Of a DNA stretch of 64,000 nucleotides, positions 1 through 64,000 are shown piece after piece (positions within the stretch are counted from its first letter, which is position 1; every line of letters begins with the position of its first letter). The DNA is from Phormidium sp. OSCR (GTDB lineage: Bacteria; Cyanobacteriota; Cyanobacteriia; Cyanobacteriales; Geitlerinemataceae), in the NCBI GenBank assembly GCA_001314905.1, contig LJZT01000008.1, forward strand, positions 1 to 64,000, read 5' to 3'. The notes under the pieces were generated by a model. The model had not been told where the DNA came from. It searched no databases and saw only the letters and a program-made list of their open reading frames with translations. Made by a program: the position numbers and the translations under genes.

Positions 1-100
1 AACTCCTCAAGGTAAGTTGAGTCGTGGAAAGAGGAAACCCCATCAGTGATGGTGGGAATCCCACGCTATATTCTTTGAATTAGCGTGGGAGGATGTCAAT
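1..100 (+). mobile_element. Probable right end of an IS200/IS605-type element
   Basis: Positions 59-68 and 81-90 form a perfect 10-bp stem (TCCCACGCTA / TAGCGTGGGA), preceded by a second small hairpin around CCCCATCAGTGATGGTGGG and followed by GGATGTCAAT. From memory of the family, this two-hairpin layout resembles the 3' end of cyanobacterial TnpB elements, where it also serves as the guide-RNA scaffold. No TnpB reading frame is visible because the window begins here. The alternative is a plain terminator for the DUF58 gene. Moderate to low confidence. Confidence 0.4.
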
Positions 101-1238
101 TCAAGAGTGATTGTAGCTGACGTTGTAAATCCTGGCCTGGATCAAGGCAAATCCCGCTACTGGCCAAGCTGGGGGGAACAGACTGGCCCCAGACGATCCA
201 GCGACTGCTGGCGCTGAGGTTGTCTAAGGTGGCGGCGTTGGGGGTTAGCCAGAGGGTGGGGCGATCGCCGATGGGTTCGGCCACTTCCGATTCGCCAAAA
301 CTTGCCCCAGCTAAGGTTTCTAGCACCACTCGATGACCGTGGACTAAGCCAGTTTTCGCCGTCCAAAGACGCACATTGAGTTGCATCTGAGTGGCGTAGA
401 AATACAGAGACGCAGCGGCGATCGCCCCCTGTTCAAAGTCTTCTGCATTCCAGTGGGCCGCCGTATCCAACGCAATCACCGCATCAAGTCCACTCTGGAA
501 CACTTCCAACTCCCGCACCCGTAACTCCCCATAGCGGGCCGAAGTGCGCCAGTGAATCATACGCATGGAATCGCCGAAGCGATAGGGACGTAAGGCGCGA
601 GTTAAGCCTTCTGAAGCCGGTTGAACCTGACGTTCATAGGCGGAAAAGACGGGATTGTCTTCCTGGCCAATTCCATCAATGAGGGGACAGCGTTGTAGGG
701 GGAGAACTTGGGGATAGACGATCGCCTTTCCCGGAACCTGGCGCGATCGCCGACACCAAAATAATCCCAGGGGTGCAGCGGTGCGTAGGCTAACCTGATC
801 CCAATGATAAATTCCCCGCTGATGCGCCTGATGTTGATAAATCCAGCGCAACGTCTCCCCCCCAGGGAGAGATTCAATCACTCGTCGGGGGGGAGTTCCC
901 AAGCGGGGGGGAATCTCATCTTGAAGTTTTAGGAGGAGTTTCGGACGACGTTGGGGATTGTGAATCTCTAAAATGACGGTGAGGGATTCCCCACTGCTGA
1001 CGGGATCGATGGACTGGCGTTTGAGTTGCAAATGACGTAGCGATCGCGGGGGGAGGATGGCGGCGACTCCCAACAGGGCCAATGATGCACCACTAATCGC
1101 ATACAGCCAGCCGGACATGGTATTGGCGGCGGAACCGAGATAAAACAGAGATAGTCCTAAACAGAACCAACCCGCAAAGGCGGGTTGTACCCAACGACGT
1201 TCAAGCCAATCGCCAAATTGCCGTACTTTTTGTTTCAC
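96..1238 (-). CDS. DUF58 domain protein
   Basis: A 380-residue protein with two N-terminal hydrophobic segments (about residues 20-65), a beta-rich middle and a C-terminal DUF58 domain containing the typical PYRFGDSMRMIHWRTSARYGELRVRE stretch (around 218-243, of which R-x-GD and IHW are the hallmark). DUF58 proteins resemble von Willebrand A-type proteins and usually sit with MoxR ATPases in membrane-linked chaperone-like or envelope functions; the exact role is unknown. No MoxR gene is seen next to it here. The stop codon lies exactly in the TGTCAAT that ends the putative IS right end, so the last codons may have been set by that insertion. The family call is secure; the function is not. Confidence 0.85.
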   Translation of the reverse strand: MKQKVRQFGDWLERRWVQPAFAGWFCLGLSLFYLGSAANTMSGWLYAISGASLALLGVAAILPPRSLRHLQLKRQSIDPVSSGESLTVILEIHNPQRRPKLLLKLQDEIPPRLGTPPRRVIESLPGGETLRWIYQHQAHQRGIYHWDQVSLRTAAPLGLFWCRRSRQVPGKAIVYPQVLPLQRCPLIDGIGQEDNPVFSAYERQVQPASEGLTRALRPYRFGDSMRMIHWRTSARYGELRVRELEVFQSGLDAVIALDTAAHWNAEDFEQGAIAAASLYFYATQMQLNVRLWTAKTGLVHGHRVVLETLAGASFGESEVAEPIGDRPTLWLTPNAATLDNLSASSRWIVWGQSVPPSLASSGICLDPGQDLQRQLQSLLN

Positions 1239-1298
1239 TCAGGTCGCCCCTATCTTGTTGCTGGAATTTACCTGTTTGCCAAATCTTATCTCATCCTA

Positions 1299-1425
1299 TC
1301 AAATTGTCCAGTCCTCTAGGGTCAAACCAGGAACTTTCTCAAAATCTCGACGATTACGAGTTAACAAAATGCGTTGATTAGCCAGAGCAATGGACGCAAT
1401 TCTAGCATCCATTTTTAGGTCATTT
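1299..1425 (-). pseudogene. VapC-like PIN-domain toxin, C-terminal remnant
   Basis: The minus strand reads [18 protein letters not shown] then [16 protein letters not shown] and LEDW before a TGA at 1299-1301. This matches the last ~45 residues of PIN-domain VapC toxins (conserved D-A-x-I-A and TRN-x-RDF then VPGL-x-x-EDW). The first ~90 residues, including the first catalytic acidic residues, are absent. It lies directly after a frameshifted antitoxin remnant. It cannot encode an active toxin. Confidence 0.6.
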
Positions 1426-1434
1426 CCTTTGCTA

Positions 1435-1651
1435 TTACTCTAAGCTGGACTCATCTCCTCGACGAATCGCCTCTCCATATTTTAGAACGTCATCAAAGGC
1501 GGGTTCATTTTCAAAAGAACCACTAATTTGGTCAAGCCAATTCTGTGATTTCTCTGTTTCTTGGTTTTTGGCATTCATTTTGTTGTCGAATTTCGGTAAC
1601 AGCCGCTTCAACGGAAGCTAGGCGTTGTTCTAACGATGAGTTTGATGTCAT
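1435..1651 (-). pseudogene. Antitoxin-like gene, frameshifted
   Basis: An ATG at 1649-1651 opens MTSNSSLEQRLASVEAAVTE, a coiled-coil start common in cyanobacterial antitoxins that precede PIN toxins. The frame then breaks near CAACAAAATGAATGCC. The other frame continues as NAKNQETEKSQNWLDQISG and FENEPAFDDVLKYGEAIRR to a TAA at 1435-1437, which is the expected second half (the xSFENDPxFDE motif). Joining the halves needs a one-base shift. The stretch 1652-1786 before nadE holds nothing else I can name apart from two copies of GACATGGTTTA. Confidence 0.55.
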
Positions 1652-1786
1652 AGTTCATGAAGCCTTTATCGTTAACAGGTTTTAGCTGATCGCAGAATTA
1701 CTCTTGATTCTACTGTAAGTGCAGTTGAGACATGGTTTAGACATGGTTTATCCCCTCAAGTAGAGACTCGATTGGCTAGTATCAGC

Positions 1787-3493
1787 TTAACGGATATCCC
1801 CACGACGGCAGGCGATCGGCATTCGCCAGCCGGTTCCGAAGGCGCGATCGGTAATCTTTAATCCCGGCGCAGCTTGACGGCGTTTAAACTCGGCGCGAGA
1901 TACCAGTTGAATCACGCGATCGACGGTTTCCCGCGCATATCCCGCTTCGACAATTTCCGCCGCCGATTGATGACATTCAATCCAGCGATGGAGGATGTCA
2001 TCAAGTTCATCGTAGGGAGGAAGCGAATCCTGATCTGTTTGATTGGGTTTGAGTTCGGCGCTGGGGGGTTTTGTGATAATTGTCTCGGGAATGACCTCAA
2101 CTCCAGGTTGACGTTGATTTAGCCAACGACAAAGTGCATAAACTTGGGTTTTGGGAACATCGGCGATCGCCGCTAAGCCACCATCCATATCCCCATAGAG
2201 AGTACAATATCCCACGGACATTTCTGACTTATTGCCCGTAGAAATCAACAAATGGCCTAACTTATTAGAAATAGCCATCAGTAGAGTTCCACGAATCCGC
2301 GATTGTAGATTTTCCTCGGCTACCCCTGACTCGGTTCCCGCAAACAACTCGGCCAAGGTCTTGTCAAAACTCGTCATGGCCGCTTCAATGTGGAGATGAT
2401 GGGTTTGAATGCCCAAATTCTCCGCTAGGGCGATCGCATCTGTCACCGAACCCTCGGAGGTATAGGGAGACGACATTAACACCCCTAACACATTTTCTGG
2501 GCCGACCGCTTCCGCTGCGATCGCCGCCACCAAGGCCGAGTCAATCCCGCCACTCACCCCCAAGACAATCTTGGAAAATCCACATTTACGCACATAATCC
2601 CGCACCCCCAACACCAACGCGGCCCAAATCTCCGCTTCACGACAATCGGGGAGGGGAACCACTTCAGCCTGACTTAATCCCGTCTGCGTCAACTCCAACT
2701 GGGCAAAATCCGTCTCACAGCCTCGCCCACGATAGACTAGACTGCCATCTCCATTAAAGGCCACACTGCGACCATCAAAAATCAGATCATCATTTCCCCC
2801 CACCTGATTCACATAGAGAATAGGAACTTGATAGCGACGGGCCGCATGAGACAACATCGACTCTCGCAATTGTTGTTTCCCGACACTATAAGGGGAGGCC
2901 GATAGGTTGACAATCAGGTCAACTTGTGCATTAGCCAAATCCGCCAGAGGGTTGCACGTATAGTGACGTTGACTCCAAAACTCCTCATCATTCCAGATAT
3001 CTTCGCAAATGGTTACTCCAATGCGATAGCTGCGATCGCGGTTCCCGCACGCTTCGCGATCGCCATCGCTGAGGCTAAAATGATGACTCTGGGAATGGGG
3101 TTCAAAATAGCGATGTTCATCAAAGACATCGTAGGTAGGGAGAAGTCGTTTATGGAACTGGTGTTGAACCTTACCCCCCAGCAAACAGGCAATACTATTA
3201 TAGAGAGGTTTTCCACCTTGATGAGCCTGGGGATTCCGTTGTACCGTTCCCACCAAAACATGAAGCTGGCTGGGGAGTTGTTGCGCCAACTCTGTTAACT
3301 GGCGTTCCATCGCCTCAACGAATCCAGGATTGAGGAGTAAATCGCGGGGAGGATAGCCACAAAGGGACAATTCAGGGGTTAATAAAACCGATGCACCTTG
3401 AGATGCAGCTTGCTGGGCCGCATCTAGGATTTGTTGGGCATTTCCTGGCAAATCTCCAATGGTTGGGTTGAGTTGGGCGATACAAATTTTCAT
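1787..3493 (-). CDS. nadE: Glutamine-dependent NAD+ synthetase
   Basis: A 568-residue two-domain enzyme that makes NAD+ from deamido-NAD+, ATP and glutamine. The N-terminal nitrilase-like glutaminase domain (1-270) shows the expected Glu (TPELSLCGYPPRD), Lys (FHKRLLPTYDVFDEHRYF) and Cys (GVTICEDIW). The C-terminal NH3-dependent synthetase domain has the PP-loop GVSGGIDSALVAAIA and the STGNKSEMSVGY motif. The start is the ATG at 3493 (MKICIAQLNPTIGD); an upstream ATG in the same frame only translates the heptamer repeat. A 32-bp HIP1-capped repeat is inserted in frame before the Cys motif (see 3032-3063). It belongs to the NAD cluster with the nrtR-like gene, nadD and pncB. Very confident. Confidence 0.95.
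   Translation of the reverse strand: MKICIAQLNPTIGDLPGNAQQILDAAQQAASQGASVLLTPELSLCGYPPRDLLLNPGFVEAMERQLTELAQQLPSQLHVLVGTVQRNPQAHQGGKPLYNSIACLLGGKVQHQFHKRLLPTYDVFDEHRYFEPHSQSHHFSLSDGDREACGNRDRSYRIGVTICEDIWNDEEFWSQRHYTCNPLADLANAQVDLIVNLSASPYSVGKQQLRESMLSHAARRYQVPILYVNQVGGNDDLIFDGRSVAFNGDGSLVYRGRGCETDFAQLELTQTGLSQAEVVPLPDCREAEIWAALVLGVRDYVRKCGFSKIVLGVSGGIDSALVAAIAAEAVGPENVLGVLMSSPYTSEGSVTDAIALAENLGIQTHHLHIEAAMTSFDKTLAELFAGTESGVAEENLQSRIRGTLLMAISNKLGHLLISTGNKSEMSVGYCTLYGDMDGGLAAIADVPKTQVYALCRWLNQRQPGVEVIPETIITKPPSAELKPNQTDQDSLPPYDELDDILHRWIECHQSAAEIVEAGYARETVDRVIQLVSRAEFKRRQAAPGLKITDRAFGTGWRMPIACRRGDIR
3032..3063. repeat. HIP1-capped 32-bp repeat, copy 1 (inside nadE)
   Basis: Nine-bp inverted arms GCGATCGCG / CGCGATCGC enclose a 14-bp core (GTTCCCGCACGCTT). 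The identical 32 bp recurs at 38937-38968 inside csx10 but is read in a different frame. In NadE it encodes about ten extra residues (GDREACGNRDR) just before the conserved IGVTICED strand. Confidence 0.85.
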
Positions 3494-3497
3494 AAGA

Positions 3498-3543
3498 AAG
3501 GCAAGAGGCAAAAGGCAAGAGGCAAGAGGCAAAAGGCAAGAGG
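3498..3543. repeat. Heptamer array (STRR), GGCAAGA/GGCAAAA
   Basis: About six tandem 7-bp units, mixing GGCAAGA and GGCAAAA, end five bases before the nadE start codon. The pyrimidine-rich strand is the nadE coding strand, so the nadE leader is TTGCCTC-type repeat with no purine-rich ribosome binding site. Confidence 0.9.
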
Positions 3544-3586
3544 TAATCCCTTTTGATTCCCCTAGGCAATAGGCGAAAGATAGGTG

Positions 3587-3949
3587 TTAGTCATTGAGTT
3601 TTTTGACTAGGGCAGCAATCATTCGGGTCTCTTCTTGTAATAGATTTATAATTTCTTCAATTTGTTGCTTTTGGCAGAGTCCAACTCTTTCCGATAAAAT
3701 CAAATGTGTCTGAAGTTCATTGCAAGACCCTTGAGCGATATTTAAAAATCTAGCGTAATCTGCTTTTGAACGCCTACCATAGCCTTCAGAAATGTTTGCC
3801 GGTATCGATGCAGCACATCTGCGTATCTGCTGCATCATACCATAAATTTCTTCTTTTGGAAAAGCTTTTGTGAGGAAATAACTTTTCTCGGCTATTTCCA
3901 TTCCTTTTTGCCAAATTCTTAAATCCTTAAAGTCACGAATTGATGACAT
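3587..3949 (-). CDS. Four-helix bundle protein (23S rRNA IVS-type)
   Basis: A 120-residue protein of the S23/IVP four-helix bundle family. It shows the usual start FKDLRIWQKGMEIAEKSY, then AFPKEEIYGMMQQIRRCAAS, IPANISEGYGRRSKADYARF and a closing helix with LQTHLILSERVG. Members form pentameric helical bundles; some are encoded inside 23S rRNA intervening sequences, but most bacterial copies, like this one, stand alone and have no established function. Length is typical. Its start is an ATG at 3949. It interrupts the NAD cluster and is flanked on both sides by heptamer arrays, which suggests it was inserted there. Confidence 0.85.
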   Translation of the reverse strand: MSSIRDFKDLRIWQKGMEIAEKSYFLTKAFPKEEIYGMMQQIRRCAASIPANISEGYGRRSKADYARFLNIAQGSCNELQTHLILSERVGLCQKQQIEEIINLLQEETRMIAALVKKLND

Positions 3950-3999
3950 TTTTTGTAGTACTCCGAATCAAGAAAGACTGTATCCTATTTGGATGTTTT

Positions 4000-4094
4000 G
4001 CTTTTACCTTTTGCCTTTTGCCTCTTGCCTAGGGCGACCACAAGGGTACGCCCCTACGTCTTTTCTTTTGCCTCTTGCCTTTTGCCTTTTGCCT
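4000..4094. repeat. Heptamer array split by a small hairpin repeat
   Basis: TTGCCTC/TTGCCTT heptamers run on the plus strand from about 4002 to 4030 and again from 4063 to 4094. Between them sits a hairpin element, AGGGCGACCACAAGGGTACG and following bases to 4057. Its reverse complement recurs almost exactly at 49321-49351. One dispersed repeat has therefore been inserted into another. Confidence 0.85.
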
Positions 4095-4097
4095 CTC

Positions 4098-4835
4098 CTA
4101 AATAAAGACCATGGGTTTATCTTTTAGGGGCGCAAATGCCTCCGAATCAAATCGGTATAAACTCGCCGGACGACCTGCACCCCGAGAGAGTTTCATCCCC
4201 GTATCACAAAGAACTCCTAACTTCAAAATGCGAGAGCGAAAATTAGAATAATCGGCAAAGTTTTCCCCTAAAACCGCTGCATAGAGTTGATACAGTTCAT
4301 TCAGCGTAAACATTTCTGGCAACACCTCAAACGCCACCGGACTGTATTCTAATTTACTTCGCAGCCGTTGATAGCCATATTTAACAATTTCGTTGTGATC
4401 AAAAGCGAGTTTGGGGACGCGATCGCAGGGAAACCAAACCATCTCCTCGGGAGAATCTGCTAGTAACTGAACTTCCTCATGTTGCACTAAGGCGAAATAA
4501 CTCACCGACAGATAACGAACCCCAAACGACTGAGGGGATTCCCGAGGATCTCGCGCTGGCCCACCGAAGGTATATAACTGTTCTAAATAGAGATTTTGCA
4601 CCGAAATTTTCTCCGAGAGAACTCGATAGGCGGCATCCTCTAGGGATTCCCCCCGACGCACGAGAGTTCCCGGAAGACTCCACTGGCCATAATCGGGTTC
4701 TCCCCCTCGCCGTAGCAGCAACACTAAAACTCGATTATTAGCCACATCCACCGAGAAAATTGCATTATCCACCCCCACTTTAAAATCTGCAAGCGGTGTT
4801 GATGAGGTCAATTCTTGCCGATTACCCTTCACCAT
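4098..4835 (-). CDS. nrtR: NrtR-like regulator of NAD metabolism (Nudix domain + winged helix)
   Basis: 245 residues: a Nudix-like domain (about 15-150) followed by a winged helix (about 170-240, with YSNFRSRILKLGVLCDTG and GRPASLYRFDSEAF). NrtR proteins repress NAD genes and sense ADP-ribose. The Nudix box is eroded: the region GTLVRRGESLEDAAYRVLSE aligns with the box, but the REUxEE core reads RVLSEK, so hydrolysis is unlikely and ligand sensing is the expected role. The genes around it, nadE, nadD and pncB, are the classic targets, which supports the call. I could not find a convincing NrtR palindrome by eye. Alternative: a Nudix hydrolase with a DNA-binding tail. Confidence 0.85.
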   Translation of the reverse strand: MVKGNRQELTSSTPLADFKVGVDNAIFSVDVANNRVLVLLLRRGGEPDYGQWSLPGTLVRRGESLEDAAYRVLSEKISVQNLYLEQLYTFGGPARDPRESPQSFGVRYLSVSYFALVQHEEVQLLADSPEEMVWFPCDRVPKLAFDHNEIVKYGYQRLRSKLEYSPVAFEVLPEMFTLNELYQLYAAVLGENFADYSNFRSRILKLGVLCDTGMKLSRGAGRPASLYRFDSEAFAPLKDKPMVFI

Positions 4836-4865
4836 AACTCAATCTCTACTCCCCCATTTTTTTCG

Positions 4866-5453
4866 CTATACATATAACTGTTGTCGCTGAATATACGCCT
4901 CAACACTGGGGGGGATTGCCTGGGAGTTTTGCGTTTTCCGATAAAAGGTCGAGGAAACATCTGGCGCATTCATATTGGCCACCGTGACTGTTCCTCCCAA
5001 CTGCTGAAGTTGTTCTAGTTTCTCTAACTCTACCGGAGAACCAGGGCGAGGAATGACCAGTAATTGAACCTGTTGCAATAACTCTGTGACACGATACCAA
5101 CGTGGAAGTTGTGTCAGTAAATCCGATCCGACGACTAAGATTAACTGGGCTTGAGGCCAAATTTTCCGTGCCTTTTCCACACTGAATAAGGTTCTCGAAC
5201 AACTCAATTCTGCATGAAAGGCGATATTCTCGCAGCGGGAACCGTCAAGATCCGGGTGAGGTTGTCGCAACTCCTCCACCATCAGTTTTAGCATGGCGGC
5301 GCGATGGCTGAGGGGGGTTTGTTGGGGCTTCATCGGATTATCGGATGCCCAAACCGCCACCCAATCATAGCGATCGCACAGCCAACGCAAAATCTCACGA
5401 TGGGCGACACTGGGGGGATCGGCACTGGTTCCAAAGAGGGCGATGTGGTTCAT
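4866..5453 (-). CDS. nadD: Nicotinate-nucleotide adenylyltransferase
   Basis: 195 residues with the nucleotidyltransferase start MNHIALFGTSADPPSVAHRE, equivalent to GGTFDPIHxGH with substituted residues, and ending in the ISSTxxR-like segment VSSTFYRKTQNSQAIPPSVEAYI. It adenylates nicotinate mononucleotide to deamido-NAD+, the substrate of NadE. The ATG at 5453 is chosen because the upstream in-frame ATG lies in a heptamer array. It lies 30 bp from nrtR and is co-oriented with pncB. The unusual TSADPPSVAH motif is shared by cyanobacterial NadD as far as I recall, so I do not read it as inactivating. Confidence 0.88.
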   Translation of the reverse strand: MNHIALFGTSADPPSVAHREILRWLCDRYDWVAVWASDNPMKPQQTPLSHRAAMLKLMVEELRQPHPDLDGSRCENIAFHAELSCSRTLFSVEKARKIWPQAQLILVVGSDLLTQLPRWYRVTELLQQVQLLVIPRPGSPVELEKLEQLQQLGGTVTVANMNAPDVSSTFYRKTQNSQAIPPSVEAYIQRQQLYV

Positions 5454-5458
5454 TATTA

Positions 5459-5491
5459 AGGCAAGAGGCAAGAGGCAAGAGGCAAGAGGTA
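5459..5491. repeat. Heptamer array (STRR)
   Basis: Four GGCAAGA units plus a degenerate one lie between pncB and nadD, ending six bases before the nadD start codon. The coding strand of nadD carries the pyrimidine-rich version and no Shine-Dalgarno-like sequence. Confidence 0.9.
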
Positions 5492-5502
5492 AGCGGGAAA
5501 TC

Positions 5503-6903
5503 TTAGACGGATGACTGGGTGAGATCTTGGGAGACGCGATCGCGCAAACTGGTTAAGGCTTGAGAAATCTCCACGTTGGGAACTTGGGGGTGATGGATGT
5601 CGCGAACCTCTCCGGGGAGTTGCATGACGTTGTCTCGGGTTCGTTTGCTGAGGGTTTCTAGGGAGTCGAGGGGCTGTTGCCGATCGCCGTTGATAATTAT
5701 CCGTTGTAATAAGGGTTCCTCGCCGGGTTGAGGGGATTCATCGGCTAATCCCAGGCGATCGCCTCTCCATTGTCCCCCTTCGATGCGTCGAAAAATCTGT
5801 TTTCGTCCTGGATAGGTGGATTTGCCGCTAGACTTCTTCATGACGGGAATCCCATCGACTTCTACGAGTTTATAAACCCCGTTGAAGGGTTCCCCGGATA
5901 CTAATTTTGTGCCAATTCCATAGCCATCAAGGGTGGCACCTTCCCCGAGGAGTCTCGCGATTTCCCATTCATCCATGTCGCCACTGGCAAAAATGGGAAC
6001 TTCCGGGAGATGCGATCGCACCTCTTGAGAAAGGGCGACGATATCCCCAGAATCGATGCGAACCCCATGAAGTTCAATCTCGTCTCCTTCGAGGCGATTG
6101 GCCAGATAGCGGGCGGCGGCTACCGTATCAAAGGTATCAATCAACAGGGGTGCGCCGGGGAAGTGATGATGAAACGCTGTAAAGGCGTTGGCTTCGCTTC
6201 CCTCCATGGCCACTAAAGCCTGGATGAAGGAATGGGCCATGGTTCCGGTGGGTTTACGCCCCAATTTGAAGGCCGCTAAGACGTTGGAGGTGGAGTCAAA
6301 GCCGGCGGCGAGGGCGGCCCGGGCGGCGTAGAGTGAGGCTTGGGGGCTGAAAGCGCGACGGGTTCCAAATTCTAATAAGAGGGCGCGATCGCCGGCTACA
6401 TCGCGAATCCGGGCGGCCCGAGTGCCAACTAGGGTTTGATAGTTAACAACATTGAGAAGATAGCTTTCGAGGAGTTGGGCTTGCCAGAGGGGGGCCTCGA
6501 TGCGTAGTAGGGGTTCATGGGGAAACACCACGGCTCCCTCGGGAACGGCCCAAACATCTCCCTGGAAGCGGAAGTTAGCCAGTACATCCCAGATGCGATC
6601 GCTCGTCTGGGAGAAAATCCCCGTTTCCCGCAACTCCTGTAATTGGCTAGGGGTGAAGCGCAGGTTTTCCAGGTAATCAATGGCTGTTTCTAAGCCAAAG
6701 GCGATCGCATACCCGAACCCTGGTGGTAGCTTGCGGGCGAACAGTTCAAAACTTCCCCGTTCCGTCTCCAACCCCTCGCCAATATAACAGGCACTCATCG
6801 TTAACTGATACAAATCCGTCAGCAAACCATAGTCTTCGGGGCGAACCGTGAGTCGCTGTTCATCCGTTAGGGGGGCGATCGGTGCAATCTCAGAGACAGC
6901 CAT
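5503..6903 (-). CDS. pncB: Nicotinate phosphoribosyltransferase
   Basis: 466 residues. It converts nicotinate and PRPP to nicotinate mononucleotide, feeding NadD and then NadE. Family hallmarks are LLTDLYQLTMSACYIGEG, FARKLPPGFGYAIAFGLE, LLEFGTRRAFSPQ (active-site region), KPTGTMAHSFIQAL, LIDTFDT, RIDSGDI and GYGIGTKLV. The start is the ATG at 6903 (MAVSEIAP), preceded by GCGAGGA at good spacing; an in-frame upstream ATG would overlap the promoter. With its own promoter at 6932-6960 it probably heads the NAD transcript. Confidence 0.95.
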   Translation of the reverse strand: MAVSEIAPIAPLTDEQRLTVRPEDYGLLTDLYQLTMSACYIGEGLETERGSFELFARKLPPGFGYAIAFGLETAIDYLENLRFTPSQLQELRETGIFSQTSDRIWDVLANFRFQGDVWAVPEGAVVFPHEPLLRIEAPLWQAQLLESYLLNVVNYQTLVGTRAARIRDVAGDRALLLEFGTRRAFSPQASLYAARAALAAGFDSTSNVLAAFKLGRKPTGTMAHSFIQALVAMEGSEANAFTAFHHHFPGAPLLIDTFDTVAAARYLANRLEGDEIELHGVRIDSGDIVALSQEVRSHLPEVPIFASGDMDEWEIARLLGEGATLDGYGIGTKLVSGEPFNGVYKLVEVDGIPVMKKSSGKSTYPGRKQIFRRIEGGQWRGDRLGLADESPQPGEEPLLQRIIINGDRQQPLDSLETLSKRTRDNVMQLPGEVRDIHHPQVPNVEISQALTSLRDRVSQDLTQSSV

Positions 6904-6931
6904 ACATCCTCGCTGAAAGCAGGTCGATTTA

Positions 6932-6960
6932 ATTATAGTAGATTTTACCAAAAATAACAA
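6932..6960 (-). promoter_or_regulatory. Sigma-70 type promoter of pncB
   Basis: On the minus strand TTGTTA (6955-6960) is separated by 17 bp from TATAAT (6932-6937), about 29 bp before the ATG at 6903. The -10 hexamer is a perfect consensus and the spacing is ideal. Confidence 0.75.
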
Positions 6961-7016
6961 ATATCCCGATTAAATAACATTTGAATCTTTATTTTTTAAG
7001 CGAGATTAGCAAAAAA

Positions 7017-7162
7017 TTGGGTGCATCTGATGTTAGGCAAGTTTGAACCCACCCCGCGCTATCGCGCACCCCTCCCAGGAGGGGAAATATTTAAAAAATC
7101 CCCTCCTGGGAGGGGTAGGGGTGGGTTCTCTGAAGTGATCGCATGCATTGAGATGCACCCAA
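7017..7162. mobile_element. MITE-like element with 12-bp terminal inverted repeats
   Basis: Perfect terminal inverted repeats TTGGGTGCATCT (7017-7028) and AGATGCACCCAA (7151-7162) bound 146 bp with no gene. Inside are an 11-bp inverted pair (GAACCCACCCC, 7045-7055, with 7118-7128) and an 18-bp perfect inverted pair (7068-7085 with 7099-7116), so the centre can fold into a long hairpin. A-rich tracts lie on both sides and may hide a short target duplication. The stretch 6961-7375 holds only this element and the terminator at 7295-7320. Confidence 0.7.
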
Positions 7163-7288
7163 AAAAATAGACTGTTAGGTATTATTACTACAATTGAATA
7201 TTTAAGTCAAGATGTCAAGTTAAGATATTAAAGCCAGCCATGAAAGCTAATATCTCAAACATCCAAACATCATAGTAATAACTATCCA

Positions 7289-7320
7289 TAAAAAAGGCAC
7301 GTTCGACGATAAACGTGCCT
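7289..7320 (-). terminator. Intrinsic terminator of the DUF3747 gene at 7376
   Basis: Read on the minus strand, the 9-bp stem AGGCACGTT / AACGTGCCT (7312-7320 and 7295-7303) is followed directly by a run of U (TTTTTT). Confidence 0.85.
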
Positions 7321-7375
7321 AAAACTTATATCAGATCAACCGACCCTAAACAAACAACTGTGACAGGGGATATCC

Positions 7376-8344
7376 TTAACGAAACAATGTCGTGAGAACC
7401 TCATCCGCACTCAGCGATCGCCCCGTCAATTCCATCACCTCCACAAAAGCCATCCGTTGTTCTGCCGACATCAGCTCACGAATCGCCATGATACTCGAAA
7501 ACTCATTATCCCGGATCTGTTTACGCAACGTCTCAACCTGATTCCGTTGGCGACGAATTTGCCGAGTCGAAGCGTCTCCAACCATCATGTCTTGCAACTC
7601 TTGACGAGCCGTATCCAACTGACCTTGCAAACGACCATTTTCAGCCAAATACGCCTGACGAATTTCAGAAATACGCTCTTGCTGCTGCTGCGTTAACTCA
7701 ATGTCTTCACGCCAATCTTGAGACTGAGAGGGTTCCTCAACTCCAGGATTTGCCGGAGGCGAGGGATTCGTTGCTACCGGCTGCGATTGGTTCGCTAAAG
7801 CACTCAAACTAGCCGGATTCGAGAGATAGACATGACCTAACGTGCGTCCTTGATAAGTGCGTTTGCTGAACTCCCAGCCATCATGTAAGTCAATACGGAC
7901 AAAATCATTTGCATAGGGAGCGCGTCCGAGTTCTAACGTCGGTTGATTAGGACGAAACGGAACCCCTTGCAAGACGACATCATTTCCCTGACGAACCGTT
8001 CGCAAACTATATTGAATCCCTAAATCCTGTCCTCCAGTCCGTAGGGAATAGCCATTACTATCCGTGAAGCGGCCACAAATTCCCGTAAAGTCGAAATTAA
8101 GCAATAATGGATTAACTCGATTTCCCGTTTCTCCCCAACAGGGGCGAGCATTTGATTGTTGTTCAATCACCAGTAGTTGATGGCGTCCAGTATTACCCAC
8201 AGGAGCCGCAACCGCCACAAAATTTTGCTGTTCAACAGCCCGTTCCTCGAAGTTAGCCGCCTCCGCAGACTGAGGTGTAATGGTTGCGCTGAACGTGGAC
8301 AAGGCGAGCGTGGAAACGGCGGCGAGACGAAGTGCGGTTTTCAT
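7376..8344 (-). CDS. Secreted DUF3747 protein with Spy/CpxP-like tail, copy 1
   Basis: 322 residues with a clear signal peptide (MKTALRLAAVSTLALSTFSA, cleavage near AEA). Residues ~35-185 form the cyanobacterial DUF3747 domain (VAAPVGNTGRHQLLVIEQ, LLNFDFTGICGRFTDSNGYS, FSKRTYQGRTLGHVYLSN, two or three cysteines). After a Pro/Ser linker, residues ~210-320 are alpha-helical with LTQQQQERISEIRQAYL and MSAEQRMAF, resembling the LTxxQ repeats of Spy/CpxP periplasmic chaperones. Role unknown; a periplasmic or outer-membrane function is inferred. Two paralogs lie at 8588 and 11221. Confidence 0.8.
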   Translation of the reverse strand: MKTALRLAAVSTLALSTFSATITPQSAEAANFEERAVEQQNFVAVAAPVGNTGRHQLLVIEQQSNARPCWGETGNRVNPLLLNFDFTGICGRFTDSNGYSLRTGGQDLGIQYSLRTVRQGNDVVLQGVPFRPNQPTLELGRAPYANDFVRIDLHDGWEFSKRTYQGRTLGHVYLSNPASLSALANQSQPVATNPSPPANPGVEEPSQSQDWREDIELTQQQQERISEIRQAYLAENGRLQGQLDTARQELQDMMVGDASTRQIRRQRNQVETLRKQIRDNEFSSIMAIRELMSAEQRMAFVEVMELTGRSLSADEVLTTLFR

Positions 8345-8510
8345 GGCGACTAATTCCTGTACATAACTGTGGTTGGTGTCTGATACCTATCAGTATCCGA
8401 TCAAGTCCTAGACTATCGATATCAAGAGGTTCTACTTCCTCAACTGTCCATCAAAGCCTATGCCAGTTAGACCCCTGGCGAGATGACAGCAAGAGCGAGA
8501 AATGGGGCAA

Positions 8511-8541
8511 AAAAATCCGGTTCCCACTCAGGAAACCGGAT
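8511..8541 (-). terminator. Intrinsic terminator of the DUF3747 gene at 8588
   Basis: On the minus strand ATCCGGTT..AACCGGAT (8534-8541 with 8515-8522) closes a small loop, with an imperfect extension, and is followed by TTTTTTT. Confidence 0.75.
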
Positions 8542-8587
8542 GCAAGAGGTTAACCTAGGAAAAGCAAGTTAAAGCGAGAGACATCAA

Positions 8588-9598
8588 TTAGCGAAGCAGC
8601 ATGGTGATAATCTCGTCAGCATCCGCCAGTTGATTGTCCAAATCCATCACATCCGCGAACGCCGTCCGTTGTTGAGCCGACATCACCTGACGAATCTCCA
8701 TCATGCTCGAAAAGCGATTGTCGTTCATCCGTTGGCGCAGACGTTCAACTGTATTGCGTTGACGGCGGATTTGACGAGTCGAAGCATCCCCAATCATCAT
8801 CTCTTGTAACTCTTGACGGGCCTGACTCAGTTCATTGTCGAGACGACCATTTTCAGCTAGGTAGGACTGACGAATGGACTCAATTTCACGTTCTTGGTCC
8901 TGAGTCAGTTCAATTTCATCGCGCCAGTCTTGGTCTTGAGAGGGTTGAGAGGGTTGAGAGGGTTGAGAGGGGTTTTTGTCCTCACTCGGCCGAGAGGGCG
9001 TTGAGGGACGGTCAGCTACGGTGCTAGAGTCATTATCCGAGTCATGGATCAAGGCGCTCAACTCCGATGGGTTGGAGAGATAGACGTGACCTAACGTGCG
9101 TCCTTGATAGGTTCGTTTCGCGAAATCCCAGCCATCATTGAGGTCAATACGAACGAAGTCATTACGATAAGGTGCGCGTCCGAGTTCTAAGCTGGGTTGA
9201 TTGCCGCGCAGGGTGGTTCCCTGTAAAACTAAGTCATCTCCTTGACGAACCACTTGTAAGCGATATTGCATCCCTAAGTCTTCTCCAGCAGTGCGGATGG
9301 AGTAACCATTGCTATCAGTGAAGCGTCCGCAGATACCGGTAAAGTCAAAATCTAAGAGGAGGGGTTCGACGGTTGAGCCATTTTCGGCCCAGCAATCGCG
9401 GCGATCTGACTGTTGTTCGAGAACGAGGAGTTGGTGTCGTCCGCTATTCCCAACCGGTGCAGCGACGGCGATGAAGTCTTGTTGTTCAACGGCCTGTTCC
9501 CCGAAAAGGGCGGCTTGAGCCGGTTGAGGAGTGAAGGTTGCACCAAAGCTGGAGATAGCGAGAGTCGAGAGTGCGGCGAGGCGAAGTGCAGTGTTCAT
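8588..9598 (-). CDS. Secreted DUF3747 protein with Spy/CpxP-like tail, copy 2
   Basis: 336 residues from the ATG at 9598 (MNTALRLAALSTLAISSFGA signal peptide). An in-frame ATG further upstream would add a hydrophilic stretch before the signal peptide and is rejected. The domain order matches copy 1: DUF3747 (VAAPVGNSGRHQLLVLEQ, LLDFDFTGICGRFTDSNGYS), a linker with the tripeptide repeat SQPSQPSQP, then helices with LTQDQEREIESIRQSYL and MSAQQRTAF. The conserved block MIGDASTRQIRRQRNTVE in the tail is nearly the same in all three paralogs, suggesting recent duplication or strong constraint. Function unknown. Confidence 0.8.
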   Translation of the reverse strand: MNTALRLAALSTLAISSFGATFTPQPAQAALFGEQAVEQQDFIAVAAPVGNSGRHQLLVLEQQSDRRDCWAENGSTVEPLLLDFDFTGICGRFTDSNGYSIRTAGEDLGMQYRLQVVRQGDDLVLQGTTLRGNQPSLELGRAPYRNDFVRIDLNDGWDFAKRTYQGRTLGHVYLSNPSELSALIHDSDNDSSTVADRPSTPSRPSEDKNPSQPSQPSQPSQDQDWRDEIELTQDQEREIESIRQSYLAENGRLDNELSQARQELQEMMIGDASTRQIRRQRNTVERLRQRMNDNRFSSMMEIRQVMSAQQRTAFADVMDLDNQLADADEIITMLLR

Positions 9599-9871
9599 GG
9601 TAGTTGTCCTGTGATTGGGTTGGCGGTTGTTTGCTATGACTTCATTGTGGGGGGAGACTCTTGTGGCGAGGACTGGGAACAGTTGACTTCGGGAACTGTC
9701 CGGTTGCCCTTGTGACAGTTGGGAATTGGAGGAACGAGGTTTGAGGGGTTTTGGGCGTTTTAGAGGCAAATTATGGCGGCTCAGGGTAGCCAGTGATGCT
9801 GATTGGTGGGTTGGGAGGGCGGGTTTCGGGGGTCTCAGTCACGTCTGCTCCCCGTCCTCGGCCGGTACCAC

Positions 9872-10432
9872 CTAGGACGGGTTACGGTGCGCCAGACGCA
9901 TCGAGAGGCGATCGAGTTGCTTGAACACTTCCGGAAAATCGATGTCCCCTTGTGGCGTTAGGGGGAGCGATCGCACCTCCTCAAATCCCTCGGCTGTCGT
10001 CACCGGAGTTTGGGCCAGAGACTCCGCCATACGCTCAATCACGTGATTGGGAACCACCCGAGGGCGATCGCCATTGCGCTGTTTACAGACTTCAACAGGA
10101 ACCTCCATCACCCAGGCCACCCACGTTAACGGTGTATCACTAAGGTCTTTCACTAATTGCAAAAAGTCCACACGCCAAGACCGGCGGACATTGGTAGCAT
10201 CATAGATGACAGGACGTTCCTGGGCGATCGCCGCTTGAATCTGAGTCAACACTTCCGCCTCAATCTCACGCCAATTCCCCTGAATGATTGCATCCCCATA
10301 GAGTTTTTCCCGCACTGCATCCGTAGAAACCACGACATAGCGAGGATCTCGTTTCACAACTTCCTGTGCAAAGTGACTTTTCCCACTCGCGGGAACGCCG
10401 ACAAGAAAATGACAAGGGAGAGAGATGGACAT
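9872..10432 (-). CDS. P-loop kinase-like ATP-binding protein (COG4639 type)
   Basis: 186 residues from the ATG at 10432. The Walker A motif GVPASGKSHFA is at about 10-20, STDAVREKLYGD follows as in polynucleotide-kinase-like and zeta-toxin-like folds, YDATNVRRSWR carries the substrate-binding arginines, and the lid has QRNGDRPRVVPNHVIERM. These proteins are predicted small-molecule or nucleic-acid kinases with unknown substrates. The in-frame upstream extension to 10651 is almost pure heptamer repeat translation and is excluded. A hairpin (CCCGTCCT / AGGACGGG, 9851-9881) lies at its stop codon but lacks a U run. Confidence 0.8.
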   Translation of the reverse strand: MSISLPCHFLVGVPASGKSHFAQEVVKRDPRYVVVSTDAVREKLYGDAIIQGNWREIEAEVLTQIQAAIAQERPVIYDATNVRRSWRVDFLQLVKDLSDTPLTWVAWVMEVPVEVCKQRNGDRPRVVPNHVIERMAESLAQTPVTTAEGFEEVRSLPLTPQGDIDFPEVFKQLDRLSMRLAHRNPS

Positions 10433-10435
10433 GGG

Positions 10436-10592
10436 GGAAGAAGGGAATAGGGAACAGGGGAAGAAAGGCAAGAGGCAAGAGGCAAGAGGCAAGAGGGGGA
10501 GAAGGGAATAGGGAATAGGGAATAGGGAACAGGGAACAGGGAACAGGGAACAGGGAATAGGCAATAGGCAATAGGGAATAGGCAAGAGGCAA
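10436..10592. repeat. Long compound heptamer array
   Basis: More than fifteen 7-bp units of several types (GGGAATA, GGGAACA, GGCAATA, GGCAAGA, GGCAAAA) run up to the kinase start codon. Units of one type are grouped, as expected from successive local duplication. The pyrimidine-rich strand is again the coding strand of the downstream gene. Confidence 0.9.
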
Positions 10593-10889
10593 AATCGGGC
10601 ATAACCTTGCCCCGAATCTTTCCTTGAACGGGATTGTCTTGATTCAGCCAACCAAGCCAGTTAATAACGGAGGGCGATTGGCTTAAGTCAGCACCCTTTG
10701 GCGTTACAAATTACCTGACTCAGAGGCTTTCTCGGCTCGCAGCGGCCAAAAATTTGTCAGCTAACCGTAAAAATCGGACCCCAGACGAGACAGATTATTA
10801 AGGGTTTGCATCTAGTTCAGTATCGACTTGCATAAATTACCTAAAACTCAGGGTGTAATTACAAAGCAGATCAACTTGGAGGACTCCCG

Positions 10890-11147
10890 ATGTTCGGCTT
10901 TCGTCAACGCCTGATGGCTTCTACCCCCCAACTTCCCCAACCCCCCTATGATCCCATTTTGGGGCGACTCGGGGAAGCCACCGTCTCGAAACGGATTGCC
11001 TACCATTGTCCAGGACGAGTGTACTACCGCGCCACTTGGTGGAAAGCACAATGTCCGCATCGGGATCTCATCCTCGAACCCGGAACCCGAGTTCAAGTGG
11101 TTGCGCGGGATATCACCATCCTAATTGTTGAACCTTGCTGGAGTTAA
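10890..11147 (+). CDS. NfeD-like OB-fold protein
   Basis: 85 residues matching the C-terminal OB-fold of NfeD proteins: LGRLGEATVSKRIAYHCPGRVYYRATWWKAQC, then LEPGTRVQVVARDITILIVEP, where G-R-V and the ATWWxA segment are typical. Full-length NfeD has membrane helices and partners with SPFH proteins; this short form has no membrane segment and would be cytosolic or a partner subunit. A strong ribosome binding site (GGAGG) precedes the ATG. The role is inferred only from the family. Confidence 0.75.
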   Translation: MFGFRQRLMASTPQLPQPPYDPILGRLGEATVSKRIAYHCPGRVYYRATWWKAQCPHRDLILEPGTRVQVVARDITILIVEPCWS

Positions 11148-11151
11148 ACAA

Positions 11152-11186
11152 AAGCCCCGGTTCGTGGAAAGAACCGGGGCGAAAAC
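11152..11186 (-). terminator. Terminator between NfeD-like gene and DUF3747 copy 3
   Basis: A perfect 10-bp GC-rich stem (GCCCCGGTTC, 11154-11163, with GAACCGGGGC, 11171-11180). On the minus strand it is followed by TTTTGTTT, so it ends DUF3747 copy 3. It may also slow the convergent plus-strand transcript. Confidence 0.85.
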
Positions 11187-11220
11187 TTAATCAAGCCTGG
11201 CAGAAAAAACTCTTGACAAA

Positions 11221-12210
11221 TTAGCGAGTTAGTGCAGTCAAAACTGCATCCATATCAGCATTGTCCAAATCCATCGAGTCAGCAAAGGCCGTGCGTTGTT
11301 CAACGGACATCACCTCGCGAACCGCCATCATGCTGGAAAAGCGATTGTCACTGATTCGTTGGCGTAGGCGTTCCACTGTATTGCGTTGGCGGCGGATTTG
11401 ACGAGTCGAAGCATCGCCAATCATCATCTCTTGCAACTCCTGACGCGCCTGATTCAGTTCAGCTTCGAGGCGGCCGTTTTCAGCCAGATAGGATTGACGG
11501 ATTTCAGTCATACGCTCTTGCTGATTGTTGCTGAGGGCCATCTCGTCGCGGACTGGTTCCTCTTGGCTGGGTTGAGAAGGTTGAGAGGGTTGTTTCTCCT
11601 GGGGTTGACGGGGAGGAGTGGGAGTGGAAGGACGGCTGGCGCTGGTGTTGGAGTTTTGCGTTAATGCGGTCAGCGTCTCAGCGTTCGAGAGATAGACATG
11701 ACCCAGAGCGCGTCCTTGATAGGTCCGTTTCGAGAACTCCCAACCGTCATTGAGGTCAATGCGGACAAAGTCGTTGCTGTAAGGAGCGCGTCCGAGTTCG
11801 ATGGTGGGTCGGTTGGGGAGGAAGGGAACCCCTTGTAAGACGAGGTCAGAGCCTTGGCGAACGGTTCGTAGATTGTATTGAACTCCTAAGTCTTGTCCAG
11901 CGGTGCGGATGGAGTAACCGTTACTGTCGGTATAGCGTCCGCAAATCCCGGTGAAGTCGAAGTTGGCTAACAAGGGATTGACAGTTGAGCCATTTTCTGA
12001 CCAGCAATCGCGGCGATTGGATTGTTGTTCAATCACGAGCAGTTGGTGACGTCCGCTGTTACCGATGGGGGCCGCAACTGCAACGAAATCATCTTGAGCA
12101 ACAGCTCGTTCCCCGAAGGTTGAGGCTTGAGCGGCTTGGGGAGCGAAGCTGGTCCCGAAGCTGGAGATGGCGAGGGTGGAGAGAGCGGCGAGGCGAAGTG
12201 CGGTTTTCAT
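11221..12210 (-). CDS. Secreted DUF3747 protein with Spy/CpxP-like tail, copy 3
   Basis: 329 residues with signal peptide MKTALRLAALSTLAISSFGT. The DUF3747 domain (VAAPIGNSGRHQLLVIEQ, ANFDFTGICGRYTDSNGYS, EFSKRTYQGRALGHVYLSN) is followed by a linker containing QPSQPSQPSQ and a helical tail (LSNNQQERMTEIRQSYL, MIGDASTRQIRRQRNTVERL, MSVEQRTAF). It is closest to copy 2, especially in the tail and in the region upstream of the start, so the duplication probably included regulatory DNA. Function unknown. Confidence 0.8.
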   Translation of the reverse strand: MKTALRLAALSTLAISSFGTSFAPQAAQASTFGERAVAQDDFVAVAAPIGNSGRHQLLVIEQQSNRRDCWSENGSTVNPLLANFDFTGICGRYTDSNGYSIRTAGQDLGVQYNLRTVRQGSDLVLQGVPFLPNRPTIELGRAPYSNDFVRIDLNDGWEFSKRTYQGRALGHVYLSNAETLTALTQNSNTSASRPSTPTPPRQPQEKQPSQPSQPSQEEPVRDEMALSNNQQERMTEIRQSYLAENGRLEAELNQARQELQEMMIGDASTRQIRRQRNTVERLRQRISDNRFSSMMAVREVMSVEQRTAFADSMDLDNADMDAVLTALTR

Positions 12211-12619
12211 GGCGGTAGAGTCCTTATAGAGTTGTGAGTGCGAGGTCGTTTGTTTCGTATGAGTTCATTGTGTGCTGAGGACTCCTGAGATTGAGGTCAA
12301 CCCCGGCGACTTTGCTGACTGTCTTCTGGTGGCTGTGACAGTTGAGGGGGTTGGGATACGAGTTTGCAAGGGTTTGAGGGATTGCTATCCACCCAGTTAT
12401 GACAAAATTGCAGCCAGTGATGGGATTGGCTAGGATTTGGGTCATCTTGGGTCATTCCAGCCGGAAACTTGGCGACTCAGGTTGCAGACTGTCCTATGGC
12501 ATCGTTCATGGAGAACAGCCGTTGCTAAGATAAACTACAGCAACTGGGGAACTGTTCCGGTTGGCTCGCTCTCTTAATTTCTGATTGGCTCTCAAGTCAG
12601 CCTTTGTGATCTATTAATT
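12211..12619. other. Intergenic region between DUF3747 copy 3 and lptA
   Basis: 409 bp between divergent genes. No coding frame is supported. The part nearest the DUF3747 gene shares short blocks (GACAGTTG and GGGTTTGAGGG-like stretches) with the region upstream of copy 2, which suggests paralogous promoters. I could not assign a firm promoter for lptA. Confidence 0.5.
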
Positions 12620-13069
12620 ATGAACATCTCTACATTGGCGAAATGGCGCTTGGCGTTGGCCTTATCTCTCCCCATCGCCTTTTCTGGCGCGATCGCACCC
12701 CCGACCTATTCCCAAGCCGACGGTGGCGCACCGCTGACGGTTCGTGCTGATGAACAAGAAGCCGATGCACGGACGGGAATTGTCACGGCCCGGGGGAATG
12801 TGCAAGTGAATTTTCCCTCCCGCAATCTGCAAGCCACCTCAAATCAGGCCCAGTTTTTCAGTAATGAACAACGTCTGGTACTGACGGGGAATGTCTTTGT
12901 TCTCCAGGAAGGAAACAGTATTCGCGGCGAAGTGGTCACTTATCTAATTGATGATGGCCTCTTTGTGGCCCAACCCCTCCCGGAACGCCAAGTTGAAGCC
13001 ATTTATCTGATTCCTGAAAATGGCAATTCTCAACGGCCCTCTGCGCCTGCACCGCCGGCTATCCGTTAA
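12620..13069 (+). CDS. lptA: LptA/OstA-like lipopolysaccharide transport protein
   Basis: 149 residues with a signal peptide ending near TYSQA and an OstA/LptA beta-jellyroll domain: LTVRADEQEADARTGIVTAR, GNVQVNFPSRNLQATSNQAQ and LTGNVFVLQEGNSIRGEVV. LptA bridges the periplasm and carries lipopolysaccharide to the outer membrane. It sits 39 bp before lptB, the transport ATPase, as in other cyanobacteria. The LptF/G permease gene is not adjacent here. Confidence 0.9.
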   Translation: MNISTLAKWRLALALSLPIAFSGAIAPPTYSQADGGAPLTVRADEQEADARTGIVTARGNVQVNFPSRNLQATSNQAQFFSNEQRLVLTGNVFVLQEGNSIRGEVVTYLIDDGLFVAQPLPERQVEAIYLIPENGNSQRPSAPAPPAIR

Positions 13070-13108
13070 GCTTGTTTCCGTCATCCCCTCTGTTGCTGTC
13101 CCGAGTTC

Positions 13109-13837
13109 ATGAAAATCGTCCTGGAGAATATCCATAAGTCCTATCAAAAACGCTCCATTGTTAGCCGCGTTAACCTCTCGGTGAGTCAGGGGGAGGTGGT
13201 GGGACTCTTGGGACCGAATGGGGCCGGTAAAACGACGACGTTTTATATGGTGACGGGGTTGGTGAAACCCGATCGCGGCCGGGTTTGGCTCGATCGCCAA
13301 GATATCACGCGTCTACCGATGCACAAGCGAGCCAAAATGGGGGTAGGCTATTTGGCTCAAGAAGCTAGTATTTTTCGTAATCTTACGGTTGAAGAGAATC
13401 TCTTGCTAGTGTTTGAACAGACGGGGGTTCCCCGACGGGAGTGGCAAAAACGACTCGATGCGGTGATTGATGAGTTTAATTTAGGTAAGGTGGCCTCAAC
13501 CCTGGGACGACAGGTGTCGGGAGGGGAACGACGACGTACGGAAATTGCTCGTTCCCTCTCGACGGGATATGGGGAACCGATTTTTCTACTTCTCGATGAA
13601 CCCTTTGCGGGAATTGACCCCATCGCCGTTAATGATATCCAGGAGGTGATTGCTCGTTTACGCGATCGCAATATCGGCATCCTCATTACCGATCACAATG
13701 TCCGCGAAACCCTAGAAATCACCGATCGCGCCTACATTATGCGCGAAGGGGAAATCCTCGCTTCAGGCAGTCCGGCGGAACTCTATGATAATCCCCTGGT
13801 GCGTCAGTATTATTTGGGCGATCGGTTTCAGATTTAG
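13109..13837 (+). CDS. lptB: LPS export ABC transporter ATP-binding protein
   Basis: 242 residues, the size of LptB. Walker A GPNGAGKTTTFYMVTGLV (about 32-50), Q-loop YLAQEASIFRNLTVEEN typical of LptB, signature VSGGERRRTEIARSL and Walker B LLLDEPFAGIDPIAV with H-loop ITDHNVRETL. It powers extraction of lipopolysaccharide from the inner membrane together with LptFG. It forms an operon with lptA and ends just before a 12-unit heptamer array. Confidence 0.95.
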   Translation: MKIVLENIHKSYQKRSIVSRVNLSVSQGEVVGLLGPNGAGKTTTFYMVTGLVKPDRGRVWLDRQDITRLPMHKRAKMGVGYLAQEASIFRNLTVEENLLLVFEQTGVPRREWQKRLDAVIDEFNLGKVASTLGRQVSGGERRRTEIARSLSTGYGEPIFLLLDEPFAGIDPIAVNDIQEVIARLRDRNIGILITDHNVRETLEITDRAYIMREGEILASGSPAELYDNPLVRQYYLGDRFQI

Positions 13838-13842
13838 AAGAA

Positions 13843-13926
13843 GGCAAGAGGCAAGAGGCAAGAGGCAAGAGGCAAGAGGCAAGAGGCAAGAGGCAAGAGG
13901 CAAGAGGCAAGAGGCAAGAGGCAAGA
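13843..13926. repeat. Perfect 12-copy GGCAAGA array
   Basis: Twelve uninterrupted copies of GGCAAGA (84 bp) fill the space between the convergent lptB and symporter genes. Absence of variants implies a recent expansion. No separate terminator hairpin is visible between these two genes. Confidence 0.95.
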
Positions 13927-13952
13927 GGGGATAGATTCTCTCTTTTCTCTGC

Positions 13953-15788
13953 CTAATCTCCTGTTCCTGGCCGGGGAATGGCGATCGCCTTGTGTTTATT
14001 GAGTTGACGTAGCCACATTCCGCCAATCACCGCCACAATTAGCCAGAACCAACCAAAGAGCGATCGCAGCAATAGAAAGCCGCCACAACTGAGTAACATC
14101 CCAAATAATAAGAGATTGGCGGCAACTGAGCGTTTCAAATCTAAGCTCAAATCCTGGGCCGGCAAGAGTCCGGTGTTGGCCTGTTGTCGTCCCCAGCCTA
14201 AACCGCCGGGACGCGCTTGGCGATAAAAGCGATCGAGGGTTTCTTCGGATTCTGGAGGGGTGAGGAACATCACCGCAATCCAGAGGGTACAGACAATCAC
14301 CGTAATCGCCATGACGCGAATCCCATAGTCGGACATGGGAGTCACGACCCAAGTTTCCAGCCAACTCCCCGCCGGAACCTGCCAACTCCCCGCTAGGGTG
14401 GCTAAACTTCCGACAAGAAAGCTGGCCACAATCGCTGTCAGTTCCGCTGCTGCATTGACACGCCACCAGAACCAACGCAGCATTAACACCAACCCCGATC
14501 CCGTACCGATGGCAATAATTAACTCAAACACCTGACTGATATCATTGGCTAAGAAGGCGGCGATCGCTCCTAACCCCGTCACCAACACCGACGAGAGTCG
14601 TCCGACTAACACTAACTGGGGTTGTGTGGCCTCGGTATTGATAAAGCGGCGATAGAGGTCATTGGTGATAAACGACGCACCCCAATTAATCGACGTTGAG
14701 ACGGTACTCATAAAGGCCGCCACCAACGACGACACCACTAATCCCAATAATCCCGGTCCGAGAAACTCTAACATCAACATGGGATAGCCCAGTTCCTTGT
14801 CTTCCAAGTCGGGAAAAACCACCAAGGCCACCAAGGCCACCACAATCCAGGGCCAAGTCCGGACCACATAGTGCATGATGTTAAAGGTCCAGGCCGCTTT
14901 TTCGGCTTCAGCTTCGGTTTTGGCCGCCGCGAACCGTTGCACAAACTCGCCGCCGCCATCACTGCGTCGCCAGGCCCACCATTGAATGAAGATATTGGCG
15001 AAAAAGGCACTGGCGGTGATTCCGGCGGCTTTGCTAAAGCTAATCCATCCCCCTTCGCCGCCAAACTCAAAGGGAAGAATGGCTAGGGTGTTCATATCGG
15101 TGACGTCGGGGATGCGGCTAATGAGGGTTTCCATCCCGCCGATGCGATCGAGGGCAATTACCGCCACCAATATTGCTCCCAATAGGGCCAAAATAAACTG
15201 GAAGAAGTCTGTGGCGACCACACCCCACAATCCCGCCAAGCCGGAATACACCAGGACAAACACACTCACCCCCACCACACTCCAGATTTTAAGCTGGGTG
15301 TCCCCAGCATCCATCCCCAAACCTTCCCAGATTTGCAACGCATCGACGACCTTCACCATTCCCAGCATGGCGTAGCCGATACCAATACAGTTCATGGGAA
15401 CGGCAAAGATAAAGGCTTTGACCCCCCGCAGGATGGCAGCCATATTGCCTCCGTAGCGAATCTCCGTCAGTTCGGCATCGGTGATCACCTCTGAACGTCG
15501 CCACATCTTGGCAAACAGATAAATCGTCAGCAAATGGGAGATGCCAAAACTCCACCAAAGCCAGTTTCCGGCAATACCCTGGTTGCCGACAATCCCGGTA
15601 ATCAGTAAGGGAGTATCAATGGAGAAGGTTGTGGCGGCCATACTCACCCCCACTAGCCACCAGGGTAGCGATCGCCCCGACACGAAAAAGTCTTCTAAAC
15701 TATTAGAGGCTTTGCGGGACAGGTAAATCCCTAACCCCATGGTGATGACTAAATAACTCAGAACGATCAGCCAGTCGATGGATTGCAT
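13953..15788 (-). CDS. Sodium:solute symporter family protein
   Basis: 611 residues with about 13-14 hydrophobic segments. The start MQSIDWLIVLSYLVITMGLGIYLSRKASNSLEDFFVSGRSLP is typical of the SSS family, as are SMAATTFSIDTPLLITG and AFMSTVSTSINWGASFITND (the conserved Na+ site Ser/Thr helix). It should import a small solute, such as a sugar, amino acid or organic acid, driven by sodium across the inner membrane; the substrate cannot be told. Convergent with lptB. Confidence 0.9.
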   Translation of the reverse strand: MQSIDWLIVLSYLVITMGLGIYLSRKASNSLEDFFVSGRSLPWWLVGVSMAATTFSIDTPLLITGIVGNQGIAGNWLWWSFGISHLLTIYLFAKMWRRSEVITDAELTEIRYGGNMAAILRGVKAFIFAVPMNCIGIGYAMLGMVKVVDALQIWEGLGMDAGDTQLKIWSVVGVSVFVLVYSGLAGLWGVVATDFFQFILALLGAILVAVIALDRIGGMETLISRIPDVTDMNTLAILPFEFGGEGGWISFSKAAGITASAFFANIFIQWWAWRRSDGGGEFVQRFAAAKTEAEAEKAAWTFNIMHYVVRTWPWIVVALVALVVFPDLEDKELGYPMLMLEFLGPGLLGLVVSSLVAAFMSTVSTSINWGASFITNDLYRRFINTEATQPQLVLVGRLSSVLVTGLGAIAAFLANDISQVFELIIAIGTGSGLVLMLRWFWWRVNAAAELTAIVASFLVGSLATLAGSWQVPAGSWLETWVVTPMSDYGIRVMAITVIVCTLWIAVMFLTPPESEETLDRFYRQARPGGLGWGRQQANTGLLPAQDLSLDLKRSVAANLLLFGMLLSCGGFLLLRSLFGWFWLIVAVIGGMWLRQLNKHKAIAIPRPGTGD

Positions 15789-15852
15789 GATGGACGGTTG
15801 CCGCTAGACTGGCAGCCATTCTACCTGCTTTAGACCAATTTCGCGTTAGGGC

Positions 15853-15881
15853 TTGCCAAAAAAAGCCATCTCAGTTATATT
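15853..15881 (+). promoter_or_regulatory. Probable promoter of tRNA-Leu
   Basis: TTGCCA (15853-15858), a 17-bp spacer and TATATT (15876-15881) lie about 41 bp before the tRNA. Spacing is ideal; the match is by eye only. Confidence 0.55.
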
Positions 15882-15922
15882 GAAGGAATGCGCTTAAAAT
15901 AAGTGCATCTCAAACCCAATTT

Positions 15923-16007
15923 GGGGGTGTGGCGGAATGGTAGACGCTACGGACTTAAAATCCGTTGACTGGTGACAGTCGTGTGGGTTCAAGTCCCACC
16001 ACCCCCA
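15923..16007 (+). tRNA. tRNA-Leu (UAA), without intron
   Basis: The acceptor stem GGGGGTG pairs with CACCCCC. The anticodon arm ACGGA-CTTAAAA-TCCGT gives anticodon UAA. A long variable arm (TTGACTGGTGACAGTCGT) marks it as leucine class, and the T arm is GTGGG-TTCAAGT-CCCAC. CCA is not encoded; a run of nine T follows. Many cyanobacteria carry a group I intron in this anticodon loop, but here the loop is contiguous. Confidence 0.95.
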
Positions 16008-16030
16008 TTTTTTTTGTGCATCTAGGACAG

Positions 16031-16975
16031 TTAGGCTGACTTAGCTGTTGGGCCGGGTTGCTCTGTATCCGGTGACTGTTTTCGTGGGAAATAAGCGAAA
16101 CCAGGGTTTTTATCCCAGGACCGTAGTAGGGTATCACCACAATGCTGAATCTCTAAGAAATTCGCATTTTCAAACGCCGGTTTATAGACCCGAAATGTCT
16201 CCATCAATCCCAAGGTTGCGCAACTTTCTAAACCACTAATAAACTGTCGAGAATAGTTCATAAAACAGGGCTGCTGACTCCAGAATTCCATTTGGCGAGC
16301 ATTGAGAAAAAAGCAGCCAGAATGAGGGTCTTTAGCCCGATTAAACCTTAACGATTCTCCCATAAACTGTGCCGACAAAACCTGATTATCGCTGAAATTA
16401 TGGGGGCAATCGGCAAAGGTTGGACTAATACTTTCAAGATCTGGGTCAACATAGACTTTTGCCGGCTGTCCCTGTTGCGCCACCTCAAACCGGTTGGGTT
16501 GCAAAACCGATTGATCGCCCATCTGTTGATTAAACCAGTTAAGTTTTTGAAAAAAGTAGGCATCTTGGAGAATTAAATCGTCTTCAAGATAGCCATAATA
16601 ATCATAAGATCCTAACTGGCGCTTGAGGGTTAAATGGCAGCCGAGTCCTAAGTATTTGGGGTTTTCTAACGAGAAGGATTCTTGCCTAAACAAGTTGGAC
16701 GGTAACGGAAGTTTCTCCAAGAGATGGAAATTCCCCGTTGTACAGAGGACGACATCGAGATCAACTTGGGTGCGGGTATTGGCTGGCTGGGGTTCGAGGC
16801 GGGAATGGGAGCGATCGTGAGCATAATAGCGCCCAACAGTCGCAAAGGTTTCATAGAGCGATCGCAGACAGCGGACTAAGGCCTCAATACGAGGCTGGGG
16901 ATTGCGCTGCAAAGATCCATGCTTACCCGAACCTTGGGGATTAAAATAATGGGGGATAGTTAGTAGAACGCGCAC
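16031..16975 (-). CDS. Glycosyltransferase-like protein (GT-A type, weak)
   Basis: 314 residues, no signal peptide or membrane segment. The start MRVLLTIPHYFNP, a central hydrophobic strand DLDVVLCTTG, and YYGYLEDDLILQD (an EDD, DxD-like metal motif near residue 150) followed by PHSGCFFLNARQMEFW suggest a GT-A glycosyltransferase fold. The family is common in cyanobacteria but I cannot name it with certainty. It stands alone downstream of the tRNA. Treat the activity as a hypothesis. Confidence 0.5.
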   Translation of the reverse strand: MRVLLTIPHYFNPQGSGKHGSLQRNPQPRIEALVRCLRSLYETFATVGRYYAHDRSHSRLEPQPANTRTQVDLDVVLCTTGNFHLLEKLPLPSNLFRQESFSLENPKYLGLGCHLTLKRQLGSYDYYGYLEDDLILQDAYFFQKLNWFNQQMGDQSVLQPNRFEVAQQGQPAKVYVDPDLESISPTFADCPHNFSDNQVLSAQFMGESLRFNRAKDPHSGCFFLNARQMEFWSQQPCFMNYSRQFISGLESCATLGLMETFRVYKPAFENANFLEIQHCGDTLLRSWDKNPGFAYFPRKQSPDTEQPGPTAKSA

Positions 16976-17247
16976 GTCTTTAACTCAGAACTGCCAAAAT
17001 CGTCCCTGATTATCCCATACTGTGGTTGATCCGCAACGACCCGACATCCCTTCTGAACCGCCCGAGTTCTTCCTCATCGCCGCTACCCATTGCCAAATTT
17101 GTCCCGTCCTCGTCACCCCCCCGTGAGATCCGTTCCGTTGTCAGTTAAGATGGAAGTTTCGAGTATCCTCAGAATGCAATTTTATCGCAGCCATTATCCT
17201 GCGCGACATTGACATTAGTCCGTTAGACATCAATTAAGGAGCCTGCT

Positions 17248-18546
17248 TTGGTTTATACGACACTAAAAACAACCAAGTCGGAAGAAATCTTTGCCGCTGC
17301 CCAAAAACTTATGCCCGGTGGCGTGAGTTCGCCGGTGCGAGCCTTTAAATCCGTTGGCGGTCAACCCATCGTCTTTGACCGAGTTAAAGGTGCTTATGTG
17401 TGGGACGTCGATGGCAACCAATACATTGACTATGTTGGGACCTGGGGGCCAGCCATCTGTGGCCATGCCAATCCAGAGGTCATTAGTGCCTTACACGAGG
17501 CCCTAGACAAAGGAACCAGCTTCGGCGCTCCCTGCTACCTGGAAAATGTCCTCGCTGAAATGGTCATTGACGCCGTTCCTTCCATTGAGATGGTGCGGTT
17601 TGTCAACTCTGGAACCGAAGCCTGTATGGGCGTGTTGCGCTTGATGCGGGCCTTCACCGGGCGCGAGAAAATCATTAAATTCCAAGGCTGCTATCACGGC
17701 CATGCCGATAGCTTCCTGGTTCAAGCCGGGTCTGGGGTCGCCACATTAGGCTTGCCCGACTCTCCTGGGGTCCCGAAGGCGGCCACCAGCGCCACTTTAA
17801 CGGCCCCTTACAACGACCTCGAAGCGGTGAAGGAGTTGTTTAAAAACAATCCTGATGAGATTGCTGGAGTCATCCTTGAACCCGTCGTTGGCAACTCGGG
17901 CTTTATTCTTCCCGATGCCGGCTTCCTAGAAGGCCTGCGGGAACTCACTCAAGATAATGGTGCCTTACTGGTCTTTGATGAGGTCATGACCGGCTTTCGG
18001 ATTTCTTACGGAGGCGCTCAGGAACGCTTCGGGGTGACTCCTGACTTAACCACCCTTGGTAAAATCATCGGTGGCGGTCTGCCCGTTGGTGCCTACGGTG
18101 GTCGCGCCGATATTATGTCCATGGTGGCCCCGGCTGGACCGATGTACCAAGCGGGAACCCTCTCGGGGAATCCTTTGGCCATGACCGCTGGAATTAAGAC
18201 CCTGGAACACCTGCAAAAATCCGGGGTGTATGAGCAACTGCATGAGAAAACCAAGCGCCTCTCAGATGGGTTACTCAACGCCGCCCAAGAAGCTGGCCAT
18301 ACCGTCTGTGGTGGCTCCCTCAGTGCTATGTTTGGCCTGTTCTTCTGTGAAGGACCCGTGCATAACTATGATGATGCTAAACAGTCTGATTCAGAGAAGT
18401 TTGGTCGCTTCCATCGGGGAATGTTGGAACGGGGCATTTATCTAGCGCCGTCTCAGTTTGAGGCTGGGTTTACATCCTTAGCCCATAGCGATGAGGATAT
18501 TGACCGCACCATCGCCGTGGCCCGTGAGGTTCTCGCAAGCCTCTAA
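17248..18546 (+). CDS. hemL: Glutamate-1-semialdehyde 2,1-aminomutase
   Basis: 432 residues, the standard GSA aminomutase length. It makes 5-aminolevulinate, the first committed tetrapyrrole precursor for chlorophyll, haem and bilins. Hallmarks are the opening [40 protein letters not shown] (PLP phosphate), [18 protein letters not shown] and the PLP lysine in [18 protein letters not shown]. The start is a TTG at 17248 preceded by AAGGAG at 17236-17241; no ATG fits better. It ends before two hairpins that form a terminator region. Confidence 0.97.
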
Positions 18547-18563
18547 GAGTTACAAAATGAGAA

Positions 18564-18586
18564 GGGCAAACTCACCGAGTTTGCCC
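18564..18586 (+). terminator. Hairpin after hemL
   Basis: A perfect 10-bp stem GGGCAAACTC / GAGTTTGCCC with a 3-nt loop, 18 bp after the hemL stop. It is followed by CCTCTC rather than a clear U run, so termination may be only partial. Confidence 0.6.
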
Positions 18587-18666
18587 CCTCTCAGAGCTTG
18601 AGTCCCTCGTAGAGATGAGGGTGATACTCAGGGAACTAGACAGAACAGATAAGACGTTACAAAAAT

Positions 18667-18700
18667 CTAAAACGCCTATAGTATAGGCGTTTTATTTGTT
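18667..18700. terminator. Bidirectional terminator between hemL and psbQ
   Basis: AACGCCTATA / TATAGGCGTT (18671-18691) forms a near-perfect palindrome with TTTTATTTG on the plus side and TTTTAGATTTTTG on the minus side. It sits between convergent hemL and psbQ and can end both transcripts. Confidence 0.8.
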
Positions 18701-18742
18701 TTTGCTGCCAATGTTAAAGAGTCAATGGTGAACGGTTGAGCC

Positions 18743-19243
18743 TTAACTGTTTGCATCCTCCGTTGCATCAGGAAGCAACTCTAGGAAAGCATCTAAATCA
18801 GCCACAGTTTCTTGGTAGTTTCTGGCAGCGGTTTTATAGTCTGAGGTGTCAGCAGCTAGGCTAATGGCTTCGAGGTGACGGAAGACCTCTCGGGCTAACT
18901 CGCGGCCCTGGGGTTGGTCTTGGGGGAGTAGATTACGGTTAAACAGGCTCATGTCCTGACGAAGCGTTCCCAGGGGACCATGGATAAAGTTGTCCACATA
19001 GATCCAATCTTGGGCTTGGATGAGTTCTTCGAGTTCTCCCATGCGATCGCGCATTCCTTGGATATCACTGGCATAAGACTCCAGACGTTGCACCAAATCC
19101 GGGGTGTAGGTGGGGGCTTGGGCTTGGGGTGCATTGCCACAACTGGCCAGAAACAGCATCATCCCAGCTAGAAGACTCAGCAACAGGGAACGAGAACGCG
19201 AGCCTATGCCAAACATGGATTTAATCGACTGCATTTTAGACAT
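18743..19243 (-). CDS. psbQ: Photosystem II lipoprotein PsbQ (CyanoQ)
   Basis: 166 residues from the ATG at 19243 (MSKMQSIKSMFGIG); an ATG at 19234 is also possible. The lipoprotein signal LLLSLLAGMMLFLASCGN has the lipobox Cys, so the mature protein is anchored at the lumenal side of thylakoids. The remaining ~125 residues form the four-helix bundle of PsbQ, with YTPDLVQRLESYASDIQGMRDRM and NFIHGPLGTLRQDMSLFNRNLLP. It stabilises the oxygen-evolving complex. Family match is clear. Confidence 0.88.
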   Translation of the reverse strand: MSKMQSIKSMFGIGSRSRSLLLSLLAGMMLFLASCGNAPQAQAPTYTPDLVQRLESYASDIQGMRDRMGELEELIQAQDWIYVDNFIHGPLGTLRQDMSLFNRNLLPQDQPQGRELAREVFRHLEAISLAADTSDYKTAARNYQETVADLDAFLELLPDATEDANS

Positions 19244-19411
19244 TATTTTTAGACATGGATTCTCTGCAAACTCGATCATTCTACCGAAATTTGGACATCT
19301 GCCCCAAAAGCGCCAATAGAAAATGGTTTGCGGCGCGTCAGTAAGGTAAAATCAGGCTTGGCAGGATATGGCGATCGCCCCAACGGTCAGGTCGTCGGTT
19401 AGGAGGTTCAC

Positions 19412-20689
19412 TTGAACGTATTAGTCATTGGTAACGGTGGTCGTGAGCACGCGATCGCCTGGAAATTGCTTCAGTCGAAGCGCGTCAACAAGGTGTTTTG
19501 TGTTCCCGGTAACGGAGGCACAGCCAGCCTGGCGAACTGCTTTAACCTGGCCATGTCCGTCACGGATTTTGAGGGGATTGCTCGGTTTGCTCAGGTGCAA
19601 GGCTGTCCCTTCGTCGTCGTTGGCCCTGAAATGCCCCTCGCTATGGGGATTACCGACTATCTCCAAGAGCGAGGCGTGGCGGTCTTTGGTCCGACTCAAG
19701 CCGGGGCGCAGCTCGAAGCCAGTAAAGCCTGGGCCAAAACCCTGATGGTAGAAGCCGGCATTCCCACCGCTGCCTCAGCCACCTTTGAGCGTCAAGATAG
19801 CCAAGCGGCCAAAGACTACGTCCAACGCATGGGTGCGCCGATTGTCATCAAAGCTGATGGCTTAGCGGCCGGGAAAGGGGTCACCGTGGCCCAAACCCTC
19901 GAAGAAGCCCACGCCGCCATTGATGAGATTGCCGGGGGACGCTTCCAAGACGCGGGCCAAACCCTGGTCATTGAAGAATTTTTGACGGGCCAGGAAGTCT
20001 CAGTTCTCGCCCTCTGCGACGGTAAAACGGTGGTTCCTCTGCTGCCGGCCCAAGACCATAAACCCATTGGTGAAGGGGATACGGGAGCGAATACCGGCGG
20101 GATGGGAGTCTATGCCCCCACCCCGGTCCTATCCAAAGCCGGCATGGACCAGGTACAAACGGAGATTCTCGATCGCACCCTAGCGGCCCTACAAGGCCGT
20201 GGCATCGACTATCGCGGTATCTTGTATGCGGGCCTGATGGTGAGCGACTCAGGGGAGATTAAGGTCTTAGAATTTAACTGTCGCTTCGGTGATCCCGAAA
20301 CCCAAGCGGTGTTACCGTTACTCGAAACCCCCCTCGATACCCTATTACAAGCCTGCGTTGACCAAACTTTGGCCCAACAGCCTCCCTTAGAGTGGCATCC
20401 AGGGGCCGCCGTCTGTGTGGTCATGGCCTCAGGAGGCTATCCCGGAGACTATGAAAAAGGCAAAGCCATTCATGGCATTGCTGACGCCCAAGAAGGCGGG
20501 GCCATTGTCTTTCATGCCGGAACCCAAGTGAAACAGCAACAACTCCTCACCAGTGGTGGACGAGTGTTGGGGGTGACCGCCGTGGGCGAGAACTTCCCCG
20601 AGGCGATCGCCGCCGCCTATGCCGCTGTGGACAAAATTGAATTTGAAAACGCCTATTTCCGCACCGATATTGGTTATCGGATTCGTTGA
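19412..20689 (+). CDS. purD: Phosphoribosylamine-glycine ligase (GAR synthetase)
   Basis: 425 residues; second step of purine synthesis, joining glycine to phosphoribosylamine. N-terminal MNVLVIGNGGREHAIAWKL, the ATP-grasp domain with APIVIKADGLAAGKGVTVA and LVIEEFLTGQEVS, the metal-binding LEFNCRFGDPETQAVLPLL and the C-terminal GGRVLGVTAVGE. The start is a TTG at 19412, eight bases after AGGAGG. A terminator follows at 20722. PurH, a later enzyme of the same pathway, is at 58843. Confidence 0.97.
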   Translation: MNVLVIGNGGREHAIAWKLLQSKRVNKVFCVPGNGGTASLANCFNLAMSVTDFEGIARFAQVQGCPFVVVGPEMPLAMGITDYLQERGVAVFGPTQAGAQLEASKAWAKTLMVEAGIPTAASATFERQDSQAAKDYVQRMGAPIVIKADGLAAGKGVTVAQTLEEAHAAIDEIAGGRFQDAGQTLVIEEFLTGQEVSVLALCDGKTVVPLLPAQDHKPIGEGDTGANTGGMGVYAPTPVLSKAGMDQVQTEILDRTLAALQGRGIDYRGILYAGLMVSDSGEIKVLEFNCRFGDPETQAVLPLLETPLDTLLQACVDQTLAQQPPLEWHPGAAVCVVMASGGYPGDYEKGKAIHGIADAQEGGAIVFHAGTQVKQQQLLTSGGRVLGVTAVGENFPEAIAAAYAAVDKIEFENAYFRTDIGYRIR

Positions 20690-20721
20690 CAACCCGCGAA
20701 ATGGGCAAAAACAAACGTTCC

Positions 20722-20768
20722 TCTCCCCTCTCTAGGTCTGCTATTGACACGGGGAGATTTTTTTTTGA
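20722..20768 (+). terminator. Intrinsic terminator of purD
   Basis: TCTCCCC (20722-20728) pairs with GGGGAGA (20751-20757) around a 22-nt loop and is followed by ten T residues. Confidence 0.7.
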
Positions 20769-20828
20769 ACCTTTTTTGAAGCTCTTGACAACTCATTAAT
20801 TTTGTAATTAAGTCCTGGATTTATAACA

Positions 20829-20870
20829 GTATCCTAGGCTACATTTACCAACGGTCAATTCCTCTAGGAT
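20829..20870 (+). promoter_or_regulatory. NtcA-activated promoter of the urt operon
   Basis: GTATCCTAGGCTAC (20829-20842) is an exact GTA-N8-TAC NtcA site. It is followed after exactly 22 bp by TAGGAT (20865-20870), a TAN3T -10 box. This is the canonical class II NtcA promoter used for nitrogen-scavenging genes. It leaves a leader of about 135 bp before urtA. The rest of 20690-21010 holds the purD terminator and no other feature I can identify. Confidence 0.9.
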
Positions 20871-21010
20871 ACAGTCCTAGATCAAAACTCTGGGACAAAA
20901 ATTCAAGACAAACCATCTTGATCACACTTGAGAAACGTTCACGCTATACTGCCCAGATTTCCCATCAGAGACTGGTGACGGTTTACTATTTTTAAGCGAA
21001 GAGACTGAAT

Positions 21011-22306
21011 ATGAGCAAAGGTTTAGGACGGCGTAAATTTTTATGGTATGGTTCAGCCGCATTTGGAACCAGTTTAATCCTCAAAGCCTGTGCCGACCCC
21101 AACAGCCCCAGCACAGGCGGTGGTACGGCCGATAGCGACACGATCAAAGTGGGGATTCTCCATTCCCTCAGTGGCACCATGGCCATTAGTGAAACCACCG
21201 TTGTTGAAGCTGAACAATTAGCCATCCAAGAAATTAACGCCAATGGTGGCGTTGGCGGCAAACAAATTCAGGCGATCGTCGAAGATGGGGCGTCTGACTG
21301 GCCCACCTTTGCCGAGAAAGCCGAGAAACTCATCGACCAAGATGGGGTCGCCGTGGTCTTTGGCTGTTGGACCTCTGCCAGCCGTCAAGCCGTCAAAGAT
21401 GTCTTTGAAACCAAAGATCATATGCTTTGGTATCCTGTCCAATATGAAGGACAAGAATGCTCCAAAAACATCTTCTACACCGGGGCTGCCCCCAACCAAC
21501 AAATTGAACCAGCGGTGCAGTGGCTTCTCGACAACAAAGGCGATGAGTTCTTCTTAGTCGGGTCTGACTATGTGTTCCCCCGTACCGCTAACACCATCAT
21601 CAAAGAACAACTGGCCGCCGAAGGGGGAACCGTTGTCGGGGAAGACTATATGCCCCTCGGGAGTACAGAAGTCACCCCGATTATTACCAAAATTCAACAG
21701 GCCCTGCCCGATGGCGGCGTAATCTTTAACACCCTCAACGGTGACAGCAACGTGGCCTTTTTCACCCAAATGCAAGGGGCCGGTATGGACCCGGAACGCT
21801 ATCCGGTGATGTCGGTGAGTGTAGCCGAAGAAGAAGTCCGCCAAATCGGTGTGGACTTGTTGGTGGGTCATTATGCGGCTTGGAACTACTTCCAAACCGT
21901 AGAAACTCCAGAAAATGAGACCTGGGTTGAAGCCTTCAAAGCCGAATACGGGGAAGATCGCGTCACCAACGACCCCATGGAAGCGGCTTACATCATGGTC
22001 TACCTCTGGAAACAAGCTGTGGAACAGTCCGGTGATGCCTATGACCTGGAAGCGGTGCGGGCCGCCGCCATTGGTCAGTCCTTTGCTGCACCGGAAGGCC
22101 CTGTGACCATGAATGCGAATCACCACCTCTCGAAAACGGTGCGGATTGGTCAGGTTCGCGACGATGGCCTATTTGATATTGTTTGGTCTACCGATGCCCC
22201 GGTTGACCCCCAACCTTGGAACCAATATGTTCCAGATACCAAAGGCTATGCCTGTGACTGGAGTGACCCGAGTAAAGGGGAGCGGTTTAGACTCGACGAG
22301 GTTTAG
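21011..22306 (+). CDS. urtA: Urea ABC transporter substrate-binding protein
   Basis: 431 residues. The N-terminus has a twin-arginine motif (GRRKFLWYG) and a lipobox-like LILKAC, so it is probably a Tat-exported lipoprotein. The mature part is a Leu/Ile/Val-type periplasmic binding protein with [20 protein letters not shown] and [21 protein letters not shown], the latter characteristic of urea/amide binders. It captures urea for UrtBCDE and is first in the NtcA-controlled operon. Confidence 0.95.
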
Positions 22307-22325
22307 ACACCCGCTCTAACTTCTC

Positions 22326-22350
22326 TAGGGCGAATGGCCATTCGTCCCTA
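22326..22350. repeat. Palindromic hairpin between urtA and urtB
   Basis: TAGGGCGAATGGCCATTCGT plus CCCTA is an almost perfect palindrome (one G/T position). Related GTAGGGGCGA-type hairpins occur at 4031 and 49321. Its position after the binding-protein gene could reduce read-through or protect the urtA message, giving more UrtA than permease. Confidence 0.75.
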
Positions 22351-22444
22351 CCCAGGTTTAGGGTGATCGGCAACCTGCCCTCACCCTCAATTTGCGCCTT
22401 AATTTACGCCTCTTTATTGTCAGTTTTATTGTCAATCACGACCC

Positions 22445-23605
22445 ATGATCGAGCTTGCTGTTGGTATTTTTAACGGCATTGGCATCGGGTCAGTCTTGCT
22501 CATCGCGGCGTTAGGTCTAGCGATTGTGTTTGGGCTGATGGGTGTTATTAACTTGGCTCACGGTGAGTTAATGATGCTCGGTGCTTATGCCACGTTTGTC
22601 GTGCAAAATCTCTTCCGAGATTTGGGCGACGGTGTGTTTGGACTCTATATTTTTGTGGCCTTACCGGTGGCTTTTTTGGTGTCGGCCTTGGCGGGGTTGA
22701 TTTTAGAACGGGGGGTGATTCGCTTTTTGTATGGACGACCCCTGGAAACTCTGTTGGCTACCTGGGGGGTGAGTTTGATTTTGCGCCAATTGGTGCGTAG
22801 TGTGAATTGGCTGTTGGCGATCGCCATTGTCCTCTTTTGCGCCCTCTTTTTCGGGGGGATGTGGCTGCTACGTCGTCGTCCTAACTGGGAGGGGATGAAA
22901 GGTTGGGCGATCGCTGTTCTCCTACCCCTCTCCCTGGCCATTTCCGGACTGGCTGGCTGGGCGATGACCCGAGTCGCGGTCTTGGCTAAACCCTGGTTTG
23001 GCCCGCGCAACCTGGACGTCACGGCCCCGGCCTGGCTACGGGGTGGCTTTGAACTCGGGGGGTATCAACTCCCCTATTCCCGTATCTTCATTATCCTGCT
23101 CACCCTTCTGTGTTTGGTCGCCATCTATTGGTTCCTCAATCGCTCCGATTGGGGATTACGGATTCGGTCTGTCACGCAAAATCGCGAGATGAGTGCCTGT
23201 TTAGGGATTCCCACAGACACGGTGGATGCCCTCACCTTTGCTTTGGGGTCTGGGTTAGCGGGAATCGCCGGTTGTGCCATTACCTTCCTCGGGTCTGTTG
23301 GTCCGAATGTGGGGCAAAACTATATTGTTGATACCTTTATGGTGGTCGTTGTGGGAGGAGTGGGCAATATCTTTGGGGCAATTATCGCGGCCTTTGCCAT
23401 TGGTATTAGTAGCTATCTGCTAGGGTCAGGAGCCTTAGCCCGGCTATTTGACGATATTAATTCCTTGCAGTTCGTCGCCGAGTTTTTACGGTTTTTTGCC
23501 TCAACCAGTATGGCGAAAGTGATGGTCTTTGCCCTGATTATTGCCTTCTTGCAAGTGAAGCCTTCGGGCATCTTTCCCCAAAAAGGACGAACCGCTGAAT
23601 TGTAG
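22445..23605 (+). CDS. urtB: Urea ABC transporter permease UrtB
   Basis: 386 residues with about nine membrane helices of the LivH type. ALGLAIVFGLMGVINLAHGELMMLGAYATFV is the family signature, and the C-terminal part carries GVGNIFGAIIAAFAIG. It forms the membrane channel with UrtC. A longer central insert (LLRRRPNWEG and following helices) compared with LivH is usual in UrtB. Confidence 0.95.
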   Translation: MIELAVGIFNGIGIGSVLLIAALGLAIVFGLMGVINLAHGELMMLGAYATFVVQNLFRDLGDGVFGLYIFVALPVAFLVSALAGLILERGVIRFLYGRPLETLLATWGVSLILRQLVRSVNWLLAIAIVLFCALFFGGMWLLRRRPNWEGMKGWAIAVLLPLSLAISGLAGWAMTRVAVLAKPWFGPRNLDVTAPAWLRGGFELGGYQLPYSRIFIILLTLLCLVAIYWFLNRSDWGLRIRSVTQNREMSACLGIPTDTVDALTFALGSGLAGIAGCAITFLGSVGPNVGQNYIVDTFMVVVVGGVGNIFGAIIAAFAIGISSYLLGSGALARLFDDINSLQFVAEFLRFFASTSMAKVMVFALIIAFLQVKPSGIFPQKGRTAEL

Positions 23606-23652
23606 TGAATTTATGCGAAATTAAGAGTTGACAAAAGCTTTTATCTGTGATA

Positions 23653-24825
23653 ATGGAAACCTCCAAGCTATCTTCAGCAACCCGCCCCTCCCGTCGCTCA
23701 AAATGGTGGCTAGAACCGGCGATCGCCCTAGGGATTGCCATTGCCTTTGCGGTGATTATGCCCTTAGTCTTGCCGGTCTTTCGCCTCAAACTAATCGGGC
23801 GTTTTGTTGCCTTAGCGATCGCCGCCTTGGGCATTGACCTCATCTGGGGCTATACCGGCTTATTAAGCCTCGGTCATGGCATCTTTTTCGCCCTCGGTGG
23901 CTATGCCTTTGCCATGCACCTAAACTTACAACTTCCCGAGGGAGAAATTCCCAACTTTTTTAGCCTTTACGGCGTGGAAGAATTGCCTTGGATTTGGCAA
24001 CCCTTTAACTCCCTGCCGCTGACAATTTTAGCAATTCCTATTGTTCCAGCCATTGTCGCGGGACTGTTAGGATATTTGGTCTTCCGCAACCGCATTAAAG
24101 GGGTCTATTTCTCCATTTTGACCCAGGCGGCTCTCTTGGTGTTCTTTAACTTCTTCAACGGACAGCAGGAACTCATTAACGGAACCAATGGACTCAGTAC
24201 CAATCGCTATGAAATTTTTGGTGTAGCCTCCGGGTCAAATGAAGCCCAGCTCGCCTTTTTTCAACTGTCCATCATGATGGTTTGGTTGACCTATCTCCTC
24301 TGTCGTTGGTTGACCCAAGGGCGCTTTGGGCGAATGCTGGTTGCCATTCGTGATGACGAAGTTCGCGCCCGGTTTGCCGGCTATGATCCCACGGGATTTA
24401 AGATTTTAGTGTTTGCCATTTCCGGGGCGATCGCCGGCGTGTCTGGAGCCTTATATACGGTGCAAACCGGCTTAGTCACCCCCAGTTTTATGGAAGTTGC
24501 CTTTTCCATTGAAATGGTGATTTGGGTCGCCGTAGGAGGACGTGCAAGCCTCATTGGGGCGATTATTGGCGCTATTCTGGTACGTAGCGCTCAAACCGTC
24601 CTCAGTGAATGGTCTCCGGAGGCCTGGTTATTCTTCCAGGGGGCTTTATTCCTGATTGTTGTCACCGTACTTCCCAATGGACTCTATGGCTGGTTTCGCG
24701 ATTGGGCCATCCCCAAACTGCGATCGCGCCTGGGCCTACAACCGCGCCTGATTACCTATCCGGACATTGATCTCAACCCGGAGGTGCAACAGGAACATGA
24801 CGAACTCGAAAATCCTGACCGCTAG
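23653..24825 (+). CDS. urtC: Urea ABC transporter permease UrtC
   Basis: About 390 residues, LivM-type permease: DLIWGYTGLLSLGHGIFFALGGYA and GRFGRMLVAIRDDEVRARFAGY followed by FAISGAIAGVSGALYT are hallmarks. I use the ATG at 23653 (METSKLSS); a GTG two codons upstream (23647) is equally possible, as neither has an obvious ribosome binding site. It pairs with UrtB. Confidence 0.93.
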   Translation: METSKLSSATRPSRRSKWWLEPAIALGIAIAFAVIMPLVLPVFRLKLIGRFVALAIAALGIDLIWGYTGLLSLGHGIFFALGGYAFAMHLNLQLPEGEIPNFFSLYGVEELPWIWQPFNSLPLTILAIPIVPAIVAGLLGYLVFRNRIKGVYFSILTQAALLVFFNFFNGQQELINGTNGLSTNRYEIFGVASGSNEAQLAFFQLSIMMVWLTYLLCRWLTQGRFGRMLVAIRDDEVRARFAGYDPTGFKILVFAISGAIAGVSGALYTVQTGLVTPSFMEVAFSIEMVIWVAVGGRASLIGAIIGAILVRSAQTVLSEWSPEAWLFFQGALFLIVVTVLPNGLYGWFRDWAIPKLRSRLGLQPRLITYPDIDLNPEVQQEHDELENPDR

Positions 24826-24842
24826 TTTCCCGTCCCCCTGTT

Positions 24843-25619
24843 ATGACTGATGTTATGACTGAAAACATTTCTACAAATATCCTTGAAATCGACAACTTAA
24901 CCGTCAGTTTTGATGGTTTCAAAGCCCTAAACGCCCTCAACTTTAGTCTTAAAACCGGGGAGTTACGGGTAATTATTGGCCCAAATGGGGCAGGAAAAAC
25001 GACATTTCTCGATACGATTACCGGCAAAGTTCAACCTACCGAAGGTCAGGTTCACTTCAAAGGGCGCAACTTACGTAACCTCAACGAACATAAAATTTCT
25101 CGTTTAGGAATTGGCCGCAAATTCCAAACGCCCCGTGTTTACCTGAATCTCACGGTACGAGACAACTTAGATTTAGCCTGTAATCGCCACAAAGGGGTAT
25201 TACAAACCCTGTTTGGCAAACCGGATCATGGAGAACGGCTAACCGTTGCCGGAATTTTAGAAACCATTGGTTTAGGGGCCAAAGCTAATCTCGAAGCCGC
25301 GTTATTGTCTCATGGGGAAAAACAACGGCTTGAAATTGGAATGTTGGTGGCCCAATCCCCAGATTTGTTACTCGTAGATGAACCGGTGGCGGGATTGACC
25401 GATGAAGAAACCGAAAATGTGGGCAATCTGTTGCTGACGTTAGCGGAGAATCACTCCATTATCGTAATTGAGCATGATATGGAGTTTGTGCGCCAAATTG
25501 CTCGTAAGGTGAGTGTCTTACACCAAGGATCGCTTCTGTGTGAGGGAACTATGGATGAGATTCAAAGCAATCCTCGTGTGATTGAAGTCTATTTAGGTCC
25601 ATCGGAAGAGGAAGAATAA
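24843..25619 (+). CDS. urtD: Urea ABC transporter ATP-binding protein UrtD
   Basis: 258 residues, LivG-like ATPase: Walker A IIGPNGAGKTTFLDTITGK, Q-loop IGRKFQTPRVYLNLTVRDN, LSHGEKQRLEIGMLVAQ signature and LLLVDEPVAGLTDEE Walker B. An in-frame second ATG lies four codons in. It lies 17 bp after urtC and two bases before urtE, so the genes are co-transcribed. Confidence 0.95.
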   Translation: MTDVMTENISTNILEIDNLTVSFDGFKALNALNFSLKTGELRVIIGPNGAGKTTFLDTITGKVQPTEGQVHFKGRNLRNLNEHKISRLGIGRKFQTPRVYLNLTVRDNLDLACNRHKGVLQTLFGKPDHGERLTVAGILETIGLGAKANLEAALLSHGEKQRLEIGMLVAQSPDLLLVDEPVAGLTDEETENVGNLLLTLAENHSIIVIEHDMEFVRQIARKVSVLHQGSLLCEGTMDEIQSNPRVIEVYLGPSEEEE

Positions 25620-25621
25620 TC

Positions 25622-26362
25622 ATGCAAGCCACAGAAATGAGAACCGTTACCCCTGAATCGGGGTTAATGATGCAGGTTTCCGGGTTAAATGTCTATTACG
25701 GGGAAAGTCATATTTTACGGAATGTGGATTTAAGTGTACCGGTGGGCCAGATGGTCTGTTTAATTGGTCGCAATGGGGTAGGAAAAACGACTCTGTTAAA
25801 GACGATTATGGGCTTGTTGTCGCCTCGAAGTGGACAGATTAACCTCTGTGATCGCCCCCTATTGCCCTTATCCACACCTCGCCGCGCTCAAGCGGGAATT
25901 GGCTATGTTCCCCAGGGGCGAGAGATTATTCCCCGAGTGACCGTTAAAGAGAATCTATTACTGGGGTTAGAAGCTCGTCCAGGACGCTCTAGCAAGCGTA
26001 TTCCCGATGAGATTTTTGAGCTATTTCCGGTCTTAGAAACCATGTTGGGACGCATGGGGGGAGATCTCAGTGGGGGACAACAGCAACAGTTGGCGATCGC
26101 CCGGGCCTTAATGGGAAAACCACGCCTGCTGTTACTCGATGAACCCACCGAGGGGATTCAGCCTTCAATTATTTTAGAAATCGAGGCCGCCGTCCGTCGC
26201 ATTATTGAGCGAACCGGGATTTCGGTCTTGCTTGTCGAACAACATTTACATTTTGTCCGCCAAGCCGATCGCTACTACGCCATGCAGAAAGGGGGGATTG
26301 TGGCCTCCGGCGCAACCCAAGACCTCTCTCAGGAGGTGATTCAGGAGTTTTTGGCCGTTTAA
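25622..26362 (+). CDS. urtE: Urea ABC transporter ATP-binding protein UrtE
   Basis: 246 residues, LivF-like: Walker A LIGRNGVGKTTLLKTIMGLL, GIGYVPQGREIIPRVTVKENLLLGLEA as Q-loop region, LSGGQQQQLAIARALMGKP and LLLLDEPTEGIQPSII. It completes the urt operon. No strong terminator follows within 300 bp. Confidence 0.95.
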   Translation: MQATEMRTVTPESGLMMQVSGLNVYYGESHILRNVDLSVPVGQMVCLIGRNGVGKTTLLKTIMGLLSPRSGQINLCDRPLLPLSTPRRAQAGIGYVPQGREIIPRVTVKENLLLGLEARPGRSSKRIPDEIFELFPVLETMLGRMGGDLSGGQQQQLAIARALMGKPRLLLLDEPTEGIQPSIILEIEAAVRRIIERTGISVLLVEQHLHFVRQADRYYAMQKGGIVASGATQDLSQEVIQEFLAV

Positions 26363-26694
26363 CGGAGAAGTTTAGGGGCCGTTTAACGGTTCTGGTAAGA
26401 GCGACGGTCTGTCTATTACTCAATTTTCTGTGAATTGTCAAGATTTTCCTGAGAATTTGCCCTAAAAAAATGGCAGATGTAAAAAAAATCTTCAAATCAA
26501 GATAAATTAATACTTTCAACGATCCAGATCGGGCAAACACCCATTAGAATGAGTCAGTGAAACATCGGAAGACCAACAGTTTCAGGGTTTTACCTCAAAA
26601 AAGCCCCGTCGATGTTTCCTGCCTAAAGTGTCCTCAAGACCTTTTCGGGCAGTTGTGGACCTCTACTATCTGACCTTAAGGAGATATCCAGATT
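26363..26694. other. Intergenic leader of the HU gene
   Basis: 332 bp without a coding frame. It contains the 9-bp inverted pair GAAACATCG (26559-26567) and CGATGTTTC (26610-26618) with a 42-nt loop, and TAGAAT near 26545 as a possible -10 box. AAGGAG lies just before the HU start. No firm regulatory element was identified. Confidence 0.4.
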
Positions 26695-26976
26695 ATGAAT
26701 AAAGGAGAACTCGTCGATCGCGTGGCCGCGAAAGCGAACGTCACCAAGAAGGAAGCCGATGCTGTGTTAACGGCAGCCCTCGAAACCATCGTCGAAGCGG
26801 TGTCGAGTGACGATAAAGTGACTCTGGTGGGCTTCGGGTCCTTTGAAGCCAGAGATCGTAAGGCCCGGGAAGGCCGCAACCCCAAAACCGGCGACAAAAT
26901 GGTCATCCCCGCCACCAAGGTTCCCGCCTTCTCCGCTGGCAAGCTGTTCAAGGAAAAGGTTGCGCCGAGCAACTAA
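26695..26976 (+). CDS. hup: HU-type DNA-binding protein
   Basis: 93 residues, the HU length. MNKGELVDRVAAKANVTKKEADAVL opens the dimerisation helices; VTLVGFGSFEARDRKAREGRNP and the DNA-clasping arm with PKTGDKMVIPATKVPAFSAGK are diagnostic. It binds and bends chromosomal DNA. Preceded by TAAGGAG. A weak hairpin (GGGCAGTC / GACTGTCC, 27026-27048) followed by TTTT may end its transcript. Confidence 0.96.
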   Translation: MNKGELVDRVAAKANVTKKEADAVLTAALETIVEAVSSDDKVTLVGFGSFEARDRKAREGRNPKTGDKMVIPATKVPAFSAGKLFKEKVAPSN

Positions 26977-27025
26977 TCTCGTCCCACGTCTTTAACTCTG
27001 TGTGGGTATTACCGCATTGATGCTG

Positions 27026-27053
27026 GGCAGTCCCCTGAGACTGTCCAGTTTTG
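27026..27053 (+). terminator. Weak terminator after HU gene
   Basis: GGGCAGTC and GACTGTCC can pair around a 6-nt loop (one G-U pair) and are followed by AGTTTT. It lies between the convergent HU and CHAT-like genes. Confidence 0.4.
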
Positions 27054-27090
27054 CTATGGGGGAAGAGGCGATGAGTTAGGCTGAAGGGGC

Positions 27091-27687
27091 TTAATTCCGA
27101 CCCCGAGCGATGCCACTAGAGGCACTTGAGCCACTTGAAAGAAATCGAAAGCTGTCTAAATCGGGGAACTGACGGATAGCACTGTCAAGGGCGTTGCGGG
27201 GGGCTTGGCGGTTGGCCAGCTTGCTATACAGTTGGTCGAGGAAGGGGACGAGGTGCTGATAGGAGATGGAGCGTTCGGGAACAATCACCCCAGAAGCGCC
27301 AGCGTTGAGGAAGGCATCAGCGAGGGGATAGACACTGGCAGCACCGCTGATGATGAGTTTACCGCGCCACTGGCTCATTTGTGTAATATCTTGGGGGGAG
27401 AGGCGCTCTTGGGGACGGCGATCGCGGATTTTTTCAGCTTTAGACCATCCGAGAACCAGGCCATCGCGATCGCCGTGGAGGGCCAAGTGAACCACATCAA
27501 CGTCCCCTTCACTGAGACATTTCTGTAAAAGGCTACGATTAAGGAAGGTTCGTCGGTCCCAAATGCCATCATTGCTATAAACTTGGCAATCAATCCCCGC
27601 TCGCTCAAACGCTTGTGAGAGCATCAAGGTTTCCGTTTGTTTGCGGATTTCGGGATTCCGACAAACTTCAAAGATGGCAACTTTCAT
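27091..27687 (-). CDS. CHAT-like protein, catalytic cysteine missing
   Basis: 198 residues that follow the plan of a CHAT (caspase-like) protease domain: VDVVHLALHGDRDGLVLG (His71 in the ALHG position), then a strand LIISGAAS where CHAT proteins have the LSAC catalytic Cys, then PLADAFLNAGASGVIVPERS with the usual AFLxAGAxxVI helix and strand. Ala116 occupies the Cys position, so peptidase activity is not expected. It could be a binding or scaffold derivative. The fold assignment rests on motif order only. Confidence 0.55.
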   Translation of the reverse strand: MKVAIFEVCRNPEIRKQTETLMLSQAFERAGIDCQVYSNDGIWDRRTFLNRSLLQKCLSEGDVDVVHLALHGDRDGLVLGWSKAEKIRDRRPQERLSPQDITQMSQWRGKLIISGAASVYPLADAFLNAGASGVIVPERSISYQHLVPFLDQLYSKLANRQAPRNALDSAIRQFPDLDSFRFLSSGSSASSGIARGRN

Positions 27688-27780
27688 AAATTAGCGTGGG
27701 ATAGCACCCCCATGGGAGTCTGGCTTTAGTGGCATTCTATCAAAACAGCCCCTCTCTGGGGCGATCGCCCATCAGATCTC

Positions 27781-27857
27781 CTATTGCCTGTTCCCTATTG
27801 CCTGTTCCCTGTTCCGGTGTTCCCTTCTTTTGCCTCTTGCCTCTTGCCTCTTGCCTT
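27781..27857. repeat. Heptamer array upstream of smc
   Basis: About ten TTGCCTC/TTCCCTA/TTGCCTG-type heptamers end one base before the smc start codon. As with nadE, nadD and the kinase gene, the pyrimidine-rich strand is the coding strand and no purine-rich ribosome binding site is present. Confidence 0.88.
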
Positions 27858-27858
27858 T

Positions 27859-30800
27859 ATGGTTTACATCAAGGAAATCGAACTCACCAATTTTAAATCC
27901 TTTGGGGGAACCACCAGAGTGCCGTTCCGGCGCGAGTTTACGGTGATTTCGGGGCCAAACGGTTCTGGGAAGTCGAATATCTTGGATGCCCTGTTGTTTT
28001 GTCTGGGAATCGCCTCGTCAAAGGGGATGCGAGCCGATCGCCTGCCGGATTTAGTCAATCAACAGCAAAATAAACGCAGATCGACGGTGGAAGCCAGTGT
28101 CAGTGTCACCTTTGATTTGTCTCCTGAAGACCGCTTGTGGCAACGGGTGCAGTCTAATGAGAATCCAGATGAGAACCCAGATGAGAATCCAGATGAGAAC
28201 TCGTCGGAAGATGACGCAACGCCGCAACATCGAGACTGGCGGGTGACGCGGCGGCTGCGGGTAACGCCGTCGGGAGGCTATACCTCGCAATATGCCATTA
28301 ATGGTGAGGTTTGTACCCTGGGGGAGTTACATGAACAACTCAATGAGTTGCGCGTCTATCCCGAGGGCTATAACGTGGTGCTTCAGGGGGATGTGACCAG
28401 TATTATCTCCATGAACGCTCGGGAACGGCGGGAGATTATTGACGAGTTGGCGGGAGTGGCGGCGTTCGATCGCAAAATTGATCGGGCTAAAGACAAGTTC
28501 GCCGAAGTCGAGGAACGCGAGGATCGCTGTCGCATTGTCGAGAAAGAACTAACAAGCCAACGCGATCGCCTGGCTGCCGATCGCCTCAAAGCCGAACAAT
28601 ATCAACGATTACGCCAGGAACTTCAGCAGAAACAAGAGTGGGCTAGAGTCTTACAATGGCAGCAATTGCGCCAACGTCAAGAGCAAATTGGCGAACAATT
28701 GGCAGCCGGCGATCGCACTCGCGGCGAACTTGAGGAAAGTTTGGCCCAACTGGCTGAGAATTTGAAACAGGCCAGCGATGAACTCGATGTCTTAAATCAG
28801 CAGGTGAAGGCCCTCGGCGAAGATGAACTTTTGGCCCGTCAGTCGGAGTTGGCCCGTCAAGAAGCCGAACAGCAGCAACGCCAGCAGCGACGGGAGGAGT
28901 TGCAGCAGCAGCGTCAGGAGATTGAGGGGGCGATCGCCCAAACGGAGACGGCGATCGCGCAAACCCAACAGCAACAGGAGCAACTTCGCCAACAACAGCA
29001 ACTCCTCGAAACCGACCAACTGCCCACCCTGAGAGAGTCGCGGCAGTTGGCCCAGGGAGAACTTGAACGAGCGCGAGAGTCCGCCAACGCCCTAGCCGAT
29101 CGCGCTCAAGCTTGGGTACAAGAACAAACCCAACTGCGTCAACAAACCGAAACCCTCCTGGGAACCCTAGACCCCCAACGCACCGAACAGGCGCAACTTC
29201 AGGAACGGCTGGCCCAACTGGGGGAACAACTGAGTCAACGGGAGACGGCGATCGCCCAACGGGAGGAACAACTGCAACAGAGTCAACAGGAGTATCACCA
29301 CCTCAGCCAAGAAGAAGACACCGCTCAACAGCATCTGCAACACCTCGAACGCAGCAGCCAAGCCGCCGAGGAGGAGTTACAGATTCAGCAAGATACCCAA
29401 ACCCGTCTCTTGCAAGAACAGCGGGAGAAACAACGCCGCCTCGATAAGCTCGAAGCCCAAAATCAAGCCATTCAAGAAGCCTCCGGCAGTTACGCCAGCC
29501 AAGTGGTGGAACAGTCGGGATTGAGCGGAGTTTGTGGGTTGGTATCCCAACTAGGACGAGTCGAGAGCGACGTGCAAATTGCCCTGGAAACCGCCGCTGG
29601 GGGACGATTGGGCTTTATTGTCGTTGAGGATGATTTAGTCGCCTCTGCGGCGATTCAGCTTTTGAAAGAAAAACGGGCCGGGCGGGCGACCTTTTTACCC
29701 CTAAATAAGATTCGCGCCCCTCGTTTTCAGCGAACTCCTGAGGTGGAACGAAGTGCCGGTTTTATTGACTATGCGGTGAATCTGATTGATTGTGAGGAGC
29801 GCTATGACAACATTTTTGCCTATGTGTTTGGCTCAACGGTGGTGTTTGACCGCTTAGATAATGCTCGTCGGTTATTGGGACAGGCGCGGATGGTGACGCT
29901 CGATGGGGAACTCCTCGAAGCCAGTGGGGCCATGACGGGGGGAAGTCAGCGGCGAGGGTCATCTCATCTCCATTTTGGCCATGTGGAGACTGGGGAATCG
30001 GCGGAAGTGAAGGGGTTGCGCGATCGCCTGCGGCAGATTGGCGAGATTCTTGAACGCTGTGAGGAGGAGATTTTACGCTGGAGTAGTGAGCTGAAATTAG
30101 GGGCCAAGGCGCTGATGGAGGCGAAACAGCAACATCGGGAACTCCAATTGCGCCGGGAACGACTGGGGCAGGATATTGAGAGTTTACAGCAGCAACAGGA
30201 GCAGGGGCGATCGCAACAAAGTCAACAACGCCAAGAACTCGATAGTACCCAAGCTCGTTTGCAGCAACTGCAACAGGAACTCCCTCAGCAAGAGCAGCAG
30301 TTACAAGCCTTGCGAGAACAACTGGCTCAATTGGAGAAATCCCAAACTCACCAAGAATGGCAACAGTACCAACAGCAGATGCAACAACGGGAAGAAATCC
30401 TGGCCCAACGCACCCAGAGTTTGCGGGATGCGGAAGAACGGTTACGAGAATTAGCCAGTCAACAGGGGCGACTGGGTGAGAAAATCCAGGAACGTCAGCA
30501 ACAGTTGGGGGAACTCCAGAGTCGTGGCCAGGAGATTGAGCAGCAACAGGAGCAACTGGCGCACCAACACCAGGAGTTAGAGGCCCAGATGGCTCAGACT
30601 CGTGCTAGTTTTGCCGAAATTGAGGCCAAATTAGGGGAAGAGAAACAGGCCCGCGATCGCGCCGAAGCCCGATTACGGGAATTGCGCGTCAACCAACAAC
30701 AAACGGACTGGCGTTTACAGAAACTCCAAGAAACCCAAGAAGGACGAGTTGAACAACTCCAGCAAGTGCGCCAACACCTGCGAGAACAAGAACAAGACCT

Positions 30801-31530
30801 CCCCAACCCCCTCCCCGAAGTTCCCCCCCAACTCAAACTAGACGCGTTGGACAAAGAACTCCGTAGCCTCGCCAAACGCATTGAGGCTATGGAACCGGTG
30901 AATATGTTGGCCCTAGAAGAATTTGAGCGCACCCAAGCTCGCCTAGAAGACTTGACGGAAAAACTGGCCATTCTCCAGGATGAACGTCAGGAGTTGCTAT
31001 TACGCATCGAAAACTTCACCACCCTGCGGTTACGGGCGTTTAAAGAAGCCTTCGACGCGGTAAATGAGAATTTTGCCCAAATCTTCGCCGAACTGTCTCA
31101 GGGGGACGGACATCTGCAACTGAGCGACCCGGAAGACCCCTTTAATGGCGGCTTGAACCTCGTGGCTCATCCCAAAGGTAAGCCGGTGCAGCGGTTGGCC
31201 TCGATGTCGGGGGGGGAGAAATCTCTCACGGCGTTGAGTTTTATCTTTGCTCTACAACGCTATCGTCCCTCCCCGTTTTACGCCTTTGACGAGGTGGATA
31301 TGTTTCTGGACGGGGCAAATGTGGAACGATTAGCTAAAATGATTAAAAAGCAGGCACAGGCCGCACAATTTATTGTCGTGAGTTTGCGCCGTCCCACTAT
31401 CGCCGCCGCCGCGAGAACCATCGGTGTCACCCAGGCCCGAGGTGCTTATACCCAAGTTTTAGGCTTGAAGTTACAACAGCAACCCCCAGTGGATTCTCAA
31501 GAATCTCTCTCGCCAGAGCGATCGGTCTGA
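27859..31530 (+). CDS. smc: Chromosome segregation protein SMC
   Basis: 1223 residues from the ATG at 27859 (MVYIKEIELTNFKSFGG); the upstream in-frame ATG reads the heptamer array and is rejected. Head with Walker A SGPNGSGKSNILDALLFCLG, long coiled coils (rich in Gln/Glu), a hinge at about 540-670 (GVCGLVSQLGRVESDVQIALE and TFLPLNKIR), second coil, and C-terminal signature LASMSGGEKSLTALSFIFAL with FYAFDEVDMFLDGANV. It compacts and segregates the chromosome. A DENP tetrapeptide is repeated three to four times near residue 100 (28162-28203), a species-type insertion. Confidence 0.97.
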   Translation: MVYIKEIELTNFKSFGGTTRVPFRREFTVISGPNGSGKSNILDALLFCLGIASSKGMRADRLPDLVNQQQNKRRSTVEASVSVTFDLSPEDRLWQRVQSNENPDENPDENPDENSSEDDATPQHRDWRVTRRLRVTPSGGYTSQYAINGEVCTLGELHEQLNELRVYPEGYNVVLQGDVTSIISMNARERREIIDELAGVAAFDRKIDRAKDKFAEVEEREDRCRIVEKELTSQRDRLAADRLKAEQYQRLRQELQQKQEWARVLQWQQLRQRQEQIGEQLAAGDRTRGELEESLAQLAENLKQASDELDVLNQQVKALGEDELLARQSELARQEAEQQQRQQRREELQQQRQEIEGAIAQTETAIAQTQQQQEQLRQQQQLLETDQLPTLRESRQLAQGELERARESANALADRAQAWVQEQTQLRQQTETLLGTLDPQRTEQAQLQERLAQLGEQLSQRETAIAQREEQLQQSQQEYHHLSQEEDTAQQHLQHLERSSQAAEEELQIQQDTQTRLLQEQREKQRRLDKLEAQNQAIQEASGSYASQVVEQSGLSGVCGLVSQLGRVESDVQIALETAAGGRLGFIVVEDDLVASAAIQLLKEKRAGRATFLPLNKIRAPRFQRTPEVERSAGFIDYAVNLIDCEERYDNIFAYVFGSTVVFDRLDNARRLLGQARMVTLDGELLEASGAMTGGSQRRGSSHLHFGHVETGESAEVKGLRDRLRQIGEILERCEEEILRWSSELKLGAKALMEAKQQHRELQLRRERLGQDIESLQQQQEQGRSQQSQQRQELDSTQARLQQLQQELPQQEQQLQALREQLAQLEKSQTHQEWQQYQQQMQQREEILAQRTQSLRDAEERLRELASQQGRLGEKIQERQQQLGELQSRGQEIEQQQEQLAHQHQELEAQMAQTRASFAEIEAKLGEEKQARDRAEARLRELRVNQQQTDWRLQKLQETQEGRVEQLQQVRQHLREQEQDLPNPLPEVPPQLKLDALDKELRSLAKRIEAMEPVNMLALEEFERTQARLEDLTEKLAILQDERQELLLRIENFTTLRLRAFKEAFDAVNENFAQIFAELSQGDGHLQLSDPEDPFNGGLNLVAHPKGKPVQRLASMSGGEKSLTALSFIFALQRYRPSPFYAFDEVDMFLDGANVERLAKMIKKQAQAAQFIVVSLRRPTIAAAARTIGVTQARGAYTQVLGLKLQQQPPVDSQESLSPERSV

Positions 31531-31577
31531 TAGTACAGTATATTAACCAGGATTCGACTCGTAGGATTCCATCTAGA

Positions 31578-32588
31578 ATGACATCCGAACACATCCGTCA
31601 ACGCTCCGATCTGTTAGGAACCCAAGTCATCACCCGCGACGGCGGGAGGCGGCTCGGAGTCGTCAGCCAAATTTGGGTAGATATCGATCGCCGGGAAGTG
31701 GTCGCCCTCGGGATGCGGGATAATATCCTAGCGGTGGCTGGGCTACCCCGTTATATGCAGCTCGATCGCATCCGCCAGATTGGTGATGTCATCCTAGTCG
31801 ATACCGACGAAGTCATCGAAGACGATCTCGATGTTGAGATGTACAGCACCATCATCAACAGCGAAGTCATCACTGAAGTGGGGGAACTGCTCGGCAAAGT
31901 ACGAGGCTTCAAGTTCGACACCCGCGATGGCAAAGTCACCTCCATCATCATCGCCTCAATTGGTATTCCCCAAATTCCCGAACAACTGCTGAGTACCTAT
32001 GAACTCCCCATTGAGGAGATTGTCAGCAGTGGACCGAATCGTCTGATTGTCTTTGAGGGGGCAGAAGAACGGCTGACTCAGTTATCCGTTGGGGTCATGG
32101 AACGGTTAGGCTTAGGGAGTGCGCCCTGGGAACGGGAAGAAGAAGAAGAATTTTATACTCCCACCGCTCGCCCCGAGAATCAACTCGGCAGTGGGATTCC
32201 CACCGCTCCCCCCGAACCCCGTCGTCGGGTGGTGCAAGCTCCCGTTGAACAGCAGTGGGATGAAGACGAGTGGACGCAACCGGAACCCGAACCGCTTTAC
32301 GAGCCAGAACCCGAACCGGTGTATGTGGAGTACGACGAGCCGGAGACGGAGAACTGGAGTGAAACCACACGTGATCCCTACGAGCCACCCTATGAGCCGG
32401 AACCCTACCGCGAGGAACCGGTGTATGAGGAGGCGGACTATCCCGACTATTCCCAGCCGGTAGAGTACGAGGACATTGAAGCCGATGCTTGGTCTGAGGA
32501 GGAGGACTCTCGGGTGTATGATCCTCCCAAGGTCAATATTCCTCAGAAAAGCAAGCAGCCGGAGTATGAAGAAGAGGCTGGCTATTAG
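31578..32588 (+). CDS. Tandem PRC-barrel protein with acidic tail
   Basis: 336 residues. Two PRC-barrel domains (about 8-80 and 90-165: LGTQVITRDGGRRLGVVSQIW and VGELLGKVRGFKFDTRDGKV) are followed by ~150 residues rich in Glu, Pro and Tyr (YEPEPEPVYVEYDEPE). PRC-barrels mediate protein contacts in photosynthetic and RNA-processing proteins. Its place 47 bp after smc suggests a shared transcript, but I know of no demonstrated link. No membrane segment. Confidence 0.8.
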   Translation: MTSEHIRQRSDLLGTQVITRDGGRRLGVVSQIWVDIDRREVVALGMRDNILAVAGLPRYMQLDRIRQIGDVILVDTDEVIEDDLDVEMYSTIINSEVITEVGELLGKVRGFKFDTRDGKVTSIIIASIGIPQIPEQLLSTYELPIEEIVSSGPNRLIVFEGAEERLTQLSVGVMERLGLGSAPWEREEEEEFYTPTARPENQLGSGIPTAPPEPRRRVVQAPVEQQWDEDEWTQPEPEPLYEPEPEPVYVEYDEPETENWSETTRDPYEPPYEPEPYREEPVYEEADYPDYSQPVEYEDIEADAWSEEEDSRVYDPPKVNIPQKSKQPEYEEEAGY

Positions 32589-32624
32589 GGGATATGGCTC
32601 CCATTCTCTCGTTCGCTCTCTCGT

Positions 32625-32696
32625 GTCATGGCTGAAGCCGTGACACGCACTCCGGGAGGCTCTGCCTCCCGAGATCATGGCTGACGCGGTGAACTA
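32625..32696. repeat. Dispersed hairpin repeat at the distal end of the CRISPR operon
   Basis: GTCATGGCTGAAGCCGTGAC (32625-32644) is a quasi-palindrome, followed by CGGGAGGCTCTGCCTCCCG (32653-32671), an 8-bp-stem hairpin, and a second TCATGGCTGACGCGGTGA. Diverged copies are at 44573-44617 and 45297-45316. On the minus strand it could slow the operon's transcript, but there is no U run. Confidence 0.65.
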
Positions 32697-32752
32697 GCCA
32701 ACCCATGGTAACGTTGAGGCAGAGTGACGATGACATCGATCATCTCAAAGTT

Positions 32753-33460
32753 TCATCCGGCATCCTCGGTAAATTTAATGTGATTGATGGTTCCGTCATC
32801 CTTCAACGATTTAATTTCAACCTTGATGGGTTGGTTGAGAGGAATTTTATCGTAATTTTTTGCCTCTCTTTCGTTAAACATATGTCCGCAACATTGATAA
32901 GTAACCCTGTTTCTGCTGCCTTTTTTCGTGGCAACTGCATCTAGGATGTGACCTTCTTTCAGTTCCATATCAATAACGTTGGGAGCTGATTCTGGTGAAG
33001 ATGTTGATGAAATGCTAGGTGATTTTTTGATAGCTTGCTGATAGTCTTCAAGTTGCTGTCTTAGATGGTTCTTGATTTTTGCTTTTTTGCTCCCGTCTTT
33101 GGGTAACAAGGTTTCATAGTATTTAGCCAACCCAGACGCCCAACCTAACACTTGACAAACGACTTCAAAATCATTAAATTCTTGCCTTAAAAGTTGGCGC
33201 AAGTAGTAATCAAAAATATCGTATAATGATTCGTAGTATTTCTGTGTTTTGTTACTATGGGAAATAGTAGATCCATGCCGTATCAAAGTTTGGTAGTACG
33301 TCAGAAGATGCTTACCCAAATCTTGGTGACGAGAGATAGTTCGCAAATAAGAAATTGCTTTTCTTAATTCATTTATATCGGTTTCATCTAAGACAATTTC
33401 CAAGGCGATCGCATGGGAAATATGCCAATGTCTTTCCGATAAACGATGTGGATTTATCAT
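32753..33460 (-). CDS. Unrecognised last gene of the type III-D operon
   Basis: 235 residues. Residues 1-150 look alpha-helical (HWHISHAIALEIVLDETDIN, YYESLYDIFDYYLRQLLRQE). After a Ser-rich linker, residues ~165-235 look like a small beta-barrel: LKEGHILDAVATKKGSRNRV, a lone CC pair, and VEIKSLKDDGTINHIKF, similar in style to an OB-fold. It starts two bases after the preceding RAMP gene, so it is almost certainly translated with the CRISPR proteins. I do not recognise the family. A structural or RNA-binding partner is conceivable, but that is inference. Confidence 0.7.
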   Translation of the reverse strand: MINPHRLSERHWHISHAIALEIVLDETDINELRKAISYLRTISRHQDLGKHLLTYYQTLIRHGSTISHSNKTQKYYESLYDIFDYYLRQLLRQEFNDFEVVCQVLGWASGLAKYYETLLPKDGSKKAKIKNHLRQQLEDYQQAIKKSPSISSTSSPESAPNVIDMELKEGHILDAVATKKGSRNRVTYQCCGHMFNEREAKNYDKIPLNQPIKVEIKSLKDDGTINHIKFTEDAG

Positions 33461-33462
33461 GT

Positions 33463-34554
33463 TTAGTACTCAAGTTTAGGTTGACGTTGGCTGGGGTATG
33501 AGAGGATTTCAGAAATTTGTTGCAGTTGTTGAGAGTCAATAAGATGTTGGCGATGCGCCTCAGCTAAGGAGGTTTCAATGAATTGTGTTAATGCGTCACC
33601 GGTAATCCCTGGGGATTCCGCATCATAGCTGCGGTAGCGATCGCCCATAGATTCAGGTTGTTCAATTTCAGTAATTTGAACTTCGACTGTTCCTAAACCA
33701 ATGGGTTTTCCTGCACCCACTTTGAGATAAAAGCCATGTTTTGTATCCAAGCCAAGGGCCGCAAAGACAGACCCCAATTCCGCAGGGGTTAAACTGTGAT
33801 AGCGAATTTGGGTCGTAAACACATACTCCGCTAAGGCTTGCTGAGCTAAAACCCCTTTCTCGGCACGACTGATAGGATGTGAAAAATGATAATAGAATTT
33901 GCGACCTTGAACTTGGCGCGATGACATATCAAAGTAGTCGTCATTCAAGTCTTTACGACGTTTTTCCTCATAAAATTTCTTTTCTTGTGGGGCATACAGA
34001 GAGGGTAAACACTGAACTCTAAATTCATTAGTTTGACAGCGAGCATCTTGAAAATGGAGAACTCCCTGCCAGTTCATCGCCCCGAATAAACGGCTGGACG
34101 GGCAAAGTTGATGAACTCTCCTAGGATTTAAACTGCGGTGTTGAGGAATCCATCCTTCTCGGCGAGCAAATGGAGTAATTGCCCCTAATGTGCTGTTGGT
34201 GATTGCTTCATGAATGCTACGAACGACGCCTTTTAGTGATGAGCCTGGCAGAAGTAAATGTTGGTCATTACCGCGAAGCATGGTTTTGAGGATGTCATAT
34301 TGTGGTTGCTCGATATCCTCCCCGAGAACCATGACGCCTGTTGAGATGTGAACGGCATTTTTGACAATTAGTTTTAGATGCAAACGTCCACTGCGGCGCT
34401 TTTGTTGCTCGTGATACTTTTCATGACCATGATATTTAGGTGTGCCTAAAGATGGACGCTGTCTAGGAAAGGGAACGATAACATATGGCTTTTCTTCTGA
34501 ATTCGATGTGTTAGGACGTTGAGGGCGTGGACGTTGAGGGTGTGAAGGAGACAT
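33463..34554 (-). CDS. RAMP (Cas7-like) protein 4 of the type III-D operon
   Basis: 363 residues. A RAMP ferredoxin-like fold is indicated by LHLKLIVKNAVHISTG, the LLLPGSSLKGVVRSIHEAI segment (PGSSLKG is the Cas7 thumb-proximal hallmark) and the closing glycine-rich loop GAGKPIGLGTVEVQITEI. The central part is long and charged, with LFGAMNWQGVLHFQDA as in Csm3/Cmr-type proteins. It should be a backbone or capping Cas7 of the effector. An aspartate in the GEDIEQPQYD stretch precedes PGSSLKG, but whether it cuts RNA is uncertain. Confidence 0.8.
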   Translation of the reverse strand: MSPSHPQRPRPQRPNTSNSEEKPYVIVPFPRQRPSLGTPKYHGHEKYHEQQKRRSGRLHLKLIVKNAVHISTGVMVLGEDIEQPQYDILKTMLRGNDQHLLLPGSSLKGVVRSIHEAITNSTLGAITPFARREGWIPQHRSLNPRRVHQLCPSSRLFGAMNWQGVLHFQDARCQTNEFRVQCLPSLYAPQEKKFYEEKRRKDLNDDYFDMSSRQVQGRKFYYHFSHPISRAEKGVLAQQALAEYVFTTQIRYHSLTPAELGSVFAALGLDTKHGFYLKVGAGKPIGLGTVEVQITEIEQPESMGDRYRSYDAESPGITGDALTQFIETSLAEAHRQHLIDSQQLQQISEILSYPSQRQPKLEY

Positions 34555-34556
34555 AA

Positions 34557-34988
34557 TTAATTTACAGTTAAGGCAACAAAATGAACGATCGCCGTGTCGC
34601 GATCTACGAAATAACGCTGTTGAAGATTGAAGTCGGAAGAGAACTCGGGAACTCCCTTGGGTAACCGAGTTTCACTGGAGGGGTAAACCTTGGCAGGGCG
34701 ATCGCAGTACTCCCAATCTCCCGCCATCGTCTGAAACTCCCCTGGAGGGGGTTGAGTTCCTAGCCAGAGGAGATCGTAACCCTCCCGGTTCTGAGTCCAT
34801 CGGAGTTCTAAGCTGGCGTTAAACATCCGGCCCTCGGGACTTAGAGGACGTTTGGGTAGTTGGCAGGAAAATCCTTCGATGCGATCGACATATTGCAAAT
34901 AATAATAGACCGTTTCATCAACCTGAAGCTGTTGCTTGAGTTGCTCTAAAGAAACACCAGACTGGTAGCCGATAAATGCCTCATTCAT
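34557..34988 (-). CDS. csx19: Csx19-like type III-D protein
   Basis: 143 residues from the ATG at 34988, which overlaps the previous stop as ATGA. Features: FIGYQSGVSLEQLKQQL, YYYLQYVDRIEGFSCQLP, LRWTQNREGYDLLWLG and a C-terminal QQRYFVDRDTAIVHFVALTV. This layout and the position among RAMP genes fit Csx19 (TIGR03984), a marker of subtype III-D and an effector-complex component. The name is from memory of the family and position, so it is moderately sure. Confidence 0.6.
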   Translation of the reverse strand: MNEAFIGYQSGVSLEQLKQQLQVDETVYYYLQYVDRIEGFSCQLPKRPLSPEGRMFNASLELRWTQNREGYDLLWLGTQPPPGEFQTMAGDWEYCDRPAKVYPSSETRLPKGVPEFSSDFNLQQRYFVDRDTAIVHFVALTVN

Positions 34989-35926
34989 GCGGCAACTCCT
35001 CCTAACAATGCCCGCCATTTTGGCATGGTTCTGATAAAGATATCTTTGACCTGTTCGGCCCCTTGCCAGGTTAACTGAACTCCAACGCCCAAGTCCATCT
35101 CTTTCCCTCCTACCGGAACTACCACTTCATCGTCTTCCGGAAAACTATAAGGATTATTTGTGAGAAATTCACCCACCCCCAACAGTTTAGTAATTGTCCA
35201 ACGTTTGTTAGACCCCAACAGTTGAATATGCCCATCCTGAAGAACACAGCCAGGATAACTCACTTGGGCTGAGTTGAATTGCACGTCAACTGTCCCCAGT
35301 CCCCGAGATTTACCGAACCCCAATCCAAACCAACCTTGATCGAGATCTCGCAAGACCAAACCAATCAAAGCCAGTTGGGCTAAGGTAAAGTTTTTTAGAT
35401 GAATTTTGCTGCGAAATTCTCCATCGGTGCAAACTTGGTAGTTAAACGGTCCAACCGCAACGGAACCAAAGACCCGATCAATGGCGACCCCATTGCGTTC
35501 TTCGAGTTTGAGAGGATGTTCTGAACTCGGATAGGCATCTTCGATTCTCAGACGACTGGCGAGGGCCGTGTTGCCAAAAATCTGCTCCGTAAAGGAGGAT
35601 TGGCGATAGATTTCAGAGGGTGTTTTACCTTTAAGACGTTCGTCGTTACTGTTAATTGGGTCATTTGCCCAGAGACCCGATTTCCCCTCAGAAGGAGGAT
35701 TGTCCCCTCCCACTGTGCGAACAATCCGTTCGGCATGGGCGCGAATTGCCCCTTTCAGGCTACTTCCAGGCAGATAAACCGATCGCCCTCCGGCGTGATA
35801 GGTTTCGACGAATTCCATATCGGGTTTGGTGGGATCAGCCCCTTCTTTTCCTGATTTGACCAAAAGAGGACCAACGGGCCGAATGCTGAAATCTAGGGTG
35901 CAGTGGTTAACAAGTCGCTTGTGCAT
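34985..35926 (-). CDS. RAMP (Csx7/Cas7-like) protein 3 of the type III-D operon
   Basis: 313 residues. LDFSIRPVGPLLVKSGKEGA, then YLPGSSLKGAIRAHAERIVR, FTEQIFGNTALASRLRIEDA, RNGVAIDRVFGSVAVGPFNYQV and the glycine loop GFGKSRGLGTVDVQF define a Csm3/Csx7-type Cas7. It binds the crRNA backbone. Asp residues in GADPTKPDMEFV occupy the loop where the Csm3 catalytic Asp lies. Its stop overlaps the csx19 start by 4 bp. Confidence 0.85.
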   Translation of the reverse strand: MHKRLVNHCTLDFSIRPVGPLLVKSGKEGADPTKPDMEFVETYHAGGRSVYLPGSSLKGAIRAHAERIVRTVGGDNPPSEGKSGLWANDPINSNDERLKGKTPSEIYRQSSFTEQIFGNTALASRLRIEDAYPSSEHPLKLEERNGVAIDRVFGSVAVGPFNYQVCTDGEFRSKIHLKNFTLAQLALIGLVLRDLDQGWFGLGFGKSRGLGTVDVQFNSAQVSYPGCVLQDGHIQLLGSNKRWTITKLLGVGEFLTNNPYSFPEDDEVVVPVGGKEMDLGVGVQLTWQGAEQVKDIFIRTMPKWRALLGGVAA

Positions 35927-35943
35927 GAGCTTAGGATGTCAGG

Positions 35944-36558
35944 TTACAAATTACATAGGTTTTCAACGGTGATGTCGAGTTGAGGAAAGGTGGAAGACTT
36001 GAGGCGATCGCCCCAACGATATCCCGCCATTTTATAGGTGTTATCCTCTTGCAAGGTACAGATAAAAAGGGTGGGTTCTTTGGGATTGCCTAAATACTGG
36101 CGACTTCCAACCGCGAGATAGTCCACAATCCAATACTCAGGAATAGCAAATCGTTGGTACTCTTCAAATTTATCAACGTAATCATCTTCCCAATTGGTGG
36201 ACACCACTTCAACCGCAAGCTGGGGTGGGTCAAGAAGTGCTGAGGGAGCCATGGGGGACTCTTCCCAACGGCGACGATCAACGACCACAACATCGGGATG
36301 TCGTCCCTGTTGCACCCCGCTGGATGTTTCGGTTCTTATAAAGATACGACCCGAGACGTGAAAATTCTCTTGATGCTGTCTGATATGTTGTCTTAGGGTA
36401 TCAGTAATGGCATCGGCAATATCATCATGTTTACGAGTCGGAAGTCGTCTCACAATTTGTCCATTTACGAGTTCATAGTCTCCGGCTTCATCGGGAAGAT
36501 TTTCAAGAAATTGATGAAAGCTCAGGTGCGAATCGGTTTGTTCCTGGATAATCTTCAT
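35944..36558 (-). CDS. Uma2 family endonuclease inside the CRISPR operon (second)
   Basis: 204 residues from the ATG at 36558 (MKIIQEQTDSHLSF). The PD-(D/E)xK core of the Uma2/DUF820 family is intact: HPDVVVVDRR (Asp), PQLAVEVVSTNWEDDYVDKFEEY (Glu and Lys) and IPEYWIVDY. Uma2 proteins are abundant in cyanobacteria, with unproven roles. It sits between two Cas7 genes with spacers of 10 and 17 bp, so it is part of the operon. It may be cargo or an accessory nuclease; the sequence alone cannot tell. Confidence 0.85.
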   Translation of the reverse strand: MKIIQEQTDSHLSFHQFLENLPDEAGDYELVNGQIVRRLPTRKHDDIADAITDTLRQHIRQHQENFHVSGRIFIRTETSSGVQQGRHPDVVVVDRRRWEESPMAPSALLDPPQLAVEVVSTNWEDDYVDKFEEYQRFAIPEYWIVDYLAVGSRQYLGNPKEPTLFICTLQEDNTYKMAGYRWGDRLKSSTFPQLDITVENLCNL

Positions 36559-36568
36559 TGGCTTCTTC

Positions 36569-37477
36569 CTAGGATACATCGTTAACAGGTGTTGTCGGTT
36601 GGGGCGATCGCCGACGTAATTCGGTCAGTAACGCCGTCATCCATTGGTCTTTTAACGCCTGTTGTTGGTCTTCATTTAGGTGATAATCATTCAACTCGTC
36701 ATCAACCAAATGTTGTAAATAAGTAAGCAGTTCGTTGGGGGAACTAGGATTAACCCAGTCCATGCGATCGAGTTTCAGACGAACAATTCCTAACCCGCGC
36801 GATCGCCCGCCACCCAAAGGAATTTGTTCACGTTCAAATTGGTGCAATCCTAACATCAACAATCCTAATTCCCAAGGTTCAGCATTTTCCATCACCGCTT
36901 TGAACTCAAAGGGAGTTGCAGCGGGAACTACTTGAAAGTCATAGAGTTTTCCGTCGGCGGCGGTTTCGGTATCGCGATCAATCGCCACGCCATCCCGTTC
37001 TTGATATTGTCCAAACCAGTTCTCAGCAGGATTATCAATGGTCAAATCTCGCACCTGAAATTTACTGGATAGCCAGGGAGAACCGAACACTTTGGAAATC
37101 AGATCAGTGTTTTGCAAAATATGGTCTGTCAGTTGGCGATCGTCGGTATATTGGCGATCGTCGGTATATCGGGTTTTTAACGCCCGCATTTCTGACGCCG
37201 TGATTGACCATTCTGACTCATCACTGGGATTGGCTACAAGATGACGAAGGTGAGTCTCAGAGACTCCGCTAAAGACTCCTCGGAGGAAACTCTCTAGGCG
37301 CGATCGCAAGGCCCCTTTGAAGCTAGAACCGGGAATCAGGGGATACCCTAAGGCATCTTTCATCACAGGTAAATCACAGCCAATGGGTTCAAGGGAGCGT
37401 CCCGAACTCACCCGCAAAGCTGTTACGGTTTCTAATGTTCCGGTAATGGTGAGTCGATTTTTAAATGTATCAAACAT
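36569..37477 (-). CDS. csm3: Csm3-like Cas7 (RAMP) protein 2
   Basis: 302 residues: LTITGTLETVTALRVSSG, the loop LEPIGCDLPVMKDALGYPLI with the Asp equivalent to the Csm3 catalytic Asp, PGSSFKGALRSRLESFLRG, VFGSPWLSSKFQVRDL, RDGVAIDRDTETAADGKLYDF and the glycine loop GGGRSRGLGIVRLKL. This is a target-RNA-cleaving backbone subunit. An 18-bp tandem duplication (37134-37169) gives YTDDRQYTDDRQ. It starts 28 bp after a Uma2 gene. Confidence 0.88.
   Translation of the reverse strand: MFDTFKNRLTITGTLETVTALRVSSGRSLEPIGCDLPVMKDALGYPLIPGSSFKGALRSRLESFLRGVFSGVSETHLRHLVANPSDESEWSITASEMRALKTRYTDDRQYTDDRQLTDHILQNTDLISKVFGSPWLSSKFQVRDLTIDNPAENWFGQYQERDGVAIDRDTETAADGKLYDFQVVPAATPFEFKAVMENAEPWELGLLMLGLHQFEREQIPLGGGRSRGLGIVRLKLDRMDWVNPSSPNELLTYLQHLVDDELNDYHLNEDQQQALKDQWMTALLTELRRRSPQPTTPVNDVS
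37134..37169. repeat. In-frame 18-bp tandem duplication in the csm3-like gene
   Basis: TTGGCGATCGTCGGTATA occurs twice without change, adding one YTDDRQ hexapeptide. The unit contains GCGATCG, a HIP1-like core. Confidence 0.9.
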
Positions 37478-37505
37478 TGCTTTTTGAAGTAAACGTGTGA
37501 TGATA

Positions 37506-38072
37506 TTAGTTGAATTTTAGTAAATCAAAAATCTGATTTGCAGACATTGTCCAGTGTGTCAATTTTTTTAACCCCGGAACCTCATCATCTCCTTGTTTGA
37601 TTTCCGGCTGTTGTCCCGACTGAAAAACCAAAATCATGAGTTCCTTAGGGTCAATGAGCCATCCTAATTCTGTTCCTGCATTTAAGCAAAATAAGATATT
37701 ACGAATGACGCGGGTTTGACGTTGTTCAGGGGAGAGGATTTCAATCGTCCAATCTGGTGGTTTATCAAACTGGTTGGCAATTTCGCCGTCTTCGTCTAGG
37801 GGGATATTTTGCCAGTAAAAGACAGCAATATCTGGGACGAATGAACGTCCTGTAAATGTACAACGCAGCTCTGTTAAAGCAAACCCCAGCTTGGACGGTT
37901 CTGCGATCTGGTTAATTCGTGCAGAAAGACGAGTTTGTAATAAGCTGTGTTTTCCCTTAGGCACAGGCTTTTCTTCGATTTCTCCATCAATATACTCGCA
38001 AGCTGGCTTAGTCTCGGGTTGTTGTAGAAACTCGTCAAGGGAGATGAATTTATTTCGAGTTGTAGGTATCAT
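37506..38072 (-). CDS. Uma2 family protein inside the CRISPR operon (first)
   Basis: 188 residues. Start MIPTTRNKFISLDEFLQQPE, RCTFTGRSFVPDIAVFYWQN (Asp), PPDWTIEILSPEQRQTRVIRN (Glu) and LGWLIDPKELMI follow the Uma2/DUF820 plan. The Lys normally found in the KxxxY helix is replaced here by VIRNILF, so catalysis is doubtful. Its ATG overlaps the stop of the Cas11-like gene (ATGA at 38069-38072), which ties its translation to the CRISPR complex genes. Confidence 0.85.
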   Translation of the reverse strand: MIPTTRNKFISLDEFLQQPETKPACEYIDGEIEEKPVPKGKHSLLQTRLSARINQIAEPSKLGFALTELRCTFTGRSFVPDIAVFYWQNIPLDEDGEIANQFDKPPDWTIEILSPEQRQTRVIRNILFCLNAGTELGWLIDPKELMILVFQSGQQPEIKQGDDEVPGLKKLTHWTMSANQIFDLLKFN

Positions 38073-38560
38073 TTTTGTTTTAGAAAACTATTTTCTTTTT
38101 GGTTTTCTGTTTGACTTTTTTGCTGTTTGGATTCAGATTTCAAGAAATTTATATACTTTAGACGACGAGAACCATAGCCTAGATACCGGCGAATTAAGTC
38201 GAGCCAAATTTGTTGATAAAATTCTTGTCCCACCTCTTCAGAAATGACTTGGGCCAAGTCTTTCAAAACGTTGTCAATGTCATCAATAATTTGATTTGCA
38301 AGAGAGTTTTTGGATCGACCCCATTTTTCCTCTCCCTTTCCCTGCCGCCCGACTTGATATAAAAGAAAATTTTTAATTACCTCCGTGCTGTCAGTACTTT
38401 CTGCCACACGAACCAAATTACGAAATTGTGCATCTTCCAGGTTGCCATATTGGGATTCCTCTAAAGCTTTTTGAATCGCCACTACCAATTGATCTTCAAC
38501 TTGACGGATGCCTCGCTGAATCTTCAACTCGACTTGGGGATTTAAGATATTCGAACTCAT
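38069..38560 (-). CDS. Cas11-like small subunit of the type III-D complex
   Basis: 163 residues, almost wholly alpha-helical: VELKIQRGIRQVEDQLVVAI, FRNLVRVAESTDSTEVIKNF, NQIIDDIDNVLKDLAQVISE and a Lys/Gln-rich tail. Size, helicity and place directly after csx10 match the small subunit (Csm2/Cmr5 group 11). VAESTDSTEVIKNFLLYQVGR resembles the Csm2 core, where a helix is followed by FxxYQxGR. It starts and ends with ATGA overlaps. Confidence 0.65.
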   Translation of the reverse strand: MSSNILNPQVELKIQRGIRQVEDQLVVAIQKALEESQYGNLEDAQFRNLVRVAESTDSTEVIKNFLLYQVGRQGKGEEKWGRSKNSLANQIIDDIDNVLKDLAQVISEEVGQEFYQQIWLDLIRRYLGYGSRRLKYINFLKSESKQQKSQTENQKENSFLKQK

Positions 38561-39792
38561 AGGGCATTCTCCCGAAAAACTTGATGAAACTCATGACAAA
38601 CCTTCACCTGTCCAAATCCTTCCAGGGTACGATCGCCAATTCCTTTATATTCTAGCTGACTCAGCGCCTCAGACCAGGCATCCAAATGATTCGTCCCAAA
38701 CAAATATAATCCTCCTTTCGTTGTCGTCAGTTCCACATCTTTCATGAAGCCCCAAGCTGAATTCCACCCCGAGACGGTATCAAAACTACTGTAGGCGTTG
38801 TGGAGCGTTAGGCTATCATCAGAGACTCCCGTTAACTGTTTCAAATCCTCTGCCGTAATGACGGTGGTGCGTCGCCAATTTTGACGTAGAATTGCATCAG
38901 ATTGTAGATTGAGGGTGAAGTAATTCCGTTGAGGGAGCGATCGCGGTTCCCGCACGCTTCGCGATCGCCCCGGATAGAGGCTCGTCCAGAGTTGCCAACG
39001 CTGTTGCAGCAGTTGATTAAACTGTTTCAGTCGCGGCTTCAGATTCGATTGCCAAGGAACGGCCGTCGCTTGAATCTCAACCTGACCAAGTCCCCGAGAA
39101 GCACTTCCCCCTAGGCGAAATCGCTGGCGGTTTTGGTTAATAAATTGGCTTAAGGCATCCGCCAGGGAGTCCTCCTCAAGCAGAATCCCACCCCGATAAA
39201 CCACCGGTTCACCATCTTCTCGATAGTCATCCAAAACCTCCAAACTATAGAGGATTTGTTCTTCAGCGGTGGCGCGGCGGCGGTTAATACCCACCCGAGT
39301 CAGAAGTCGTTTGGGAACGGACAGCGTTTGATAACCCTGACGCGTTTTATTATAGAAGCCGCTAAAGGGTTCGACTCGTCCCTCGCCCTTCTCTGCCGCT
39401 TGGGGACAGTTGGGATCATACAGTTGCCCACAAGCCTCAGCGCAGAAGCGATCAATCAGGGTATCGAAGACCCCATATCCCTTGGGTTTGAAGCCGGGTT
39501 TGGCCTTGGCGCTGACAGCCGTGACGGGCAATAGGTCGACGGCTGAATCAGCAGTGAGGCTGGGATAGGCGTTTTGGAAAATTGCCGCCTTATCTTCGAC
39601 AAAGAGGCGGGAAAAGTCATCTCCAGGTTGCGGCTGTGAGTTGTTGGGGTGAGCGCGCAAAAGATGGCCGGCGATCGCCCCGCGAATCACGGAACCAGCG
39701 ATAAAGTCCGCCGCCTCACTCACGGAACCGGGTTTTTTACGACCGATGGCGAGGGCGGATTTCGCAGTAATCGTCAGTTGAATCTGTTTCAT
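38557..39792 (-). CDS. csx10: Csx10 (Cas5-group RAMP), type III-D marker
   Basis: 411 residues from the ATG at 39792, which overlaps the upstream stop as ATGA. KQIQLTITAKSALAIGRKKP, FIAGSVIRGAIAGHLLRAHP, TRVGINRRRATAEEQILYSLEVL and two glycine-rich loops (LGGSASRGLGQVEIQ and KGIGDRTLEGFGQVKV) are the double-RAMP layout of Csx10 (TIGR02674), which caps the crRNA 5' handle. A 32-bp HIP1-capped repeat is inserted at 38937-38968 (YPGRSRSVREPRSLPQ). Good confidence. Confidence 0.85.
   Translation of the reverse strand: MKQIQLTITAKSALAIGRKKPGSVSEAADFIAGSVIRGAIAGHLLRAHPNNSQPQPGDDFSRLFVEDKAAIFQNAYPSLTADSAVDLLPVTAVSAKAKPGFKPKGYGVFDTLIDRFCAEACGQLYDPNCPQAAEKGEGRVEPFSGFYNKTRQGYQTLSVPKRLLTRVGINRRRATAEEQILYSLEVLDDYREDGEPVVYRGGILLEEDSLADALSQFINQNRQRFRLGGSASRGLGQVEIQATAVPWQSNLKPRLKQFNQLLQQRWQLWTSLYPGRSRSVREPRSLPQRNYFTLNLQSDAILRQNWRRTTVITAEDLKQLTGVSDDSLTLHNAYSSFDTVSGWNSAWGFMKDVELTTTKGGLYLFGTNHLDAWSEALSQLEYKGIGDRTLEGFGQVKVCHEFHQVFRENAL
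38937..38968. repeat. HIP1-capped 32-bp repeat, copy 2 (inside csx10)
   Basis: Identical over 32 bp to 3032-3063 in nadE. Here it is read as RSRSVREPRS rather than DREACGNRDR, because it entered the gene in another frame. Both genes remain open. Confidence 0.85.
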
Positions 39793-40505
39793 GCCACACC
39801 TCCAGGGAGCAACTCTTGCCAATTTGCATCACCCATCTCAGGGCGGGTTGTCCAAGTTAACCAGCCTAACCCCGTGGATTTGCCACCCCCCAAGGCGTGA
39901 ATGTGACCTAAGGCAGCGCTGAGGAGGAGTTTAGTATAAGGGGGAGCATGGGGGTGAATGTATAAACTTCCCTGAAATTCCAGATTAAGGTTAGCCGGGG
40001 AGGTTTCCAAGAAATAGAGTTTTTGGTCTTCAGCGGTGAGACGGCGGCGGTTGAGAGTGACGCCGGGACGTAATACCTCAGGAAGCGTATCAGTGGCCTC
40101 ATGACAGATGAGATCGTTGACATCGACCTGAGAAGGTAAACTCGGATTGCCGAAGATTTGGCAGATGAGACAATGGTGACGAGAGTCTTCCTCAACACGA
40201 TACTCATCCCGTTGGAAACGGGTCTCCTCTGCTTCAGTTAAGCGAGCCCGTTGGGGACACATCGTGGCTGGATTGGGGGATTGACAGACGGGCCAGCCAA
40301 GTCCCCGGGCCAGTTTCTCGCACTCATGGCGCAAGCGTCCTTTGAGTTGGGAGGCGGGGATGAGGAGTTGTCCTCGGGCGTTGCGGAGGATGGGTTTGTC
40401 GGCCAGGGAACCGGAAGACCCCCCGGCGCCAACACAAAGTGCCGTGTTGATGGTGGCGGTGAGGGGCAGAGATTCCCCAATTTGGCTCGATTGCAGGTTA
40501 ATCAT
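39789..40505 (-). CDS. csm3: Csm3-like Cas7 (RAMP) protein 1
   Basis: 238 residues from the ATG at 40505, overlapping the cas10 stop by 8 bp. SLPLTATINTALCVGAGGSS, then SLADKPILRNARGQLLIPAS with the Asp in the catalytic loop, QLKGRLRHECEKLARGLG, a Cys-rich insert (GWPVCQ, ATMCPQ, HHCLICQIFGNPS; a possible zinc site), TLNRRRLTAEDQKLYFLET and the loop GGGKSTGLGWLTW. It is the first Cas7 of the complex. The Cys insert and HCLICQIFG are typical for Csm3. Confidence 0.85.
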   Translation of the reverse strand: MINLQSSQIGESLPLTATINTALCVGAGGSSGSLADKPILRNARGQLLIPASQLKGRLRHECEKLARGLGWPVCQSPNPATMCPQRARLTEAEETRFQRDEYRVEEDSRHHCLICQIFGNPSLPSQVDVNDLICHEATDTLPEVLRPGVTLNRRRLTAEDQKLYFLETSPANLNLEFQGSLYIHPHAPPYTKLLLSAALGHIHALGGGKSTGLGWLTWTTRPEMGDANWQELLPGGVA

Positions 40506-42795
40506 GGCCCGATACCTCCGACGGTGTGGCGAGGGAGTCACTCTTTAGTTGAGTATCACCTTCAATGAAGGGATATAAATCGACGATATCTCGCCAAAGG
40601 GTTTCATAGATAGTAGAGTCGTTTTCGCTGTCCAGTTGGCTCATCCAGGGGGCTAGGTTGCCCTTGTTCTCGGAGTCTTTTGGGGAACACCATATCTGTT
40701 CAAAATGGTCTTCTAAAAACTTTTGCTGCTCAGGCTTTAGGCGGACTCGAAAGTAGCGGTAGTTGAGGATAGCGGTTTGTTTACCCCGTTCTAGGAGACT
40801 GCGGATTTGATAGAGTTGCGATCGCGGAAACTCGGATTGTTTAAAAGCCTGAATTGTTTTAATCAAGCTCCCCACTTCTTGCAAGGTATAGGGACTGGCA
40901 TGAAGTTTGAGCTTGGGTGGGCCAGGAACAACCCATGCTTGTTGACGAAATTCCTCAATATTGGAGGATATCATGGTTACAGACTTGAGGGTTAAGATAT
41001 CGATTGTACCTCCCAAGTAACCTTTGTCTTTTTTTAGAGTTTTGGCATATTTTTTGGCAGATTTGAGCAATTGATTGACCAGGCGATTGGCATAGTAAAT
41101 TGGCGTATCATATTTTGTGGTTAGCACCCCAATTGATGTACTGAGTTGGCTGTTGCGGAATGAAGTGAGTTGGCGGCGATCGCGGTGAGGATTTCCAGAA
41201 GGCCTAACGGCATCTGGAATACGATATTGTCCCGTCTGTTCCAAAATTTCCTCAAATTTCTCGCCAATATCTTGAGCAATTTGCAGCGCCTGATTAGCCG
41301 GAACAATAATCATCACGTCATCCCCGCCAATAGCAATAATTTCAAAGGGGTGAACCCAGTCGCCATTACGATCTTGATTATCTTGTTTTTTTAGGTTGTT
41401 CAATTCATGGGGATGAAGGCGATTAGCCAAGGCATAATAGACCGACTTCTCCGTTGCCTCAAAAATATGTTCGCTAAACTGCGAATACTCTTCTGGGGTT
41501 TTAATTTTCTGGATATAGCCCCCCATATTGTTGCCATCGGCATAGATAAAACTGAGAAATCTATTACTAGCATTGGCAATTTCCTCAACATTGCGAGTTT
41601 CTGTAACCGAGGACTTGGGGCAATCTCGATAATACTGCTGTTGCAAGCCTTGATGAGACTCCTCTGTGAGATATTGCCGAAACCGTTCCACCCAACTATC
41701 AACATAACCAGGAGTCCAATCTAATCCTAAATTCTGATACCAGTCAGGACGGTTGTTACGCTCAACTTTCGTCTGTTGTCCCATCAAGTATTTCCGCGCT
41801 AGAGGTTCAGAAAACTTGGGTTTGCTGGGGAGTTCGCTGATAGTGCCGAGGCTAGAGATACGATTATTCTCATCCCGCATTAGGTAGGGATGGGTCTCAA
41901 AGTGGGGTGGATAGCGGCGAGTCGTGTCACGGGAGGGGGTATCATTGCCACTGCGACGTTGGTTGAAGCGGATGGCGAGTTTGCGTGTCAGTTCGTTGAA
42001 ACTTTTGCTATTGAAGAAGTTCTCTCGTTGTTGATTGGAGTTGTTAAGGCTGGCTTTACCAAAATACGCTTCGACGAGGGGATTGTTGGCGTTGTTTTGA
42101 TACCAATCGAACCAGGGAGTAGCGTCGAGGTTTTCCTGAAAGAGTCCAAAACGAATTTCTAGGAGTCGGAAGGTTTCGCCAACGGCGCAACTATTGGCGG
42201 TGAGGGTTTCTTGGGTATAGCGTTTTTCAATGGTATCCGCGAGGCGGTTAGTATAGGCGGCGGGACAGAAGGCGAGAATATTGCCCCCAGTAGAATAGAT
42301 GATGAGTTGGGGAATTAAGGCGTCAGCCAGTTGAGGATCGTGGGTTTTGAGCCAATTGCGGGGACTGCGGTAGTCTTCTAGGTCATTGTTGGGGTTCTGT
42401 TTGCCGAAAAAGGCGGGGATATCGATGAGGTTGATGCGATCTAAAATTGCAGAAGCGCCCCGAATTTCCATCAGGTTGGCGGAGTCGAAGACATAGTTTT
42501 TGATTTTGGTTGCACCCCCATAGACTAAGCCAATGGGGGTGGTTTGGTTCCAGACATCTCCGACGAGTTGTTGAACGGCGCTGAGGGTTTCGGGTTCTGC
42601 GTCGCTGGGAATGGCTTGGAGTTGTTCAACCTGCTGGACGATATCCTGCAAGTCTGCGGGAATCTCGTCACCGTTGGATTGGATGAAGGTATCGAGGTGG
42701 CTGCGATCGCACTTCGGTTCCCCTTCATCTCCCCAGGCTAAGCACCAAGTTAGGGCAAGTTTTAGGTTGGTTTGGATTTCCTGAAGTGAAGACAT
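40498..42795 (-). CDS. cas10: Cas10 large subunit with intact GGDD, no HD domain
   Basis: 765 residues. A first palm-like domain (about 85-215) carries a degenerate STGGNILAF strand in place of GGDD. The second palm has FIYADGNNMGGYIQ (418-429) and the cyclase motif IAIGGDDVMIIVPA with GGDD at 490-493. No N-terminal HD nuclease motif is seen, as in many III-D Cas10. It should make cyclic oligoadenylates when target RNA is bound. It lies 49 bp after the CARF-HEPN gene and overlaps the next gene by 8 bp. Confidence 0.92.
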   Translation of the reverse strand: MSSLQEIQTNLKLALTWCLAWGDEGEPKCDRSHLDTFIQSNGDEIPADLQDIVQQVEQLQAIPSDAEPETLSAVQQLVGDVWNQTTPIGLVYGGATKIKNYVFDSANLMEIRGASAILDRINLIDIPAFFGKQNPNNDLEDYRSPRNWLKTHDPQLADALIPQLIIYSTGGNILAFCPAAYTNRLADTIEKRYTQETLTANSCAVGETFRLLEIRFGLFQENLDATPWFDWYQNNANNPLVEAYFGKASLNNSNQQRENFFNSKSFNELTRKLAIRFNQRRSGNDTPSRDTTRRYPPHFETHPYLMRDENNRISSLGTISELPSKPKFSEPLARKYLMGQQTKVERNNRPDWYQNLGLDWTPGYVDSWVERFRQYLTEESHQGLQQQYYRDCPKSSVTETRNVEEIANASNRFLSFIYADGNNMGGYIQKIKTPEEYSQFSEHIFEATEKSVYYALANRLHPHELNNLKKQDNQDRNGDWVHPFEIIAIGGDDVMIIVPANQALQIAQDIGEKFEEILEQTGQYRIPDAVRPSGNPHRDRRQLTSFRNSQLSTSIGVLTTKYDTPIYYANRLVNQLLKSAKKYAKTLKKDKGYLGGTIDILTLKSVTMISSNIEEFRQQAWVVPGPPKLKLHASPYTLQEVGSLIKTIQAFKQSEFPRSQLYQIRSLLERGKQTAILNYRYFRVRLKPEQQKFLEDHFEQIWCSPKDSENKGNLAPWMSQLDSENDSTIYETLWRDIVDLYPFIEGDTQLKSDSLATPSEVSGHD

Positions 42796-42844
42796 TAGCT
42801 ATAACGTTTGTCAGGGAGTTCGGCTTTGGCAAAGGGATGACGAC

Positions 42845-44179
42845 TCAACTGTCTTCTAATTCTGAATCATTTGCTTCAGGGGAGGTGATTGGCGGTAGAA
42901 AATTGTTGGCGATCGCCTTGAGTTCAAGATAGAGTTTTTGGGCTCGTTCACGTAATTTTGTAGCTGGAGAAGGTCCTGGGTTCATTCCAACATGAGCAAT
43001 ATCATTTCTTAATTCCGTCATTTTTGACCAAGTTTTTGTTAATTCATCAATCCCTGGCAATTTTTCAAAGTCTTCGTCCAGTGAACAATTTTTGACTGGA
43101 CGCGGTTCTTTTTTACGAATCTCAGTGGCGTTGTTCAGGGCTAGTTCAACATCATTACGTCCACCATGCAACTGAAACATTGGTTTGTCAAAACGGAGAA
43201 CCAAGACCGAGATAATCCACTCTCGGGCTAATGTCACTGCTTGAACGATTTGGTCATGGGCTAAATACCAATCGATCATCTTAAGTTGCAACAAAAGGTT
43301 TGTCGCTAAAACGTCCCGGCTTTTGGGGTCATTTAAGGCAAACTGCCCCTGTTCTTCAATGATTCGATCAACCAGCAAGGTGAAGGGCTTGGCACGCTTT
43401 TCAAGCGTCGGCATAGCATCCCTCAGTCTTGATTCTAAATCGCAGGAAGCTTCCATAGTTTCAATCGGACGAGTGATTCCCAATGCTAGTGAAACCGATT
43501 CGATTGCCTCAGCCGCTTTAGTTAAATGGATACGAATGGGGCGTGTTTCAGGCTGATCTCGTAATTCTTGATTCGAGGGAATAACTTTTCTGAGAAGACT
43601 AGCTAAGTCTTTCCCATTTCCAGTTTTAATAAATTGGTCTGTTGCTGCTGTCCATTCCAATAAACCCACAATTGGCAGTAGATCAACAACTGGAGCTTCA
43701 TTCTTCCCTGGCTGAAATGCACCATAAACAATCCCCTCAATCTCAACGTTACGAACAACTCGTAGATAACTGACAGCAATTAAAGCTAGCACCGGGAGAG
43801 AACGGAAGCCATGAGTGATATCAAACAGGATGCGATCGCCCTCTTCAATATGTTCAGTAATCTTATCAAAAATCACCCAAATATCATTCTCATTGTGATT
43901 TTCTGGAATCTCTCGAATTGCTTGCAAGTCAACTCGTCCCGCCAAGCTGTCTTCGAGCATTTTCCAGTTCGATTGGGATAACTCTTCCGGTATTTTAAAC
44001 TCTGCGGTGGGTGTCAATAAGACATAGAGGGTATCAATTGGATAAAACTCGATTAAGGCTTCTTGAAAAAAACGAGTCGTTTTTAATTCTCCAGCAAGAC
44101 TTCGATAGTTGGTCTTACTATAACCCCTGGGATTAAAACCTAAAAATGAAATCGCCTTCAGCTTAGATTGAGATGTCAT
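42845..44179 (-). CDS. CARF-HEPN ribonuclease (Csx1/Csx2 family)
   Basis: 444 residues. The N-terminal CARF half has KAISFLGFNPRGYSKTNY and the DxTHG motif in RILFDITHGFRSLPVLAL (D120-G124), which binds cyclic oligoadenylate. The C-terminal half is helical and ends with the HEPN catalytic motif ELRNDIAHVGM (R391-x4-H396). It is the effector RNase switched on by Cas10 product, degrading RNA indiscriminately. It is the first gene of the operon, so it is made together with its activator. Confidence 0.9.
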   Translation of the reverse strand: MTSQSKLKAISFLGFNPRGYSKTNYRSLAGELKTTRFFQEALIEFYPIDTLYVLLTPTAEFKIPEELSQSNWKMLEDSLAGRVDLQAIREIPENHNENDIWVIFDKITEHIEEGDRILFDITHGFRSLPVLALIAVSYLRVVRNVEIEGIVYGAFQPGKNEAPVVDLLPIVGLLEWTAATDQFIKTGNGKDLASLLRKVIPSNQELRDQPETRPIRIHLTKAAEAIESVSLALGITRPIETMEASCDLESRLRDAMPTLEKRAKPFTLLVDRIIEEQGQFALNDPKSRDVLATNLLLQLKMIDWYLAHDQIVQAVTLAREWIISVLVLRFDKPMFQLHGGRNDVELALNNATEIRKKEPRPVKNCSLDEDFEKLPGIDELTKTWSKMTELRNDIAHVGMNPGPSPATKLRERAQKLYLELKAIANNFLPPITSPEANDSELEDS

Positions 44180-44513
44180 TCTGATGCCCCTCGGTAAAAT
44201 TTGTATAAAAAAGCAAGATGTAGAAATGCCAGTTTTTATAAACCGCTTCCCATAGGAATGGCTAGATGGCGATCGCCTTTCTCTGGCTCAGAAAGTCGAG
44301 TCTATCCGCAATCAGGGACTCGTCCCAAGTAACTTCACCGTATCAGCAATTCCCATCGTTTGGGCCGCACGATCGCCTTTTATTTAGATTTTACATTTCA
44401 TAACAGTATATCCCCCCTGGGATTCAGACACTGTCGCCAGTATACACCCCTGCTTGAAGAGGGGTCTTCTAATTTGAAGTCGATTCGAGGGGGGAAAGGT
44501 CTTTTTTAGATGA
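44180..44513. other. Leader region of the type III-D operon
   Basis: No CRISPR repeats and no coding frame. The minus strand has TATACT (near 44406) and TAAAAT (near 44393) as possible -10 boxes, and a small hairpin ACCCCT / AGGGGT (44446-44465). The promoter cannot be fixed by eye. Confidence 0.4.
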
Positions 44514-44566
44514 CAATTTGCCTCGGATGTCAAGCCCACATTGTCATAGAGTGCTGACAATACCGT
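44514..44566 (-). pseudogene. Uma2 C-terminal remnant
   Basis: The minus strand reads VLSALYDNVGLTSEAN, matching the end of the Uma2 protein at 58168 (LSVLYDNVNLPSEAN). Only about 16 codons remain. It lies downstream of the intact Uma2 gene at 44623, showing that the local Uma2 cluster was once larger. Confidence 0.6.
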
Positions 44567-44572
44567 TTAACC

Positions 44573-44617
44573 AGAAGCTGTGACACAGATCCCTAGAAGA
44601 TTAGTCTCCCGAATCGC
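44573..44617. repeat. Diverged copy of the 32.6-kb dispersed repeat
   Basis: AAGCTGTGACACAGATCCCT and the following bases to CTCCCGAATC align with AAGCCGTGACACGCACTCCG and CTCCCGAGATC at 32635-32676, in the same orientation. The two copies therefore lie at either end of the CRISPR operon. Confidence 0.5.
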
Positions 44618-44622
44618 TGAAC

Positions 44623-45195
44623 TCACCCCCAAACCCACTGTAAACGCACCACTAACCCCGGCAATACCCCCTCTCCCGAAAGAGTTTCCGGGTCGTCTAA
44701 ACATTGCACCGACTCTCCCGGACAATAGCGGTAAACCCGCCGCGCATCTGGGTCAAGCAACCACCCCAGTTGAGCGCCATTGTCGAGATATTCCTGCAAT
44801 TTCCCTTGCAGCATGGTTAAGCTGTCCGTCGGGGACTTCAACTCCGCTACAAAGTCAGGACACATCGCGGCAAACTTACGGCGTTCCGCCTCCGGGAGAC
44901 TTTGCCAACGTTCCATTCTAATCCAGGCAACATCGGGAGCGCGAATTGCACCATTGGGTAGGGTGAAGCCACTGGAGGAGTCAAAGGTGACACCGAGTTG
45001 ATCGTGCTGATTCCACATCCACAGTTGTGCAGCGAGTCCCAGGTTTTGTTGACCGGTTTGACTGGCGGAAGGGGCCATGGCAATGAGTTGACCTTGTGCG
45101 GTTCGTTCCAGGCGCAGGTCGGGGTTGTTTTGACAAAGTTCCCAGAACCTGTCATCACTCAAGTCTAGGGTGGGTTGGAGGTTAAGGGTAATCAT
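44623..45195 (-). CDS. Uma2 family endonuclease (left flank of defence cassette)
   Basis: 190 residues, start MITLNLQPTLDLSDDRFWEL. The catalytic set is present: IRAPDVAWIRMERW (Asp), PDFVAELKSPTDSLTMLQGKLQEY (Glu, Lys, Lys) and LGWLLDPDARRVYRY. Its start codon overlaps the remnant end of another Uma2 frame (LPSEANDES then TGA, sharing ATGA). The first 13 codons plus that remnant form the direct repeat found again at 58124. A restriction-like nuclease fold is certain; the role is not. Confidence 0.85.
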   Translation of the reverse strand: MITLNLQPTLDLSDDRFWELCQNNPDLRLERTAQGQLIAMAPSASQTGQQNLGLAAQLWMWNQHDQLGVTFDSSSGFTLPNGAIRAPDVAWIRMERWQSLPEAERRKFAAMCPDFVAELKSPTDSLTMLQGKLQEYLDNGAQLGWLLDPDARRVYRYCPGESVQCLDDPETLSGEGVLPGLVVRLQWVWG

Positions 45196-45220
45196 GATTC
45201 ATCGTTGGCTTCAGATGGCA
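45158..45220. repeat. Flanking direct repeat, left copy
   Basis: 63 bp matching 58124-58187 with about three substitutions and one indel. It spans the start of the Uma2 gene at 44623 (codons MITLNLQPTLDLS) and the end of a lost Uma2 gene (LPSEAN). The two copies are 12,966 bp apart in the same orientation and enclose the DUF499/DUF1156/helicase genes. Positions 45221-45327 carry only a diverged GTCATAGTTGAAGTCGTGAC repeat. Confidence 0.85.
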
Positions 45221-45327
45221 GGTTGTGGATTTAGTCGCTGCAAGAAGTCGGGGCTATCCGCACTATATCAACCTCTATCTGTCCATCCCCTCTCCCGTCA
45301 TAGTTGAAGTCGTGACCCCCACCTAAA

Positions 45328-48300
45328 TTATTCCTCAGCATCCAGGCTATCCGACTCCAGAGCCTGTTGCTCAAACTTTAACGTCTTGCAGTTCTCAAGC
45401 ACGGTTCGAGCCACATCCTCGGGAATCCCCTCTGGGATATCTGCATCAATGTCTAACGTGATTCGGACCTTAGCATTTTTCAAGGTGGTTAAATGTTGAA
45501 TGACCTCATCCGTCACCAGTCCTACATCCCGATTTAGCCGCAACGCATCCAGATTCACCGTTCCCCGAAATCGTCGTAAAACCGTTGGCGTTGGATTGGG
45601 ATTGTCTGCACCCCCATCTGATGAGGTCCCTCCCTGCGGCCAATCTCCCCCGCGTTCCCCAACTGTTGACCCTTTAGAGGTTTTTCCAGATGAGGTTTTT
45701 CCAGATATAGAACCCCGCTTTTGTTCCTCCTTTGCTCGCATTTCTTCGAGTTGTTTTTGGGCAATTGTGGGTTTAACAATTAAACAATTACGACTAATAC
45801 TCGGGCTAATTCCTGTCCCTGCTTTGAGTCCCTGATAGGTTCCTGTTTCTTCGTCAAACCCTTCGGCGTAGGCAAAATAATCCGTCCAAACGGTGGACAT
45901 AACGCCCGCCTCGATCGCCCCCAATAAAACCTGTTTATCTGTTAGTCGCGGTAAATAGAGATATTGGGTTAAGTATTTCCAGAGTTGTTCGAGGTCAATG
46001 TGATTGTTCTCCGGCCAGATAAACGTATCTAGAACTTCCAGACCTAAAACTTGGGGACTAAACGTATCCGATAAATCTTCCTCATGGGCCGCTTTCTGAC
46101 TCGCTCGCTGAATCATTGTTTGGGGACCTTGCAGACGGTTGGTTTTCCATTGAATCGCCCCCGTCGGCTCCGGTTGTTCTGGAACCAATAACCATTGATA
46201 GACCTCAGTGATGGAGTTGTTCACATCTTGGTCAACCTGTTGCCGTTTGGTGGTTGCTTGTTTCGTCTGATAGGGATCTAAGTTTAACTCATCCTTCTCA
46301 TCCAAAATTGCCGTCCAAGCTAGATATTGCGCGACTATCTTTTCCAATCCCTCCAACTTGGCCTTATCCCCCGCCAAAAATAAGAGGGTATTCTTGTAAT
46401 AGCGCGGACTGCTACCTTTATTGTTCAAGACCTCCTCAACCCAGTCCTGGGCAGGATTGTCGGCAGATGATTGTTTATCATAGGGAGACTCCGGCGGCAC
46501 AATAACCAGGCGCACCCCGGCATCGCGCTCATCGGGAATATCGCTGCTGGACTTTGGGGCCACATGAACTGCTGAAAACTGACCCCGATCGCGATCGCGC
46601 TTCAGTCGTTTTACCAGTTCTTCTAACACCAAATAGCGATCGCCCTCACTAAGAAATTGATGAGCGCGTTCCTGGGCCGTGCGGTTCACATTTGGCTGAG
46701 TCGAGACCCAGTAACGATTCCCATCCACATAAAGATAAGTCCCGCGATCGGTGAGTCGTCGCAGTGCATCCCCAAACGTGGCCACCGTCTCCCCCGGTTG
46801 CACACAGCCGAGGCGAATGCGACGTTCCTCTAAGCCGCGAGTGGCGGCCCGTAGGGTGGGGGCTGACCCCATATAAATGGTGCGCGTGACGCGACGACAA
46901 GCCGAATAGCGACCGAAATTCGGGTACTCGCGATCAATCGCCAGAGGTAACGAATTGGCTCCATCCACATCCTTGTCGATAATGGGAATCCAATTATCCT
47001 CTAAGTAGCGGGTCAGTTCCGACTGCACCTGGGAGTCATCCATCGGTACATTGCCCGGCATAATCATTAAACTGCTGTCATTGCGTTCCCAGAGGGTATG
47101 AATCACCTTCGCCATCAGCCGCAACACCCCCCGCGTGCGCTGAAACTTCTCTAAACTTGACCAGTCTGAATAGAGGCGATCGAATAACTCAGGATGAATC
47201 GGATACGCCTCTACCATCCGTCGCTTATAATCCGCCTCCTTGGTTTCCGTGGGGAACTCCTGACTTTGGCTGCGGTACATCTCCCAAAAGGCCTTAATCA
47301 CCGCATCCCGTTGCCTAAACAGGGTCGGGTCTTCACTCCCCTGAAACAACCGCCGTCGCACAATCTCAAAACTTTCCTCCGCACTGGCCGGCCGCCAGGG
47401 AGACTCCACCCGACCGATCGCATTCTTAAGGCGTTCCGTGGCTTCCTGTCCCTTGTCCCCCCCTTTCTCGATATCCGACGAGGGAATACTCACCACTAAT
47501 AAGGCATCTTTGGCATTCTTCGCCGACTCACTCAGAGTTTGCGCAAAGGTAAACTGAGTATCAAAACTGCCCCCCGCCAAATCCGCTTGGTCATGGAGTT
47601 GACGCGCATAGGCCACCCATTCATCAATCAGAATCAGACAAGGGGAAAAGCGGTTAAACAGTTGTTTGAGAGTATCGCCAGGATTCGTCGCCGTCTCGTC
47701 CGCCTCCCGTAGCATCTCATAGCCGGCTTCTCCTCCCAATTGCCAGGCCAGTTCCCCCCAGAGGGTTTTGATCAAGGGGGGACGGTTGCGCATCCCTTTG
47801 CCATAATCTTTGATGCCACTGGGGGGTAGTTTATTCCCCACCAACACCGCTAGATTGACATCTTGGGGAGGTTCCTTGAGATTGGTTTCCCGAAAAATCT
47901 CCTCCATCCCCGGTAAATCCTTAATCTGGAGTGCTTGACAGAGGTGATAGAGGGCTAACATGGCGTGGGTTTTACCGCCGCCGAAGTTGGTTTGTAACTC
48001 AATGACCGGATCGCCTCCCTGACCTGTTAAACGCCGTAAAGCATTGCTCAGAAGCTGTTTTAAGCCTTCTGTGAGATAGGTGCGGCCATAGAACTCTGTG
48101 GGGTCGCGATATTCGTCTGACCCTTCATCGAGGTAGACTTGCCAGAGGTCAGCGGCGAACTCCGCTTGTTGGAACTTCCCCGACGCCACATCGGGATGAG
48201 GCGTGACAATCTCGCGCCAGGGTTTGAGTCCGCTTTGGGGTTGGCCTTCCGTGGGGGTGATGGCAACTTTACGGCTTTCTCGTCGGGCCTCGGCTTCATA

Positions 48301-48729
48301 CCGCAACCGCATCAGTTCCTGTTTCTCTTTATCGACTTTGTTGGCTTCTGGGGCGGAAATGGCGGTTAATAAACGGGCGATGCTATCGAGGGCGCGATAG
48401 GCGTCATCGGTCGAAAAACTGGTTTGGTGCGCCCAGTCGTTGCGGGTATCCCGTAGTTCACTGACAATGCTGCGTTCTGAACGACCGAGGATTTGGCGAA
48501 AGATGTTGTTCCACTGGTCCCACATGAGGATGAGGAGGGCGGACACATCGTTGTCAAGAACCTCCTCGACGGATTTACGGGCCACATAGCTATCGGGGAG
48601 AGAGGCGGAGGCGGTGAGTAACCAGCGATCGCCATAATTGGCTTTCATTTCCCGTTCAATGAAGGGATAGAGTCCGTCTCGGAGGAGGCTGAGGGCGCGA
48701 CCGACTCGTTCGTGATTGCTGATAGCCAT
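45328..48729 (-). CDS. HEPN-DUF499 ATPase, predicted anti-phage protein
   Basis: 1133 residues. The N-terminal ~120 residues form a Swt1-like HEPN domain with the motif RDTRNDWAHQ (R96-x4-H101). The DUF499 P-loop domain follows: QTNFGGGKTHAMLALYHL (Walker A 250-255) and CLILIDEWVAYARQL (Walker B near 370), with an arginine-rich region later. DUF499 ATPases occur with DUF1156 methylases and SNF2 helicases in defence islands and are predicted, by comparative genomics, to act against phage. It is last in the minus-strand series of the cassette, 49 bp after the DUF2442 gene. Mechanism unproven. Confidence 0.85.
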   Translation of the reverse strand: MAISNHERVGRALSLLRDGLYPFIEREMKANYGDRWLLTASASLPDSYVARKSVEEVLDNDVSALLILMWDQWNNIFRQILGRSERSIVSELRDTRNDWAHQTSFSTDDAYRALDSIARLLTAISAPEANKVDKEKQELMRLRYEAEARRESRKVAITPTEGQPQSGLKPWREIVTPHPDVASGKFQQAEFAADLWQVYLDEGSDEYRDPTEFYGRTYLTEGLKQLLSNALRRLTGQGGDPVIELQTNFGGGKTHAMLALYHLCQALQIKDLPGMEEIFRETNLKEPPQDVNLAVLVGNKLPPSGIKDYGKGMRNRPPLIKTLWGELAWQLGGEAGYEMLREADETATNPGDTLKQLFNRFSPCLILIDEWVAYARQLHDQADLAGGSFDTQFTFAQTLSESAKNAKDALLVVSIPSSDIEKGGDKGQEATERLKNAIGRVESPWRPASAEESFEIVRRRLFQGSEDPTLFRQRDAVIKAFWEMYRSQSQEFPTETKEADYKRRMVEAYPIHPELFDRLYSDWSSLEKFQRTRGVLRLMAKVIHTLWERNDSSLMIMPGNVPMDDSQVQSELTRYLEDNWIPIIDKDVDGANSLPLAIDREYPNFGRYSACRRVTRTIYMGSAPTLRAATRGLEERRIRLGCVQPGETVATFGDALRRLTDRGTYLYVDGNRYWVSTQPNVNRTAQERAHQFLSEGDRYLVLEELVKRLKRDRDRGQFSAVHVAPKSSSDIPDERDAGVRLVIVPPESPYDKQSSADNPAQDWVEEVLNNKGSSPRYYKNTLLFLAGDKAKLEGLEKIVAQYLAWTAILDEKDELNLDPYQTKQATTKRQQVDQDVNNSITEVYQWLLVPEQPEPTGAIQWKTNRLQGPQTMIQRASQKAAHEEDLSDTFSPQVLGLEVLDTFIWPENNHIDLEQLWKYLTQYLYLPRLTDKQVLLGAIEAGVMSTVWTDYFAYAEGFDEETGTYQGLKAGTGISPSISRNCLIVKPTIAQKQLEEMRAKEEQKRGSISGKTSSGKTSKGSTVGERGGDWPQGGTSSDGGADNPNPTPTVLRRFRGTVNLDALRLNRDVGLVTDEVIQHLTTLKNAKVRITLDIDADIPEGIPEDVARTVLENCKTLKFEQQALESDSLDAEE

Positions 48730-48778
48730 AGGGGTGAGGGTGAGGTGAACACTACAAGAAATGGAAGTTTGGGTGCGG

Positions 48779-49048
48779 TTAAACTTGAGTTTTGGCTTGG
48801 GGAGATGGTGCGCCTCGTAACAGTCCTTCTGTGCTTAAATCTTCATCGAGGTCTGGCCAATGGATACCATACCCACCTCCACAGATTTGCCAAGTGTTTC
48901 GTTGTTCTGGGGTCCCGTTGAGGAGTTTGGGATACCAGACTAATGGCACTGTTATGGTTCTACCATCTATTAAGTCAACTCGGATACGGTCTGGGGTGAA
49001 GGAAACTTGTTTCACTCTTTCGTCAGCCTTGATTTGTGAAATACTCAT
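48779..49048 (-). CDS. DUF2442 protein
   Basis: 89 residues with VKQVSFTPDRIRVDLIDGRTITVPLVWYPKLL followed by IHWPDLDEDLSTEGLLRG, the classic DUF2442 sequence. Such proteins commonly sit beside DUF4160 in toxin-antitoxin-like pairs. It overlaps the DUF4160 gene by 26 bp and precedes DUF499 by 49 bp. Confidence 0.9.
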   Translation of the reverse strand: MSISQIKADERVKQVSFTPDRIRVDLIDGRTITVPLVWYPKLLNGTPEQRNTWQICGGGYGIHWPDLDEDLSTEGLLRGAPSPQAKTQV

Positions 49049-49265
49049 TCCAAGCCTCTGATAATCGTGTTTGATGGTTTTCTACAATATCTTGGATCTT
49101 TTTCAATTCTTTGGCGCTAAAACCCAGGTTTTTGGCTAATTCAACCGGGTTTAACCAGAATTTAGCCGAGAGTTCATTGCGATCAATATGAATGTGAGGC
49201 GGTTCATTCGGTTCATGGCTGTAAAAATAGAATCGATAGGGTCCCTGACGCAAAACAGTTGGCAT
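49023..49265 (-). CDS. DUF4160 protein
   Basis: 80 residues from the ATG at 49265 (MPTVLRQGPYRFYFYSHEPN), the usual DUF4160 start, then PPHIHIDRNELSAKFWLNPV and LKKIQDIVENHQTRLSEAWN. A start at 49307 is possible. It forms a translationally coupled pair with DUF2442; a toxin-antitoxin role is suspected for such pairs but is not established. Confidence 0.88.
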   Translation of the reverse strand: MPTVLRQGPYRFYFYSHEPNEPPHIHIDRNELSAKFWLNPVELAKNLGFSAKELKKIQDIVENHQTRLSEAWNEYFTNQG

Positions 49266-49320
49266 TTCTTTAGGGAATTTAGATTTATACCATTTTCCAA
49301 AATTCATGCCACAGATGGCT

Positions 49321-49351
49321 GTAGGGGCGAACCCTTGTGGTCGCCCTCCCC
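49321..49351. repeat. GTAGGGGCGA hairpin repeat
   Basis: The reverse complement of this stretch matches 4031-4057 with one change. It folds through GGGCGA / TCGCCC. It lies just upstream of the DUF4160 gene. The adjacent 49371-49471 shows nothing else. Confidence 0.7.
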
Positions 49352-49471
49352 CAGTGTTGATGTATAGCAAACATATCGAAAAATGGTATTAGGTGTAAAT
49401 CTATTGGCATCATCCTGTATTTTAATGGTTTCATTAGATGTTTTTAGATACTTGAAGTATAGGAGACAAAA

Positions 49472-49723
49472 TTATCGATAAATAGATTTATTATGGTGAA
49501 GAGAAGGATTATCTAATTTTCCCGGTATGGCATCATCTCCTAACGTTGCAAAGACTTCCCAAGCATCTTCATTATCGGTATTTTCCATGACAATTGGTGG
49601 GTTTCTAGAGCCAACTGGAGAAGATGGCATGGCCTGGTTGAGTTTGGCAACTAAAGCCTGTTGTTCGTCTTCCGGTAAGGAATGAATCACATCAATGATT
49701 GAATCGACTAATTTGCTGTTCAT
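49472..49723 (-). CDS. Small acidic protein, antitoxin-like
   Basis: 83 residues from the ATG at 49723 (MNSKLVDSIIDVIHSLPEDE). An N-terminal helix with EQQALVAKLNQAM and an acidic middle (ENTDNEDAWEVFATLGDDA) resemble cyanobacterial antitoxins of PIN or RelE type. No toxin partner is adjacent unless DUF4160/DUF2442 serve. It starts 46 bp after the DUF1156 stop. I do not recognise it further. Confidence 0.6.
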   Translation of the reverse strand: MNSKLVDSIIDVIHSLPEDEQQALVAKLNQAMPSSPVGSRNPPIVMENTDNEDAWEVFATLGDDAIPGKLDNPSLHHNKSIYR

Positions 49724-49768
49724 GATGGTATCTCGGTGACAACGGGGGGTGAACAAGACTGGCGATGC

Positions 49769-52690
49769 TTAAAATAATTGCCCTTGTTGCGGCGCGGCTT
49801 CACACTCACTCGACAGACGATTGATTTCCGGCCAGGAGATGACAAGACTATTATAGGCGATCGCCTCCGAGGACCAGCCCTTGCGATCGCACAAGTTATA
49901 GAGACGATAGGCTAAATCACGGGCAATTTCCACCTCCGCCGCTTCTCCTTTCAGGGCCGCCAACAACTCCGCCGCCCCCAGTTCGCCGTTTTGCAGCAGT
50001 CGCTGAATCAGATGTTGGGTGAGTTCCCAATGGGGGATACGGTTATCGGTTTGGGGAGTCCAGTGTTCTGGGAGTTCCTCCCGTTTCACTAGGCGCACCT
50101 TTCCAGCCTTAGCTGTTAAAATTCCCGCTTCTTCCAAACCTTGAACACTGGTATTGCGGGCGGTTGAGAGGGTTTCCGCCTCGCCGTAGGGGCCTGAATT
50201 AAATTGATATTGTTCAAACCAAGTCAAGGCCCAACGGGTATCGCTATCAAATTCCCCTTCTTGTTCGGTGAGGTATTCATCGAGGAGTTGGTTAATCAGT
50301 TGTAGGGCGGTGCGAACGGTGAGGGGGGAGCCGTCATTTTCCAGGACGGCGCTATATTGGGAGTAAACCGCCATCCCCGGCCCGATACTGGCTTGGGCGA
50401 GGTCAACGGGGGCGATGTTTCCCTGTTGCAGCGTTTTTAGGGCTGTGGGGAGTTCCCGTTTGAGTTCTTTGAGGAATTGGCGGCGGCTGGTTTTGGGGGC
50501 GTTTTCTGGGCGAGGGCGACAGACGAGGACAATAGAGGAAGCGAGGGCGTTTGAGGCTTGTCCTCTCATGCGGTTACTCAATTCTGTTCGCAAGGGCCAG
50601 GTTCCACAAATACTGAAGTTTGACTGCATCAAACCTTCTAAAATAGTTTCCCAACCTGTCGATGCTACGTTTTCATTATTATCCGTTTCCGTTTGTTTCA
50701 AGGCATAATAAACCGTTACTGGGTAATCATGATGATTTAGATTGTTGATGCGATGAAAAACTTTGATTAGGCTAGACTCAAAAAAATCTCTTGCTTTTTG
50801 CTTGCTCCCGTGGCGAAATGAATCAGCAACCATTTCCTCAGATTTTGGGACTAATAAAGTCCTGCAAATATCAGAATAAATTGAACTCAGACCAGGTCGA
50901 AGCCAGGTATAAAAAAAGTCCGACAAGTCTGCATAAGGAACTGCATCATAATATGGAGGATCCATAGACACGACTTTATGTCTTAAGTCGTTGGTATGAT
51001 CTTCCATAGCATTATGCTGTAATGAAAAACTTTCGGCATTGCAACTTGAACCTTCCAAAACTTTTCTTGCCCAAGTTATAGCACTCATGAAATTACCGCT
51101 GGAATCACTCATAGGATTCGCTTCAGCAAAATCCCATGTCATAGGAATTGCCTGTCTTGTAAATACATGGCTCATTTTTTCTCCACTGGTATGCCATGTA
51201 CACAAATTACTCCAATAATCAGAACTTTTATCAACAGCAAAAGCCAAATAAACTGAAATCGCCTCCCCATAAGCTCTCGCTCCAGTTCCGCCATCATTCA
51301 AGGGAATATTATCATCCGATAACCCTGCCGCCAGAGCCTCTTGAATCGCCTTGTCTTTGGCTTCACTCACCAAATCACTAAACGTCGTTAACGCAACCAA
51401 TTGACGAGAGGTGAATAAATCAGCGTGTTTCGTCATGCCATAAATCACAGGAGTCATATGACGAGAATTATTTACCAACTCTGTTTCTGGCTTCCATTTC
51501 GGTTGAGCAGAATTAGCAATTTGTTCCTGTTCATCTGTCGGTGATACATAAGTCCGACCCTTATCTCCTTCCGCCACAATTGCCATCAACTGCGCCCCCA
51601 TGCGCCCCTCACGACCTTCAGAACGCACATAGTCCAACCCCACCGGCGTTCCACAAGCCAGACAAACCGCCCCCTTGCGGCTCACAGTCCCTTCTGGCAC
51701 ATCTCCCCTTCCTGACTGAACCTGAAAGCGAATCCGAGGAACTTCGGCCTCTGCGGGGGTCTCCCCAGGCGGCTGATGTTCAGCACCGGCCTCCACAATC
51801 GGCTTAACCCAAGCCTCCTTGTCCTTCTTCGTCGAAAGCTTAAAACTGCGCACCAACGGCATCTGACAGCCACAAGCCGGGTTCGGACATTTCACCGTCC
51901 GCGCCCATAACCAGGCAATCACCGTCGCCTTATCCCCATCCTCCAACTCTACCGGGGGATACAAATGACCAATACGCTGCAACGCCTGCTCCCGCATCCA
52001 GGCGCCATAATAGCGCACATCCGCCGCCAAACCCTGAGCGCCTCGCCACGACTCCAGAGAGACCCTGGGCCGGTCTTCCCCATTCACCGGCGCTAAATTG
52101 GCAAACTTAGGCGGAATCTCAATCAACGCCTTATTAATCAACACCGCCACCGGGTTTAAATCACTCGCATGAGCCTCCAACCCCAATCGTTGCGCCTCCA
52201 GGGGAATCGAGCCACCGCCAGCGAAGGGGTCATAAGCCGGGGGTGCATGATGGGCGATATACTCCCGCACCGCTTCGGGAGTTGTCGGTGGCGTCTCCCC
52301 GCGTCCCCACGCCAAACAGCGAGCAATCTCCCGTTGCGCCTCGTCAATAATCTGCGGTTCCTTAATATCATCCCAAGACACCAAGCCGCGCACCTTTTGC
52401 TTTTGCTTCCCTTTCTTGTCCGTGTCCACCACAATCCGGCCCAAAATATCAAACAGCCGTTGTCGTTCCTGGGTCTGGTCTTCCTCTGTGGGGAATCTAT
52501 CGGGCCAACTGCTGGGGTCATCCACCAAAGAGGCCCAAAGCACCGCCCGACAAGCCGCCAAGGGTCGCCGCGCCCACCACAGATGAAGCGTAGAAGGATG
52601 GCCATGACGAATCGACTTCTCCCGCGCCGATTCCATATTGATGGCTTCGAGGGGTAGGGCAACTTCGATGAGTTTCTTGCGGTAGGTCAT
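49769..52690 (-). CDS. DUF1156 DNA methylase, predicted anti-phage
   Basis: 973 residues. The N-terminal DUF1156 block (KLIEVALPLEAINMESAREK and HPSTLHLWWARRPLAACRAV) is unmistakable. Methyltransferase motifs are AYDPFAGGGSIPLEAQRLG (154-160, SAM) with ASDLNPVAVLINKA, and SMDPPYYDAVPYADLSDF (DPPY 577-580). Cysteine pairs (C268, C273, C275; C343, C346) suggest a zinc ribbon. It probably methylates adenine or cytosine to mark self DNA for the helicase/ATPase partners. It is divergent from the second methylase across 254 bp. Confidence 0.88.
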   Translation of the reverse strand: MTYRKKLIEVALPLEAINMESAREKSIRHGHPSTLHLWWARRPLAACRAVLWASLVDDPSSWPDRFPTEEDQTQERQRLFDILGRIVVDTDKKGKQKQKVRGLVSWDDIKEPQIIDEAQREIARCLAWGRGETPPTTPEAVREYIAHHAPPAYDPFAGGGSIPLEAQRLGLEAHASDLNPVAVLINKALIEIPPKFANLAPVNGEDRPRVSLESWRGAQGLAADVRYYGAWMREQALQRIGHLYPPVELEDGDKATVIAWLWARTVKCPNPACGCQMPLVRSFKLSTKKDKEAWVKPIVEAGAEHQPPGETPAEAEVPRIRFQVQSGRGDVPEGTVSRKGAVCLACGTPVGLDYVRSEGREGRMGAQLMAIVAEGDKGRTYVSPTDEQEQIANSAQPKWKPETELVNNSRHMTPVIYGMTKHADLFTSRQLVALTTFSDLVSEAKDKAIQEALAAGLSDDNIPLNDGGTGARAYGEAISVYLAFAVDKSSDYWSNLCTWHTSGEKMSHVFTRQAIPMTWDFAEANPMSDSSGNFMSAITWARKVLEGSSCNAESFSLQHNAMEDHTNDLRHKVVSMDPPYYDAVPYADLSDFFYTWLRPGLSSIYSDICRTLLVPKSEEMVADSFRHGSKQKARDFFESSLIKVFHRINNLNHHDYPVTVYYALKQTETDNNENVASTGWETILEGLMQSNFSICGTWPLRTELSNRMRGQASNALASSIVLVCRPRPENAPKTSRRQFLKELKRELPTALKTLQQGNIAPVDLAQASIGPGMAVYSQYSAVLENDGSPLTVRTALQLINQLLDEYLTEQEGEFDSDTRWALTWFEQYQFNSGPYGEAETLSTARNTSVQGLEEAGILTAKAGKVRLVKREELPEHWTPQTDNRIPHWELTQHLIQRLLQNGELGAAELLAALKGEAAEVEIARDLAYRLYNLCDRKGWSSEAIAYNSLVISWPEINRLSSECEAAPQQGQLF

Positions 52691-52944
52691 GGGGAGCAGT
52701 TGAACACATAGTCCTCACTGTACCTCAACTGTTGCCCAGGAAACCAGCCGAGTGAGAGGTCATCCTCATCCTGACACGCCGCCTTCCTGGCCAGATGTGC
52801 GGCGGGTTGGCTCAACTCTCAATCCCTGTAGTACAATCAACCCCAAGTCAAAGCGAGCCAACGGTAAATCAGTGGCGACTTCAATACAGCCGTGTGATTC
52901 AAAAAGCGGGTCAGACTCCAGGAATCATTCGAGTCTATTAAGCC

Positions 52945-54462
52945 ATGGCGATATCTGCAAAGAAACGGCAATTCGGTGATTTTCAAACCCCCGATAGTTT
53001 GGCTCAACAGGTGACCGACCTCCTCAAGCAAAACTACAAAATTTCGCCTCAAATTATCCTCGAACCCACCTGCGGAACTGGGGCATTTATTCGGGCCGCA
53101 CTCCAGACCTTTCCGACTTCAGAAATTGTCGGCCAAGAGATTAACCCTAACTACATCCAAGAAGCACAACAATCGATTGCCAACCATCCCCAGGGTCATC
53201 AAGTCAGCCTCAATCAGGGAGATTTTTTTGCAACGGACTGGCAAGCCTTAATGTCTAAGTTTTCGCGAAATATCTTGATTTTGGGGAATCCTCCCTGGGT
53301 AACCAGTAGTGAATTAAGCCTGCTCAATAGTCAAAATCTGCCCTCAAAATCCAACCATCAAAATCGACGGGGAATTGAAGCCATAACCGGTTCTGCAAAC
53401 TTTGATATTTCTGAATGGATGCTCCTTCAATTCACTCAATGGCTTCCCCATCAAACCGGAACCCTTGCCATTCTCTGTAAGTATTCAGTGGCTCGCAAAG
53501 TGTTTTGTCAAGTCAAAAACAATGATACGGCTCCCTTCATGGCTCACATTTATCTCATCGATGCCAAATCATATTTTAATGTAGCCGTTGCCGCCTGTCT
53601 TTTTGTTTTTCGTTATGAGTCCTCCGGTGGTTTTGATTGTCACCTATATCCAACGCTCGATTCCCAAATACCATCTGAGTCCATCGGTGAACGGGATGGT
53701 ATTCTCGTTCGTAACACAGTTCAATATGACCGTTGGCGTCATTTGCTTGGACAAAATTTGAATTATACATGGCGTTCGGGCATTAAACATGACTGTTCTA
53801 AAATCATGGAACTTGCACCGGTTGGTGATGGCAAATTTAGGAATGGAATCGGCGAGATTTATGACCTCGAACCCACCTATATTTATCCACTTTTAAAAAG
53901 TTCAGATATTGGTAATGGTAGAATCGAAACTTACCGTAAAATGGTTCTCGTAACCCAGAGGGCGGTGGGTCAAGATACCCATTCTATTCAAAAGAATGCC
54001 CCCAAAACTTGGCAATATCTCAGCGACCATAATCAGATTTTAAGTCGTCGTAAAAGTTCGATTTATAAAAATAAACCCCCTTACTCAGTTTTTGGGATTG
54101 GTGCTTATTCATTTAAACCTTGGAAAATTGCGATTTCTGGTTTTTATAAGCACTTAAATTTTCAACTCATCTCCCCCTTAAACAATAAACCAGTCATGGT
54201 CGATGATACGGTCAATTTTCTATCTTTTGATAGCCAAGCCGAAGCTCAGTTCATTTTGAAGCTAGTGACGTCCAAACCAGCCCAGGAATGTCTAACGTCG
54301 ATGCTGTTTTGGGATGAGAAACGGCCCATTACCATCGATATTCTGAGACGACTATCACTGCAAGCTGTTGCGCGAGAACTTGGATGTTTAGAACTCTATA
54401 CTGACTGGGTAAAAGCCATCCAAGTCAACAGTCAGGGCCAGTTGGAATTAGGATTATTCTAG
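52945..54462 (+). CDS. N6-adenine DNA methylase, NPPW type
   Basis: 505 residues. FGDFQTPDSLAQQVTDLL and LEPTCGTGAFIRAAL (SAM motif I, 41-50) with NILILGNPPWVTSSELSLLN (NPPW 115-118) are the gamma-class adenine methylase motifs of TaqI-like and type IIG enzymes. The C-terminal half (about 270-490) looks like a target-recognition domain (RSGIKHDCSKIMEL, PLLKSSDI). It is the only plus-strand gene of the cassette, facing the helicase tail to tail. No separate restriction enzyme lies next to it. Confidence 0.88.
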   Translation: MAISAKKRQFGDFQTPDSLAQQVTDLLKQNYKISPQIILEPTCGTGAFIRAALQTFPTSEIVGQEINPNYIQEAQQSIANHPQGHQVSLNQGDFFATDWQALMSKFSRNILILGNPPWVTSSELSLLNSQNLPSKSNHQNRRGIEAITGSANFDISEWMLLQFTQWLPHQTGTLAILCKYSVARKVFCQVKNNDTAPFMAHIYLIDAKSYFNVAVAACLFVFRYESSGGFDCHLYPTLDSQIPSESIGERDGILVRNTVQYDRWRHLLGQNLNYTWRSGIKHDCSKIMELAPVGDGKFRNGIGEIYDLEPTYIYPLLKSSDIGNGRIETYRKMVLVTQRAVGQDTHSIQKNAPKTWQYLSDHNQILSRRKSSIYKNKPPYSVFGIGAYSFKPWKIAISGFYKHLNFQLISPLNNKPVMVDDTVNFLSFDSQAEAQFILKLVTSKPAQECLTSMLFWDEKRPITIDILRRLSLQAVARELGCLELYTDWVKAIQVNSQGQLELGLF

Positions 54463-54490
54463 CAGCTTAACCGAACGTACACTGATTCTA

Positions 54491-57400
54491 TCAAGGGTCA
54501 ACACTGTTTCCAAATTGCCATAAGTCTCGCCAGTTATAGTTAATACTACTGGCGGCAAAATCCGGTTCTCGTTGAAAGGGGCGTTGCACATAGCGCAGCC
54601 GACGGCTGGGAACTTCCACTAAGGCCAGGATATAACGTTCAGGTCGGTTCAAGGCGGTGAGAATTTCGTTTTTAGTCACGGTGACGGTTTGCGCCCCCTC
54701 CCGTCGCCCTTTCACTTCAATAAATCGCAATTCTCCCGTTTCAGGCTTCACCGACTCGATATCATAGCCACAGTTTTCGCCACTGACATCTCGGGGCTGA
54801 TAGCCTAACTCCTGTTCCTTCTGTATCACCGCCTCCATCGCCGCGAGTTCAACGGCTTTGCGATTTTGGGCTAAAGTGCCAAAATCCTCTCCAGAGGGGG
54901 CAATATGGGCTTGTAAACGGCTGTAGGGAATCACAAACGCCGCCCCAATTACGACTGGGGGTAAGGGGGAAAGTTGTCGTTCTTGGTCCAGTTCACTGAG
55001 GCGTTTTTCGAGGCGGGCCTGTAACTCGTCGGCCCGTTGCTGGGCTTTGCTAGAGTTGAGTTTGGCGTTGGTTTTCCCGGCTTGTTCCTGTAGCCGTAAA
55101 TCTCTGGCCCGTTGGTCCCAATAGTTAATTTCTTTGGTGAGTCGGTCTTTGACGGCCCGCTGGGTTTTGTCAATGAGTTCCTGTTTGGGTTGGTTGACTT
55201 CTTGGAAATGGGGGGGGACGAGATGGTTAATGGTATAAGTCATCGCCTGTCGTTCGATGTCTTCTCTCAGGGCCAGGTTGGGTAAAATCTCGTCAATCAC
55301 CTGTTTTTCCTCGTCCCGTAAAGGGCGATAGTCTAAGTAGGGAGCATAGCCGGCGTTGATAGCCTCTGATGCGTTGGGGGAGGTGTTAGGGGAGGTGTTA
55401 GGGGAGGTGTTGGGAGCGTTGCTGTTGAAGGCTTGAAGGGGAATTTCCACATATTGCATCCGCCGGGAGACCAGCCGCCGTTGTCCTTGGGCGTCGGTTC
55501 GTGCGTCTTGCAGGCTATGTTCGAGACCAACTAAAATCCTCTCGGGGCGAGGGTTGGGGCTATCATCGACGAGAATGGTTCCCTGACGCAAGAGGTCGCG
55601 GTGACGTTCGAGGATGAGGTCGAGGGTGGCGTCGAGAAGGGGATGGCCGGGACAGACTAAATCGGCGAGGGGCCGGCCGGGAACGCTAATTAGGTCTTTT
55701 TGAAAGCAAATCCGTTCGTAGCTTTTGAGGATGGGGTCTCCGAGTCCGATTTGGCGATCGCGGTTGCGAATGACCGCCGGAACATGGGTAATCTGGTAGC
55801 GTCGGGGTTCCCGTTCCCGCAAGGTTCCCCCCAATCGGCTAAAGGCTTCTCGGAAAAATGAACTGATAAAGTGGGGTTGCAGTTTCCGGGCCTGGGCTCG
55901 TTCCATCTCGGTGCGAATGGCTTGGACTTTGCTGGTGTCCAGGGAGTCTTGGGCCAGGGCACCTTCGTTGATGAGGTCGCGGAGATGGTCCCGGTTGAGG
56001 CGATCGCTCAGCAGTCGTTCTAGTTTAGCCTTGATATCGGGGCGATCGCCATAGCGAATGGCCTCTAACAGCAACTCCCGCAATTCAGTCCCGGCGATGG
56101 CTTTCCCCAAAACGTCAAACACTTGACCCCCCAAGGCCTGCTGTTCGACTTCCAACTTCTTCAATAGGGCCAAATAGACATCTCCCTCTCGCGTCTCCCC
56201 AGCGACTAAGTTCCAGAGATGACAGACTTCGGTTTGGCCAATGCGGTGAATGCGGCCAAACCGTTGTTCCAAGCGATTGGGATTCCAGGGTAAGTCATAA
56301 TTGACCATCAGATGAGCCCGTTGTAGGTTAATCCCCTCCCCTGCTGCATCGGTCGCCACCAACACCTCCACGCTGAGGTCTTGCTTAAAGGCTTCCTCAG
56401 CTTTTTTGCGTTCCTCTCGTCCCATCCCCCCATGAATCGTAACCACCGCTTCTGGACGGCCTAACAGGGTTCGGATGCGATCGCGCAGATAATTGAGAGT
56501 ATCCCGATGTTCGGTAAAAATCACCAATTTCCGCGACCCCTCGGGGCCTAACCAATCCTCCTGTGGCTGAGGGTCATCGGCGTTGGGAGTGGCGAAAATG
56601 GTCTGAATCACCCGCGATAACTCCTCCCATTTACGATCTTTCCCACTGCGGCGTACTTGTTGGGCCAAGCGTTCGAGTTTCCCTAGATGTTCGATTTCCG
56701 CTTGAAGTTCGCGAATCGTCCGAGAGGCTGTGGCTAAGTCCACCACTTCTTGTTCTGTGTGTTCCCGTTCATCGCTAGAGGAATCTTCAAAATCATCCTC
56801 AATGTCTTCGAGATCAATCATCATCCCTGCATCGAGTTGGGCCGTGAGTCCTCGTTGTAAGAGTTGTTCTTCCCGCAGTCGTTTTTGGAGGCGATCGCGC
56901 CGCCGTGTGAGAGACTGATAAATGGCTTCGGGAGACGAGGCCAGACGACGCTGGAGAATGGTTAACGCAAACCCTACGGTTCCTCGGCGACCGTTTTGGT
57001 TCAACGCATCGGCCCGATTAAATTCCTCTTTCACATAGTCGGTCACTTGTTTATAGAGGATAGTTTCCAACTCTGAGAGAGAATATTCAACGGTATGGGC
57101 GCGACGTTCAGGAAACAGAGGGCGACCATCAAATTTAAGCAAATCCTCTTTAATCAAGCGACGCATCAGGTCGGAGGTATCGCAAACATGAACTCCATCG
57201 CGAAACCGCCCCTCGAAGCGATCGCCATCTAACAGGGCTAAAAATAATTGAAAGTCCTCTTCTTTGCCATTATGAGGAGTCGCCGTCATCAGCAAGAAAT
57301 GGCGCGTTAAACTCGACAGCAGTTTTCCCAATTTATAGCGTTTTGTTTCCCGAATTTCGCCACTAAAAAACGATGCAGACAGTTTATGGGCTTCATCCAC

Positions 57401-58081
57401 CACCACCAAATCCCAGTCCGTCTGGCTCAGTTTCGCCTGTAACTTGGGATTACGACTGAGTTTATCCAATTGAGCGACCACTAAGGGCATTTCAGCGAAG
57501 GCGTTGCCAGTGCGGGCGGCTTCGAGGCGATCGTTCGTTAAAATTTCAAAAGGGAGATGAAATTTCTGATCTAACTCATCTTGCCATTGAATTGCCAAAC
57601 TCCCTGGACAGACAATTAAACAGCGTTGCAAGTCACCCCGAATCAGCAACTCCCGCATAAATAGCCCCGCCATAATGGTTTTTCCCGACCCAGGATCATC
57701 GGCTAACAAAAAGCGCAATGGTTGACGCTTTAGCATCTCACCATACACCGCTGAAATTTGATGAGGTAGAGGTTCAACTAATGACGTATGAACCGCCAGC
57801 AGCGGGTCAAATAAATGAGCTAAGCGAATCCGATGGGCTTCCGATACCAGGCGAAAAGTCTCTCCATCACCGGTCAAACTCCAAGGTCGTCCTTCAGTGA
57901 CTAATTCTAACTGACTTTCAGAACTAGGATATAGGAGTTGTTCTCCTAGCTTTCCTTCACTATCTTTATAGGTTAAATCAATGGCTTCTCCAACCCAGGA
58001 AGCATCAATAACAGTTACAGTTTTTCCCGGAATAATTCCCCTAAGAATTGCTCCACGAGTGATGTCTTTAAGTTTAACCAT
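54491..58081 (-). CDS. SNF2-type helicase with DUF3883 nuclease-like tail
   Basis: 1196 residues. Helicase motifs: LLADDPGSGKTIMAGLFMRE (Walker A 131-135), LVVVDEAHKLSASFF (DEAH 229-232), FLLMTATPHNG and, in the second lobe, NRLEQRFGRIHRIGQTEVC. The C-terminus (about 1115-1180) has NCGYDIESVKP then LRFIEVKGRREG, a DUF3883 module with a PD-(D/E)xK-like ExK motif. A 12-bp unit repeats to give NTSPNTSPNTSPNAS near 55375-55420. With DUF499 and DUF1156 it forms a predicted anti-phage module. It is the first minus-strand gene of the cassette, 42 bp from the right direct repeat. Confidence 0.9.
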   Translation of the reverse strand: MVKLKDITRGAILRGIIPGKTVTVIDASWVGEAIDLTYKDSEGKLGEQLLYPSSESQLELVTEGRPWSLTGDGETFRLVSEAHRIRLAHLFDPLLAVHTSLVEPLPHQISAVYGEMLKRQPLRFLLADDPGSGKTIMAGLFMRELLIRGDLQRCLIVCPGSLAIQWQDELDQKFHLPFEILTNDRLEAARTGNAFAEMPLVVAQLDKLSRNPKLQAKLSQTDWDLVVVDEAHKLSASFFSGEIRETKRYKLGKLLSSLTRHFLLMTATPHNGKEEDFQLFLALLDGDRFEGRFRDGVHVCDTSDLMRRLIKEDLLKFDGRPLFPERRAHTVEYSLSELETILYKQVTDYVKEEFNRADALNQNGRRGTVGFALTILQRRLASSPEAIYQSLTRRRDRLQKRLREEQLLQRGLTAQLDAGMMIDLEDIEDDFEDSSSDEREHTEQEVVDLATASRTIRELQAEIEHLGKLERLAQQVRRSGKDRKWEELSRVIQTIFATPNADDPQPQEDWLGPEGSRKLVIFTEHRDTLNYLRDRIRTLLGRPEAVVTIHGGMGREERKKAEEAFKQDLSVEVLVATDAAGEGINLQRAHLMVNYDLPWNPNRLEQRFGRIHRIGQTEVCHLWNLVAGETREGDVYLALLKKLEVEQQALGGQVFDVLGKAIAGTELRELLLEAIRYGDRPDIKAKLERLLSDRLNRDHLRDLINEGALAQDSLDTSKVQAIRTEMERAQARKLQPHFISSFFREAFSRLGGTLREREPRRYQITHVPAVIRNRDRQIGLGDPILKSYERICFQKDLISVPGRPLADLVCPGHPLLDATLDLILERHRDLLRQGTILVDDSPNPRPERILVGLEHSLQDARTDAQGQRRLVSRRMQYVEIPLQAFNSNAPNTSPNTSPNTSPNASEAINAGYAPYLDYRPLRDEEKQVIDEILPNLALREDIERQAMTYTINHLVPPHFQEVNQPKQELIDKTQRAVKDRLTKEINYWDQRARDLRLQEQAGKTNAKLNSSKAQQRADELQARLEKRLSELDQERQLSPLPPVVIGAAFVIPYSRLQAHIAPSGEDFGTLAQNRKAVELAAMEAVIQKEQELGYQPRDVSGENCGYDIESVKPETGELRFIEVKGRREGAQTVTVTKNEILTALNRPERYILALVEVPSRRLRYVQRPFQREPDFAASSINYNWRDLWQFGNSVDP

Positions 58082-58123
58082 AGCCTTGATATTAGTGTTT
58101 ATATATGCTACGATTTTACCATG

Positions 58124-58187
58124 CTCAGGTCTAGGGTGGGTTGGAGGTTAAGGGTAATCATGATTCATCAATTGGCCTCAGATGGCA
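58124..58187. repeat. Flanking direct repeat, right copy
   Basis: 64 bp matching 45158-45220. It contains the end of the intact Uma2 gene at 58168 (LPSEAN then TGA) and a cut-off start of a second Uma2 gene, ATGATTACCCTTAACCTCCA and on to codons TLDLS. After that the homology stops abruptly, at about 58124. Confidence 0.85.
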
Positions 58188-58749
58188 AGTTTACATTGTC
58201 ATAAAGCACAGATAAATCTAGCTCAAAATCAAGACTTTCTAACCTGACAGTTTCCCCCGATTCATATTCCGAATATAGCCACATTTTTCCGTTACCCCGA
58301 CGATAGAGTTCCACCGCCATCGACTGGGAATCCACCAATACATATTCCTGTAAACTGGGAATTTGACGATAGCATTTTAGTTTTGTCCCGCGATCGCCCC
58401 CGGCGGTACTCGGAGACAACACCTCCACAATCACTGTGGGATGTTTCACCAAATCTTGCGCTCGTAAATCCTCCGCATCACAAGTCACCACTAAATCCGG
58501 GTAAAAATAGCGTTCATTTTTACTATCCTCAACCTTGACATCAGACACATTCGCTCGACAGCCTCGTTGACGCAAATGGGGGTACAACGCCCGGTAGAAA
58601 TTGAGAGCAATGTCATTATGAGGAATAGTCCCCCCCGTCATCGCTATAATCTCGCCATCGATATACTCGTAGCGGTATTCCTGCTGGGCCTCCCAGTCTA
58701 AATACTCTTGGGGCGTCAGGCGTGAGGGGAAATCTGGTTGGGCAATCAT
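58168..58749 (-). CDS. Uma2 family endonuclease (right flank of defence cassette)
   Basis: 193 residues: PQEYLDWEAQQEYRYEYIDGEIIAMTGGTIPHNDIALN is the typical Uma2 N-terminus, with FYPDLVVTCDAED (Asp), VIVEVLSPSTAGGDRGTKLK (Glu, Lys) and EYVLVDSQSM. Apart from the interrupted start of its former neighbour, it looks intact. It is probably the upstream member of the ancestral Uma2 pair split by the cassette. Confidence 0.88.
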   Translation of the reverse strand: MIAQPDFPSRLTPQEYLDWEAQQEYRYEYIDGEIIAMTGGTIPHNDIALNFYRALYPHLRQRGCRANVSDVKVEDSKNERYFYPDLVVTCDAEDLRAQDLVKHPTVIVEVLSPSTAGGDRGTKLKCYRQIPSLQEYVLVDSQSMAVELYRRGNGKMWLYSEYESGETVRLESLDFELDLSVLYDNVNLPSEAN

Positions 58750-58842
58750 GGGGAGTCCTCCGGGGTGGATTCAAAGAAGATTTAGAACGAGTCCAGACCC
58801 CTGGGGCCAGAGGTCTGGGCTGTCTTAACTCTAACAAATCCC

Positions 58843-60390
58843 TTAATGCAGGAAGTGGCGCACCCCCGTTAACACCATCACTACGCCTAACTCATCCGCC
58901 GCCGCGATGGAGTCTTTGTCCCGGATACTTCCCCCCGGCTGGACAATAGCGGTAATTCCCGCCGCCGCCGCAGAACGCACCGAGTCATCGAAGGGGAAAA
59001 AGCCATCACTGGCTAACGTCGCCCCCTGACACGCGTCTCCGGCCTGTTCTAAGGCGATTTTCGCTGCACCAACCCGGTTCATTTGTCCGGCCCCAATTCC
59101 CAAGGTAGTCCGGTCTTTCGTGACCACGATCGCATTGGATTTGACGTGTTTACAGACCTTCCAAGCAAACAGTAACTCCTCCAACTCTTGCGGTGTGGGC
59201 TGTTTCTGAGTCACCACTTGCCAATCTTGGCTTTGTTCGACTACATCGTCGGCGGTTTGGACGAGGAACCCTCCGGCGATGGCTTTAATGGTTTCCCCAG
59301 TTCCTAGGTTTAAGTCGGCCAGAGTTAACACCCGTAACTTGGATTTCTTGGCCAATACCTCCCGCGCTGCATCATCACAATCGGGGACAATCACACATTC
59401 GAGGAAGGTTTTGGTCATGGCGGTGGCTGTCTCCGCATCCAGACAGCGGTTGAGGGCGACAATTCCGCCAAAGGCTGAGACGGAATCGGCCGCGAAGGCT
59501 CGTTCATAGGCCTCGACGAGGGTTTCCCCTAAGGCCACGCCGCAGGGATTGGTATGTTTCAACACCGCAGCGGCGGGGGGTTGGTCCTCTCCGAGAAATT
59601 CGGCGATGATGCGTCGCGCCGCTTCTAAGTCGACGAGGTTGTTATAGCTGAGTTCTTTCCCCTGTAATTTCGCCGCTGCACCCCAACCGCTGGGGGTTTG
59701 GCCCACTTGATACCAAGCAGCTTTTTGGTGGGGGTTCTCGCCGTAGCGGAGGGCTTGGATTTGACTGCCGGCGATGCCAAACTGGTCGGGGAGACTGTCG
59801 GCGTTGGCCTGTTGGTTGAGGTAGGTGGCGATCGCCCGATCATATTGACAAGTATGCCAGAATCCGGCTGTGGCGCAATCCCGGCGGAACTCGAAGCCGG
59901 GTTCCCCATGCTGACGCAGTTGGTCTAAATACCCCGAATACTGGTTAGGGTTACATAACACCGTCAGATGTTGGAAGTTCTTGGCCGAGGCCCGCAACAT
60001 GGCGGGGCCGCCAATGTCGATGTTTTCCACTGCATCAGCCAGGGTGACATCGGCTTTAGCAATGGTGGCCTCAAAGGGATAGAGATTCACCACCACCAAG
60101 TCAATGGGGCGAATCTCATTGGCTTCTAAGTCCTGTTGATGGTCCGGGAGGTCGCGGCGGGCTAAGATGCCCCCATGAACGCGAGGATGGAGGGTTTTGA
60201 CTCGTCCGCCGAGGATTTCTGGGAAGCCGGTGTAGTCCGAGACTTTGGTGACTGGGATTCCCGCCTCGTTTAAGACCTTGGCGGTTCCACCGCTACTGAT
60301 GATGTCAAATTGAAACTCCTCGACGAGCGATCGCCCCAGGTCCACCAGTCCGGTTTTATCGGATACGCTCAGTAGTGCTAGACGCGCCAC
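58843..60390 (-). CDS. purH: Bifunctional AICAR transformylase / IMP cyclohydrolase
   Basis: 515 residues; performs the last two steps of IMP synthesis. N-terminal MGS-like cyclohydrolase domain MARLALLSVSDKTGLVDLGR, SSGGTAKVLNEAGIPVTKVS and GGRVKTLHPRVHGGIL; C-terminal transformylase with RYGENPHQKAAWY, VLKHTNPCGVALG and SDGFFPFDDSV. The start is the GTG at 60390, nine bases after AGGA; the longer ATG-initiated form overlaps that ribosome binding site. It follows the two-component genes by 58 bp. Confidence 0.96.
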   Translation of the reverse strand: MARLALLSVSDKTGLVDLGRSLVEEFQFDIISSGGTAKVLNEAGIPVTKVSDYTGFPEILGGRVKTLHPRVHGGILARRDLPDHQQDLEANEIRPIDLVVVNLYPFEATIAKADVTLADAVENIDIGGPAMLRASAKNFQHLTVLCNPNQYSGYLDQLRQHGEPGFEFRRDCATAGFWHTCQYDRAIATYLNQQANADSLPDQFGIAGSQIQALRYGENPHQKAAWYQVGQTPSGWGAAAKLQGKELSYNNLVDLEAARRIIAEFLGEDQPPAAAVLKHTNPCGVALGETLVEAYERAFAADSVSAFGGIVALNRCLDAETATAMTKTFLECVIVPDCDDAAREVLAKKSKLRVLTLADLNLGTGETIKAIAGGFLVQTADDVVEQSQDWQVVTQKQPTPQELEELLFAWKVCKHVKSNAIVVTKDRTTLGIGAGQMNRVGAAKIALEQAGDACQGATLASDGFFPFDDSVRSAAAAGITAIVQPGGSIRDKDSIAAADELGVVMVLTGVRHFLH

Positions 60391-60448
60391 AGTTTTGAGT
60401 CCTTTTACATGAGTCAACCCGTGTATTCTACCGGGGATTTTGCTCCAA

Positions 60449-61555
60449 CTACACCACTGACGAGAGTTCGGTGGGCAGGGTCAGGATCACCTGAGTGCCT
60501 TTCCCCGGCTCACTCTCAATCTCTAGGGTTCCCTGATTCAACTTGACGATACGTTTGACAATCTCTAACCCCAATCCTGACCCTTGTTGTTCATAGAGTT
60601 TGCGATCGAACTGTTCATAAGCCCCCAAACGCTTAATCTGCTGCGGTTCTAATCCCCGGCCGCGATCGCTCACCGTTAGCTTCACCTGATCTCCGTCGGC
60701 CGTCAACGCCACCCGCACTGGGGTTCCCGCCTCGGAGAACTTAAAGGCATTGTCGAGCAGTTCCTCGATCACCTTCACCAACCAAGTCTCGGGCATCGCC
60801 ACCGGACTGTCTTGCAGGGAAATCTCTAAATCCCCAAGCCGCTGCAACCGGTTCGCCATAGACTTAATGCGGACGGCCAAGGTTTCTACGACTTGTTCTG
60901 TTTGTCCCGTAAACAACTCCCGGCTGCGTTCTACATCGTCCTTAATCAGTTCAAGTTGAGCGTACAGCAAGAAGTTCTGAATCGAGTGATAGAGTCGTTC
61001 TCCCGAGCGACGGATCCCTAACCCCATCTCATACACATCCTCTGGCTCGATGTCCTCATGCTCCTCACAGAGGAAGGTGGCATAGCCGAGAATGCCATTG
61101 AGGGGAGTTAGTAACTCGTGGGGGAGGGAACGGGTTAAATTTTGCCGCAGTTCCCCAAGACGCTGATTGGAGGACTGTTCCCAAAGCTGCTGTTTCTCCA
61201 GTCGCGCCTCGACGGCTTCGAGTAATTCACTGATGGTAAAGGGTTTAGAGAGATAATCATCGGCCCCTAAATTCATCCCTTCTCGCACCTGCTGTTTGTC
61301 CGCCTTCGCCGTCAGAAAGATAAAAGGGACGGTTTGGAAACGGGGCTGGCTGCGCAGATACGTTAACACCCCATAGCCGTCGAGTTCCGGCATCATAACG
61401 TCACAGATAATCAGATCCGGCGCGGTTTCTTGGGCCTGTTCGACCCCTAGCCGTCCATTGGCAGCGGTGACTACGGTATGGTCGGCTTCTGAGAGAATTT
61501 CGGAAATAATCTCACAAATATCTTGTTCGTCTTCAATAACTAGGATAGTTGCCAT
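60449..61555 (-). CDS. Response regulator-histidine kinase hybrid (REC-HisKA-HATPase)
   Basis: 368 residues. The N-terminal receiver (1-120) has LIICDVMMPELDGYG with the phospho-Asp. HisKA follows with LTRSLPHELLTPLNGILGYA (phospho-His), then HATPase: ELLDNAFKFSEAGTPV (N box), VSDRGRGLEPQQIK (G1) and GSGLGLEIVKRIV (G2). No sensor domain or membrane segment, so it is cytosolic and probably takes phosphate or protein input from neighbours. This REC-kinase layout is common in cyanobacteria. Confidence 0.92.
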   Translation of the reverse strand: MATILVIEDEQDICEIISEILSEADHTVVTAANGRLGVEQAQETAPDLIICDVMMPELDGYGVLTYLRSQPRFQTVPFIFLTAKADKQQVREGMNLGADDYLSKPFTISELLEAVEARLEKQQLWEQSSNQRLGELRQNLTRSLPHELLTPLNGILGYATFLCEEHEDIEPEDVYEMGLGIRRSGERLYHSIQNFLLYAQLELIKDDVERSRELFTGQTEQVVETLAVRIKSMANRLQRLGDLEISLQDSPVAMPETWLVKVIEELLDNAFKFSEAGTPVRVALTADGDQVKLTVSDRGRGLEPQQIKRLGAYEQFDRKLYEQQGSGLGLEIVKRIVKLNQGTLEIESEPGKGTQVILTLPTELSSVV

Positions 61556-61641
61556 AGGGAGTGCGGATTCGGGACAAAGGGAAATCTGGGTTGTTTAGAA
61601 ATCAGCGAGGCGGTTGAGTTGAACTGGGTAATTCCTCGCCT

Positions 61642-63405
61642 CTAACTCGATCGCAGCAGTTGACTTAACTCGATCGCCGCAAGGGGACGGTGGAAGAAAT
61701 AGCCCTGGCCCTGATCGCAGCCAAGTTGTTGTAAACAGGCTCGCTCTTCGGGGGTTTCGATGCCTTCGGCGATCGCCGTCAGACCGATTTTATGAGCCAT
61801 CTCGATGACGGCCTCGGTGATGATGGCATTTTTGCGGTGACGGTGTATAGCCGCCACGAAACAGCGATCAATCTTGAGCATATCAAAGGGAAAGCGTTGT
61901 AAATAACTCAGAGAGGAAAACCCCGTACCAAAGTCATCGATGGCAATGGAAACGCCCAAGGCTTTGAGTTGATTGAGAATGCGGACACTGGTCTCTGGCT
62001 CTCGGACTAAACTGGTTTCGGTCAGTTCTAACTCTAAGGAGCCGGGTTTGCGGTTAAAGCGGCGCAAAATTTCGGTTAGCCGTCGGTAAAGCTGGGGATC
62101 TTCAAATTGCCGGGCGGAGAGATTGACCGCCATGCGCAAGGGAGGGAGTCCTTGAGCGTCCCAGGTTTGGGCTTGACGACAGGCGGTTTCTAACACCCAT
62201 TCCCCGAGGGGGATGATCAGATCGCTCTCTTCGGCGATGGGGATAAACCGATTTGGGGGAATTGAACCTCGCTGGGGATGATGCCAACGCATCAGGGCTT
62301 CGACGCCGCAAATCTGGCCGCTGTTGAGGTTAACTTGGGGTTGGTAGACAAGTAGCAATTCACCGGGCTGCTCAGGGTTCTCTAAAGCACAGCGGAGATC
62401 TCGCTCTAGGGCTAGGCGATCGCCGCGATCGCCCCGCAAGGCACTACTATAAACCTCAACGGCTGTTCCTCCACTGGACTGAGCTTTCTGTCGCGCTTGT
62501 TGGCTATGTTGCAATAGGGGATCGAGTTGCTTGGCATCCCGAGGATAGAAGGCAATCCCCAGGTTAATTTGTAGTACGATATCCCCCTGACCCAGAGCAA
62601 TAGGTTCCCTGAGATGATGAGATAGGGCTTCTACCTGCTCTTGAGCCTGATACCGACTGCTGACGGGGGGCAAAACCAAGAGAAACTCATTACCATTGAG
62701 ACGAGCCATGAGGGGCGAGGACTGAGCAAAGAACTCTCGCAGCCGGTGAGCCAGCACTTGCAGACAGCGATCGCCGCTGCTATAACCCAATTCAGCGTTA
62801 ATCTCCCGTAAACGATCTACCCCCACACAGACTAAGGGAACTAAGCTCGACGGCTCTAGGGGCTGGAGTTCCTTGATCCATCGCTCAAACTCCTGTCGCA
62901 GCCTCAGTTGATTGAGTAACCCCGTCAAGGGATCTTGAGCTAACACCTGGTTTAGATGCTGTTTGGCTTGCTCAAGTTGGTGTTGATAATCGTTTTGGGT
63001 GCGCAGCAGTTGCTCATGATGTCGCCGAGAGAGGGCTGCCTGCTTTTTCAGCCGCATCCGCACTGCAGTCAGCAATTCATCCCGTGTGAAGGGTTTGGTG
63101 AGATAATCATCAGCCCCTAAGTCCATCCCCACCCGAAAATCTAGGCGATCGGCTTTAGCCGAGAGGAAAATAAAGGGAATATCATCGGTGGCAGGGTTCT
63201 CTTTCAGTTGGCTGAGAACTCCATAGCCATCCAACTCCGGCATCATGATGTCGCATAAAATTAAATCGGGGCGTTGGCGTTGGGCCATTTTGTAGCCTAA
63301 ATCACCATTATCAGCGGTCAGGACGTTAAAATTTTCGGTGGTTAACAACTCACTGAGAATTTCTCGCACGTGACCTTCATCTTCAATCACGAGAATTGTC
63401 GTCAT
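61642..63405 (-). CDS. REC-GGDEF-EAL c-di-GMP protein
   Basis: 587 residues: receiver (LILCDIMMPELDGYG), coiled linker, a GGDEF domain whose active motif is degenerate (MARLNGNEFLLVL), and an EAL domain with EALMRWHHPQRG, ELTETSLVREPE, IDDFGTGFSSLSYL and IAEGIETPEE, all intact. It should be a receiver-controlled c-di-GMP phosphodiesterase, with the GGDEF part perhaps binding GTP. Its start overlaps the previous kinase gene by 23 bp, so the two probably form a signalling pair. Confidence 0.93.
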   Translation of the reverse strand: MTTILVIEDEGHVREILSELLTTENFNVLTADNGDLGYKMAQRQRPDLILCDIMMPELDGYGVLSQLKENPATDDIPFIFLSAKADRLDFRVGMDLGADDYLTKPFTRDELLTAVRMRLKKQAALSRRHHEQLLRTQNDYQHQLEQAKQHLNQVLAQDPLTGLLNQLRLRQEFERWIKELQPLEPSSLVPLVCVGVDRLREINAELGYSSGDRCLQVLAHRLREFFAQSSPLMARLNGNEFLLVLPPVSSRYQAQEQVEALSHHLREPIALGQGDIVLQINLGIAFYPRDAKQLDPLLQHSQQARQKAQSSGGTAVEVYSSALRGDRGDRLALERDLRCALENPEQPGELLLVYQPQVNLNSGQICGVEALMRWHHPQRGSIPPNRFIPIAEESDLIIPLGEWVLETACRQAQTWDAQGLPPLRMAVNLSARQFEDPQLYRRLTEILRRFNRKPGSLELELTETSLVREPETSVRILNQLKALGVSIAIDDFGTGFSSLSYLQRFPFDMLKIDRCFVAAIHRHRKNAIITEAVIEMAHKIGLTAIAEGIETPEERACLQQLGCDQGQGYFFHRPLAAIELSQLLRSS

Positions 63406-64000
63406 AAGCTACAGAGTGGGTAAGGGGCAGCAGGACGGTAAAGGTCGAACCTGAACCTTCTTGGCTCTCAACGGTGACCTGTCCGCCATGGAGATGGACG
63501 GCGTTCTTGACGATGCATAAGCCTAGTCCTGTTCCTTGTATGTTAGCGGCATTTTTAGCACGATGGAATGAGGTAAATAAATCGGCTTGATCCGCTTCGG
63601 GAATGCCAATTCCATAATCCCGCACCTGAAACAGAAGCTGGGTTTCTTCGCTTTTTAAGTAGACCTCGATCGCCGAATCAGCCGAGGAGTATTTGAGGGC
63701 ATTGGAGAAGAGATTTGCGAGAATTTGTGAGACTAACGTCTGATCGAGATAGAGATAGCTGGCGTGAAGGTCATGGCTCAGCGCAATGGTGCGATCGCGA
63801 TAGGTTGTGCTGCGGGCCGTCTCGATCTCACTCTTGAACAGGTCTAGGATATTGACGAGGCTGGGGGAAAAGGTGAGTCGCCCCGCTTCGGCGTTCCCCA
63901 CCGTCAACACATCATTGAGTAGGCGCGTCATGTGATCAACGGTCTCATGGATGCGATCGAGATAGCGCTGTCGTTTTTCGGGCTTCCAGTTCTGGCCATA
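63383..64000 (-). CDS. Sensor histidine kinase, C-terminal part (cut by window edge)
   Basis: At least 205 codons are visible; the frame stays open to base 64000, with KRQRYLDRIHETVDHMTRLL belonging to the end of HisKA. The HATPase domain is complete: LANLFSNALKYSSADSAIEV, VRDYGIGIPEADQADLF, RAKNAANIQGTGLGLCIVKN and GSTFTVLLP. The phospho-His and any sensor domain lie outside the window. It overlaps and is co-oriented with the REC-GGDEF-EAL gene. Confidence 0.9.
   Translation of the reverse strand, partial: YGQNWKPEKRQRYLDRIHETVDHMTRLLNDVLTVGNAEAGRLTFSPSLVNILDLFKSEIETARSTTYRDRTIALSHDLHASYLYLDQTLVSQILANLFSNALKYSSADSAIEVYLKSEETQLLFQVRDYGIGIPEADQADLFTSFHRAKNAANIQGTGLGLCIVKNAVHLHGGQVTVESQEGSGSTFTVLLPLTHSVAYDDNSRD

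Follow-up and report, generated by a model that had tools for sequence, protein, structure and literature searches.

Csx21 at the end of a cyanobacterial type III-D CRISPR operon: a predicted Cas11-like helical domain followed by an exchangeable tail of RNA-binding type

The window analysed here is a stretch of 64,000 nucleotides from Phormidium sp. OSCR (contig LJZT01000008.1), which carries a cas operon on the minus strand. The genes of this operon are ordered as CARF-HEPN (Csx1 type), cas10, cas7a, csx10, cas11, Uma2, cas7b, Uma2, cas7c, csx19, cas7t and csx21 (Table 1). Judged from its sequence, the operon is assigned to CRISPR type III-D, because cas10, csx10 and csx19 occur together in it, and csx21 thus sits in a type III-D cas operon. 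The csx21 open reading frame is real; it runs from 33460 to 32753 and consists of 235 codons starting with ATG. A preliminary description of this DNA stated that the gene starts two bases after the fourth RAMP gene. A gap of 2 nt was indeed seen between the ATG and the stop of the RAMP gene at 34554-33463, and the operon has five RAMP-type genes when Csx10 is counted, the last of which precedes csx21.

Table 1. Genes of the operon and parts of Csx21, in window coordinates
Feature	Position	Strand	Basis or detail
csx21, last gene of the operon	32753..33460	minus	235 aa; PADLOC PDLC01516 E=1.5e-45
Csx21 C-terminal S1/OB-like barrel, residues 165-235	32756..32968	minus	AF2 model, structural and profile comparison
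Csx21 flexible linker, residues 147-164	32969..33022	minus	AF2 model; residues 151-162 pLDDT below 50
Csx21 N-terminal Cas11-like helical domain, residues 9-118	33107..33436	minus	AF2 models and structural comparison
cas7t, terminal TIGR03986-type Cas7, translationally adjacent partner of csx21	33463..34554	minus	profile matches and neighbourhood
csx19	34557..35018	minus	PADLOC E=8.9e-40
cas7c (RAMP)	34985..35926	minus	profile matches
Uma2-family protein within the operon	35944..36579	minus	E=2.5e-30
cas7b (Csx7)	36569..37477	minus	TIGR02581 E=1.9e-71
second Uma2-family protein	37506..38072	minus	E=4.6e-34
cas11 (Csm2-type small subunit)	38069..38560	minus	E=3.7e-51
csx10 (Cas5 of III-D)	38557..39822	minus	E=1.9e-123
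cas7a (RAMP)	39789..40541	minus	profile matches
cas10	40498..42795	minus	PADLOC E=6.9e-56
CARF-HEPN effector, Csx1/TIGR02221 type	42845..44179	minus	profile matches

Several other features were observed in and around the operon. The slot between cas7b and cas7c is occupied by a 206-residue protein of PD-(D/E)xK type in 48 of 61 cyanobacterial III-D operons (L045-L116, L denoting a locus; counted by motif), and PADLOC PDLC01472 (PD-(D/E)xK) matched two of these proteins. In the window, this slot (35944-36579) is taken by a Uma2 gene, whose family carries the annotation putative restriction endonuclease. Such a gene of nuclease type between cas7b and cas7c may be functional. Three large genes adjoining the operon (45328-58081) are matched by the HmaC, HmaB and HmaA profiles (PADLOC, E=0 each), which assign them to a Hma-type defence system. 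An exact repeat of 33 nt, rich in GCGATCGC, is found at 3032-3064 and 38937-38969, the latter copy being inside csx10.

It had been thought that the last protein of the operon is unrecognised and matches no Cas family. This has to be revised, because the PADLOC Csx21 profile matches it over its full length (residues 7-231, E=1.5e-45), and its scanned non-cyanobacterial relatives also match Csx21 models (41 of 41). On profile evidence, the protein is the Cas protein Csx21, which PADLOC already recognises by name but which is uncharacterised. Pfam and NCBIfam have no family for the window protein. The word csx21 was absent from the open-access papers searched, Csx21 is missing among the updated profile families named in the text of the 2025 classification, and it is absent from the subunits described for the solved III-D complexes (SsoCsm and Synechocystis III-Dv).

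A scan of genome contigs with the window protein alone gave no relatives because the window Csx21 has diverged. With an alignment of the Csx21 family, we retrieved 80 loci from public genomes, mostly of Cyanobacteriota, together with Chloroflexota, Poribacteria and one record titled Proteobacteria. Csx21 profile matches, some of them partial or weak, were found in 38 of 386 cyanobacterial genomes, and the window's own genome has one match only. Matches were also found in Chloroflexota (21 of 400 genomes), Anaerolineae (17 of 396, a set partly overlapping that of Chloroflexota) and Poribacteria (9 of 84), and none in the viral contigs searched. A cas7t homologue lies upstream of csx21 in 79 of the 80 fetched loci. 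The distance is 30 nt or less in 66 of them, often with an overlap of one base; loci deviating from this spacing have inserted toxin-antitoxin-like, Uma2 or unknown genes. The order csx19-cas7t-csx21 is kept in most of those Chloroflexota and Poribacteria loci whose length allows it to be seen, and in a rearranged operon of Poribacteria (L122) cas7t is the nearest upstream cas gene to csx21. The preliminary description regarded csx21 as coupled to the CRISPR proteins, unless its homologues lay mainly away from CRISPR loci. None of these loci or genome searches gave a csx21 copy that lay outside a CRISPR operon, so the coupling stands, and it extends across several phyla.

The genes inserted between cas7t and csx21 are diverse. 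The III-D operon L122 has a gene for a SIR2-like and TPR-type protein there (3162-4586). L047 (9268-10645) and L057 (9271-9952) have two genes there that resemble a toxin-antitoxin pair, and in L047 the second frame of the pair is fused in frame to Csx21. Two Chloroflexota loci, L117 (8802-9965) and L121 (8896-10014), encode proteins of 388 and 373 aa at this place, and neither has NCBIfam or PADLOC matches.

The full-length Csx21 model made with AF2 (pLDDT 88.6) contains the helical part that had been expected from the sequence, with helices in residues 9-118 plus a helix at 123-146 that is specific to the window protein. The first 120 residues form five helices in the model, and residues 1-122 modelled alone gave a pLDDT of 90.4 and a pTM of 0.83. 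Foldseek searches of the PDB gave nothing significant with either the full model or the N-terminal domain, and the ranking given here came from a second structural aligner. With the full model, 8bmw_B was the top match (Z 9.0, rmsd 3.0, 103 aligned) and 3x1l_F was next (Z 8.2); 8bmw chains A-E are Cas11 (PMC9945777). The N-terminal domain matched 8bmw_C (SsoCsm Cas11) with Z 8.9, rmsd 2.6 and 93 aligned residues, although a Z of 8-9 is not decisive for a small helical bundle, since such bundles match easily. Below 8bmw_C are Cmr complex chains, 2oeb, 4gkf (PfCmr5), 2zop (Cmr5) and Csm complex chains, and the Cmr and Csm chains are, to judge from their lengths and titles, small subunits or Cas10. 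The C-termini of Cas10 also appear (6ifu_A 650-757 and 8s9u_A 633-781). Thus, from Z 8.9 to about 6, the matches are type III small subunits nearly throughout (Cas11, Cmr5, Csm2 and the Cas11-like end of Cas10). Only a few matches above Z 6 are to unrelated folds, among them a TRiC chain (9unw_B, Z 9.1) and membrane NQR/RNF chains (Z 6.4-6.6).

At the sequence level, no such similarity was found. The hhalign comparison of Csx21 with the operon's own Cas11 gave a probability of 1.4% and aligned the last helix only (LGW..RLMRYY against LGY..R..KY). Searching PDB sequences with Csx21 profiles gave nothing meaningful, the window protein has no Csm2 match among the PADLOC profiles, and profile-level similarity to Cas11 families is lacking. 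The modelled N-terminal domain has the small alpha-helical fold of five to six helices seen in Csm2, Cmr5 and Cas11, and the strength of this assignment is moderate. We call the domain Cas11-like and not a member of the Cas11 family, because helical bundles match easily, Foldseek was not significant and profile similarity was not found.

After a disordered stretch (residues 151-162), the model continues into a five-stranded OB barrel (172-230), which agrees with the OB-like character proposed for the last ~70 residues. In structural comparison the barrel is closest to S1 domains and related OB folds, including the ribosomal S1 domain 7a05 (Z 7.2, rmsd 2.9, 70 aligned). The window protein is below the curated threshold of Pfam S1, and a profile comparison between the cyanobacterial Csx21 tails and the canonical S1s of relatives gave E=0.002 with a probability of 13.8%. 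The CC pair pointed out in this part is present in the window protein, but it is not conserved in relatives and therefore carries no weight; a metal site at this pair was rejected for the same reason. It had also been suggested that such a fold often binds RNA. The barrel resembles S1, and relatives with the same N-terminal domain have Pfam S1 or CSD, which makes RNA binding by this fold likely.

What follows the N-terminal domain differs among relatives. The same N-terminal domain carries a canonical S1 domain (L117, L122), two S1s (L121), a cold-shock domain (L120; CSD E=4.9e-15), a diverged OB-like domain, judged by eye, or a short K/R-rich tail. The E-values of Pfam S1 in these relatives go down to 1.5e-21, and among the 41 non-cyanobacterial members Pfam detects S1 in 8 and CSD in 1. 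Members without OB end soon after the N-terminal domain, usually with the K/R-rich tail, and such tails, 8-59 residues long, are net positive in 15 of 15 cases. The OB module can also be found elsewhere: it is a separate ORF adjoining that of the N-terminal domain in two cyanobacterial loci (L037, L038), and in III-Dv-like operons (L035, L036, L125) the terminal Cas7 carries the same OB as a C-terminal fusion, past the end of the TIGR03986 model. A Nostoc Cas7-insertion without OB has a K/P-rich tail at its end. The N-terminal part is constant, and the C-terminal part varies but is of RNA-binding type or basic. This pattern speaks for selection acting to preserve contact with RNA at the cas7t end of the complex.

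In type III complexes, two filaments, of Cas7 and Cas11, surround the crRNA. We consider it fairly probable that Csx21 is a two-part structural subunit of the III-D effector, which caps the complex next to the terminal Cas7 with its Cas11-like part and supplies an RNA clamp close to the 3' end of the crRNA. The N-terminal domain would most likely sit at the end of the Cas11 filament, adjoining the terminal Cas7, its operon neighbour, and the crRNA 3' end. The flexible linker would bring the S1-like OB domain to the crRNA 3' end of the complex, where the OB may capture or hold either single-stranded target RNA or the 3' end of the crRNA, near the seed region. We infer the presence of Csx21 in the complex, its position there and RNA binding by the window protein. 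The location at the crRNA 3' end is proposed because the terminal Cas7 of III-Dv-like operons can carry this OB as a fusion and because, in the Synechocystis III-Dv complex, the exposed 3' seed of the crRNA is held by the last Cas7, the Cas7-insertion subunit (PMC11026444). The separate cas11 gene already present in the operon speaks against a further subunit of this kind, and so does the absence of Csx21 from the subunits described for the solved III-D complexes. More tentatively, it is possible that III-D in general has a second, dedicated Cas11-type subunit which ends the filament and whose exchangeable module (S1, cold-shock, other OB or basic tail) takes hold of target RNA at the 3' seed of the crRNA, and that in III-Dv-like systems this module moved onto the terminal Cas7.

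Csx21 might instead be a factor for assembly or crRNA handling and not a stable subunit. It would dock on cas7t or Csx19 while the complex assembles, its OB/S1 or cold-shock domain would deliver, trim or protect the crRNA 3' end, and it would then leave. S1 and cold-shock domains are common parts of RNA chaperones, the gene order csx19-cas7t-csx21 fits such a role, and the linker permits movement. We regard this as unlikely, because the dominance of Cas11-like matches in the N-terminal comparison suggests a built-in subunit and because the OB fused to the terminal Cas7 in III-Dv-like operons stays on the complex permanently. Slightly less likely again is that the N-terminal domain is an unrelated small helical bundle that resembles Cas11, and that Csx21 is an accessory adaptor tethering an RNA-binding domain to Cas7t via another interface. 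The missing sequence-level link to Cas11 and a TRiC chain that scores equally high favour this reading, but independent families (III-D Cas11, Cmr5 and Csm2) as well as the Cas11-like Cas10 C-terminus all appear among the matches, with few unrelated folds above Z 6. That Csx21 works as an independent RNA chaperone or regulator, for example of operon transcription or crRNA precursors, merely sharing the operon, is very improbable: cold-shock and S1 proteins often act alone, but csx21 lies beside cas7t in nearly all loci of several phyla, it was never seen free of CRISPR, and its N-terminal domain is conserved while the RNA-binding part is exchangeable.

Csx21 persists in III-D operons of several phyla, and no role has been assigned to it. 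The proposal of a Cas11-like cap whose RNA clamp can be exchanged makes this gene a testable part of the effector complex and suggests how III-D complexes may end and find RNA. The S1, cold-shock and basic-tail versions amount to domain swaps made by nature and could serve to tune RNA-targeting complexes.

Among known systems, the Cas7-insertion (TIGR03986) of III-Dv and the Cas7-11 of III-E resemble cas7t as terminal Cas7 proteins of the same family, some members of which have the same OB at the C-terminus. Csx21, in contrast, is a protein apart from its Cas7 neighbour, which is short and lacks the large insertion, and the Synechocystis Cas7-insertion solved in III-Dv ends without a recognisable OB. 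The N-terminal domain of this pSYSA protein (residues 1-113; L150 6055-6393) is absent from the map, and its strand-like ending recalls the Csx21 OB by eye. It could be a transferred RNA-binding domain; Pfam found nothing convincing in the flexible N-terminal 112 residues.

Cas11 proteins (Csm2, Cmr5, Sso1424) are helical, of similar size and the best structural matches of the N-terminal domain, whereas Csx21 lacks profile-level similarity to them, has an additional linker and OB domain and occurs with a separate cas11 in the same operon. S1 and cold-shock OB domains have the barrel topology of the window model and occur in canonical form at the same place in Csx21 of Chloroflexota and Poribacteria, whereas the cyanobacterial OB is diverged and below Pfam thresholds. 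The PADLOC Csx21 models (PDLC01516/01485/01042/01083/01524) agree with the window gene in the full-length match and the position beside III-D genes, but they are labelled only 'associated' or 'unknown function', and the Cas11-like fold and the exchange of the C-terminal RNA-binding module are absent there. Neither the likeness to Cas11 nor the exchange of tails among unrelated OB families is stated in the open-access papers searched, and both appear to be new. The OB part is not, because Makarova et al. 2011 (PMC3150331) already describe two distinct fusions with an S1/OB domain in csx10 systems. Their main-text passages name neither Csx21 nor a Cas11-like partner and are without the cold-shock or basic-tail replacements; the two fusions are probably Csx21 and the Cas7 fusion. 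As the tail of a Cas11-like cap, the S1 domain that was reported from csx10 systems in 2011 would have a likely location.

Follow-up and report, generated by a model that had tools for sequence, protein, structure and literature searches.

The window analysed here is a stretch of 64,000 nucleotides from Phormidium sp. OSCR, and it possesses a gene which profile matches assign as hmaC. The gene belongs to a defence cassette of the Type-1 BREX-related (Hma) kind, which resembles restriction-modification. Analysis at the sequence level confirmed that the HEPN domain of HmaC is genuine, that it is fused to a DUF499 ATPase and that its catalytic-type RxxxxH motif is conserved. On balance, it is likely that this HEPN domain serves the cassette as an ATP-gated, paired endoribonuclease which forms a second line behind DNA restriction. 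The HEPN-DUF499 fusion is a published kind of system and not a discovery, and the locus of the window is an ordinary, well-formed member of it. The present analysis adds the one-clade origin of the fusion within the sample, an intact locus with a natural H101R substitution, a structural match of the whole protein to BrxC and repeated insertions of toxin genes between the hma genes.

Domain organization of HmaC

The minus strand from 48729 to 45328 forms a single long uninterrupted ORF of 1133 codons, and the plus strand across the same region is interrupted by stops. Pfam identified HEPN_Swt1 (PF18731) at residues 11-125 (E 3e-41, 140.8 bits against a curated cut-off of 27.5) and DUF499 at residues 319-843 of the same ORF, which bears out the proposal of an earlier sequence-only reading that a HEPN domain is fused to the ATPase. 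The R96-NDWA-H101 motif noticed in that reading is present as RNDWAH at residues 96-101 (48444-48427 on the minus strand). The ATPase motifs are intact, with Walker A as FGGGKTH at residues 249-255 and Walker B as LILIDE at about 364-370. The PADLOC HmaC profile matched with 1078 bits and spans only residues 168-1125, so the HEPN domain is invisible to it. Many plasmid homologues of HmaC are named 'Swt1 family HEPN domain-containing protein' by NCBI.

Table 1. Location of hmaC, its domains and the neighbouring cassette genes in the window.
Feature	Position	Strand	Evidence
hmaC: HEPN_Swt1-DUF499 ATPase, 1133 aa	45328..48729	-	Pfam HEPN_Swt1 + DUF499; PADLOC HmaC
HEPN_Swt1 domain, residues 11-125	48355..48699	-	PF18731 140.8 bits; AF2 model pLDDT 88.7
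R96-NDWA-H101 motif	48427..48444	-	R 38/38, H 37/38 (alignment A1)
DUF499/HmaC AAA+ core	45355..48228	-	PADLOC HmaC; alignment; full-length model vs BrxC 9zll, 9zn5, 9zdx
DUF2442 protein, antitoxin of DhiTA-type pair, between hmaB and hmaC	48779..49048	-	PF10387 92.3 bits
DUF4160 protein, DhiT-like toxin, overlaps DUF2442 gene	49023..49277	-	PF13711 79.8 bits
hmaB: DUF1156 N6-type DNA methyltransferase, DPPY at residue 577	49769..52690	-	PADLOC HmaB 1207 bits; DUF1156
Extra DNA methyltransferase (MTase_II-like), opposite strand between hmaA and hmaB	52945..54462	+	PDLC03310 547 bits; N6_Mtase
hmaA: SNF2-type helicase with C-terminal NOV_C/DUF3883 PD-(D/E)XK nuclease	54491..58081	-	PADLOC HmaA 1615 bits
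NOV_C nuclease domain of hmaA, residues 1077-1158	54608..54853	-	Pfam 78.6 bits; alignment

Conservation of the RxxxxH motif

Loss of R96 and H101 among homologues had been set beforehand as the refuting result, and it was not seen. The N-terminal alignment showed R96 in 38/38 and H101 in 37/38 HEPN-DUF499 proteins (alignment A1: the window, L002, L003, 18 further genomes of the cyanobacterial phylum and 17 plasmid records out of 51 with full coverage of HmaC). In alignment A2, which has 36 fused rows and omits two near-copies of L009 (L011 and L012) that are both in A1, R96 is present in 36/36 and H101 in 35/36, and the HEPN parts are 42% identical on average in pairwise comparison. D61, F77 and R112 are invariant in A2, followed by E91 (34/36), N97 (33/36) and W99 (32/36). 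In the two actinobacterial rows (L075 and L076), R and H are present and E91 and D115 are lost. The lone H101 exception is L007 of genome G284, which carries H101R together with W73R. This protein differs at only 2 of the 198 conserved core positions, and hmaA and hmaB are full length at its locus. As the cassette is intact despite both substitutions, the HEPN residues appear dispensable at least in G284.

Both R and H are also found in nine of nine further HEPN_Swt1 proteins, comprising one truncated HmaC, one unassigned protein and seven of about 400 aa. The four of these seven which were scanned with Pfam (L045, L052, L054 and L057) are HEPN-RNase III-dsRBD proteins in cyanobacteria. This fusion of the same HEPN subfamily, with R and H kept, was counted for an active RNase.

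Predicted structure of HmaC

The HEPN region was modelled from a 28-row alignment (residues 1-170) and is helical with a pLDDT of 88.7 (AF2). A predicted helix at residues 83-100 carries R96, and H101 is situated just beyond its end. Foldseek search of this model against PDB gave no match below E 0.001. A second structure aligner, for which Z below about 13 may reflect only a common arrangement in helical folds, ranked the C-terminal domain of yeast Swt1 highest (Z 8.5 over 125 residues at 3.2 A), followed by the AbiF-RNA dimer (Z 7.0 over 139 residues at 3.5 A), and HEPN proteins nonetheless dominate the top. MtlR, HepT and Csm6 were among the next-ranked matches, with HepT and Csm6 lower than AbiF. 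The structure prediction proposed by the sequence-only reading thus yielded a HEPN fold, with yeast Swt1 HEPN and AbiF as best matches among solved structures.

The full-length model has a pLDDT of 81.7 and a pTM of 0.54, at which the position of HEPN relative to the core was left uninterpreted; the linker at residues 151-162 is disordered. Its three best matches are the BrxC structures 9zll, 9zn5 and 9zdx (E 1e-6 to 2.6e-5), which, at the level of a model, is in independent agreement with the published kinship. By sequence, the search for solved relatives of HmaC gave none convincing (best E 0.097 and 0.22). Where an RRM-like domain was sought at the C-terminal end of DUF499, residues 1051-1126 of the model form a strand-helix-strand-helix-strand pattern, with pLDDT of about 50-74 in most blocks.

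The Csx1-like protein of the window (42845-44179) possesses RNDIAH at residues 391-396, as had been noticed when the parallel with HmaC was drawn. The common RxxxxH pattern stood, as a signature of the HEPN superfamily only. HmaC has no match to a CARF domain and, in contrast to the Csx1/Csm6 effectors with which it has the superfamily motif in common, it showed no similarity to the Csx1 of the window in BLASTP (E 0.69), on which the Csx1 relationship was rejected. The III-B proteins of the window as queries found nothing in 31 neighbourhoods, a search that was too narrow, as the hma locus of genome G332 contains a type III-D-like set. Cas10 was located near HmaC in 3/60 HmaC genomes, at a distance of about 4 kb in G000 and about 30 kb in G083, and within the locus itself in G332. 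A special tie of hma to type III CRISPR was rejected, and the proximity is taken as defence-island clustering.

Distribution and origin of the fusion

Among 386 genomes of the window's phylum, the HmaC profile matched in 60 and HEPN_Swt1 in 41. In every one of the 19 HmaC matches that reached 900 bits, HEPN is encoded by the same ORF. HEPN was absent from all 29 of the more remote HmaC-like proteins tested (L025-L033 and L105-L124), and two plasmid proteins closer in sequence to the HEPN-bearing HmaC, L073 and L074, are likewise without it. A phylogram of the DUF499 core was constructed with 69 rows from Cyanobacteriota, Chloroflexota, Deinococcota, Actinomycetota, Pseudomonadota and Ca. Eiseniibacteriota, omitting two truncated rows (L023 and L024). 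All 38 HEPN-bearing rows grouped in one clade (99/96), neighboured by L073 and L074, and a single change accounted for the distribution of HEPN in 98% of bootstrap trees. Cassettes whose DUF499 protein lacks HEPN are common and represent 31/69 rows. One HEPN-DUF499 fusion would be enough within this sample, while the wider order is unsure owing to long branches among the HEPN-less rows. As the HEPN-bearing cores form one clade across phyla, the R/H pair has probably persisted ever since the two domains fused at the clade's root. Phage copies numbered 0 in 50,697 phage records and none was confirmed in viral contigs; a viral fold library searched with HmaC gave nothing below E 0.001.

The hma cassette and the genes inserted in it

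hmaB and hmaA are situated upstream of hmaC in the window. All three genes were in view in 25 of the 31 fetched neighbourhoods, and most of the remaining six were limited by contig ends or by the extent of the stretch taken. The DNA modification and ATPase expected by the sequence-only reading were both recovered, the former as HmaB with its DPPY motif. This motif presumably suits an amino-methylase rather than an m5C methylase. As PglZ (PF08665) has no match in the whole genome (n=1), the cassette is classed as BREX-related and not as BREX. DUF3780, a core gene of Type-2 BR, had no match among the ORFs scanned, and a search for an AbiF-like small RNA partner found no Rfam family within 30000-64000.

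The DUF4160 protein of the window scored 25.7 bits against NF048015 DhiT, under the cut-off of 100; a DUF4160/DUF2442 pair is reported as a demonstrated toxin-antitoxin pair in Dickeya (PMC8198452). The hmaB-hmaC gap was in view in 19 loci of the cyanobacterial phylum, and six of them carry a toxin-type pair or RNase. These are PIN in L002, L088 and L093 (Pfam) and in L090, which is near-identical to L093, HepT with a nucleotidyltransferase in L097, and DUF4160/DUF2442 in the window. Four of the 19 loci have other defence-type genes, namely DUF559 (L086), HSDR_N with an AAA_15 protein (L089), Uma2 (L096, labelled from a tblastn match to the Uma2 of the window and not from Pfam) and the type III-D-like set (L085). 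L095 has an unsupported MazF-like ORF (1/19), and no inserted ORF is listed in 8/19. The type III-D-like set of G332 ends 3 bp before hmaC, and hmaA and hmaB are reduced there to a fused ORF of 732 aa.

PIN genes occur in either hma gap in 7 of 18 HEPN-bearing genomes (leaving out G123), against 0.10 expected from 230 PIN genes in 78 Mb under a uniform spread; P is still 1e-4 with an assumed tenfold island effect, a figure to be read without other defence operons as control. Five of the positions were checked individually, and the other two (G251 and G355) are near-copies. PIN-GNAT-EVE genes are reported near the operon (PMC7641849), and the available text of PMC12839542 and PMC7641849 gave no description of a toxin slot between the hma genes. 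It is a tentative and rather improbable idea that HmaC is an ATP-gated RNase switch and the hma cassette a chassis for several RNA-cutting arms, with the HEPN fused and PIN, HepT-MNT, HicA, DhiT-like or type III CRISPR sets placed in the gaps. If so, two or more toxins would be set free once restriction is disabled.

Possible function of the HEPN domain

The suggestion of the sequence-only reading that the cassette stands for abortive infection rather than classic restriction was not supported in that form, and it overlooked the helicase-nuclease HmaA. The D/E-x-K residues of this nuclease are conserved, with E1089, E1122 and K1124 in 25/25 and D1107 in 24/25 homologues. Because the cassette already has this DNA-cutting arm, HEPN is better seen as an added RNA arm, and restriction with a second, RNA-directed arm would fit better than abortive infection alone.

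HEPN sites work in pairs. According to the 2013 survey of the superfamily, this R and H are the residues with which HEPN RNases cleave RNA (PMC3710099). The N-terminal AAA+ domain of BrxC is reported to form dimers reversibly in the presence of ATP, the dimer being favoured in a Walker B mutant (PMC13326643). The match of full-length HmaC to this ATP-dimerising protein suggests an ATP-gated pairing of HEPN. In the likely arrangement, HmaB would mark host DNA, the helicase-nuclease HmaA would attack unmarked DNA and the BrxC-like ATPase of HmaC would assemble or license the complex, while the N-terminal HEPN would be a metal-independent endoribonuclease working as a pair. Two HEPN domains would be kept apart in the resting cassette. 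When the ATPase binds foreign DNA, or a block of restriction releases it, the AAA+ cores could dimerise, driven by ATP, and join the two active sites (R96/H101). As a second line, the paired sites would then cut RNA of the cell and might arrest it, comparable to PrrC backing up PrrI; PrrC is described as an ATPase-coupled HEPN restrained by its restriction-modification partner (PMC3710099). The BrxC AAA+ dimer is reported as asymmetric and back-to-face (PMC13326643), and it is a real difficulty that such a dimer would not alone set two HEPN domains in a symmetric pair, though the flexible linker softens it. The intact G284 locus and the frequent cassettes without HEPN also speak against this arrangement.

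Alternatively, HEPN may be an active RNase whose substrates are transcripts of the invader or RNA-DNA hybrids close to the scanned DNA, resulting in clearance and not suicide. This is a possible but rather unlikely role, hinted at by the C-terminal RRM-like domain read in DUF499 (PMC12839542) and by the fusion of the same HEPN subfamily to dsRNA-specific RNase III, but the known HEPN partners of restriction-modification systems, PrrC and RloC, cut host tRNA (PMC3710099). It is quite improbable that HEPN has no catalytic role and serves for RNA binding or dimerisation, in the way proposed for eukaryotic Swt1. The eukaryotic Swt1 HEPN is reported to have lost the motif, with RNA binding proposed (PMC3710099), the G284 cassette is intact with H101R, and D61, F77 and R112 are as conserved as R96; conservation of R96/H101 in an alignment cannot separate catalysis from a structural role. 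However, exposed R and H should drift if only binding mattered and they are kept in 38/38 and 37/38, and it is the inactive eukaryotic forms in which they are reported lost (PMC3710099).

The motif alone is not beyond chance; 0.97 R....H are expected in HmaC by composition and exactly one is present. The R/H spacing alone is also not diagnostic, because the DUF499 core has two other conserved R/H column pairs, spaced by 5-6 residues, at 172/178 (38/38) and 537/544 (37/38 and 32/38). R96/H101 is more than chance because it lies within the curated HEPN family match, at a predicted helix end, and is fixed across diverged homologues. A chance match in an ordinary ATPase helix, which the expected count and these other pairs would allow, is refuted by the 140.8-bit PF18731 match, the fold and the conservation and has hardly any probability left.

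In HEPN-DUF499 a single polypeptide combines a putative RNase with a BrxC-like ATPase. RNA cleavage by HEPN could therefore serve as a direct readout of the switch of BrxC-type ATPases from idling to restriction, which is described as an open question in BREX research (PMC13326643). Ready-made controls exist in the locus with natural H101R and in the sister cassettes without HEPN.

Comparison with known systems

The fusion was listed as the Ava_2192 type in the 2013 survey, which called it active and placed it in a restriction-modification operon with SNF2-DUF3883 (Anantharaman et al. 2013, PMC3710099). The HEPN-RNase III-dsRBD fusion likewise appears in that survey (PMC3710099). As far as this family is described there, the window has the same architecture of Swt1-like HEPN with DUF499 AAA+ and the same operon partners, a methylase and an SNF2 helicase with DUF3883. 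It adds the DhiTA-type pair and the extra methylase inside the cassette, and nothing essential differs. The operon was also described in 2020 in a paper on EVE domains, where DUF499 was compared with CDC6/ORC1 (PMC7641849). The name Hma (HmaABC) was given by Payne et al. 2021, where HmaB is called an m5C methylase (PMC8565338), and all three window genes match the PADLOC profiles of this system with more than 1000 bits each.

The Type-1 BREX-related (BR) system was defined in 2026 in Nucleic Acids Research, with a last-resort suicide effector proposed (PMC12839542). It reports an N-terminal HEPN in 1370 of 2446 taxa, so 1076/2446 are HEPN-less. The window has the same tripartite set of DUF499 ATPase, DUF1156 methyltransferase and helicase with C-terminal PD-(D/E)XK, and no core difference was found from the system as described in the available text. 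The ATP-gated pairing of HEPN is an extension by the present analysis, not met in the available text of that paper. PrrC-PrrI and RloC have in common with HmaC a HEPN RNase tied to an ATPase and a restriction-modification system, and the second-line logic. In PrrC and RloC the ATPase is of the ABC type with HEPN at the C-terminal end, whereas HmaC has an AAA+/BrxC-like core with HEPN at the N-terminal end, and they are functional analogues only.

Accessory genes in the gaps of hma cassettes

The gaps between the hma genes possess PIN-domain genes in 7 of the 18 HEPN-bearing genomes searched, while 0.10 was expected on the assumption of a uniform spread. Both gaps are used. In the homologous locus L002, an antitoxin-like ORF followed by a PIN toxin occupies the same slot as the DhiTA-type pair of the window. 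As the small ORF of the window resembles the ORF preceding the L002 PIN toxin, the toxin of the hmaB-hmaC slot was apparently swapped, being PIN in L002 and the DhiTA-type pair in the window.

Genes positioned in and around hma cassettes. L-numbers are fetched loci or proteins.
Feature	Locus	Coordinates	Strand	Position
Type III-D-like effector genes	L085 (genome G332)	6951-16201		between hmaA-hmaB fusion remnant and intact hmaC
Type III-B effector genes including Csx1 (CARF-HEPN, RNDIAH)	window	36569-44179	minus	downstream of hmaC
Uma2 nuclease-like gene	window	44623-45195	minus	outer flank of cassette
DUF4160/DUF2442 pair, DhiTA-type toxin-antitoxin	window	48779-49277	minus	hmaB-hmaC gap
Small ORF resembling the antitoxin-like ORF of L002	window	49472-49756	minus	adjoining DUF4160/DUF2442 pair
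Second DNA methyltransferase gene	window	52945-54462	plus	between hmaA and hmaB, opposite orientation
Uma2 nuclease-like gene	window	58168-58749	minus	other outer flank
PIN-domain gene	L086, L095, L096, L101			hmaA-hmaB gap
PIN-domain gene	L088, L090, L093			hmaB-hmaC gap

Variant and decaying hmaC loci

In genome G284 (L007, L088 and L125), the HEPN domain naturally carries H101R, at the motif histidine, along with W73R, and the rest of the cassette is intact; its PIN gene is situated about 20 bp upstream of hmaC. The cassette of genome G167 (L103 and L024) is decaying. Its hmaC survives as a 748-aa ORF devoid of HEPN, a remnant that occurs twice within the genome, and hmaB was not found within the fetched stretch. 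HEPN_Swt1 was also observed in an ORF that is not DUF499: in the 1304-aa L060 (genome G157), the domain lies centrally, at roughly residues 407-536 of the portion fetched.

Type III CRISPR effector genes next to hmaC

The type III-D-like set of L085 is composed of Cas10, Cas7/Cas5-type RAMPs and a CARF Csm6-like protein, and hmaC starts 3 bp after the stop of the CARF gene. In the window, the type III-B set follows immediately downstream of hmaC, on the same strand, with a Uma2 gene between them.
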